Source: Brachycybe producta (taxonomy: Eukaryota; Arthropoda; Diplopoda; Playtdesmida; Andrognathidae). From it: a DNA stretch of 64,000 nucleotides. Position numbers and translations under genes: made by a program. Position 1 is the first letter of the stretch, and the number at the start of each line of letters is the position of its first letter. Positions 1-64,000 of this stretch are shown here, in pieces. The notes below the pieces were generated by a model that did no database searches, was not told the DNA's origin, and saw nothing but the letters and a program-made list of their open reading frames with translations. The DNA lies in the NCBI GenBank assembly GCA_036925085.1, contig JAUPFP010000036.1, forward strand, positions 2,170,001 through 2,234,000, read 5' to 3'.

Positions 1-857
1 ACAAGATACGTGTTAAAACAACCACGAGAACGAAACTCAGTGTCGAAACGAGGATCGTGAACCCTTCTCACGTCAACCGACGCCAACCACGTGCCCATGG
101 AAACGTCTTCGCTTTTATAATGTTTCAGATAATCCATGTTCTTAGCAACGTATCGCACCATATCGGCCGAAAGAACGTAACCACCACCGAGAGCATACGG
201 CAGATAATTATCACACAACACGTAATCTTTTTCAGACCACTTACCACTTCTGTAAACGCGAGCCTTACCGTTAAAAAAACCCCAATAAAGTCGATTCTTG
301 ATCTCGAGAGACTCCAGTTCGTAAACGATGTCGTCGACACGAGCAAACGTGTCGTCATCCGTCTTCAGGAGAAACCTAAAGTCCACATTGACATCGACCC
401 ACTTCAAACTGTGAATTAATTTTGCGGTCAGACTAGAATAAGTGTCGTTAACATTAGAAAGAAATAGAATGTCCTGAAAACGAGCGATTTCCGACTTGAG
501 AGTCCGTCTTTCGTCGTCGTCCATGACGCTTTCTCCAATCGCGAACAAGTGTAAAACGTCGCTACGAACATCCTTCAACCAAGTCTGTCTTATCGTAACT
601 CTTCGTTCCATATTCGCGGCTGATGTCAAAATGAGAACGACGAGAAACGAAGACAACTTCGGAGTTGTCGATCCCGATTTAAGAACTCCGAACATCCCAC
701 AACGTCCTTCTTCATTGCAGGAAGACAACTGACAAGAAAGCAAACAATAAACGACTCCTAGAAACAGGAATACGAGACATGTAGTGGCAAATATGGCATA
801 ACGGAAGACGAAACTTTGGCACAAAGGCATTCGAAACGACTTTTGAGACAATCCCAT
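1..857 (-). CDS. B3GALT6: Beta-1,3-galactosyltransferase 6 (galactosyltransferase II), 3' end cut by window
   Basis: This is a single-exon frame, open on the minus strand from 857 to the window edge with no stop, about 285 codons seen. It transfers the second galactose (beta-1,3) of the glycosaminoglycan linker tetrasaccharide in the Golgi. A short basic N-terminus is followed by one membrane anchor (ATTCLVFLFLGVVYCLL), as expected of a type II Golgi enzyme. Family landmarks follow in order: the R-x-T-I-R-x-T-W-L motif, the acidic metal-binding motif KTDDDTFARVDD, RLYWGFF, then LPYALGGGYVLSADMV, SEDVSMGTWLA and HDPRFDTEFRSRGC. These match animal B3GALT6 closely and separate it from other beta-1,3-GalTs. 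The first in-frame ATG after an upstream TGA is at 857; a second ATG at 830 lies nearer the anchor and is also possible. Missing: roughly the last 50 residues. Identity is from recognition of the family, not a search. Confidence 0.93.
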   Translation of the reverse strand, partial: MGLSQKSFRMPLCQSFVFRYAIFATTCLVFLFLGVVYCLLSCQLSSCNEEGRCGMFGVLKSGSTTPKLSSFLVVLILTSAANMERRVTIRQTWLKDVRSDVLHLFAIGESVMDDDERRTLKSEIARFQDILFLSNVNDTYSSLTAKLIHSLKWVDVNVDFRFLLKTDDDTFARVDDIVYELESLEIKNRLYWGFFNGKARVYRSGKWSEKDYVLCDNYLPYALGGGYVLSADMVRYVAKNMDYLKHYKSEDVSMGTWLASVDVRRVHDPRFDTEFRSRGCFNTYL

Positions 858-1629
858 ATCTCCGGTTCTTCTCCGCAGTTCTCAATATCTGTAATGAATA
901 ATTCGTGATAATAATAATTAGTAAAAATAATGTGATAAAAGACGTTAAATTATGAAACTTGGAACTACCAAATAGCCCGACTTTTATAAAAGTCCAACAT
1001 GGCAAATGCGAATTTTTATAAAATTGACACTTCAGACCCAACCCAGGCTATGGGCTTTAGCTAACCTTTATACAAAAGCCCACTGGCCCACGGGGCTAAC
1101 ATACCTTTTATATAGATATATGAGGCTATATTCGAAACCAAAAGAAAACGCTGTCAAGTGTTTACAACAACAACTGCAGCGATGACACATTTACAACTCA
1201 CGGTATTTACCGCAATTGTACGGAGACAATTTGTACCAGTTAACAAACGTTTACGAAGACACATGACGGTAAAAAAAAAATGTTTTCAGACTAAAAACCT
1301 ATCAAATAGACAAAATCGAGCCGTGCTGATCGAGCTCCATGTCCTTCATGGTATTTAGTAGACAATGTAGTGATGGGCGATTTCGATATTTTGATATATC
1401 GATATTTTTTAAAATATCGAGTATCGTTGATACTTTTTAAAATATCGAGATTTTTAACACAAGTTACTCAAGTTACTTTTTTTTTAAAACAAATTGACCA
1501 TTTAATAGAAAGTAGAAGGGTCATAGAAGAAAAGAAAATTTGTTTCTTGTTAATATCTTTAAAAAACAAACGTTTTAAGAACAAGAATTTTAACAATAAA
1601 TGTATTTAAGATCATTTTAACAATTGAAA
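858..1629. other. Intergenic, no gene seen
   Basis: No convincing reading frame on either strand. A possible 3' splice site on the minus strand near 889 (TTCATTACAG) could belong to a B3GALT6 5' UTR intron. Around 1370-1450 there is a stretch rich in ATCGATA and ATATCGA palindromes, of the kind found near ends of old DNA transposons. Otherwise AT-rich. Confidence 0.5.
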
Positions 1630-3125
1630 ACAATAAAATTTAACAGACACCACTGAGATTTGAACCCATGCACAACAGAACAGAAAGCAGTGACGTTAAA
1701 CCCACAGCCAAACTGACAACTGCAACAGCAAGTGTAATAAAGTCATTCTTAGGAACCTTCTCAACCTTGAATGTTTCAGAAAAAAAAAATTTAAAAAAAA
1801 TTCAGCCAAAGTAGATGGAGCCACCATCTCCATTAAAAAAATTTTGCCAAAAAGCAAAAACTTTTTTTGGAGGTATAGGATTTTTAACATAGAACTTTTT
1901 TAATTAATGTTTGAAATGTTTGAAGACAGGGGCGCTACAATCAACTATTACATAGAGTCCATGTATAAGCTGACCGTGTTAGGTTAGGTTAGTGTTGGGT
2001 TAGGTTAGGTTAGTGAGTTAGTTTTACAGGCAAGTAAAGACAGTAAGATACAGTCGTTTGCCCCACCCTTTTTATGAGGACTGGCAACTTCTAATTGGTT
2101 GGTTATGCAGTCTGCCGTCACATGCTCCTCCCTTTTCAATGTCGAACCACACAACAATGTCAACAAACCAATTAGAAGTTGCTTTTCCCATAAGTTTAGA
2201 AATTAAAAAAAAAATGAAAATTAACAGACATAGCTGAGGCTCGAACCTGAGACCTCCAATTAAGATTGACATGATGTTAACACATCAGCTAAACTGAAAG
2301 CTTTGATAGCCCTCTTAATAAATTTTACATATGAATTGTTTAACAATATGTAAACCAATAAAAAAAAATTTAAAAAAAATTAGCCAAAGTAGATGGAGCC
2401 ACCGTCTCCATTAAAATTTTTTTGCCAAAAAGCAAAAACTTTTTTTGGAGGTATAGGATTTTTAACATAGAACTTTTTTAATTAATGTTTCAAATGTTTG
2501 AAGACAGGGGCGCTACAATCAACTATGACATAGAGTCCATGTATAAGGTCTTAGGTTAGGTTAGTGGGTTAGTGTTACTGACAAGTAAATACAGTAAGAT
2601 ACAGTCGTTTGCCCCACCCTTTTTATGAGGACTGACAACTTCTAATTGGTTGGTTATATAGTCTGAAGTCACATGCTCCGCCCTTTTCAATGTCGAACCA
2701 CACAACAAACCAATTAGAAGTTGCTTTTCCCATAATTTTAGAAATTAAAAAAAAACGAAAATTAACAGACATCAATGAGGTTCGAACCTGAGACCTCCAC
2801 CTAAGAAAGCAGGAATGCAAACACATCAGCTAAACTGACAACTGTGTAAAACAGTTAATAAATTATACTTATGAATTGTTTGACAATACATAAACCAATT
2901 AAAAAAAATTAAAAAAAATCAGCCAAAGTAGATGGAGCCACCATCTCCATTAAAATTTTTTTGCCAAAAAGTAAAAACTTTTTTTGGAGGTATAGGATTT
3001 TTAACATAGAACTATTTTAATTAATGTTTGAAATGTTTGAAGACAGGGGCGCTACAATCAACTATTACATAGAGTCCATGTATAAGGTATTAGGTTAGGT
3101 TAGGTTAGTGGGTTAGGCTATGTTA
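1630..3125 (-). repeat. Satellite array, left block (about 3 units, reverse orientation)
   Basis: About three units of the satellite that fills 5876-10890, here in the opposite orientation. The landmark TAGAGTCCATGTATAAG occurs at 1953, 2531 and 3070, giving spacings of 578 and 539 bases. Each unit contains a minus-strand tRNA-like segment (about 1640-1725, 2225-2300, 2770-2845), the block with GATGGAGCCACC, a palindromic stretch around CAACTTCTAATTGGTTGG, and short TTAGGTTAGGTTAG runs. Open frames here are repeat shadows. Confidence 0.85.
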
Positions 3126-4449
3126 GTGGAGGGGGGGGGGGGGGGGGGGGGGTTAGAGTTTAAGAGGGAAAATTTACAATTTGAAAAAGTATACATGCAT
3201 AACTCATGTTTAAGAGAATAACAATAGATGCCGCTAGCATCTCCATTAAAAAAATTCTTAAATTTTGGAGGGGAATTTTGGTGGGTCGGAGTGAGAGGCT
3301 AGTTGTCGTTATAACAAGTAGTCGTTGTTATAATTTGAGCCATATGTCCAATAACACAACCAATATATTTCTAATGATGTGACGTCACACTGCTGATAAA
3401 TCAATGAATTAAGGCATGTGCGAGAAATAAACAGGCATATAAATCTGCCTCATCAAAAAAAAATAAGCTCGTGACGTCAAAAGGGTTGATGTTTAATATA
3501 GGATTAATGCCACAAGTCTAAATTATTCGTCAACCCTAATGACGTCAAAAGCTTCTTCTTACGATAAGGCAAGGTATAATCAAATACCTGCTGCTACGAG
3601 TGCCATCTAGTGACATAATGACAAAACTATTGAAGTTGAATGCTATGAATGGCTATTTGTAAAGCTTACTAAAGGTAAATATGAACAGGTTTACGTCTTT
3701 GTAGAATACGATTAATTTACATTTTTCTTTGCTTGTCTACGTTTTTTTTAAAAAACGTTTTTTTTTTAATTTTCATTTTCCATTTCCCAGTGTCAAACAG
3801 TTTTTAAAATAAAATTTAAAAAATGTTTTTCAGATTTACTATCATATAGTGAAGGTAATTAAAATGACTTAATTCACGAATCTGACATAATTTATATTCT
3901 TAATTCATTAATTTGCATTTCACTGCTAATGTAAACTTTGTATTTTTACCTATCGTAAAACTGAAACAATCACGAATCAGGATTCACCACCAACATACCT
4001 AAAAAAAGGCTTTATTTTATTTTTTGCAAAAAACAAACACTTTCTAATTTACATTTCTAACTGAATCATTCAGTAATCTCCGGGACAGAAAGAAAGAAAA
4101 TTGATCGGTTTAAAACTGATCAATTTTCTTTCTTTCTTGTGTTTTTCTTTTCCCGCCGTTTAATTTTTCCGTCACCGTTTTTTTAAACACTTTTTTTTTA
4201 ATTTACAACACTGTTTAAAACACATTGAAGTTTCTCTTCATTTTATACCTGAAAGACAGAAGGAACTAAGTTCAAGACGATTTTAACACTTTAGAGCCAC
4301 CTTAAGAGAAACTTGAGTGTTTTAGAAACTAGAATTGAAATTACACGTACAGAAACGTTCTTTTCTATAATTATTTTTTATTTCAATCACCAATAATTAA
4401 TTTATTATTTATTTTATATTATTTATTTTTCTATAAAAGTAAATAAAGG
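3126..4449. other. Non-coding stretch between left array and FBXO42 fragment
   Basis: A poly-G run of about 22 lies at 3131-3152. 3350-3610 carries CRE-like TGACGTCA palindromes and shares several blocks with 11810-12130 on the other side of the right array (for example GACGTCAaAAGCTTCTT and the TAGGATTAATG-type stretch). Minus-strand kelch exons that would complete FBXO42 were looked for here and not found. The remainder is AT-rich with no gene. Confidence 0.5.
4085..4140. repeat. Short inverted repeat (hairpin)
   Basis: Arms of about 22 bases, AGAAAGAAAGAAAATTGATC and its complement, around an 11-base spacer GGTTTAAAACT. It is close to a perfect stem. No conserved function is recognised. 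Confidence 0.75.
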
Positions 4450-4569
4450 ATGTCGAAACTGGGATCAATGGTACAACTGGATTGGTATTTATCTCCAGAA
4501 GGAGCAGAAATATTAAAAGTATTATTACAACCAAATGTTTACAAAAGGAAACAATATGGTAAATGTTAA
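4450..4569 (+). CDS. Possible very small ORF or first exon, unrecognised
   Basis: A 39-codon frame, MSKLGSMVQLDWYLSPEGA..., ends in TAA at 4567-4569. A GTAAAT at 4560 could be a splice donor, but the next AG (4614) leads straight into a dispersed repeat, so splicing adds only repeat-derived residues. The composition looks more protein-like than the flanks. I do not recognise it, and it may be chance. Confidence 0.18.
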   Translation: MSKLGSMVQLDWYLSPEGAEILKVLLQPNVYKRKQYGKC

Positions 4570-4619
4570 ATAAACACTAACTTAGTGAACTATTTAACTC
4601 AGTTTGTTCTTACAGTTTC

Positions 4620-4825
4620 AGAAGAGCAAAACTCAGAAGAAATTGAAAGTGTTAGAAACTAGAACGGTAGCCGAATCACTTAATACTATTTTCATATTGA
4701 GATCTTTAAAAATAAACTTTTTATAGACAAAAATGAAAAAATATCACTTATTTTCAAACTAACATAAAAAGCTAATTTTAAAATAAATCAACTTGAAAAT
4801 ACTCCTTAGTGATTGAATTTGTGCA
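4620..4825. mobile_element. Family B palindromic element, partial
   Basis: Carries the family B signature (TTAGAAACTAGAA...GGTAGC, then ATAAACTTTTTATAGACAAAAA, then the complementary ACATAAAAAGCT and TTAGTGATTGA). It ends immediately beside the last recognisable FBXO42 codons at about 4830, so its insertion may have cut that gene. Confidence 0.6.
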
Positions 4826-4829
4826 AAAA

Positions 4830-5465
4830 CCTTTTGGAGGTGGATATGTACCTACGTTAATAAATAAAAAACCTTTACTAGTCTTAAAAACGTGTGAAAC
4901 ACAAAGACAAACCGACGACCAAAGGTCTTATCCAACGTCTACTATTCAAATCTAATCGCCACAGATCGTTAAAAGTCGTATTTGTAGATGCGTAACCTCC
5001 GAAAACGAACATCGAGTCTTTATATCTACAACAAATGTGTCCGAATCGAGCGGCGATCGTCGGAAACGAACTTTTGGCATGATGAAACCAGACAACGTTC
5101 ATGTTCTTAACGTCTCTCACAAAACTCGTCCGTTTTCTCTTAATCATCACTGAAATTATAATTAAAATGATAAAAACACGTCCTTCAAATAACAAATTTC
5201 CTTATTCTTTAACAGTTTTACGTTACCTTGAACCAAATCACGCCATTCTTTACATACTAACATACAATTCTTATAATCTTCGTAAGGAGAAACGAAGTTC
5301 AGAATGAATTCGAGAACTTCTGACGGTAAATTTCGTATATTGACTGATTCTAGATGCGAAAAAAAACGAACAAAAGACGATGTTTATGATAGAAATCAAA
5401 GTTCATTCAAGTTAAAAACCACTTTAAAAACACTTTTAAAGCATAAATATACTCTTACCCGCCAT
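4830..5465 (-). pseudogene. FBXO42: F-box only protein 42, 5' exons only (truncated or unusually interrupted)
   Basis: FBXO42 is the substrate receptor of an SCF ubiquitin ligase, an F-box followed by kelch repeats. Minus-strand exons: 5465-5459 (ATG GCG G, donor GTAAGA), 5349-5227 (F-box: RNLPSEVLEFILNFVSPYED, then LVCKEWRDLVQ, donor GTAACG), 5149-4913 (first kelch: ARFGHICCRYKDSMFVFGGY, then FNDLWRLDLNSRRWIRPL), and the start of a fourth exon at 4851 (TYPPPKG). Phases agree across all junctions, and the kelch stretch is very close to the FBXO42 family. After about 4830 the frame runs into a dispersed repeat and no later kelch exon is visible down to B3GALT6 at 857. The family normally has several more kelch repeats and a long C-terminus. 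It is therefore a broken copy, or the rest lies elsewhere; an intact frame in the visible part suggests the break is recent. The donor of the third exon (GTTTGT) is weak. Confidence 0.8.
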
Positions 5466-5559
5466 AAGTGAAGATAATGTTCAAATTTATAAGTAGATTT
5501 AACAAAATCTACGATTAAAACCGTTCAAAAACAATGAAATTCGACAGAAACAACGAAAA

Positions 5560-5875
5560 TCGTGAAATCGACAATAAATAATTTCATGTGTCTCCACATA
5601 ATAATACTAGTTAGCGACATCGTCTTTGTTAATTTCTTATTAGAAAGTGATGATGCTCATAAAAAGGGCGGGGCAAACAAAATTCTAATGCTGTGCATAG
5701 ATTCCTGTGTACTACGGTTATTTAGGGTTATTTTGTTGATATTTGGTCTGATGCTCATGAAGAGGGCGGGGCAAACGAATTTTTTGTGCAGGATCCAAAC
5801 ACCTGTCCCAACACTACACCTAACATAACTCTTTCTTTGTCTTATGTCAAGGTTGGTAGAGAGAAGAATCTAACC
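5560..5875. repeat. Degenerate palindromic/GC-box element upstream of FBXO42
   Basis: Two copies of TGATGCTCAT(A/G)A(A/G)(A/G)AGGGCGGGGCAAAC (5650 and 5751) relate this stretch to the MITE at 61405-61606. No gene is seen; the frame here is a repeat shadow. Confidence 0.5.
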
Positions 5876-8800
5876 CAACTAATCTAACCCAACACTAACC
5901 CACTAGCCTAACCTAACCTAACACCTTATACATGGACTCTATGTAATAGTTGATTGTAGCGCCCCTGTCTTCAAACATTTGAAACATTAATTAAAAAAGT
6001 TCTATGTTAAAAATCCTATACCTCCAAAAAAAGTTTTTGCTTTTTAGCAAAAAAATTTTAATGGAGACGGTGGCTCCATCTACTTTGGCTGAGTTTTTTA
6101 AAATTTTTTTTATTGGTTTACATATTGTTAAACAATTCATAAGTATAATTTATTAAGAGGGCTTTCACAGCTTTGAGTTTAGCTGATGTGTTAACATCAC
6201 GGCAATCTTAGCTGGAGGTCTCAGGTTCGAGCCTCAGCTATGTCTGTTTATTTTTTTTTAATTTCTAAAATTATGGGAAAGGCAACTGCTAATTGGTTTG
6301 TTGTGTGGTTGACGTTGAAAAGGGTGGAGCATGTGACATCAAACTACATAACCAACCAATTAGAAGTTGCCAGTCCTCATAAAAAGGGTGGGGCAAACGA
6401 CTGTATCTTGCTGTCTTTACTTGCATGTAACACTAACCCACTAACTTAACCCAACACTAGCCCACTAACCTAACCTAACCTAAGACCTTATACATGGACT
6501 CTATATAATAGTTGATTGTAGTGCCCCTGTCTTCAAATATTTGAAACATTAATTTAAAAAGTTCTATGTTAAAAATCCTATACCTCCAAAAAAAGTTTTT
6601 GCTTTTTGGCAAAAAATTTTTAATGGAGACGGTGGCTCCATCTACTTTGGCTGATTTTTTTTAATTTTTTTATTGGTTTACATATTGTTAAACAATTCAT
6701 AAGTATAATTTATTAAAAGAGCTTTCACAGCTTTGAGTTTAGCTGATGTGTTAACATCATGGCAATCTTAGCTGGAGGTCTCAGGTTCAAGCCTCAGCTA
6801 TGTCTGTTCTTTTTTTTTAATTTCTAAAATTATGGGAAAAGCAATTGCTAATTGGTTTGTTGTGTGGTTGACGTTGAAAAGGGCGGAGCATGTGACATCA
6901 AACTACATAACCAACCAATTAGAAGTTGCCAGTCCTCATAAAAAGGGTGGGGCAAATGACTGTATCTTGCTGTCATTACTTGCATCTAACACTAATCCAC
7001 TAACCTAACCCAACACTAGCCCACTAACCTAACCTAACCTAAGACCTTATACATGGACTTTATGTAATAGTTGATTGTAGTGCCCCTGTCTTCAAACATT
7101 TGAAACATTAATTAAAAAAGTTCTATGTTAAAAATCCTATACCTCCAAAAAAAGTTTTTGCTTTTTGGCAAAAAATTTTAATGGAGACGGTGGCTCCATC
7201 TACTTTGGCTGATTTTTTTTAATTTTTATTTATTGGTTTAAGGATTGTTAAACAATTTATAAGAATAATTTATAAAATGTGCTTTCACTGTTGTCAACTT
7301 AGCTGATGTGCTAACATCCATGCTTTGTTAACTGGAGGTCTCAGGTTCGAGCCTCAGCTGTGGCTGTTAGATTTCTTTTTTTTTAAATTTCTAAAATTAT
7401 GGGAAAAGCAACTTCTAATTGGTTTGTTGTGTGGTTGACGTTGAAAAGCGCGGAGCATGTGACGTCAAACTACATAACCAACCAATTAGAAGTTGCCAGT
7501 CCTCATAAAAAAGGTGGGGCAAACGACTGTATCTTGCTGTCTTTACTTGCATGTAACACTAACCCACTAACTTAACCCAACATTAGCCCACTAACCTAAC
7601 CTAACCTAAGACCTTATACATGGACTCTATGTAATAGTTGATTGTAGCGCCCCTGTCTTCAAACATTTGAAACATTAATTAAAAAAGTTCTATGTTAAAA
7701 ATCCTATACCTCCAAAAAAAGTTTTTGATTTTTGGCAAAAAATTTTTAATGGAGATGGTGGCTCCATCTACTTTGGCTGATTTTTTTTAATTTTTATTTA
7801 TTGGTTTAAGTATTGTTAAACAATTTATAAGAATAATTTATTAAATGTGCTTTCGCTGTTGTCACCTTAGCTGATGTGCTAACATCCATGCTTTGTTAAC
7901 TGGAGGTCTCAGGTTTGAGCCTCAGCTATGTCTGTTAATTTTCACTTTTTTTTAATTTTTAAAATTATGGGAAAAGCAACTTCTAATTGGTTTGTTGCGT
8001 GGTTCGACGTTGAAAAGGGCGGAACATGTGACTTTTGACTATATAACCAACCAATTAGAAGTTGCCAGTCCTCATAAGAAGGGTGGGGCAAACGACTGTA
8101 TTTTACTGTCTTTACTTGCCTGTAACACTAACCCACTAAAATAACCTAACCCAACACCTTATACATGGACTCTATGTAATAGTTGATTGTAGTGCCCCTG
8201 TCTTCAAACATTTGAAACATTAATTAAAAAAGTTCTATGTTAAAAATCCTATACCTCCAAAAAAAGTTTTTGCTTTTTGGCAAAAAATTTTTAATGGAGA
8301 CGGTGGCTCCATCTACTTTGGCTGATTTTTTAAAATTATTTTTATTGGTTTACATATTGTTAAACAATTCATAAGTATAAGTTTTTAAGAGGGCTTTCAC
8401 AGCTTTGAGTTTAGCTGATGTGTTAACATCACGGTAATCTTAGCTGGAGGTCTCAGGTTCGAGCCTCAGCTATGTCTGTTTATTTTTTTAATTTCTAAAA
8501 TTATGGGAAAAGCAACTGCTAATTGGTTTGTTGTGTGGTTGACGTTGAAAAGGGCGGAGCATGTGACGTCAAACTACATAACCAACCAATTAGAAGTTGC
8601 CAGTCCTCATAAAAAGGGTGGGGCAAACGACTGTATCTTGCTGTCTTTACTTGCATGTAACACTAACCCACTAACTTAACCCAACACTAGCCCACTAACC
8701 TAACCTAACCTAAGACCTTATACATGGACTCTATGTAATAGTTGATTGTAGCGCCCCTGTCTTCAAACATTTGAAACATTAATTAAAAAAGTTCTATGTT

Positions 8801-10890
8801 AAAAATCCTATACCTCCAAAAAAAGTTTTTGATTTTTGGCAAAAAATTTTTAATGGAGATGGTGGCTCCATCTACTTTGGCTGATTTTTTTTAATTTTTA
8901 TTTATTGGTTTAAGTATTGTTAAACAATTTATAAGAATAATTTATTAAATGTGCTTTCGCTGTTGTCACCTTAGCTGATGTGCTAACATCCATGCTTTGT
9001 TAACTGGAGGTCTCAGGTTCGAGCCTCAGCTATGTCTGTTAATTTTCACTTTTTTTTAATTTTTAAAATTATGGGAAAAGCAACTTCTAATTGGTTTGTT
9101 GCGTGGTTCGACGTTGAAAAGGGCGGAACATGTGACTTTTGACTATATAACCAACCAATTAGAAGTTGCCAGTCCTCATAAGAAGGGTGGGGCAAACGAC
9201 TGTATTTTACTGTCTTTACTTGCCTGTAACACTAACCCACTAAAATAACCTAACCCAACACCTTATACATGGACTCTATGTAATAGTTGATTGTAGTGCC
9301 CCTGTCTTCAAACATTTGAAACATTAATTAAAAAAGTTCTATGTTAAAAATCCTATACCTCCAAAAAAAGTTTTTGCTTTTTGGCAAAAAATTTTTAATG
9401 GAGACGGTGGCTCCATCTACTTTGGCTGATTTTTTAAAATTATTTTTATTGGTTTACATATTGTTAAACAATTCATAAGTATAAGTTTTTAAGAGGGCTT
9501 TCACAGCTTTGAGTTTAGCTGATGTGTTAACATCACGGTAATCTTAGCTGGAGGTCTCAGGTTCGAGCCTCAGCTATGTCTGTTTATTTTTTTAATTTCT
9601 AAAATTATGGGAAAAGCAACTGCTAATTGGTTTGTTGTGTGGTTGACGTTGAAAAGGGCAGAGCATGTGACGTCAAACTACATAACCAACCAATTAGAAG
9701 TTGCCAGTCCTCATAAAAAGGGTGGGGCAAACGACTGTATCTTGCTGTCTTTACTTGCATGTAACACTAACCCACTAACTTAACCCAACACTAGCCCACT
9801 AACCTAACCTAACCTAAGACCTTATACATGGACTCTATGTAATAGTTGATTGTAGCGCCCCTGTCTTCAAACATTTGAAACATTAATTAAAAACGTTCTA
9901 TGTTAAAAATCCTATACCTCCAAAAAAAGTTTTTGCTTTTTGGCAAAAAATTTTTAATGGAGACGGTGGCTCCATCTACTTTGGCTGATTTTTTTTAATT
10001 TTTATTTATTGGTTTAAGGATTGTTAAACAATTTATAAGAATAATTTATAAAATGTGCTTTCACTGTTGTCAACTTAGCTGATGTGCTAACATCCATGCT
10101 TTGTTAACTGGAGGTCTCAGGTTCGAGCCTCAGCTGTGGCTGTTAGATTTCTTTTTTTTTAAATTTCTAAAATTATGGGAAAAGCAACTTCTAATTGGTT
10201 TGTTGTGTGGTTCGACGTTGAAAAGGGCGGAGCATGTGACGTCAAACTACATAACCAACCAACTAGAAGTTGCCAGTCCTCATAAAAAGGGTGGGGCAAA
10301 TGACTGTATCTTGCTGTCATTACTTGCATGTAACACTAACCCACTAACTTAACCCAACATTAGCCCACTAACCTAACCTAACCTAAGACCTTATACATGG
10401 ACTCTATGTAATAGTTGATTGTAGCGCCCCTGTCTTCAAACATTTGAAACATTAATTAAAAAAGTTCTATGTTAAAAATCCTATACCTCCAAAAAAAGTT
10501 TTTGATTTTTGGCAAAAAAATTTTAATGGAGACGGTGGCTCCATCTACTTTGGCTGATTTTTTTTAAATTTATTTATTGGTTTACATATTGTTGAACAAT
10601 TCATAAGTATAATTTATTAAGTGTCTTGCCACAGTTGTCTGTTTAGCTGATGTGTTAACGTTGCTGTTTTCTTAACTGGGGGTCTCAGGTTCGAGCCTCA
10701 GTAATTTCTGTTGATTTTCGCTTTTTTTAAATTTTTAAAATTATGGGAAAAGCAACTTCTAATTGGTTTGTTGCGTGGTTCGAGGTTGAAAAGGGCGGAA
10801 CATGTGACTTCAGACTATATAACCAACCAATTAGAAGTTGCTAGTCGTCATAAAAAGGGCGGAGCCAACATGTATTCGTCCCGATTTCTA
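5876..10890 (+). repeat. Satellite array, right block: about nine units of 545-569 bases
   Basis: The landmark CATGGACTCTATGTAATAG starts at 5931, 6493, 7052, 7619, 8164, 8723, 9268, 9827 and 10396 (two copies with one or two changes), so units are 562, 559, 567, 545, 559, 545, 559 and 569 bases long. Unit order: CCTAA-type telomere-like runs; the landmark; a constant block with GGAGACGGTGGCTCCATC; a tRNA-like segment with a B-box; a palindrome with inverted AACTTCTAATTGGTT ends enclosing GGGCGGAGCATGTGAC; GGGTGGGGCAAACGACTGT; then back to CCTAA. Units alternate in type: the 7619 unit matches 8723, 8164 matches 9268, and 7052 matches 9827, a two-unit higher-order repeat of about 1104 bases. 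Open frames of 60-85 codons in it are repeat artefacts. Confidence 0.92.
6161..6246 (+). repeat. tRNA-derived (SINE-like) segment inside the satellite unit, representative copy
   Basis: Resembles a degraded tRNA gene with RNA polymerase III boxes: an A-box-like TTTAGCTGATGTG near 6178-6190 and a good B-box GGTTCGAGCCT at 6224-6234, about 45 bases apart as in a tRNA. Acceptor-stem pairing is poor, so it is not called a working tRNA. Equivalent copies lie near 6727, 7290, 7868, 8408, 8968, 9513, 10075 and 10640 on this strand, and near 1640, 2225 and 2770 on the other. Confidence 0.6.
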
Positions 10891-12423
10891 AATGCCTGTC
10901 TGCTTATATTGGTTATTCGTCATTAGTAGACTTAATGACGTCATTGTTTGCTACGAGCGCTCGGAGTAAAATTGAGAATTATTATCTTCCGTCTTGTGAA
11001 GTTTCTGGTCACACTGGCGGTTTTAACAGGATCTTCGTTCGCCATGAAAGAGAAATGAAATAAAACAGAAAAGTAAACGCTAAGGTAATGTAAATCATGT
11101 GAAAACAACGTTCTGTATCTAATTATCTGATTATTTCGTGTCATTTATAAGCTCTTTACGTATTATATTGTGATCAGAATGTCTTATTTCTTTAAGGCGT
11201 TGCCTCTTATTATGTCATTATGTCTGTTGTCGAGAGAAATATACTATTTATTCTACTGTTAGCCTCAGTGTACTGTCCTTTCGCTTTATTGCTTTCTTTG
11301 CAGAAGCTTGTTTTGAAGGAAGAGGCTAGTAGTAGCTAAAAAGTAGCTTTTTTCTTGACAACTACTTTCTCTTCCACATAAATAGGGTTAAAGCTGTCGC
11401 TTTCATTTTTTTTTTTCTGATTAATTGTAGCAGCTGTTCGCGAATCGCTTCAAAAGCGCTTATTTTTTCATCATTATTTATCATCAACCTCATTATTGTT
11501 GTTATCGTAACGCACGTGATTCGCGCGCGAGTGTGTGTCGATTACGTACAACTTATGCGTTCTGTAATTCAGCGATGTTTCCTGCTTATGCGACGTCACG
11601 TCTGTAATAATATGGATTATATGTGGACATGACGTCACATTGTTGATGAAATTTTTATTATTATTATTGATATTTCACATAATTTCGTTATTCGTCGATT
11701 TATTCAGTCGTGTGTCGTCACTAATATTTATTTAGAGATGTATTTAACGTTACGCTGTTGAATAAATCTATGAATAACGAAATGTGGAGTATATCTGGTT
11801 TATCGTAAGGTGAATCTTGTGACGTCAGACGGGTTAACATAAAATAAAGGATTGTCATTTAGTATTATAGAAAAAAAATTAGATAATAGCAACACTTTTA
11901 ACTGAAGGATTCTTCAATTCTTTCGTTGTTACCCATTTTTATTATCAGTATAAAAAAAATGTGACACAAGACGAAATTTTTCATCAACCCCTTTGACGTC
12001 ATAAGCTTCTTATTACGTTTAGGCAGGTATATTATGTCAGAGTTGGAAAAAAAAGCGTCGAAATTATACAATACACGCAGTATGTGATAAAATACCAATA
12101 GGTGGCGCCACGCATCTAATTCGCAGCGCAATAGCATGTGAAAACGGAAGCAAGAAAGTGGTAACAAGAACAACCAAAAAAAAAAAAAAAAGAATGTGTT
12201 TTTGTTATATTTTGACCACTTTCATATTTTTTGTAATTCTTGTCCATCTGTTGACCTATTTTATGCACAACAATTGAGGCCAATTTCATGATTTTTTTTG
12301 TTGTTGTTTGCGTTTAATAAATTATTATCCAAATACTTCCTGAATGATTATACACCTCGATAAATTCGGTTTCTCTTTAAAACTTTTTCTCACAGTTTTT
12401 TAACTAGTTATTTTTGTATTTCA
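10891..12423. other. Intergenic region upstream of UBE2J2
   Basis: No protein gene seen. 11440-11600 is locally CpG-rich for this window (CGCGAATCGC, CACGTGATTCGCGCGCGAG, then GCGACGTCACG) and could hold the UBE2J2 promoter. An AG at 12424 after TTTTTGTATTTC could be the acceptor of a 5' UTR intron. 11810-12130 repeats blocks seen at 3350-3610. Confidence 0.4.
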
Positions 12424-12493
12424 GTTACGAAGAAGACGTGAATTTTACAACTCTCTCCTAATAACTTTTTTTTTTTAAAAAAAAAACCGGACC

Positions 12494-14031
12494 ATGAGTC
12501 GTAAGAATAATTCGGCTACAGCTAGACTAAGACAGGATTATCTTCGTCTCAAAAAGGATCCAGTTCCGTATTTGACAGCAGAACCGTTACCGTCGAACAT
12601 ATTGGAATGGTAAATGTGGTCGAAATGGAGCGAAAAACCATTTTGTTTTTTAATTTAGGTCAATTAAAGCTTAATTCTTCTCATCAGAAATAATTTTCAG
12701 AAGAAAATTCGCAGTTTGCAAGAAGTTAGAAAAGTAAAAGAATGACTTAAAATAATTTATTTTTATCTTTTAAAATAAACCTTTTATTGTTGTTTTAAAT
12801 GGCCAAAATTGGCAAATTAATTTTTTTAAAGAAGAAAACGATGAATTTATATAATAGGCCATGTTCAAACTGACAAAAAAACGTTTATTTTGAAAATTAT
12901 CAAAAAAATTTATCACGAAATCACTTTCAAAGTGATTCTTTAACTTTTCTAGTTTCTAACAAAATGCTGGTTTATTCTGAAAGAATAATCAAGAGTTCAA
13001 TGGGCGTTTACATTTTAATTCGTCATTTCAGGCATTACGTAGTAAGAGGACCCGAAAACACACCATACGAAGGTAAAAGAAAACCCTTATAAGTTATTAA
13101 ATTTACATTAAAAAAAAACTCTGTTCTTCCATATCAGGTGGTTTATATCATGGAAAATTAGTGTTTCCGAGTGATTTTCCATACAAACCTCCGAGTATTT
13201 ACATGTTGACGCCGAACGGCCGTTTCAAATGCAACACAAGACTTTGCCTCTCGATCAGCGATTTCCATCCGGACACTTGGAATCCGGCTTGGTCCGTTTC
13301 TACGATTTTAACTGGTCTCTTGAGCTTCATGGTCGAGAAGAATCCAACCCTCGGAAGTATAGAAACGTCCGACTATGAGGTTTCTTTCATTTTCTCACTC
13401 TTTTTTTGTTTTTAGTTTCGCTTTGATCACCTATAAAAATCCGTGCTTTTATCGTATTTTCTTAGAAACGACAGTTGGCTTGGAAGAGTGGAGAATTCAA
13501 TCTTAACGACAAACATTTTTCCCAGCTGTTTCCTGAATTAGAAAAGGTGATGAGAAACTTTTTAACTTTTAAAAAGGTGGTTATCGAACTTTCATAATTA
13601 TTCATTGAAAATTTCCCAACTTTTTAAGCAGACAGAAATTTTTAATTTTCATCTATGAAAAGTTATTTTGAAAAATATTATAATCAACATAAAAAAATAC
13701 TATTTTCTTGATACCCTTCTAGTTTCTAACACACTTTCAAATCGGAATAATCAGAATTAAAAATTTTAAAATTTTTTTGCGAATGTTGTTTTAGGAAATA
13801 AGAAAAGAAGTTGAAAGAAGGAAACGTGACCAAAATGCAGTCGGATCGTATCCGAACGGCGTTTCGTCGACATCAGGAGGTTTAGCGAGTGCATTACGGT
13901 TTCAGCATCATCTAAACATCAATCAAGAGCAAGGAATTATGGGAAGTGCTCTTACAAACCTTGTTGTTATCGTAGGATTTGCAGCTTTTGCATTCTCGGT
14001 AAAATATGTTTTGAAATCATTGGCGCAATGA
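12494..14031 (+). CDS. UBE2J2: Ubiquitin-conjugating enzyme E2 J2, complete
   Basis: An ER-membrane-anchored E2 that accepts ubiquitin from E1 and serves ER-associated degradation (Ubc6 class). Exons: 12494-12609, 13032-13072, 13138-13379, 13466-13546, 13795-14031; all GT-AG and in frame. The UBC fold is complete: [14 protein letters not shown], then the W-H-Y-V-V-R-G-P turn, [20 protein letters not shown] and [17 protein letters not shown]. The catalytic cysteine is the C of [18 protein letters not shown]; the Ubc6-class TPNGRF-type motif replaces the usual HPN. A linker rich in K, R, S and G follows, then one C-terminal anchor ([18 protein letters not shown]) ending KSLAQ, as in the human protein. 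Length about 238 residues, near the family norm. The ATG fits the family start MSxxxxxxATxRLxxDY. Introns 1 and 4 contain family B elements. AATAAA lies 150 bases past the stop. Confidence 0.97.
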
Positions 14032-14181
14032 AAATGAAATCGATTTTTGTCCGTGTTTCGTGTTTCGCTTTGTATTAAAAACAAGTTATTTCAACTTATT
14101 TGTACAAAGTTCGACCCTGACTTTCTAAAGAAATTGTTGATGTTATAGATATATTATTAAAAAAAAAGTGCAGAATTGTTC

Positions 14182-14187
14182 AATAAA
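14182..14187 (+). terminator. Poly(A) signal of UBE2J2 (putative)
   Basis: AATAAA about 150 bases downstream of the UBE2J2 stop codon, the first canonical hexamer on this strand after the stop. Confidence 0.5.
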
Positions 14188-14639
14188 TAAATTTCACAAC
14201 AATTTTATTTCAAAACGATGATTTTCTAAATGGGTAATTAGGGCCTACTAAATGTTTCCGTCGTTTCCTTTTATTTATTGATGATTATAAAAAAAAAGGA
14301 AAAGTTATTGATCCTCAACATGTGGCCCGCGTGCTGATTTTGTATGCTTATTGTTGACTCGCGAGCCACTTACTGAAAATCACTTTACTGTCTACTGTAT
14401 ATTAAATTTACTAAGCTAACCATCTACTTACTAATTAATTTGCAGTTATCAATTATAAAATTATTATAAGGGGAAAAACTGATTTAAATTAAATAAGTGT
14501 TAATAAATACATTCATTTGAACAGTGAATAAATTATATGAAAATGGCACATGCAATTGTCATTGTTAGTAGGATTGTTGAGATAGCTGGTAGTTTTGGAC
14601 CTTAAAAATGAAAAAAAAAGAAGAAAATTCGTTTAAAAA

Positions 14640-15170
14640 AGTTGTCTATTAAGGTGGCTGAATAGATACTTATTTTGTTTTGTCCCCCTAGATAGCGCCA
14701 CTGCAGTGACTAAGTAAAATTTGAACGCAAAAACGTCAGGCGAAGTTTTTTGTAGAAATGAGATTATGATTCAAAACTAGAATAGTAGACAATGATGCTA
14801 AAAGTTTTTTCATATCAATATCTTAAAAAAATAAACATTTCATAGCTGTTTGAAATGGACTTTTTTCTTGATTTGTCCATTGACATTTCATAAAAAAACT
14901 ATTTTCGCCTTTTACAAACTGTCATAAAAAATTTATTTTGAAAAATATCATCATGAAAAAGCTTTTAGCATTATCACCAACTATTCTAGTTTCCAAAGCA
15001 CGTTGAATTTTTTGTAATGTTTCTCCTGAAAAACGGCCACTTGAAAAATTTAAATTTTCTCAAAACTGCAGGTCGGGAAAGGGGGACCGCCTATAGAACA
15101 TAATTGCCACGCAGGTGGGTCATCTGGGAGGATGAAAACTAAATATCTATAAAGCCACTTTAATAATTAA
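14640..15170. mobile_element. Family B palindromic element, long divergent copy
   Basis: Starts TTAAGGTGGCTGAATAG and ends AAAGCCACTTTAATAA, with inner inverted blocks (ATATCTTAAAAAAATAAACAT against TTTATTTTGAAAAATATCAT, and CTAGAATAGTAGAC against CTATTCTAGTTTCC). About 530 bases, longer than the usual 380. Confidence 0.6.
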
Positions 15171-15441
15171 CATTTACAACGGGGAATTGTTTTCTCTGAA
15201 TGAGAGGAAAGTAAGCGGTCATTGCCAACTTCAGGGGTTATTGCGTCGCCCTTAGGTGAAGCTTGTGACGTAAAAGCAATAAATTTAGGAATTTATTATT
15301 TTGTCTGATAAAAAGGGGATTAATTAACAAATGTTTTGAATAATTTAAACAAAAGGGTTATTGCATTTTTTTTTTGTTATTATCAATTTTTATTATAAGA
15401 AAAAACGACACAATCCTAATTTTTTTGTCAATCCCGCTGAC

Positions 15442-15550
15442 AGGCGGAAATTCATTTACCTTGGCTTTAGCTTTCCATTTAAAATTGATTTCCGTGATGG
15501 AAATCAATTTTAAATGGAAGGCTAAAACCAAGGTAAATGAATTTCCGCCT
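15442..15550. repeat. Near-perfect 109-base hairpin
   Basis: Left arm begins AGGCGGAAATTCATTTACC and the right arm ends GGTAAATGAATTTCCGCCT. Arms of about 52 bases differ at only one or two positions and are separated by about 5 bases (GTGAT). It lies 118 bases past the stop of the HHIP-like gene, possibly inside its 3' UTR. Confidence 0.9.
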
Positions 15551-15667
15551 TTTCATAACAACCACTTGTACATAATTATTAGATTATATAAAAGAAAAGG
15601 GGTGAGAAAGTTAATTTAGTTGACTTTTCATCAAGACTCTTGATTAAATCAAAACTAATTTATAACA

Positions 15668-21992
<6,325 letters not shown>

Positions 21993-22169
21993 ATAAAATA
22001 GACAAATGTGTATTATATCAAAAAAATTGGTGGTTTTTGCTTTATATTTCCCCCCTCACCATCTATTTATCTTTTTTTTTGCCGACACAACACTCGAATC
22101 CCATTGGTGCAATTTAACCTGCATTACGTCATCAAAGCCACAGTTTTTATTTCGGAAAATTTTGTTTTA

Positions 22170-22500
22170 TATTACAGTGGTAACCGTTTAGCACGAAATG
22201 AAAAGAATAAGAATACTTTTTCGTGTTAAACGAATTTATTTTTTAAAAAACGAATTTCGTGTTAAAAGAATTTTCTTTTTAAACAAATTTTATGTTAACC
22301 AAATTCCGTGTTAAACAAATTTCCTTTTTAAAAAACGAATTTCGTGTTAAAAAAATTTCGTTTTAAAAAATTTTTTTTTTAAACGAATTTAATGTTAACC
22401 GAATTTCCCTTTTTAAAAAACGAATTTCGTTTTAAAAGAATTTTCCTTTTAAATTAATTTTGTGTTAACCGATTTGTGTGTTAAAAGAATTTTTAATACC
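22170..22500. repeat. Degenerate tandem repeat of TTTCGTGTTAAACGAATTT
   Basis: Five or more imperfect copies of a roughly 30-60 base unit alternating CGAATTTCGTGTTAAA with TTTTTTAAAAAACG. Begins CAGTGGTAACCGTTTAGCACGAAAT, which looks like a transposon end. A related piece lies at 41090-41285. Confidence 0.7.
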
Positions 22501-22559
22501 GTACTATTTTAAGGAATTGGATAGAGAATATATTTCGTGTTATCCATTGTTTATTTGAA

Positions 22560-22935
22560 TTCAATTATGATTTTTTAAAAAACAATATTTCTAAAAATTT
22601 AAAGAATTTAAAGAAAAAAAACAGTCACTTTAAAAGTGACTAAAAGTGACCCTTCTAGTTTCTAAAACACATTGAAGTTTTTCTTAATTTTACAAGTGAA
22701 GAACAGAATTATCAAAGAGATCGAGAGACAGCCAGTTGGGCACAGCCAGAAAAATACTGTTAGTCCCGCCCTTTTATGAGCATCAGACCAATAACGAACC
22801 CATAACAAACAGAATGAAACACGTAACAAACCTAAATAACCAATCAGAATGAACTTTTCTGGCTGCGCCCAACTGCTTCTGTTCGAGAAACGTTTACATT
22901 TTAAAAAACCATCTTAAACATAGAGTAGCAGCTAG
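22560..22935. mobile_element. Family B copy carrying a nested 143-base MITE
   Basis: Family B sequence (CCTTCTAGTTTCTAAAACAC and GAATTATCAAAGAG... then CGTTTACATTTTAAAAAACC) is interrupted at 22733-22875 by a palindrome with ends CAGTTGGGCACAGCCAGAAA and TTTTCTGGCTGCGCCCAACTG. That inserted element has GGGCG and CCAAT-like motifs resembling family A. Confidence 0.75.
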
Positions 22936-23036
22936 TTAATTTGGAGTCTATTTTCTACCAAACTTAACCGTTTTCCTATGAAACTATTTCAATTTTCTTA
23001 AGGTTTTTAAGTTTGCCGCCAAATGAACAAAATAAG

Positions 23037-23351
23037 TAGGGCTCGGATTTTGATGCAATATCAACCGGACTGTTTCTCAATATGTGGCCCAAGTGCCAAT
23101 TGAGATGGTGACAATCTCGTTTAGATAACAAAAAAAAAAACAATTGTTCTTCCTAATTAAAAACAATGGTTAGAGGCTAGAACTCTAGTTGACAACTGAT
23201 AGTAACCAGACATCTAGCCTCTCTACTCAGCTTTCTTTTTATTAGAAATAACATAATTGCAGTTGCTCTAATGATGATTACTTTACAGTTGGCTCTTGGG
23301 CCACAAATTGAGAAACATTCCGGTTGATATTGCATCAAAATCCGAGCCCTA
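23037..23351. mobile_element. Family C palindromic MITE, copy 2
   Basis: Ends AGGGCTCGGATTTTGATGC and GCATCAAAATCCGAGCCCT are a near-perfect inverted pair; inner CAATATGTGGCCCAAG against TTGGGCCACAAATTGAG. About 315 bases, flanked by TA-type dinucleotides. Confidence 0.85.
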
Positions 23352-23574
23352 AAAACAAGAGATTTTCTTACGACTTTGAAGTTTGCCGCCAAATTTATTT
23401 TCTACTCCTAAGCAAAATGCACCATCTAGTGAACAGTTGAGAAATGAAAAACGATGCAACTTCGGTATGATACGATTTTCCGATTAAAAGATATTATAAT
23501 AAACATCTATCCGATTTCTCTTTCAGAGTTAAAAAAAAAAACAACAACAACCGAAAAATCGATTTCTAGGCTTA

Positions 23575-23726
23575 GATACGAATAAATCGGCGGCCATCTT
23601 TTTTTTTTATTATTGACGTCATAAAAATGTGCGCTTTTTTCTTATTTCTTTGTCACTGAATTATCCTTGTTATTTCATCCACAATTGTTTCAAGTGCGAA
23701 TTTTACAAAAATATATTATACAAGTG
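23575..23726 (+). promoter_or_regulatory. Candidate promoter and 5' UTR exon of the membrane-protein gene
   Basis: A YY1-like GGCGGCCATCTT at 23588, a CRE-like TTGACGTCATAA at 23613, then a stretch ending CAAGTG before a strong donor GTAAGT at 23727. The next good acceptor upstream of the coding start at 28173 is GGGTTTCAG at 28142-28150. This is inference from motifs only. Confidence 0.3.
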
Positions 23727-24219
23727 GTAAGTTGATTAAATTATACGATTACTGTTAATCAGATTAATTAGGCCTTTAAAAAAAATGTATAAATGCAGAA
23801 AAGTGAAAATGAAAACCTAATTTCAAATGTCAACACAAAGAAAGGGATGATTGAAAATTGACTATTCCAGTCTCCAAGGTGTATTATTATATCTAATTAT
23901 AGTAATATATCTGAAGAGAGACTTGAATACATAAATATATTTGGATTAATAATGATATATTTTTCATTAAAATATTTTTAAACAAATTATTCTGCACATA
24001 GTTACAAAATATGCCGGCCTTTCTAGTCACATGATAAAATTAATTGTTTATTATTGTGTTTATTTATATTTGATAATTAGAATCACTCATCTATGTTATA
24101 ATTATACAGTATTCATAAGCGTGAAAATGGACTGTATATTAATTAATTAACACTCCCTTGAGCCTGGAATGGCTTGTTTAAATTAAGCCATAAATTAACA
24201 TAATATTAATATCATTAAG

Positions 24220-24850
24220 GTGGTTTGAAACGTGAACGTGTTTTAAAAACTAGAAGGGTAGCTCATACGCTTAAGGTAGTTTTAAAGTGTAAACGCCTCT
24301 TAAGTCTTTCAGGTGCAAAATGAAGAGAAACTTGATTGTGTTTTAGAAACTAGAAGGGTAGCTCAATTACTTAAGAGAGTTTTCATGTTGATATATTTGA
24401 AAATAAACTTTTTATAGACAAAAATTTTAAAAAAAATATCACCTGCTTAAAGTTGGGCCATTTTAAAACTCACATAAAAAGCTTATTTTGAAAGATATCA
24501 ACGTAAAAATAATCTTAAGCTTTCTAAAACACATTCAAGTTTAGCGTAATTTTGTACCTGAAAAACAGAATAATCACTGATCAGAGATCGATAAGCATCT
24601 ACACATCAAAACCATATTTTTCTTTCTTTCTTTCATCTTTGAAAATAATATGTCAGTTTGAAAATAACCCAATTTTAAGCGGACGATATTTTTTTTTTAA
24701 ATTTTTGTCTATAAAATGTTTGTTTTCAAAGATAAAATTTTCAACATATTTTCATTGCTACCTTTCAGAGCTACCTTTCTAGTTTCTAAAACACTTTCTA
24801 GTTTTTCTTAATATTGCTCCTAAAAATATAATAATAAAAGTTTAAAAACC
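24220..24850. mobile_element. Two adjacent family B elements
   Basis: 24220-24560 is a clear copy: TTAAGGTGGTTTGAAACGTG, TTAGAAACTAGAAGGGTAGC, then the inverse half. 24600-24850 continues with GATATTTTTTTTTTAAATTTTTGTCTATAAAATG and ACCTTTCTAGTTTCTAAAAC, an inverted neighbour or a longer folded copy. Confidence 0.75.
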
Positions 24851-25774
24851 AGCTGATCTTAAAAGGTATTGAAACATTGCTTAGCTTTAATACCTTGTAC
24901 TCACACATGAGTTAAATGAATTCAAATTAAATGTGTTTAAGTGAATTATACGGAATCCAGTTAAGGACATGAACTTTAACAATTTATTATTAATATTTTA
25001 AATTGAAATACTAAATCAATAGTTCCTATAATTATATTTAAGTTAATTAACTCAATATTTTCAGATTATTAACTGAATAAATTGAATTCGAAGACATATT
25101 GTTTGTTTGTCCTTCACAGAGCTCTGTAGAACACGTTTATTATTTAAATGCATTTAAATTATCAGGTGTGTGTACTAGGTATTATTAGTGTAATTAGTAA
25201 ATTCTACATTCGAATTATTATATAAGAGTGGTCACTTGGTTGAATAATGGATTTATATAAATTGAAACAGTGACGTCATTTATTTTAATACCAAAATATA
25301 GCCTAAAAATAAGGCTAAAATGTGGGCTACAGGTGAAACATTAAAAAAAATAATCCAGGTCATTGAGGACAGTGCACTTTTAAATTTTCTTTAGATTTTT
25401 ATTATCTTATATATCTTTCCTTTTTTATACACAAATGAAAAAAGTGGTTCCTTCTACTTGTTGTTAGTTCATTTTAAAACATTTACGTGGAAGGAAGGAA
25501 ATAAGAGAATCAAATGTTTTTCTTACTTCAAATTACCAAGTACATTGTTATTATTTGAGCTGCAAAGTTGTTTTAAAAAATTCATCATGCAAATTAGGTA
25601 AGAATTAATTATTTAAATTTATCGTTCATAGTTTTTTCTAATAATGTCAATAAATTACTAAAATATTAGCTAGCTTTCGCGCGCGGCGCGAGTCGGTTTT
25701 GTCTTCTCCATTCTAGCCAAGTATGGCTCCATTCTGGGCCAGTAAGTTCCTGATAAATTCAAATCCGCTCTCCC

Positions 25775-25890
25775 GTCCATTAGGGCGGTAGAGCGAAAAG
25801 GTGCGGCGCGGTGCTACCTTCAAGAAGTCCCAGACTTTTTCTAGAGCGGGCGCCGCACCACTTCGCTCTACCACCCTAATGGACGGGCCT
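25775..25890. repeat. GC-rich hairpin element
   Basis: CCCGTCCATTAGGGCGGTAG at 25773 pairs with CTACCACCCTAATGGACGGG ending at 25888; inner GGTGCGGCGC pairs with GGCGCCGCACC. Surrounded by a GC-rich island (25675-25975) that is foreign in composition to its AT-rich flanks. Frames here are hairpin shadows. Confidence 0.8.
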
Positions 25891-26574
25891 CCATTATATG
25901 CATTCGATTGAGGGGGTGGCGTTCTGCGCCGCGCCGCACCGCTGCGTCCCACCAACCTATCAGACGCGCAGCATGGATTTTTAGAGAAAATAGCTGTAGC
26001 TTTGTTTCCCCGATTTTGAGCTGTAATTTTGTAAGGTTCACTACAAAGGTATTTCCTTTAGATATTCTATTATTCTTAGGCCAGAATTCGAGAAAGAAAT
26101 GTCAGTCAGTAAATTCAGGAAATTTTTTAGGTTAGGAGCCACTAAGGGGCCCATTCACACTATACACTCAAGGCAAGATCTGATCAGATTTTTCTATGGA
26201 AAACCATGATAGGAGTGTGATTGATCACCAGTGTGATTTCGACTGAAAATCCTAAGTTATAACTTATATCTCCGATAGTCAAGTCGTTTCTCTTTAGTTT
26301 GAAACATAGAATAACCAGAGTTCTAAAATCAGCTGTTCATAAACCATCTTAACTAATAACTAGACGAGCTATATAATTCCACTAAATGCAATTAACTTGA
26401 TTGCATTTAGCTTAAGTGTATACTATACTGTATACAGTGTACAAGGCTGTGGGAATCCTTTTTGATGTTCAAGAATCAAGATAATAATATTTTATTCAAG
26501 AGCCAAATTCCTTTCTGCAATTCTGACTTTTTCAGAAGCAAAATTGAAAAAAAAAAGGTTGCTACAAAGTAGAA

Positions 26575-26885
26575 TATTAAAGTGGTTTTAAAGCACTTTT
26601 CGACTTCTTGATTATATTCTGGCTTTCAGGTGCAAAATAAAATAAAAACTAGAAAATATTTTAGAAACTACAGTGGACAGAGGTGGGGTAGCTAGATTAA
26701 GTTTATTTTTCTGTTGATATCTTTCAAAATAAGCTTTAATCAGTTTGAAATCAGTATAAAAAGTTTATTTCGAAAGGTATCAATCAACATGAAAATGAGC
26801 TACCCTTCTAGTTTCTAAAACACTTTCTACTTTCTCTTTATTTTACTCTTCTGAAAGACAGAATAATCAAGTGTTTAACAATCAA
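26575..26885. mobile_element. Family B palindromic element
   Basis: Begins TTAAAGTGGTTTTAAAG..., has TTAGAAACTACAGTGG...GGTAGC, then TACCCTTCTAGTTTCTAAAA and AGACAGAATAATCAAGTG. Confidence 0.75.
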
Positions 26886-26955
26886 CTAATTTGCAGAATA
26901 TTTTACATTCTTGCAAACTTTTGAATTGTTTTCTTTTAATATTGCTATAAATATT

Positions 26956-27017
26956 GACATAAAAACCCTCCTCCACACAAACGTTTATACGTTTGCGTGG
27001 CGGAGGGTTTTTATGTC
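26956..27017. repeat. Near-perfect 62-base hairpin
   Basis: GACATAAAAACCCTCCTCCA at the left pairs with the inverse GGCGGAGGGTTTTTATGTC at the right; the inner CACACAAACGT/ACGTTTGCGTG also pairs. The loop is about 4 bases (TTAT), with one or two mismatches. Confidence 0.88.
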
Positions 27018-27409
27018 ATTTTTAAACACACCAAAATTAAATATGAAAATTCTATGAGGTTTTTGGAGGAAAATTTCCAGACATTTTACATGACAACGAC
27101 AAAATTCTAAAATACAGTGTATATTTGAGATAAATACTGTTTATAAAACGATAAAACAAATTTCAATGTCATATATTTTCGCTATATTTCTGTACTAAAT
27201 ACGAACTTAAAACCGGTTTTAAACTACTTCTTCCAAAAAGTTGCATAAAATGCATAATGAAAGTTCTAATTATTTTTGAGTTAATTTTTGGTTAATTTCA
27301 TATTTTTTTTTAAATTAAAAAACACTTTTTTGTCAGAAAAACAAAAACAACTCTACAAAGGGGTTTCTTAAACCAAATCATTCTGATTTTGCATTTTTAG
27401 TTATTAGGC

Positions 27410-27695
27410 CTTCTTGAGGTCTGCTTCACATGAACTATCGTAGAAAACAATGGTCTGCTTACACTTCGAGCCACTGGCATGACCTTGATCATCACTGAGA
27501 TAAAACAGGCGGCGGTGGTCGCCACTTGTGGTATAGCATCGCCACTACCACCACACCACAGTAGCGGATGAGTGGTTCAACTCATCGCCACTGTGGTGCA
27601 AAAAAAAGTTAGCAGTGGCTTGTGTGAACTATGTAATCAGTGTTCTGCTAAAAACGACCACTTTAGGTGGCGCTACTAAGTGGTCTGCCTAAATA
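27410..27695. mobile_element. Putative MITE rich in CCACT/AGTGG motifs
   Basis: GGTCTGCTTCACATGAACTA on the left and TAGCAGTGGCTTGTGTGAACTA with GTGGTCTGCCTAA on the right, with many CGCCACT/AGTGGCG inverted motifs between. The ends are not sharply defined and no frame is seen. Confidence 0.45.
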
Positions 27696-28172
27696 GCTTT
27701 AAATAGTGGTTTTTGTATTATTATTATGTACATTTATTATTTGCATAAAACGCACATTTTTTTTATAAATTTTTATTTGGATAAATGTTTTCATCTAAGT
27801 TATTACTGGTTCCATGCAGAGAGAGAGAGAGAGAAACATAAAAATGTTGGAATTTTATGTCGATTCATCATCCTTCCTCATTTAATATATACAATTGTAC
27901 AAGTGACATTATTTTTGTCTTATTGTAGTTGTCGTCCTTGTCATCAACAAAAACAACAACAATCTATTTAAAAATCGGTCATTTGACCAAAAATAACCGA
28001 CCTTCATTTTAAAATTATAATTTAATTTGTTATTGTTTTTGTTTCTACTTCATTTCAGTTTAAAAACGTCCATCTGTTCGGATGATTTTTTTGTTATCTA
28101 TCAAAAATGTTTATAACATTTATTAAGTTTTATTTTAAAATGGGTTTCAGATTTTACGAATATCTGAAGGGA

Positions 28173-31100
28173 ATGGAAAGTGATGTCCATCCGACATCGG
28201 TGGCCGTCGGTTTAATTTCGGCCGAAGAAGACGACAAACTTTCCTTACTGTCCAGCGAACAAGTGGAACAAGGTGGAATTCCAGTAGGAGTACAACCGAA
28301 TCCAGATCTAACGACAATTGCAGCTAACGATGATGTTTGTAACGAAGTAATCTGTAACGGTTTCGATTCTGGTCGTCGTACGTCGAGTGACAGTACGACA
28401 AAAGATCGAGGAAATTCCAGTGGCATCGATGGTGTCGCTTGTCACGTTCGGTACAAACAGAACCGTGATGGTAGTGTTGGTGGTACGGTGGAACCATCTG
28501 ACGGTTTAACCGATGATGGATTGGCCGCAGCTGCTTCGAGACTCGATTTCCTGCAGACTTTCGTTGCAGCTGTCGTCGTAGGAACGGCCACCATTCTAAC
28601 TGTACTCTTTCCGAACGTACTTCTGGCCGCAAATGATGAAAGTGACGCATATTGTTCGCTCTTCTTTACATCTTTTGCTTGTTGGCTCGCAACGACGTTC
28701 ACCGTTGTCGTTGCGAGATTGTACAAGATTGACATCTCTTTCAAAAGTCCCATTCCTACCGAAAGAATTGTCAAGTTGGGAATGTATTATGGACTGAGTG
28801 GATTGGCAATTTTTTATGGCCGTGATCGTTATCGTGTCCTCTGTCACCTGCAGGATCCGTTGGCTGCAGTCGTTTTACCTGCGGCAGTCGTGTGTCACTT
28901 GTTCTTCAGTTCCAAAGGTTGAAAGAAAGCAAAACTAATTGGCATTTGAACTTCAACTTGAATCCTCAATACAAGGTTCCAACTAGACACCGAAATGGGC
29001 TTTCATCCAATCTCGTCCCATCCCAGGGTTTGGGATATAACTAAACAAAAATTGGTGGGACTGAGGGGATGGCTGCGACGCCGTGGGACTGATGGGACCC
29101 ATCGGATGGGATGAAATCTAAATGGCACGGGAATCCGGGATGGGATGAGACCAAAATTTGTCTCCACTTTTGGTCTCTATTCAAAGTCGGTTCAAGTTAA
29201 GGTGGTTTTTCAGTGTAATCGCCTCTGGATCTCTTGATTATTCTATTTCAGGTGTAAAATGAAAAGAAACTTGAACGTGTTTTAGAAACTAGAAGGATAG
29301 CTTAATCATTTAAGGGTACTTTCATGTTGATATCTTTCAAAATAAACTTTTTATAGAAAAAAAATTTAAAAAAAAATATTGTCTGCTTGAAGTTGGCTAT
29401 TTTTCAAACTCACATAAAAAGTTTATTTTGAAAGATATCAACATGACAATATCCTTAAGTAATTGAGCTACCTTTCTAGTTTCTAAAATGCATTCAAGTT
29501 TCTTTTTCAATTTGTATCTGAAAGACAAAAATAATCAAGAGTTGAAGAGAGAGGCTTTTACACTTTAAAACCATCTTACTAGTGTGTACATTCCAATGTT
29601 GCAAACTTTCAAATGGTTCTAGAAACCAAACTGTAATTTGGAATGTCGTGAGATTTACATTAATACCTGAAGAACATGCATAATAAGGAATGCACAACAA
29701 TTTTAAAGCCAAAAGATGTTTTTGAAGAACCAGAAAGAGGTTGTTACCAAAGTGGATCTTTTTGAGTTCAAAGGATTTTAACATGGGTTCAGCAAATTAG
29801 CATAATTAAAAAAAGATATAAAATAAAAAAACACTTCGAATTTTGCAACCAAAAGGCCTTATTTCCTGACAACTTAAGAAGAGATTGCAACTTTAATTAT
29901 TGTTTTTTAAACAAAGTTTGAAGAGAGATTTGTTGTCAAAATTGAGGCCATGTTTTTCTTTGGAAACGTCATGTTTCGCTTAACATTGCGTTTATGGCGC
30001 CATGCAGTACGTGCACGTGCTTTAGTGTATATATTCTATAGAGGCTGCCACTTAAAGTTGAAAGTTTAAATGGTAAATTTGCTCACAAAATGGTGCCAAT
30101 TGTTTTATTTTTTATTTTTGCAGTGGACGGTATTCGTAAGCTGGTTTGCATTGCTGGGGCCATCGTCGGTCTCTTCATCTGTGTTGATTTTCAAATCTGG
30201 GATGAATTTAGTTGTCACGGTCACATTATTACGACCACTGCCGCAGATGGAATGTCTTGGAGTCCTAACGAACACGCTGTTTGGTCCATAGTCTATTTGA
30301 TCGGTTTGGGATTGTTTGCACTTTTCTTCACTCTTTTAGAAAAGACCATCAAAGGAGACAAAGTTGGTTCATTTTGAACTTGTTAATTTTAATTTTTAAA
30401 ATGTTTTATGTTCGTTTGAACTTTGTGGTTATTTTGTGGGTTTCAAAAAAGAGAAATGGGAATGTGTGATAAAAACTAGAACGGGTAACTGAATCACTTA
30501 CGCGGATATCTTTCAATTTTATTTTTAAAAAAAATTAAAAGAAATAATATTATGTTTTGTTTAAAATTTGAATCTGTGTTTTAGAAGAGCAACACTTAAG
30601 AAGAAGTTAATAGTGTCTTAGAAACTAGAAAGGGTAGCCGAATCACTTAACAGTGGGCCTATTTTCTTTTTGATAACTTGATATTTTTTAAAATAAACTT
30701 TTTATAGACTAACATAAAAAGTTTATTTTGAAACACATCAACATGAAAATACCCTGAAGTTACTCTTCTAGTTTCTAAAATTTCTGAATCATTGAAGTGT
30801 TTTCATGTTAATATTTTGCTTCTGAAAGGCAAATTAACAAAAGTTGACGAGGCGTTTTGACACGTTAAATCCACCTTAATTTATTCTTTTGTTAATTTTT
30901 CGTGTTTGTTAAATAGACTGAATGTGAAATAACTACGATTCCACTTTCACCTCGTGAAGGAACTTCGGCAAATGTATCTGTTATCGAAGATCCGACATCG
31001 GTGCCGTACGTTCAACATTCGTCCAAAATTCCGAATCTTACTTTCGTGAGTCTTTGAAAAAAAAAAGGCGAATGATGTTTCTTAATTCTAATAGTGAATT

Positions 31101-32165
31101 GACTTTTCTTTTTCAGGCCCAGACTCTTGTTTTGTGTATGTGGGTTCATTTGGCTTCTTTTGTAACCGTAACGGCTCTTTTCTGGACCGATTTATTCACT
31201 TTTCTTGGAAAGGTATACTTTAATAATACTCTTAACTGAGGAAATTCGTAATGTGGTACAGTAACATAATAATTAACTGTATTGTCCCACATTTCGAGGT
31301 TACTTTTTGGAAGTTTTTATTTTGAACAGCGGATTTTCAAACTCTTGATTTTTCTGTCTTTCAGAAGGGTAGGTCAATTACTTACGGTTATTTTCATGTT
31401 GATATCTTTCAAAATAAACTTTTTATGGATAAAAATAAAAAAAAAATGCTGTTTGCAAAGTTGGATCATTTTCAAACTGACATAAAAGCTTATTTTAAAA
31501 GATACCAACATGAACATATCCTTAAGTGATTTAGCTACTCTTCTAGTTTATAAAACATTCAAGTTTTTTGTCATTTTGTATCGGAAAGACTGAATAATCA
31601 AGTGTTCGCGGGCTGTTTTCACTTTAAAACCACCTTAAGCACTTTTACGAAGCAACCTCTTAAAGTTGTACACTAACATAAACAATCAACAGTTTTGTCC
31701 CACTTTTCGAGTTTACTTTCTATCATAAAATTCCATCCCGTTCTTTTGATTTTTGGAAATTTTTTAATTTTCTTTTGTTTTCAGGCTGGATCGACGTCAG
31801 CGTTTTACAAGATGATGATTAGTGGATTCGGTTGTTTCATCGGTATCGGAGATAATTGCTCGAACAAAGCCAGTCTCGCTTGGACTTTCGTCGTCTTCTA
31901 TTGCGTTCTTTTCGTAGCCATCGTCTATCTAATTGTTGTTTCGGTCAACTGTAGCATTCCTTACATAATCGCCGTACTAACCCTTGCTCTTCCCCTCAGT
32001 ACCCTTTGGTGGTCTTTCTTTCAGACAGGAGACGGATTCTATTGGTTTCCGATGTTTACCGGTGAGACTGGATTTGCCGTAGTTGGATTCCCGATAATGA
32101 TAACGGCGGTCATACTTTATCGACATTACGCAAACAGAGACAGAATTTGTATTATCGAAGCGTGA
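28173..32165 (+). CDS. Multi-pass membrane protein, DMT/EamA transporter-like
   Basis: Five exons: 28173-28917, 30124-30362, 30917-31045, 31117-31212, 31785-32165; all introns GT-AG with consistent phase, giving about 529 residues. An acidic, serine-rich N-terminal region of about 120 residues is followed by around ten hydrophobic helices, for example FLQTFVAAVVVGTATILTVL, YCSLFFTSFACWLATTF, KLVCIAGAIVGLFICVDF, AVWSIVYLIGLGLFALFF, and in the last exon ITAVILYRH. Two clusters of helices separated by a loop with acidic and proline residues suggest the 5+5 layout of the drug/metabolite transporter superfamily. I do not recognise the exact family, so no substrate is given. In-frame ATGs at 28107 and 28140 also exist, but TTTCAG at 28150 suggests an intron ends there, favouring 28173. 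The final codon GCG TGA overlaps a donor-like GTGAGT; using it would add only one residue before a stop at the next acceptor. Confidence 0.75.
29198..29578. mobile_element. Family B palindromic element, reference copy
   Basis: 381 bases. Ends TTAAGGTGGTTTTTCAGTGT and, inverted, TAAGATGGTTTTAAAGTGT. Then CTCTTGATTATTCT against AATAATCAAGAG, TAGAAACTAGAAGGATAGCT against AGCTACCTTTCTAGTTTCTA, and TTTCAAAATAAACTTTTTAT against its inverse. It lies in intron 1 of the membrane-protein gene. No transposase frame. Confidence 0.88.
30470..30890. mobile_element. Family B copy (intronic)
   Basis: Contains a duplicated left portion (AAAACTAGAACGGGTAAC and TTAGAAACTAGAAAGGGTAGC), then ATAAACTTTTTATAGACTAACATAAAAAGTTTAT and the right half ending ATCCACCTTAA. 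In the intron between 30362 and 30917. Confidence 0.75.
31360..31640. mobile_element. Family B copy (intronic)
   Basis: GATATCTTTCAAAATAAACTTTTTATGGAT pairs with the inverted CATAAAAGCTTATTTTAAAAGATACC; ends TTTTCACTTTAAAACCACCTTAA. In the intron between 31212 and 31785. Confidence 0.75.
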
Positions 32166-33107
32166 GTATTTTTTTTTTATATATTTTTAAAATTAAAAAC
32201 AGTGATATTTTTTTTTAATTATTTTTTAAATTTTTATATTTTTTTCTATTAAATTTGGAATTTCTTTTTATTATTTCAAATTAGTCACAAGAAAACGATA
32301 AATGACATTAAAATATATTTTTAATTCAGTTTAGTCATAGAGGGTTGAGTTCAGTTGGTTTAAATCGTGATTTATATCGGTTTTTTTCCCTCCGTTAAAA
32401 TCAACTTAGTTTAAATCATGATTTAATTTTAAAAAACGGCAACATAATAAAAATATTTATTTTAATCACATTTAGATATTTTTTAGAATTTTTAAGTCAG
32501 TCAGGGTGGTAGCAGTTGTTTTTCGTTTTATTAAAGTCTACTTGATTTAAATGTGATGTAAATTAAAAATTCTAAATTAAAAAATTGGCAACAGCATAAA
32601 AATCAAGTTTATTCAAACTATTAAAAGAGTAATTTTATTAAATTTTAAATAAATCAATATTTAAGAAAAATTCCGTTGTTTAATTTTTTTTTTAAAAAAA
32701 TCATGATTTTTTTTTATCAACTCTTGAGTTCCGTTTAAAGTGTAAACGCTTTTTCGACTCTTGATTATTCTGCCTTATGGAGTAACTTCAAGTAAAACAT
32801 CGTACTGTTTCAGAATACTAGAACTAGTTGAATTTCTGTTGAATATCTCTGTAAATAAATATTGTTTTAGATAAATGACATGGGTGACGCTTGCATCGCT
32901 AATGCTTTTTGTCGTCTTAGAAGAAGAAAAAAAACCGTTTTTGCAATTTAATTAGAATTTAAAAAAACATATATATTATGAAATGAAAACGAAATAAACC
33001 TTACAGTACATCCGTAATTTATTGTATTTCATTTTGAACGCTGACAAGAGGACAAAAAGCCACGATAACACGTACACAACTCGGCTGAATATAGTTTACA
33101 GCGCCCA

Positions 33108-33390
33108 CAAAGATTCACCAAGGTTCACTGAGATTCACCAATGTTCTCTGAGATTTACCAAGGTTCACTGAGATTCACCAAGATTTTCTGAGATTTATCG
33201 GGATTCACTGAGATTCACCAAAGGTGCACAAGAGATTCACCTTTTGATTCACAGCAATGCCTTCGAGAGCCGCTTCCATTGTTGTTCCACTTGGCGAACT
33301 GGCAGTCTCGACTTTGGGGATGGATCTCGTAGGTCCTGCTGTGAGACAAAAAAAGTGAGTCAGTGAATCTTGGTGAATTTTGAGTACTGA
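33108..33390. repeat. Minisatellite of GTTCACTGAGATTCACCAAG with an inverted end
   Basis: Six or so imperfect copies of a 20-base unit from 33108 to about 33250, then at 33357-33390 the inverse GTGAATCTTGGTGAATTTTG. The frame on the minus strand is a repeat shadow. Confidence 0.75.
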
Positions 33391-33517
33391 GTAGTGTACT
33401 GTCGTACATGATTTTCTATAATGTTGCCCCTTCCCCCCTTTGGTGTGCTTTCATTTTTCTGTTGAAAAATCATTAATACTATTGTAATTTATTAAGACTG
33501 TCTTGACTTATCTATTC

Positions 33518-33531
33518 GTTGCTATGGCAAC
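33518..33531. promoter_or_regulatory. X-box (RFX-binding) like site
   Basis: GTTGCTATGGCAAC is a near-perfect inverted repeat that fits the X-box consensus bound by RFX factors, known from ciliary gene promoters. No gene start was recognised nearby. Confidence 0.45.
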
Positions 33532-33759
33532 GCACCGGGCAAATTGCGGGTACCAGAGTTGCTCAGTTGTGTTTGCTGCAGTGCTTTTTTCTCTCCTCTT
33601 CTGAGCGTTCAATTGTTATACAACAAATTATATAGGTAGGTTCCTATTGTTTTCTTAATCATGAGATTATGTTTTTTTTATAACATGCTAATAGTCTTAA
33701 ACGATGCAAGCGCCATTAATGTCATTTTTTTTCTGAAAGAAAGTCTTATTTATAGACGA

Positions 33760-33995
33760 CAGACACTATCTTAGAAATTCAAAGTAATGCAAATCTCAAA
33801 ATAAACTTTTTATGGCATACGATATTTTTTTTAAAAAAAAAGTTTATTATGAACTATAATAACCGGAACCTGAAAATACTATACAAATGACCAAGTTATA
33901 AAACGAAAGTTTTTCTTAATGTTGCTCCTGAAAGGCAAAAAAAAAATAACCAAAATTTGAGGGGGGCATTTACACTTTAAAACCAACTTAATTAA
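33760..33995. mobile_element. Family B copy, degenerate
   Basis: TCAAAATAAACTTTTTATGG and the inverse AAAAGTTTATTATGAACT, ending ATTTACACTTTAAAACCAACTTAA. Confidence 0.6.
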
Positions 33996-34236
33996 ACTTT
34001 TAAAGTTGTTTATAAAACAATCGTAATTTCTTAGCTATATAAATTATATATCGTATATTGTGATGATGTCGAGTGACATTTATACATGTTTGTAAATTAT
34101 AATAATTGTTTTATTAATTAAGTAGATGTTATACAACAAAAAAATAAGAAACTTTTTGAGGTTTTTTTTTTTTTTTTAAGAAAAACCTAAAAAAAATTTT
34201 CATTTCTTGATAATTCATTTGAGAACAACTCGAAAC

Positions 34237-34442
34237 ACAGGCAATTAGAAAACGCGATGAACAGAAGTTGGCTCTGCCCTTTTTATGACGAACGTAACTT
34301 CTAATTGGTTGGTTATGTAGTCTGATGTCACATGCTCCGCCCCTTTTCAACGTTGAACCACACAACAAACCAATTAGAAGTTGCCGTTCGTCATAAAAAG
34401 GGCAGAGCCAACTTCTGTTCATCCCGTTTTCTAATTGCCTGT
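34237..34442. mobile_element. Family A palindromic MITE, copy 2
   Basis: 206 bases, ACAGGCAATTAGAAAACG to the inverted CGTTTTCTAATTGCCTGT, with AGAAGTTGGCTCTGCCCTTT and GACGAACGTAACTTCTAATT arms. Confidence 0.88.
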
Positions 34443-34973
34443 ACTCGAAACACATTTTATTATTCAACATTTAGTTAACCAAAGAATCAACGTACAATAT
34501 TATTATCCCTATATTTAATAATCTCAATGCTAATCAATGCAATGAACTCATATTATAATGTAATCAAAAGAACAAATATATTATTATGGGAGACTATCGA
34601 TCAAATATTGGCAAAATGTCATAATAGAAAAAAAAATTTGTATTTCGCAAAATATTGATTACAATCGATATTTTATTTTAAATTATCGCTTGGTCTTGCA
34701 TATTTTGAAATATTATTAATATGCTTTCTTATTTTTTTTTAAATCTTTCATTGTTGTCGTGGTGTTTTCGTGCGCGTTCAATACAACTTTTGTAAAATTT
34801 TTTTATAGTTATTAACAAAAAAAAAGCTTTTTCACATAAAATCAGCAAAATAGTTGTTAGGAAAATGTATTGTAGAATACTGTTTATTGTCTTCTAATAC
34901 AGAAATGGAAGATTTTCTATTGGTGGTTTTTAATTTACGACAAATTTTATGTATTTGAAATTTATTAGATGAA

Positions 34974-34995
34974 GGGGGGGGGGGGGGGGGGGGGG
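34974..34995 (+). repeat. Poly-G run
   Basis: About 22 consecutive G. Similar runs occur at 3131-3152 and 19144-19182; such runs are prone to sequencing-length error. Confidence 0.9.
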
Positions 34996-35021
34996 TTGTG
35001 GTACTAAAATATTTATTATAA

Positions 35022-35333
35022 TTAGGAATCGGATTTTTATGCATTATCAAGCAAATGTTTCTCAATCAGTGGCCAAAGAGCCAATTGTGAAAGATCAATC
35101 CTATTTAGATCAACCAACAATTATGTTTTTTTTTCCAATCAAAAACATCTGGGTAGAGGCTAGAACTCTAAGTTGACAACTGATAGTCACCAGAAATTGA
35201 TCTAGCCTCTAACAAGCCTTTTACGTTGCTCTAATGATGATGATGAATTATTGATGATGATTACTTCACAATTGGCACTTGGGCCACATATTGAGAAACA
35301 TTTGCTTGATAATGCATAGAAATCCGAGCCCTA
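35022..35333. mobile_element. Family C palindromic MITE, copy 3
   Basis: TTAGGAATCGGATTTTTATGC at the left and GCATAGAAATCCGAGCCCTAA at the right, with inner AAATGTTTCTCAAT and ATTGAGAAACATTT. Confidence 0.85.
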
Positions 35334-35343
35334 ATTATAATTA

Positions 35344-35650
35344 TTAGGCCTTGAAATTTTATGCAATATTAAGGAAATGTTTCTCAATCTGTGGCCCAAA
35401 GGCCAATTGTGACGTAACAATAATCAACAATTATTGTTTTTCAATTAAAAACACTGGTTAGAGGCTAAAAACTCTTTTAAGTTAACAACTAATAAGTAAC
35501 CAGACATCTTAGATTCTAATCAACCTTTTTGATTAGAAAAAAGCATAATTACAATTGTACTAATGATGATTGATGATTACCTTCACAATTAGCCATTGGG
35601 CCACAAATTGAGAAATATTTACTTAATATTGCATAAAAATCTGATCCCTA
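35344..35650. mobile_element. Family C palindromic MITE, copy 4
   Basis: Only about 10 bases after copy 3. TAGGCCTTGAAATTTTATGC and GCATAAAAATCTGATCCCTA are the ends. It is more diverged than copy 3, so the pair is probably two insertions rather than a recent duplication. Confidence 0.8.
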
Positions 35651-36107
35651 ATAATTAGTTAAGTAGCCCACAATTGATGTTTTTTTCTATGTTGTGACTC
35701 ATATGGCACTCAATATTTATACAATCCTAAGTTGACTTCAACTCAAATGTTATTTACCAATATTGATGCTTAATATTGATTGATAACTGTGATGATCGAT
35801 CTAATCTCTCTTGTGTAATTAATTGTCTAATTAAATGTTTTTATGATGACGAAAACTGAATTAAGAACACATTTTTTGATCGAATTTTACTGAGAGATTT
35901 TGTTTCTTCTCTTGGTCTCATCTGACAAAAAATTCTTTTGTTTCATTTATCCAAAGTTAACTTTTGGAATAAATTGAAAGTTTGTTAGAAACTAGAATAG
36001 TATATCAATTAGTTAAGATTTTTTTGTGATAATAAACGTTTGACCGCAGTTTAAAAAATGATGAAAAAGAGAAAAACCGATAATAAACATTTTCTCAAAC
36101 TTTCATA

Positions 36108-36915
36108 AAGGTGGAATTACACCGGCGGTAACATTGTTGAAAACACGTACGTGTTATTAGCAATGTTTTTAACAAATATTAAAAAATAGGTAAAACTGTT
36201 ATTAACTTTTGTTAACAACATTTGTTGATAACAGTATCATAACATTTGATATTAACGTCGTTAAATGTCTCTAGAAATGTTAATAACATTTTCCTATTAA
36301 TTTTTGTCATTAACATTTGCTTTCAGCATTTGTTATTTTTTTCTATTAACATGTTGACAATATTGTTGCTAACTTTGTTAATAGCATGAGGTTTTTGTGA
36401 GCGCTCTGGATGCGGTCATGATCAAAGAATCTTGGATAACATAATGTTACTAACAAGTTATTTCTATTGTCAACGCTGTTAATATTGTCAGTAATGTTTT
36501 TGACAAAAATGTTGGTAGCATGTCGGCAGGAAGCTGATCCACGAGTTTAATGTTATTAACAGTGTTGACAACAGAAATAACTTGTTAGTAACATTTTGTT
36601 ATCAACATACTTTGATCAGAACTGCCTCCAAAGAGGTTGCAAAATTTCTGTTATTAACAAAGTTAGCAACAATATTATCGACATGTTTATGGAAAAAAAA
36701 ATAAATGCTGAAAGCAAATGTTATTGAGAAAAAGTTAATAGCAAAATGTTATTAACATTTCTAGAGATTAGTAACAATGTTAACAGCAAATGTTATCAAC
36801 AAATGCCGATAACAAAAGTTAATAACAATATATAGGCCGATTTTTAATATTTGTTAAAGCATTGTTAATAACACGTGTTTTTCAGCAATGTTATTTCCGG
36901 TGTAAATCTACCTTT
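36108..36915. mobile_element. Family E palindromic element, long copy
   Basis: Ends AAAGGTGGAATTACACCGG and, inverted, AAAGGTAGATTTACACCGG, followed by GTAACATTGTTGAAAACACG against CGTGTTTTTCAGCAATGTTA. The interior is a dense run of GTTAATAAC, AACATTTG and TTGTTAATA motifs on both strands. 808 bases, no coding frame. Confidence 0.85.
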
Positions 36916-37356
36916 AAAGCCTTAAGATGATCGAAAAATTATTACGGTTTTTCTGCAAAATGCGATAAGTCGTTGCGAACACGAAACATTTACAAGAAAA
37001 ACACAAGTCTTTATTTTTTCTTAAAAAAACACAAAAGATAAAAATGATGTTTAAAATTTTTTTTAAAAAATATTCAGAAGCTTGAATAATAAGAATAAGT
37101 GACAATTTGTGTGACCTTTCACATTTCGATTACATAAAAAATGTATCAATATAAAAAAAAGCATATAATAAACATTTGTTACAAAGACTAAAAAAAAAGC
37201 ATAAAAACACAAAACAATGATATTTTAAACAAACAAAAAAAAACAGGATCTACGACGTTTGATCAACAACGACGGTCGTAATAAATATATTTATATATAA
37301 TAAGTAAGGCAAAAATGTGAGTTGTATTGTTGAGAAATTCCTTCTGAGCTGCGATT

Positions 37357-40300
37357 TTAAGGATCTACGAAAGAGACCATAATGTAACGAGTGCCGCTAA
37401 TTGTAGGAAGACCCTCGTGGTAGTGAGTGAGTCGACCGGGGTGCATCAAAGTCCAACCCATACGAGAATCGGTTACGCTGCAGTTGTATCTAACGAAACG
37501 GCAGCCACCTCCCTAAGAAAATAACCGGGGAAAAAAAACTCATCAAAGTTAACAAGAGTAAATAACGAAACGCATAAGGATTGTTCTCGTTCTTCGAAGA
37601 CGTACTTCATAGTCGATGTTCGGTCTGTTGAGAGCAATATTGATTGTATACGTTGACGAATCATGATGAGGTCTAAGCGCTGGCTGTTCATTTGGCTTGT
37701 ATCTCACTACAAAGTTCATCTGAGCTTGAGGAGGCTAAAATTAGAAGACAAATTTGAATTTACATGGTTGCTTGGTTGCTATTCTTTAGAATAATGATAA
37801 TTAAAAGTACATTTTTTTACTCTTTTAAAATAGTTTCCATGAGTTTCCCTAATTTTTTTTTTAATAAAAATGACAATTATCCCTCCCTTTCTAGCTCGGT
37901 AAGAGCCCTGTATTCGTATCATGTGTCTTTTAACACACGGTACGGATACAGAAACTTAACGAATTCAAACGCAATAACGTACGTCATGGAAGTAACCGGT
38001 GTACGCCCTCTCTTGTACTGGTCGAACGTATTCCCTGAGGAAATACAACCACTGCTGATCAAAAGCAACTTGATTCATGTGAATGTCACGAGTCGGAACG
38101 TTCTCATATCCGCCGTCCAAACGATCATCCTTTCAATTGGATAACAAAAAAATTCTGATTTAGCGAACCGATCTATAAGATGGAATGTCACCTTTCAAAC
38201 GTACTTGATTGGAACCGTCAGACCATTGTCCGAAATGTTCCATCATTTCGATCAGTTCTTTACAGAAACGAGGAGTTACGATGGGAAACCAATAAACGTC
38301 GGGACAAGGCTTTAATAAACGAGAACATTAACAATTAATATAATTTAAAAACAAAGTTGCAGATTCGTAATTTTACCATATCTAACTGGTAGGACGGATC
38401 GAGATTTTTCGTGTAGTTGTCATGAATGTATCTCCGTTCCCAGTCCTGCGATTACAAACAGAAACAAATTTTTACATGATCTATCTTACCAAGGGGCCAA
38501 AAAAAAACAGAACTTACTAGACGATTATCGAAGATCTGATACATTTCGGGATTTTTCAATGCAGGATTGAATGTTTCGGTGTTAATCAAATGTCCAAATT
38601 CTTCGACGTTCGTAACATGCATGAAAATACCCTTAAAAATCAATAAAATACAAGGAATAGTTATGAATGGGTATTTTTGCTACGACTGCGTTCGTAGTCA
38701 AAAGTGTCGAACTACAAGAACGGGTTAAATTTTACAACTTGTATTATATACCTTATCACGAAGATTATAACAAAATGCCATATCTGCATCCAGTAGATTA
38801 TGAATAAAAGATGGAATTGTTTCCTTGTTGTTAAGTAATGATCCCTGAACAAGGTAGATGGCAGAAACAAAAGGAACATTCCAAACACCACTGAAATTAC
38901 AAAAAAGGTTTAAACAGTCTCAATGAATATGTTGTCCACAAACACACAAAAATCTAGCATATTTAGTACTTTAGCAGATTAACATCCAATCTACTAAAGC
39001 GTTACTGTGCAATGAAGTGAGGCACTTGTCAACATTATCCTGAAAATTATCCTTAAATCGAAGGTAAAGTGAGGTTAAAACAAAGCCTTTGAAACTTTAT
39101 ACTGGACCCAACCTACAAAGTGTATCAAAACCACTGGGACATCCAAAGCCCAACATATATATATGCTCAAGAAGCTCACAAAAAGTTTATTTTTAAAAAT
39201 ATTACTAAGATTTTTAGTTTGCTTCTGAAAAAAAATTTACTATATTTACTCTAAAACTACTGTTTTCAGCCATTATATTATCAGTACTTTTAAATATCCA
39301 CGAGGACATCATTAGCACGGAAATTTTCCTAAGAAATGAGGGTTTTATTTGATAATGTTTCCGTCAATTACGATCTGTTAGCTATATGAATTCAGCATAT
39401 AAATTGTTCACACATACATTATACTGACACAACATTAATTGAGATCTACACTTTTATTAATTTCAACTTCCTTATTTAAGCCAAAAAAGAATAAACAATA
39501 AAATTGAACATAATGTGGTCGCGACCACATGTGTTCGTATAAAAGAAAGATTTAGCGAAAAGGCGACAAGCGTGAAAAATCAGCCGCATTTCATTAGCAA
39601 CAGTCGTCGAGACAACAGTTTAAAAAAAAAAACCATCATGCAAGTTTCGAAGAAAGTTTACGTCTGTGTCGCAGCCTCGACATTGATCTTAGTATCGTGT
39701 CTCGTTGACACTGTCCTGTCTCAAAGAGGCAAAGGACGTATACGTGGACGACTGAATCCAAAAGGTACCATGGTAACAACGTACAACCAAGACGCCAATT
39801 CAAAAATGGAATATTATAACAATCCATTGGTATGTTAATATGGACAGCCACTAGAAGAATACGAAAAAATACCGAAATCCTTTCTTATTTTTTTTTGGGG
39901 CAATTAACTCGACAGGGAGCAAAAATCGTAAAGGCGTCTCATTTTGATCTCGAGTACACTCTCGGAGATAAAGTTACGTTCCTGTGCGAAGCGCAAGGAG
40001 ATCCGAACCCACACATCATATGGTTCAAAGACGGATTGGAATTGTACGCACATCCTTATTTGCAGGTTAGCAATTGTACGATAAGATACACGCCATAGGG
40101 GAATTAATTGCGAGGAAGTTAGTTCATCGGAGGTTTTTTTTTTTTAATAATGAGGATGTTGTAAATTTACGCTTACATCCTTACGAAGACAAGGAAAAAG
40201 TTTCTCTTAATCTATGTTGCCACTTTTGTTTCTTCAAAGTTACACGAATGGAAGATCGGAGTTAACGTTACAAAAAGCAAAATGGAGATCGATCCCGCAA

Positions 40301-43300
40301 CTCAAATGGACGCCGGATTGTACGAATGTCACGCACACAACAAATACACGATAGATCGGCGTACGTTCAAAGCAGATTTTGCCGTCGAAGACTGAAAAAA
40401 GCAATCTAGTGTAGTAGAATTAGTACCGTATACGTGTGAATGTACCAATTCGTATATATTAAATTGTATATGTTATAATATGTAATAAAATTTATATAAT
40501 TAATTTTGAAGCCTATTTCTTGTTGTGGTGACAACATTTTCATCTTCCTGGCAATTGATTTTTCACTAAAGTGGAACGCTTGCCCTACAGAGTCTAGCCA
40601 AGTTAACCTAATACTATTTGTCCTAAAGAGAGACACTTTACCAAAAGAAAGGTGTTGGTCTAAAAATATCTGTCGTATTTTTATAGGTGTGGGACATTTA
40701 CCCTATAGATAATTGCCCTAATCTGGTTTGACCTAAAGAGACACTTTCCTAAATGCTTTTTTTCCCAAAAGAAAAAATATTTGCAACTGCGGTTGATTTG
40801 AATGGGTGTTGGGGAATCGTGCCCTACATATTTCGAAAATTGTGAACGTAATAGAATAGTTGTTAGATAATTAACAATTTTACTTGTAGACCTACGAGAG
40901 GTAGGTCTACAATTAAAATAGTCAATTATTAGCTGGAACGGATTAGTACACGAGCGTATATCTTTTGAAAATGATAAAATACAAACTTATTCCTTATTCC
41001 AAAATTATTCCTTAAAATTTAACTTTGTATTAAAATTTTTTTTTTTAAAAAAAATTGTCAATTAAACTTAAATCTATTGCTAATATTTGTTGTGAGCCTA
41101 AATTGCATTAACACAAAAAATAGGATAACAAAACATCAGATAACACGAAAAATCGGATAAACCGAAACATATTTTCGGTCCGATCTCTAAGAATAGCTTA
41201 AAATTTTTTTCTTTTAACACGAAAAAATATATTTCGGTTCCCTTCCATTTCGTGTTAAACAGTTTCAACATTACGTATATTTTCTTTATACACTAACTCC
41301 TCCTCTCGATAAAAAAATCTCATGTTAATTAAGCAGACTTACCGACGATTATTGTTAACAATTTCCATGTAATCGCTGGACCTCGCATAAAAACCGTCCG
41401 GCGTTAAAGCACCCCAGAAATTAGACCAAACTTTAAACGGACGAAGCAACATCGGAGATAGGACAGATCTTGTTTTTTTTTTTTCAAAAAAATCAATACA
41501 TAAATGAATTTCCCGTCATTTGCTTTTATATAATAAATAATATACCTATTCTGTTCAATGAGCAATTTCAACGTTTTAGGATTCGTCAACATCACATCCG
41601 AATCAACAGAGAAATAATGATCGCATTTACGCTTGAAACATTCTTCGCTATAAAACAAAATGTACAATAATTATTGAAAACATCCGCCATTTTGGTTTAT
41701 CGCAAAAGAATTTACAGTCCACGGTTGCGTCCGTGCCATTCTTTTATGTTCTCTTCGGGAACCGTTTGAGAGACGCTGTTGTATTTGCTTTCATGGTTCT
41801 CGAGGAACTTTGCCACGTCCTCTTCATGATCTTCGACTCTGTTGTGAATGTAAAGATCGATTCTGTCCTTTGGATAAGAAAGATCTGCGATCCTCTCGAA
41901 GAAATCTTCCATGAACGGAGTCGGTTTCTCGATAAATAGCCCCATCGTCACTGTTGGATATTCGCTTGCCTAAATCGTAATAAACGATAAAAGTCGGTGT
42001 TAAAATCGAACAAAATCCACTTTCGTTGGTTTTTTGTTTAACAGCGAATTCGTACTTTAAACTGTTCGAGATCGATCTTATCTTCGGCACATTGCAAACA
42101 ACCGTCTGCAGGAGCCCAAGATTTTGCCAAATAATTTCCAATAGAATTCAATGAAACCTATTTTATATGCAGATGTTTACGATTAAATTTGTTCTTCTTT
42201 AACAAAAACAAACAAACAAAGGAACCTTATTTGGTCCGTTTCCGTGGACAACGACGGGAGTTGTACCGTAAGCTGTATTATAGAGAAATGCATCGTCATC
42301 TTTGAAACGAAGCTCGACGTCACCTTTAATTAGTTAACGAGAAAATTGTTTAAGGTTTACGATACATAAAAAGCAATTTTATAAAAGAAACCTTGAATTT
42401 TCAAAAAATTAATTAATTGAACTCTGGTTATTTAATATTTCATAAGCAATATTAAAAGAGAAATTTAAGCGTTTTTTTGTGTATAAATTAGAAGAGTAAA
42501 TGTATCAAGAGAATCATGATGATTTTTTATTTTTTATATCTTTCAAATTTATTTTTTAATAGCAATATCAAATTTTCCTTTTTCACTTCAAAGTTAGGTT
42601 AAAAATAGGAAACTAAAAACTTGGCCACTTTCAAACTGCCATAAAAAAAGTTGATTTTTAAAAACATCCTGTGACATTAGTACACCATGCAGACATTTAT
42701 TTACTTTTCTAGTTTAAAATAATAATAAAATAACGTCACACACTGTCGCCCTTAAAATGACATGAAAGTGACGAAAAATTCAATTCCGAATGAAAAAAAT
42801 AACCTACCCACAGCTCCATTAAGATTCTGAAAGATATCGGCTTTGTGATCCAATTTGATGTTCAGTTTCTTACGTACATCTTCGTCCAAATAGATTTTTG
42901 TGTAAAACAGTTGATCGTCGTCAGAATTCGCAATTTCAGAACTCGTTATCATTGAATATATTTCAGGTGCATAGCCAATGAAGCCTTTTGAAACATACAA
43001 TTCGATAAAATAATTAAAAATTACAAAGATTTAGAAATAATGTCTTCATAGATACAAAAGACAAAAAACACAAGAGACTCTCATCATGCTGTTAGTCTTC
43101 CAAGGATGCGTTAAAATACATGCCTAAGAAAAAAAAAAGTGTTAAGCGGCTTGTTAACTTACCTGTAAATGAAACAGGAAGTTCTAAGACAGACACACAG
43201 ACACATAACACCAGAGAATAGCCGCATGCGAAACCAATTGACCAAAACCATTCGAAGGTAATATATGTACAGAAATTCAAATTAGATACGATTCCAATTG

Positions 43301-46300
43301 AGAATCTTCTCTCAGAAAACCTCAAAATAATTGAGGAAATTATTAATTCAAAAGAAGTTACTTTTTTTCTTAAAAAAACAGACAACCAGTAACTTTTGTT
43401 TTAAAGTAACTGGCAAGTTGTAACTGACTGGTAGTAACTTTTATCTAGACCCTAACTGATAGCCAGAAACTTGAACTCTCGAAACCTTAAACCATTTACT
43501 TCGGCTACTTTCATCCTTAAGTAAGTCGGCAACTAGTAACTTCAGCTACTGCAGTACCTACCAATTTGTAACTTGAATCACTTTTGCTCCAAAAGTAACT
43601 GACAGAAAGTAACATATCTGAAAACTATTAAGTCAGAAACTAGAAACACCAAATTTTAAACCATTTACTTCAGTTATTTTCACTCCAAAGTAACTGACAA
43701 CTAACAACTTGAGTTACTTTCACTCCAAAGTAACCGCAAAACTTGTAACTTGTTACTTTTGTACCAATGTAACTGACAGCAAGTAACATTTCCCGAAAAC
43801 TAACTGATGACCAAGAACTTGAACTTTTACTTTAGTTATTTTCCCTTGAAAGTAACTGGCAACTAGTATTTTGAGTTACTTTCCCAGTTTCACTAAAAAG
43901 TTACTGTCAACTAGCAACTTGAGTTGCTTTCACTTCAAAGTAACTGGCAACTTCTAAAAAGTTACTTTCACTTCACAGTAACTGGTTATAAAAATAAATT
44001 TGACTCCCATACGATAATTATCAATTAGTAACAAGTAACGTTTCAATCAATGTTAGTAGAATTTTTTTTCCCCAATTAATTATGAAAGTGCAATAAAAAA
44101 AAAGATTTATTTAGAAAGAATGAAAAACTGACCTCCGGAGTTAAGAAATCGTTTTCCCTTTTCTACTTTCGGATACGTGTCCTATAAATTAACGAGAAAA
44201 TATTATTTTAAGTGATCAAACCGTAACCCAGTTCAATACCCACGGTTAATTTCGCATCGGGCCAACAGAATCCTTCAGCCGAGAAAAGAATCTTCGATTT
44301 ACTTTGATCGAACTTCTTTACTATTCTTTCGGCTCCGGCCAACAGAATCACATCATAACTGCTTTTTTTAAAATCAGATCATCAATTTGAATTAAATTAC
44401 AACAATTAAAAACATTAAAACGAAGAAAGAAAAGAAGAAAAAAAACATTTCGTAACCATTTCACGGAAGAAAAACTTGCCTGTCTAGAAAAAGAATTATC
44501 TTCTCTTTAGAATCCTTCAGATTTTCCAGTTCTTTCTTAAGAAGATTCACTTTGTGTCCTCCACCAGCGAACCATTTAACATTTCCTCCTTCCCACTTTT
44601 CATTCATTCCAAGCACCTTTTTTCATGAAAATCAGACAACAAAAAACACATCCATCAGTTGTCTACAAAAAAAGTACTAACTCAGTTTTCTCTTTTCATT
44701 TCTGTTGTTTTCAATAATTCCAGGCTGTGTGTGATTTACAATTTTTCATTTTAAAAAAAGTCTGTTCATAGAAATATGAACAAACACAATGAAAACTCAT
44801 AAATTTCCATTCTTTATTATAAATTTCTGTCTGTATTTTTCATTTTGTCATTTTTCTTTTACCTTGTGACCCACTTTTTTTTTTTCATTCTTCAAAAAGA
44901 ATTTAAATTATAATAAACTTCTCTCTTACCTGTTAGTATTTTTTTTATCTCTCTTAAAAGTTCTTTGTTGTTAACATTGTTTTGTTAAATTAAAAAAAAA
45001 TGCTAATTTTTAATTAGTTAACTAATTAGTTATTACCTTAACATTTAAGTTATAAACTTTTGCAGATCTCATAAATCTCTTGAATCCATCTGTTTCATTT
45101 GTTGCAACCGTAATAATTAAGAGATTGTCATCTGAATAAAAAAACAAAACAAAAATTAAAATCTCTCATTAGTAAAACTAATTATTAATGTAACACAAAC
45201 ACGCAGTGTAATAGATATTTACATAAAAACATATCAAAATATATTAATAAAACACAATTTGTAAATTTATGCGTGATTATAATAGATATAAAAAAAAATT
45301 ACGCAATGGCTTTTGCAGCACAGTTCATTTGTCGACTTCGCAAGTTCACATTCAAGTTGCCATCAGCTGAGCAATTTACAAGATTGTCAGTTGATTAACA
45401 GACCTAAACTTAACCTTAATGCAGAACCTACATCAGGTAACCTTTTACAAAGTGCTCAAAGTTTTGTTTATGTACAATTAATGTGTTTTTAATAATGTGT
45501 TTTGTTTTAAAAAAAAGCAAAACAGTAACTTTAGGTTTATTTTTTAGAAGTAACTTTACCCTTTCAAAAAGTTACTTTTAAAAGAAAGAATTGGGATAAC
45601 TGTTGAGTTACTTTTCAAAATAACTGCAGTTAATTTTGTTCAGGGTTGAGGGTTTTAGTTGGCTTACGACTGGCTCAGGATTGTTGACTCAAATGTTCAA
45701 TTACTTATGAAATTACTCTTAAATCCTTGCCACATTGATCACTACTTTTTAGTGACTGAATTAGACTGCAAAATGAAGTCGGTGTGTGGAAAGGGTCCGG
45801 CGTCTTTCCTTAGACGCAACATTGCAACCACAGACTTACTATACATGCAGGTGGTCGTTTTCGACTTCATAAGCCGCTCGTGTGCAAAGAAACAGCGTCT
45901 AATTTCCATTGCAATGCATTGCAACCACAGCTCAGCCACTTGTGACAACATTTTGCAGTCGAACACGACCATTAAAAAGTGGTTCGTGTGCCCAAGGCTC
46001 TTAGTGTTTTGTAATAATTAAAAAAAGCAACTTTATGATTACTCTTTAAAAGTAACTTTTGATTACTCTTTGAAAAGTAACTTTTGATTACTCTTTGAAA
46101 AGTTACTTTTTAAATGAAAGATTACTTTGGAGTTTACTGTTAATTGATTCAGCGTTGGAGTTCGTTTTGGAAGTAACTGGGATTACTATTGGACTCTTGT
46201 GTTCAGTTACTTATGAACTTAATCTTTAAGTGTTTTGTAAAGTAACTGTAGGTCTTTCTTTAGAAGTAACGGGTATTATTGTTAAGTTACTTTTGGAAGA

Positions 46301-48938
46301 AACTTGGATTATTGTTGACTCACTGTTAAGTTACTTTTTTTAAGGATTCTTTTGAGTTACTTCCTGATATATTATTATTGTTTCTTTATCTTTTGTTGAA
46401 GTAATTAACATTTAATTACTTTGATAAGAATAGGTGCTACTCTCTGAAACTATGGTACTGTCATTTTAAAAAAGAAGTAACTTTTATTTGTTTTGTAACT
46501 ATAGTTACTTGAATTTTTATTTTATATATAAGGGTTTTAAATATTTCAATTAACTTTATCAGAAATTTAACTTTGAAAAAAAAAAAAAAACCTGTCCCAG
46601 TCAGTTACTTCAGTTAACTTCTAAACTTGTTAACTTTCAACCAAATCAACCTGACAAATGTGACATTTTTCCACTTGTGTAAAGTATTCGTGTGTATGTT
46701 GTGTACGTGACACGTATCATAGGAAGTGATAGATGTATGACCTGACACAAACGTGAAGGAGGTCATGCATCATTGAATGTTTTCAGTGTATGTTAACTCA
46801 TCGTGAAAAAGAAGGAACCAGGATCCGCTAGAATGAGTCAAATGAATGTTCTAAATTGCTTATAATAATAATAATTAGTTTTATATATATATATTTGTCT
46901 GTCTGTCTGTCCGGCCTTTTTTTTATCTCCTTCCTTATACAGTACACAAAATAACTCGACCTCAACCTCTCTCTCTCTCTTCAGCAGTTTTTTATTGACT
47001 GAAACCTAGATATTTTTTGTTTTGTTTATTGCAATGTCTGTGATTTTGCATTTGAATGTGGGATGTGTGGCCCCAGTGTGAACTGACCTCTTATTCCATA
47101 CAAATGACCCAGAAGCTGTAGGTGTACAATTACGTGTTCATGTTACGTTTGACCAGAAGGGAGAGAGAAAAAAAAAAAACCTCCCAAAACCTAAAAGGCC
47201 TGTTTTTTTTTTTAAAGCGAAATGGTTCAATAGTTGCTCTCATAAGCGCATCTGATAAAGAGCCACATATTTAAATGAGAGGGCAAACAAAATCCATTGT
47301 AGGCCAAGGGCCACCTTCAGGCATAATTTAATTTGGAACTTCCCGATATCGTTTTTTTTTTAAAAATAAAATATTACTTGTAATGTCAAGGTTGGAAAAA
47401 CCAAAAAGAAAAAAAAAGCTAATTCAGTTTAGATCCGTTTCTCATAAGTGAACCTGGTTAGAGAGTATAGTTATAGTAGTGACCATGCATGTAATGCTAT
47501 CTTTATAGCCTCTAACCAGATTTTATGTGTGAAAAATGTATTTATAATTTTTACTTTACTTATTATGGGTAAGTAAGATAGGGGTTTTATAGCAATAGGT
47601 TTCTCTACCCGTGGCTTAAGTTTTATTTCTTTATTCACCGATTTATTCATCAGTGTGACGTCACACCATTTATACCGTCATTTATATAGCCGTGACGTCA
47701 CACCACTTGGTAGATCGATGAATATCAGAATGGCTGATAATTATTTTTAAAAACATTAAAAAATTAACACAGACTACACACGATCAATTCTGTTTTGTCT
47801 ATTCTTTGAATTTCTTTTGAAATTTTACGTGGGTTGCGCCTATTTTTTTTTTTTTAAAACTAATTTCTCATTTTATCCATCATTGCAAAGCATTACAATT
47901 TTTTTAAAAAAAATGTACATTTCCACGCCCAGGATTGACAGGCCAAAAATTGATCGTGTGTATCCGACCTTAAGGTAGGCACAGACGATCAATTTTACCT
48001 TGTCCATTCTTTGATCTTCTGTTCAAATTTTATGTCGACAGCGCCTATTTCTTTCTTTTTTTTTTTTTAACTAATTGCTCATTTTACCATCATTATAAAG
48101 CAATTACTATTTCAACAACATTCCACGCCCAGGATTGACAACGTAAAATTGATCATATGTACCCAGCTTTACACTCTGAGCCACCAGTTGAGAATTACTT
48201 GCCATAAAAATCTGATTCCTTCTCTTCGCTTTTTTTTTCATTTGAAATACAAACATAAACAACGATAAAAACAGTACATCTGAACAAATTCTAGAACTTT
48301 CTAAGAACCAAATTTTTTTTAAAAAAAAGCTCACCGATTAATCATTCCGTTGCATCGACTATCGAACTATGACGTCAGAGTCGATTGCAACGGATGAGTT
48401 TATTTTTTAAAAAAACGTGCCATTTCATCATATAAACTCATATCATCCCCACCTCCCAATATGATCTGTAATAAAAAATAAAAAATCTCGTTGCCTAGCA
48501 ACGGCCAAGGGACGAATGAACTCTTGCTAGAGACACGTGGACTGCCGCTCCTCCAGCGGTCACCAGCGAACAGAGGATAATGACGTCATACAACGTGAGG
48601 ACATAGAAGTGGGTGGTTTAATACGGAAGGCGAGGGAGGAAAAAAACGGGGTTTTACGCGCACGTGGTTGTCAATTTTGATTGACTGCACTGCATCTTTT
48701 TTTTGTTGATGATGATGAACAATTGATGAAACCATTGAAATATTAATAATAAATATATATGTATTTAAATCTGCTTACTTTTTGCGTTTGAGGTTTCCTT
48801 TGAGTTTACAAGTGAAGTTTCGAGAATAAGAAGAAATGTAATCAGAGCTAAAGAAAGCCATACAAGGCCATGGATTAGTTGTAGAAATCCTTCACCACCT
48901 CCTCTTCTGCTTCTCCTTGATGCCATAGTTGATAGCAT
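37357..48938 (-). CDS. PLOD: Procollagen-lysine 2-oxoglutarate 5-dioxygenase (lysyl hydroxylase)
   Basis: An Fe(II)/2-oxoglutarate enzyme of the endoplasmic reticulum that hydroxylates collagen lysines; family members may also glycosylate hydroxylysine. Eighteen exons on the minus strand: 48938-48779, 45131-45037, 44616-44480, 44358-44244, 44181-44133, 42984-42808, 42323-42226, 42157-42056, 41969-41716, 41647-41546, 41468-41343, 38890-38752, 38631-38518, 38445-38377, 38309-38205, 38129-37983, 37734-37606, 37512-37357. Together they give 757 residues in perfect phase. The N-terminus is charged, then hydrophobic ([14 protein letters not shown]). The glycosyltransferase-like part shows [23 protein letters not shown] and HGNGPNK; the middle [11 protein letters not shown] and VWSNFWGAL; the dioxygenase [21 protein letters not shown] (iron-binding H and D) and [18 protein letters not shown] (iron H, 2-oxoglutarate R), ending FVDP. 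Exon 3 uses a GC donor (GCAAGT at 44479). One gene here; orthology to a specific vertebrate PLOD1-3 is not assigned. Confidence 0.97.
39638..40395 (+). CDS. oig-4: Secreted one-immunoglobulin-domain protein, oig-4 type, nested in PLOD intron 11
   Basis: Exons 39638-39829, 39916-40065, 40240-40395; GT-AG, in phase, 165 residues. A signal peptide ([17 protein letters not shown]) and a short basic tract ([10 protein letters not shown]) precede a single Ig domain: [20 protein letters not shown] holds the first cysteine, IIWFKDG the core tryptophan, and [20 protein letters not shown] the second cysteine. The order and wording match the OIG-4 family of small neuronal/synaptic Ig proteins known from C. 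elegans and Drosophila, where OIG-4 helps organise acetylcholine receptor clusters at the neuromuscular junction. No membrane anchor or GPI signal is seen at the C-terminus. The gene lies wholly inside PLOD intron 11 (38891-41342) on the other strand. A poly(A) signal follows. Function here is inferred from the family. Confidence 0.88.
40484..40489 (+). terminator. Poly(A) signal of the oig-4 gene (putative)
   Basis: AATAAA 89 bases after the oig-4 stop, within an AT-rich 3' UTR-like stretch. Confidence 0.6.
41090..41285. repeat. AACACGAAA/TTTCGTGTTAA repeat, PLOD intron 11
   Basis: AACACGAAAAATCGGATAA, TATTTTCGGT and CATTTCGTGTTAAACAG motifs recall 22170-22500. Probably a decayed transposon of that family. 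Confidence 0.5.
42440..42750. mobile_element. Family B-like degenerate copy in PLOD intron 6
   Basis: ATATCTTTCAAATTTATTTTTTAATAG, then GGCCACTTTCAAACTGCCATAAAAA, and ACTTTTCTAGTTTAAAATAA. A worn copy of the same palindrome. Confidence 0.45.
43385..44040. repeat. Degenerate AGTAACTG(G)CAACT array in PLOD intron 5
   Basis: More than twenty AGTAACT, GTTACT and CAACTTG motifs at irregular 15-40 base spacing fill the intron. A second array of the same flavour is at 45520-46640. Confidence 0.75.
45520..46640. repeat. Degenerate AAAGTAACTTTTGATTACTC array in PLOD intron 1
   Basis: Repeated AAAGTAACTTTTGATTACT (46030-46110 nearly perfect) and AGTTACTTTT motifs, interrupted at about 45760-45965 by a different inverted element. 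The 120-codon plus-strand frame at 45659-46021 is made of repeat and palindrome and is not called a gene. Confidence 0.7.
45761..45965. mobile_element. Small inverted-repeat element
   Basis: GACTGCAAAATG at 45764 pairs with CATTTTGCAGTC at 45949-45960; interior GTTGCAAT and ATTGCAAC motifs also pair. About 200 bases and more GC-rich than its surroundings. Likely a MITE inserted in the AGTAAC array. Confidence 0.5.
47769..48175. repeat. Two tandem copies of a roughly 200-base inverted element
   Basis: 47769-47970 and 47975-48175 share (A/G)CGATCAATTnTnnnTTGTC(T/C)ATTCTTTGA, then CCACGCCCAGGATTGACA. Each half has inverted ends, ACGATCAATTTTAC against GTAAAATTGATCATATG. In PLOD intron 1. A fragment of family C (GAGCCACCAGTTGAGAATT) follows at 48178. 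Confidence 0.7.
48347..48393. repeat. Hairpin with a central TGACGTCA
   Basis: CCGTTGCATCGACT and AGTCGATTGCAACGG form arms around a palindromic CRE-like TGACGTCA at 48370. In PLOD intron 1, about 400 bases from exon 1. Confidence 0.6.
48490..48502. promoter_or_regulatory. X-box (RFX-binding) like site in PLOD intron 1
   Basis: GTTGCCTAGCAAC, a perfect inverted repeat fitting the X-box pattern, 276 bases downstream of the PLOD exon 1 donor. Motif match only. Confidence 0.4.
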
Positions 48939-50519
48939 TTAAAAAAAACAACCTACAACTGTTTCTTTATATACGTCTTTGCTTCACAATATCAGTTCAG
49001 CAACTGAGAGAAAAATATAAAATCAAAATGATAAAATTATTTTAAATTTATAGATAATGATGTTTAAACTCACCTTCTAACCTATAAAAACCAGTCAAAA
49101 GGACAAGATGAAAATGTCCATTACAATTTTGCACCAGACAGACAGCAGATTTTTAAATTGAAAAAATAGGGGGCGGGAACAAATTGTCAATCAACGTAAC
49201 GTTAAAAAAAATAATATAATTGAGACAAGCGTATGTTTAGTATAGCAAATTTTTGAAGCATATGGGAGTGACCTATTATGTCCGTCATACGCCATGAAGC
49301 GCTTTAGGAAATATGACATGTTAGTGCACACGTTTCATCTGCTAAAACAAGAGCTTCTGAAATTATACGTCATGACATTTTTTTTCGTGAAGGCCATTAA
49401 GTCGTTTATGATTGGCTAATAGATTTAGACGTCATAATAAGGGCGTATGTTGACTGAAGAAAAAAATCTGTCAGATTTCCGTAGATTATCATGGTTTTAT
49501 TTTAATTTACCCAGCAGATATATATTTTTTCTAGTTTTGTTTCATGATGTGGACAAATTTTTGGTGCATTGACCTTTTTTTTCTTTCTAAATTGTTAATT
49601 TTTTTTAGCGTATCCTGGCCAGAAGTTGAAATTGTACAAAATTATGTTTTTGTAAATATTTTTGTTGTAAACATGCGTGCGTGCAATAGTGCATATATAG
49701 CTGAATTTTTATTTGCATTTATGTTTTTATCTACGCTTCTTTACGCTATATTAAAGCCTTTAAAAACTAATAAAAGTCCGCAACAAACCCTAAAGTTAAT
49801 TATTTTTTTAGTATACGCTTTAATGCTTGCACAGAAAATTTTTTTTAATTAAAAAGCGTGTTTAAATTATTATTTTTTAATTTTTTGAAAGAAATCTTAT
49901 TTTATAGAATTAATTTATAAACTTTTTTTTAATCAAAAATTGTTTTTTTTGTGTGTGCACATTTAATTAGTGTTTATTAAGCTCAATAGATGACACCACA
50001 ATAAGTACTTCTTTTTTTTTTAAATAACCCGGATGTCAAGATTAACTGTAGTCTAGGCTGCATTCATGTTGAATGCTTCAAGCAAGGTATATAAGTTTTT
50101 TGAAGCACACTTTGTAAAATCACAACGAATACAGGGGGTGAACTAATAAGGTGTTGTGTTGTATACAGATTCGAATGTGAGAAACGCCATATTTGTTCGA
50201 CCGTTTGGCAGCTAATTATACCCTCAAGCAACAAACGTCATTTTATATCTTATTGTCGACAATATCATAATACATGGTGTTTGAAAGAATGATGCATATT
50301 TTTTAATTTGCGTCGAAAATTCTGAATTGAGGTGTTTTATTTGAACACATCTGAAAAAACGTGCATAAAATGAATGACAAAAAAGTATGCATTCATAAAA
50401 TAATAACATAAAATAGTAAAAGATTAAACGTAATAAAATAATAAATAACATAATTTTCTATGTATTCTCAATAGAGGGCGACACATTCTCCTAAGACATT
50501 TCTATCAAAAAAGGCGTGT
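48939..50519. other. Intergenic, upstream of PLOD
   Basis: AT-rich. A plus-strand frame at 49544-49852 encodes a hydrophobic, phenylalanine-rich peptide that I take for chance in AT-rich DNA. 49330-49450 has CGTCAT motifs. No gene called. Confidence 0.45.
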
Positions 50520-50760
50520 TTTTCGAAGATGACGCGAGACTAGCTACGAATTGAGCATGCGCATTAAAATCTCCTATGTTTTCTTATGGGGTCTACGGGG
50601 TTTACAGTTGTTAGGCCACGGAAACCGCACCCTCTGTCCAAGCCAAGCTGGCTGCCATCAAAAAATATTTTTCTGGGTTTATTTTAAACGAATTTTGCTG
50701 GTCCTTGGTGGATTTTATGCGTTCCTGAACAAATTTATACCGCAAGGATTATTTTATAAA
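50520..50760 (+). promoter_or_regulatory. Candidate GNB1 promoter and 5' UTR exon
   Basis: An NRF-1-like GAGCATGCGCATT at 50553, locally higher CpG, and a stretch ending TTATTTTATAAA before a strong donor GTAAGT at 50761. The first coding exon of GNB1 has an acceptor TTAATTATTTAG just before its ATG at 55818, so at least one upstream 5' UTR exon must exist. This spot is the best candidate I see but is not proven. Confidence 0.3.
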
Positions 50761-52674
50761 GTAAGTGGTGGTGGTTTGTGTGTGTGCGGATGTGCTTCTT
50801 GTCTGTTCGTTCGCGTATTGGAAATTCGAGCGACGCTGGTCAATTTTTACATGGTAAATATATATTGGGATGAAAAGGGGGGGAGAGAGAGAGAGAGAGT
50901 GAAAGAGAGATTTTTCTCTTGCGCCTGCGAAAGGAAGAAACGAACGAACGAATGACTGAAAATGAGGGTGGAGAGGAGGGGGAAGCGGGTGGATGAGGAG
51001 ATTGATGAAAAGATGGGTGTTGGATTGGAGGAGTGGGAGAGAGTGGAGGGGTGGGATTGGGTGAAAGAAGAGGCGGAAGGGCCAATGGGGTGGTGATTTG
51101 TAAAAAAAAAAAAAGGAATTAAAGGGAGGTGGGGGTGAATAGGAAGAGGTGAAACGAACATAACGAAGCGGCGAGCGGCGCAGGAACACATGAATTTAGG
51201 GGTTCGTTTTGTTGTTTTCAATGCTTTTTTTTTTCTTCCCTTTATATGCATTTATTACATTTTTGCTACCCAATAGATAAGCCTATTTGTCAGCTTTTTT
51301 TTAGGGTAAGTGGGGGGGGAGGAGGCTTTTTTTTCTCCTAATCTTATCTGTTGATTGCATTTTATAATATTTTTGATCAAATTCACTTCCCCAATTTGTA
51401 TGAAATTAAACCTATTTTATATTAAAAAAAAAAAATAAAAATGCAATAATATTGTATTTTAATATAAATTGCATCTTGCTTATTTATGCTTTTTTTTAGT
51501 TGCATAGATGAATGACATTTTTAGATATTTTTTTAAAGGAAATTTTTCAGTTTTTCTGTTAGAAATATTTAGTTTTTTTTGTTGTTTTTTTTTCTCTCTT
51601 GATATATCGTCATCATGATCATGATGGCGGCGGCGGTGGCGGCTTTTACTACAGTTGTGCTGTCGAATGACTGAAAACGATGTTGGGGGTATATTGCTTT
51701 TTTAAAAAAAAAAAAATCTTATCCGACCGTCATTGCCCTATTCGAAGCTTCTTTTGCATGCATGCAAAACGCGTTCGTTATCGGTCATTTTTTTTTTTGT
51801 TCGGTCGCTTCATATTGGCCGTCATTTTTATTTCGAAGAAAAGGTTTGATTTGGCGGCGCTTGAGTTGACAAACCAACCGGCGATTTACGGGAGGGTTTT
51901 TTTTTGTCTCTCTTCCCATCTCTCCGTAGATGATTTTATATTGAAAGCTCATATAAAATGTAGCCTCATCCTTCCCATTATATACCGGTTAAATTTTATA
52001 TAGAACGAAAGAGGCTAGTTTTTTTTATTTTTATGATCGCTTCCGTTTTTTGTCTGCATGTTTTGATTATTTTTTTTTTTTTCATTTTCCCCGAAAGATG
52101 TCATTTTTTTTACAACGATATTTTCGGTGGGTTGTTTTTTTCGTTCTTAAAATATGTCTTATTTTGTAACATGACTAGAGTAGGTTTTTTTTTTCTCTCT
52201 TCTTGTTTACCGGCGAAACTGTCGCCGCCATCTTTTTTTTTCTTTTCAATAGAAAAAGGACGGCCTTGTTTTATTATGAATATTTTTTTTATATATTTTG
52301 TTTTGCTTTTTTTTTTTTTTTGAAGGTTCCTATTAAATTTGATGATCGAAGTTATTGACCATAAATTTTGACACATTCATGAAAAAGGGGCGTGGCTAGA
52401 TGGATTTGGGGAGGGGCTGAGCTAGGAAGTAGATTTCTAGGAGTCAAGATGAAGGCCCAAATTCAAGAGGATAATTTACCACTTGAACCTTATGAGCAAA
52501 AAGGAATTTCAATACAGAAAAAACCATAATCGGTGGCACTGACCGGAAAAGGGGGTGGGGGTGGTTTTGTCTTATATTTGAACCCTGTTTAGAGGTTTCA
52601 AGGTAAAGTTCAACGAGCGAAGTTACATTTTTTTATTTTAACTGCAAAATTTGTTAGAAATTTGTAAATTGATA

Positions 52675-52975
52675 TGTCATGAATGACAAAGCGCTGAATA
52701 AGCGCCAAATGGAACAAACGCCAAACTGAATAACCGCCAAATTTTTGGCTTTTATTCAGTTTGGCGTTTGTTCAGTTTGGCGTTTGTTCAGTTTGGCGCT
52801 TGTTCCATTTGGCGTTTGTTCCATTTGGCGTTGGTTCCATTTGGCGTTGGTTCCATTTGGCGTTGGTTCCATTTGGCGTTGGTTCCATTTGGCGTTGGTT
52901 CCGTTTGGCGTTGGTTCCATTTGGCGTTGGTTCCATTTGGCGTTGGTTCCATTTGGCGCTTGTTCAGCGCCACCC
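52675..52975. repeat. 16-base minisatellite GTTCCATTTGGCGTTG with inverted head
   Basis: From about 52755 to 52970 the unit TTTGGCGTTGGTTCCA repeats more than ten times, with early units GTTCAGTTTGGCG. Upstream, 52690-52740 holds the inverse (GCGCCAAATGGAACAAACGCC), so head and array can fold on each other. Because the unit is 16 bases, all three frames are open on the plus strand and give the same repeating peptide in rotation. Confidence 0.9.
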
Positions 52976-53869
52976 TATATATATCTAAATGATTGAAAAA
53001 TAGCAAGTATAATTTTTTTATGATTAATTTTGTGCGGAATTTTTCTGTGCGGAAAAAAAACACGATTAACTTGAAGGATTACAAAATAAAAATTATAAAC
53101 AGCATTTTTTTGCTCTTGTGTTTGAACTTAGAACCCTGGTGAGAGAGGCTTCAAGTTGAAGATTTCTTCTTGAATTCGAGCTTGAAAAAAAATAATTCAA
53201 TTTTAATCTACCATTAATGCGTTTTAATTGGTTAATTTTTATGGGTTTGAGTTAATTCTTAGATATTATTGACAAGAGGTGTTAGAATTTTCATATTAGT
53301 GAAAAGGGGGGGGGGGATAGTGACGATGACGTCATCTTAATTTTAACATTGAATCCTGGATTCAAAATGGTTGAAGGTTATTGAACCTCGTAGTCTTTTT
53401 TTTTTTTCGTTCTTTTCTGTGGCTCACTTTGTTGAGGGTGGATTGAAGAAGAAGAGGGTGAAAGGGAAGGGGAGGAGTAATGAAGGGGGAGAGAGAGAGA
53501 GAGAGGAGATTGCGTCATAACACGTACTGACGTCAGAAAATGCGTCATATCCGTATTACTTTGCATATGCAGAGAGAGAGAGAGACTTCGTTGCTGGAAA
53601 ATTATTTTCGTTTTAGAAATCAATTGTTGGAATAAAAATAAGGACAATTCTTTCTGTCTCCTCTTGAGACCCTGGATTTTTTGGTAGGATATTAAATTTT
53701 TTTTTTTCGCACATGCGAAAAAACGTACATATTTTTATTCGCAAATTTTAATTGAAACAAGTTTTATACGATTATTCTATGAAAATTAGTTGAAGGATAC
53801 AGGTACAATGCGTTCAGTTCGTAAACGCTTCTGAAATAAGTTTGAAACAGCTTGCCGTGATATATGAGG

Positions 53870-54074
53870 ACAGGCAGTTAGAAATCGGCAAGAACTTCAG
53901 TTGGCTCCGCCCTTATGACGACCGGCAACTTCTAATTGGTTTGTTGTGTGGTTCGACGTTGAAAAGGGAGCGGAGCATGTAACGTCAGACTACATAACAA
54001 ACCAATTAGAAGTTGCCGGTCGTCATAACAAGGGCGGAGCCAACTGAAGTTCTTACCGATTTCTAACTGGCTGT
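53870..54074. mobile_element. Family A palindromic MITE, copy 3
   Basis: ACAGGCAGTTAGAAATCGGC and the inverted ACAGCCAGTTAGAAATCGGT ends, AACTTCAGTTGGCTCCGCCC arms, centre GAAAAGGGAGCGGAGCATGT. 205 bases. Confidence 0.88.
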
Positions 54075-55817
54075 TACTGTATGAGGTGCCATTCATGTCG
54101 TAATATGTCCAATTTCTTATTCTGTGTGAATGGCACCTCTTACCACAGCAAGCTGCTTCAGTTACTTCAAAAGCGCTTTATTACCATCTGAACCGCACCA
54201 ATTGTATAAGGTTATAGGTGAGTCTCTGTTGGTCTCCTCTTACTTAAAATTTGATGGAATCAGATGTTAAAATACATTTAAATACACTGTGTTTTATATT
54301 TTTATATGACACATACGAAAAGGAAGTTTGAATGGTTGTATTTAATAAGAATAACATCCGGTTATGAAAACAGAAAGAGGACATTTGAATCGGGATTGGA
54401 AAAGGTGGTGGTGAATGTTGTCTGGGTTTTGTTAGGGGAGAAAGGAAAGAAGGGGTGGCGGGGGAGGATTGATTCTAAGAAAAATGAAATTTGGTTAATA
54501 TTACAAACAAGTGTTTTGTTTAGTTATTTTTCATCTCTGTGAATTAGATGATCATTTGATGACTTCAAAATTATGATGATGGCTCGTCGTCGAAATTGTA
54601 CAAGAAGAAGGCGGCGGGCGGCGTTTGAAAGTTTGCATCAAAACAAAGGCATTTAGTTATCACTCTTGTAGTGTATAATTGACTGAAACAGTATTATAAC
54701 TGATCTATAGGCGAAGCAAATAAAGTGTGATTTCCATATTAGGGGTAACTGGTGATGATGCATCATGGGTAGTGGATTGTAGGTTGCATGGCAATTGGTT
54801 AAAAAGGTTTGCATTTCGGAGCAAAGCTTCCGCTTGATGTTTGTAGCTGACGCTTTTTGTTTTTCTTCCAAACTTCAACATATATTGAGTTTTCAAATGA
54901 AACACAAGAGTTTAAAATAGTATTCGGAAACTCCTACCATATTAGATAAGGTAGGAGCACGTTCATTTATCATCTGCAGACTGGCTTCATCGCGCGATGA
55001 CACCATCTTGAGTGTGGCGCAATGAATTTTGACAGATTAGTTTTAAACTGCACATGTTAATCAGGTTAACCATGGTGTCTCGCATTCTTGTTATTATCGG
55101 CTTCTAACGACATTAACAGAATGGGAAATATCGGATTAACCAATTGTGTGAGAGACACATTTAGTAATGGCAACGAAATCCTAATTTATGGAATATTCTA
55201 ATCTCTCTCTCTCTCTCCTAGCAGTCGGTCGACTCTTCCTAGTGGTCATTTTTAAGTCATTGTAGGTCATTTTTACTATGCAGTGTGAACACTGTATAAT
55301 AAAATCCAAACAATTGTTGAACAATCAAAAAGAACTCAATTGTGTAGACTAAAAGCGTTCCGGAATGTACATAGGCCTACCATATACTCAGCAAAGGTCA
55401 TGGACGAGGTCGAGCACCATCAACGTAAGAGGGCGCTCGATATTGCTCATGATTTGTGACGAAATTCAAGAAGAAAACTTAAGTCATGCAAACTGCAACT
55501 TGAAACCTCTTGATTAGAGAGTTCGAACATAAGGTTTCATTGAATAATATCAACTAGGTTTGGTAGAAAATAGCCTCCAATACACTTTCAGACCGGTTCA
55601 CACCCATAGACGCTATATTTAAGTCTATGAATATATGGTCTGGCCATGGTGTATTTGAGGCTATTTTCTACTAAATCCATGGAAAAAACTGTTTTTTACT
55701 AGAATTTTAAGAAGTTTTTAAACAATTTTTTCAAAATATGATTTTGTGTATATTAATTACTTTATTTTTTCTCTGTATTTTCAGGTATTTTTTTAGTTTC
55801 TTAATTATTTAGTCACA

Positions 55818-63364
<7,547 letters not shown>

Positions 63365-63394
63365 TAGAAAAAAATAATTCATAACGATCAAACT

Positions 63395-63923
63395 ACGGAT
63401 GTCCGATTTGATTAATCGGAAAATTGGGGAGTTTTTTTTTGTTGTTGTTGCTCCGATTAATCGTATAAATTGATTCGATTCAAGCTTCGTCTTCATTTTC
63501 TGATTCGATACGATCGATCGTAAAAATGGAATGATTCGATTTAAAACGTCTACACGATTATTTATTTGAATTTATTTCTCAAAATTTTACAAATCGAGTG
63601 CCCAAATGTCAGCATGACGTCACTCGGAGTAACTTGATAAGTTATGCTAACAATTACGCAAGTTTCTAAAACTTATGTCGAAATCTTAATTATTTTAACG
63701 GCCGTTGATATTATTGGTGACGTCATTAGAAACTTTTCTATTAACGTTTTCGCAAATTTCTAACCCCTATACCGCATTTAAGATGATTGTGGACCTAAGG
63801 AGGAGGGGAGGCTTTATAATTAATAATCGAATCGGGTATAATTCCCGTTTTTTAAAATCAGAATCAAGTCTTCTGTTGCGATTCATAAGAATCGATCTGT
63901 TAATGACTTTGGACATCCCTAGG
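63395..63923. mobile_element. Putative MITE in GNB1 intron 4
   Basis: ACGGATGTCCGATTTGATTAATCGG on the left and CATTAACAGATCGATTC-type inverse with GACTTTGGACATCCCTAGG on the right. Interior is rich in GATTCGAT and AATCGAATC motifs. The right end is degenerate. Nothing coding seen from 63355 to the window end. Confidence 0.5.
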
Positions 63924-64000
63924 AGAAAAAGAAATATAAGTAGGTCTGATTGGTGCTGTTGTTATTTTCGTCGTCTTTGTGTTTTTTTCTGAAGTGCACT

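Follow-up and report, generated by a model that had tools for sequence, protein, structure and literature searches.

An OIG-4-like immunoglobulin gene nested antisense in intron 11 of an arthropod PLOD gene, with indications of linkage to Plod in Drosophila

The window, that is the whole 64-kb stretch of DNA that was analysed, carries a gene for a procollagen lysyl hydroxylase/glycosyltransferase (PLOD) on its minus strand and, within a single intron of that gene, a small OIG-4-like gene for a protein with one immunoglobulin (Ig) domain. According to its splice model, the host gene extends from 48938 to 37357, is composed of 18 exons and encodes a protein of 757 aa.

37357..48938, minus strand: PLOD coding region (splice model, Pfam, human LH3 alignment)
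48938-48779, 45131-45037, 44616-44480, minus strand: PLOD exons 1-3 (splice model)
44358-44244, 44181-44133, 42984-42808, minus strand: PLOD exons 4-6 (splice model)
42323-42226, 42157-42056, 41969-41716, minus strand: PLOD exons 7-9 (splice model)
41647-41546, 41468-41343, 38890-38752, minus strand: PLOD exons 10-12 (splice model)
38631-38518, 38445-38377, 38309-38205, minus strand: PLOD exons 13-15 (splice model)
38129-37983, 37734-37606, 37512-37357, minus strand: PLOD exons 16-18 (splice model)
38891..41342, minus strand: PLOD intron 11, the hosting intron, 2452 bp (splice model)

The splice model had placed the end of exon 4 at 44241, with GG as the "donor"; we infer an end at 44244, where the donor reads GTGGGT, and the length of 757 aa follows from that end. 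The donor of intron 3 is GC in the splice model. The host gene is intact: its product contains a GT_PLOD domain (PF25342, E 1.3e-114) and a C-terminal 2OG-Fe(II) oxygenase domain (PF03171, E 1.7e-10), and its residues 53-757 align to human LH3 (E 4.2e-259). Residues H686, D688, H738 and R748 align with the Fe(II) ligands and the 2-oxoglutarate-binding Arg of LH3, which we take to be H667, D669, H719 and R729, respectively, and all are kept. In the 295-Mb genome to which the window belongs, all five places matched by GT_PLOD lie at the PLOD locus of the window and no second PLOD GT domain was found, copy number being judged from the GT domain alone. GT_PLOD was found in none of 14 control genomes, a comparison that is no test of conservation, as the eight named controls are all prokaryotes.

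Intron 11 is delimited on the minus strand by a GTAAGT donor after exon 11 (which ends at 41343) and an acceptor ending in TTTCAG before exon 12 (which starts at 38890). It is a phase 2 intron and separates ...NNNRR from GVWNVP in the protein. The 17 PLOD introns have a median length of 93 bp, and intron 1 (3647 bp) is the sole one longer than intron 11. In the splice models of both genes, the whole coding sequence of the OIG-4-like gene falls within this one intron on the opposite strand, with its 3' end facing the 5' end of PLOD. The first-pass annotation, which had placed an oig-4 gene antisense in PLOD intron 11 at 38891..41342, was right in both the intron number and the exact ends. Its description of a complete three-exon Ig-domain gene holds as well: the nested gene occupies 39638-40395 on the plus strand, with three exons and a CDS of 498 nt encoding 165 aa without internal stop, and its two introns are both GT-AG and phase 0.

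39513..39530, no strand assigned: 18-bp perfect palindrome ATGTGGTCGCGACCACAT, separated by 7 bases from the TATA box downstream
39538..39544, plus strand: TATAAAA box, candidate core promoter of the OIG-4-like gene (pattern only)
39638..39829, plus strand: exon 1, with start codon, signal-peptide-like segment and basic linker (splice model, hydropathy)
39916..40065, plus strand: exon 2, with the first half of the Ig domain, Cys88 and Trp100 (splice model, Pfam)
40240..40395, plus strand: exon 3, with the second half of the Ig domain, the DAGLYEC motif, Cys144 and stop codon (splice model, Pfam)
40484..40489, plus strand: AATAAA, candidate polyadenylation signal of the OIG-4-like gene (pattern only)

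The encoded protein has an I-set domain at residues 74-153 (Pfam, E 7.6e-14, far beyond chance), its only Ig domain, with the canonical Cys88/Cys144 pair and Trp100. Hydropathy reaches its maximum at residues 9-23, residues 3-30 form the only hydrophobic stretch, and no second one, as for a transmembrane segment or GPI anchor, was detected with the hydropathy window; judged from its sequence, the product is probably a secreted single-Ig protein. The best 60 of 127 PDB matches are Ig-domain proteins, titin, Robo and PTPRD among them, with no OIG-4; size, architecture and locus speak in favour of the name "oig-4". No relatives were found in the prokaryote and virus contig collections, as expected there.

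That this locus might be a pseudogene, a retrocopy or a series of chance open frames is scarcely conceivable given its three exons with canonical splice sites, its intact frame and its I-set domain, and neither a second nor a parent copy was found in the 295-Mb genome. These candidates were rejected on that evidence, and the two introns bear out the earlier statement that the gene is not a retrocopy.

The TATAAAA box starts 100 bp upstream of the ATG, and the initiator-like TCAGC nearest to it is at 39580, 42 bases from the TATA start, which is more than the usual spacing. The palindrome ATGTGGTCGCGACCACAT has no other copy in the 295-Mb genome at up to one mismatch; eight perfect 18-bp palindromes occur in the window, so that its presence alone is weak evidence. 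The AATAAA begins 89 bp past the stop codon, and an ATTAAA is present at 40458. No structured RNA was found in the window at Rfam gathering scores and no tRNA by ARAGORN, and a bacterial promoter scan of 39400-39700 returned one site against a mean of 1.0 in shuffled sequences, a result that is not informative here.

The fly and worm background used here comes from excerpts of the papers concerned. In one Drosophila paper the Gal4 insertion NP5633 is placed at the 5' end of dPlod, and in another just downstream of the Ig gene CG14141; dPlod and CG14141 are therefore immediate neighbours in Drosophila. CG14141 encodes a 162-aa Ig protein, described as almost certainly secreted, and for its C. 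elegans orthologue PMC5177635 refers to Rapti et al. 2011, the paper cited for OIG-4 by PMC10121051; CG7607, a homologue of CG14141, is found in an adjacent interval. The OIG-4-like gene in PLOD intron 11 matches the locus of CG14141 beside dPlod, as given by the fly papers, and because the two fly genes lie side by side, the pairing looks old, not accidental. The linkage is read from the statements of two papers on one insertion, and in the fly the Ig gene may or may not be nested: a dPlod locus of 7.9 kb for a 2.66-kb mRNA leaves room for a nested gene in its introns, and CG14141 as an upstream tandem neighbour of dPlod would equally fit the statements on NP5633. The excerpts on Plod, CG14141, CG7607, oig-4 and nested genes contained no statement placing an Ig gene in or beside Plod. 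For the first-pass suggestion of an old arrangement, NP5633 lends indirect support to old linkage, while old nesting stays conjectural.

We consider it likely that the gene antisense in PLOD intron 11 is genuine and complete, belongs to the OIG-4 kind and probably has its own transcription, and that its linkage with PLOD was inherited and predates the split from Drosophila, where the OIG-4 homologue CG14141 is situated directly beside or inside dPlod. The species is taken as a non-dipteran arthropod: TTAGG arrays in the genome indicate an arthropod and speak against Diptera. Its mitochondrial contig is read with the invertebrate code and has cox1 and cox2 next to each other, with no trnL2, an arrangement compatible with more than one order. 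Transcription of the nested gene would run from a TATA promoter of its own, near 39.54 kb, to an AATAAA of its own, near 40.49 kb, and the predicted signal peptide would lead to secretion of a product that may serve, by analogy with worm OIG-4, as an extracellular single-Ig matrix or synapse-organising factor. PLOD transcripts would cross the region antisense, and the region would be removed from them as intron 11. The host locus may hold dispersed enhancers used by the OIG-4-like gene, and the loss of these enhancers by a guest that left the locus would be the main reason why the pair has remained linked.

A lineage-specific origin of the nest, in which the ancestral OIG-4 gene was only a neighbour of PLOD and entered intron 11 by local inversion or transposition, the nest being recent and neutral, appears to us rather unlikely. 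Nesting in long introns is currently viewed as a neutral process, within the Drosophilidae conservation extends to only 20-34% of nestings (PMC3786989), and the fly papers prove adjacency, not nesting. The intron has also taken insertions, as seen from a dispersed repeat at 41126-41296 in the 3' flank of the OIG-4-like gene; on its 5' side (38891-39600), however, no repeat was found, apart from one 51-base match elsewhere. The intron space at dPlod argues against such an origin too, as does the orientation of the nest, with guest 3' end towards host 5' end, which is as expected if NP5633 lies between these ends in the fly.

NP5633 expression was described in haemocytes, fat body and anal pads in one paper and as astrocyte-like in the other; these patterns stem from different stages and different studies. 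CG6199 (dPlod), CG7607 and CG14141 are all among 442 genes down-regulated in S2 cells, as is the collagen gene Cg25C (PMC3704779). This list came up after CG6199, CG7607 and CG14141 had been chosen. The insertion common to both genes and the S2 list hint at shared regulation in the fly, and a common haemocyte programme would explain the co-listing without any locus effect. The anatomy of the nest implies overlapping transcription from opposite strands, and convergent polymerases or overlapping RNA could lead to interference between host and guest or to their mutual exclusion between tissues, a coupling with which the largely different fly expression domains (haemocyte and fat body versus astrocyte) would agree. 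In S2 cells, however, the three fly genes go down jointly instead of in opposite directions, and no significant expression correlation was seen among 752 fly host-nested pairs (cited in PMC3786989), so that we give this coupling little credence.

An ancient regulatory block of PLOD and OIG-4, shared by arthropods or perhaps by ecdysozoans, is unlikely in our judgement. In such a block the antisense nest would be hundreds of millions of years old, enhancers in PLOD introns would serve host and guest alike, and the two products would come from the same matrix-producing cells, or from such cells in contact with each other (for example muscle, glia and haemocytes). The hints behind this idea are the NP5633 patterns, the tissues of worm LH3 and OIG-4, and the location on chromosome II of oig-4 and also of let-268, the worm PLOD. 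According to work cited in PMC3044864, worm LH3 is present in the muscles of the body wall and in glial-like cells, and OIG-4 is secreted by muscle and encoded on chromosome II (PMC10121051).

The OIG-4-like/PLOD nest is a further case of a known nested antisense arrangement, and the proposal that it is deeply conserved can be tested. Antisense nesting is common, with some 6% of the genes in the fly being nested, and if the pair has persisted in both this arthropod and Drosophila, it would be one of a small number of nests with deep conservation. Retention could be tested with existing fly tools, namely NP5633, RNAi lines against each of the two Ig genes, and a deficiency. Df(3L)vin66 deletes dPlod along with eight other genes, and both members of the pair may contribute to its phenotypes and to what is seen with NP5633 as a Plod or astrocyte driver. 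In annotation, the PLOD locus is a syntenic marker that could single out the orthologue of OIG-4 where Ig genes are numerous.

Unrelated hosts and guests can be long kept together, as in the metazoan nested pair Mab21 and Lrba-Nbea (Tsang et al. 2009, as cited in PMC3786989). There, an enhancer in the hosting intron is the proposed cause and its conservation was shown, whereas at the PLOD pair the NP5633 pattern only hints at one. Closer in form is 2mit, nested in intron 11 of timeless2 in Drosophila and in intron 14 of tim2 in Apis (PMC3786989): like the OIG-4-like/PLOD nest, it pairs a protein-coding guest with one host intron on the opposite strand, without evident functional relation to the host. 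The 2mit guest has a role in the nervous system, and the honey bee shares the nest with Drosophila species (PMC3786989). Its conservation was established from genomes, with loss in four Lepidoptera, whereas that of the PLOD pair was deduced from one insertion in two papers. At the protein level, C. elegans OIG-4 is a secreted single-Ig protein, as predicted for the window protein, the likeness being one of architecture; OIG-4, LEV-9 and the LEV-10 ectodomain form an extracellular complex of levamisole receptors (PMC12881522, PMC10121051). CG14141 and CG7607 are likewise Ig proteins of small size for which secretion is predicted, with 162 aa for CG14141 against 165 aa for the window protein, and the fly has these two adjacent copies where the 295-Mb genome of the window yielded one.

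The procollagen lysyl hydroxylase/glycosyltransferase (PLOD) gene of Brachycybe producta, located in a genome of 295.3 Mb and 442 contigs, carries an OIG-4-like Ig-domain gene in antisense orientation within its intron 11. The features of this arrangement are:

48938-37357, minus strand: PLOD gene, 18 exons and 757 aa in the splice model
38891-41342, minus strand: PLOD intron 11, 2452 bp in the splice model
39638-39829, 39916-40065 and 40240-40395, plus strand: exons of the guest gene, inside PLOD intron 11
39513-39530: perfect 18-bp palindrome, whose last base lies 7 bases before the guest TATA box
39538, plus strand: TATAAAA, pattern match 5' of the guest gene
40484, plus strand: AATAAA, pattern match 3' of the guest gene
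approximately 41126-41296: dispersed repeat segment in PLOD intron 11, 3' of the guest gene, with copies on many contigs

The PLOD product contains a glycosyltransferase domain (Pfam, E 1.3e-114) and a 2OG-Fe(II) oxygenase domain, and human LH3 aligns with it from residue 53 to the PLOD C-terminal end (E 4.2e-259). At the positions aligned with the LH3 iron ligands and 2-oxoglutarate arginine, for which we assume the LH3 numbering, it has H, D, H and R. A genome search with the glycosyltransferase domain returned five places, all of them exons of this locus. The splice model has a GC donor at intron 3, and the end of exon 4 was set by inference at 44244 (donor GTGGGT), where the first splice model had GG. 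Intron 11 stands out by its length: it has 2452 bp, whereas the median of the 17 PLOD introns is 93 bp.

The guest gene is composed of three exons, every one in phase 0, separated by GT-AG introns, and encodes a 165-aa protein with a single I-set domain (Pfam, E 7.6e-14; Cys88, Cys144 and Trp100 present) and one N-linked glycosylation motif (N123). Since its only hydrophobic stretch lies at the N-terminus, the protein is predicted to be secreted. For the palindrome preceding the TATA box, a genome search allowing up to one mismatch gave no second match, but the palindrome is given little weight because the 64-kb window contains eight perfect 18-bp palindromes. It holds two TGTGGT half sites facing each other, presumably Runx-like.

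The guest gene looks single-copy: its DNA matches itself alone in the 295.3-Mb genome, the protein of exons 1 and 2 has its own two exons as sole matches, and that of exons 2 and 3 matches both own exons strongly and, less well, nine Ig-like places (E between 9.9e-6 and 6.2e-4). A scan of prokaryote and viral sequence collections found no relatives. The intron side 5' of the guest (38891-39600) is nearly unique, with one 51-base match elsewhere in the genome; copies of the repeat on the 3' side show roughly 69-85% identity among the 40 of 947 candidates that were scored. Just past the PLOD 3' end, a fold-back repeat (36105-36915; 78% match to its own reverse complement over 810 bases) belongs to a dispersed family, judged from the 40 of 381 candidates that were scored, with 119 match rows, the element itself included and both strands counted.

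Other features of the window comprise telomere-like 24-base units (AACACTAACCCACTAACCTAACCC) at 5867-10386, spaced by about 560 bases or double that, which suggest a satellite array with TTAGG-like cores, and two minisatellites (52744-52967, units of 16, 32 and 48 bases; 59587-59737, 29-base units). An open frame on the minus strand (21393-22055) matches part of the glucose/sorbosone dehydrogenase domain (E 4.8e-8) and resembles hedgehog-interacting-protein-like proteins. Three longer plus-strand frames with hydrophobic stretches (28086-28922, 30042-30377 and 31677-32165), which had no Pfam match at E 0.01, may be exons of a single membrane-protein gene. Genome-wide, an eight-unit TTAGG pattern gave 459 forward and 7077 reverse matches, overlaps counted; the places listed lie close to the start of contig C1. 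Such arrays point to an arthropod outside the Diptera. The mitochondrial contig (15,359 bp) follows the invertebrate genetic code; cox2 lies next to cox1, nad6 comes after trnE, and nad4L-nad4-nad5 are on the cox1 strand (cox1 named via Pfam, the others by reading of frames); its gene order looks rearranged. Sequences on contigs C1 and C17 look like nuclear cox1 copies.

The assignment of the guest was approached through Drosophila. The Gal4 insertion NP5633 is common to two fly papers, one for dPlod (CG6199), the fly counterpart of PLOD, and one for CG14141, neither of which mentions the other's gene; the former places it at the 5' end of dPlod, the latter "just downstream of CG14141" (PMC4390571, excerpt). 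CG14141 is an Ig protein of 162 aa, rated almost certainly secreted, and its C. elegans orthologue is credited to Rapti et al. 2011 (PMC5177635, excerpt), which is also the reference given for OIG-4 in PMC10121051. According to the partial text, CG7607 shares 50% identity with CG14141, and their intervals are adjacent. Because NP5633 is placed at both genes, the fly OIG-4 homologue, as put together from these excerpts, adjoins dPlod or sits within it. With a fly gene number of 14,000, the chance of one given gene neighbouring another is about 2 in 14,000, which makes shared linkage the likely explanation of the PLOD/OIG-4 neighbourhood. The guest shares this linkage, which, rather than sequence scoring, supports its being an OIG-4 orthologue. 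No statement of PLOD/OIG-4 linkage was found in passages from part of the literature searched, which included few subscription journals.

An antisense guest has its 3' end facing the host 5' end, and an insertion both at the dPlod 5' end and downstream of CG14141 thus fits nesting oriented as in the window; the same placement is also compatible with CG14141 lying upstream of dPlod as a tandem gene. With 7.9 kb for a 2.66-kb mRNA, the dPlod locus is large and has room for guest genes. Nesting of CG14141 in dPlod appears the somewhat likelier arrangement.

Worm OIG-4 is secreted by muscle, and levamisole receptors cluster with an extracellular complex of OIG-4, LEV-9 and the LEV-10 ectodomain (PMC12881522 and PMC10121051, excerpts). 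In the available fly excerpts, CG14141 is enriched in astrocytes and its glial RNAi gives higher activity (one line in a table passage), and CG7607 RNAi is without behavioural phenotype; in the bee brain, oig-4 is among the genes underlying an enrichment seen in a glial cluster from the summer sample (PMC11544451, excerpt). By analogy with these worm, fly and bee data, the guest product would be a secreted matrix factor tied to synapse or glia.

Regarding co-regulation, CG6199, CG7607 and CG14141 are all among the 442 genes down-regulated (275 up-regulated) in S2 cells 1 h after Drosophila C virus, as is the collagen gene Cg25C (PMC3704779, excerpt). As this list was reached by looking up the three gene names, their joint presence is post hoc; that, and the company of Cg25C, make a common haemocyte programme enough to explain it. 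In a comparison of 752 fly pairs, expression was not significantly correlated (cited in PMC3786989, excerpt), which counts against a general coupling rule for nested pairs.

The PLOD/guest pair joins a known class of nested genes such as 2mit/tim2. According to the excerpted text of PMC3786989, approximately 6% of fly genes are nested, frequently in antisense orientation, and 20-34% of nestings are kept among Drosophilidae; 2mit lies antisense in tim2 intron 11 of flies and in tim2 intron 14 of the honey bee, and four Lepidoptera are without 2mit in tim2.
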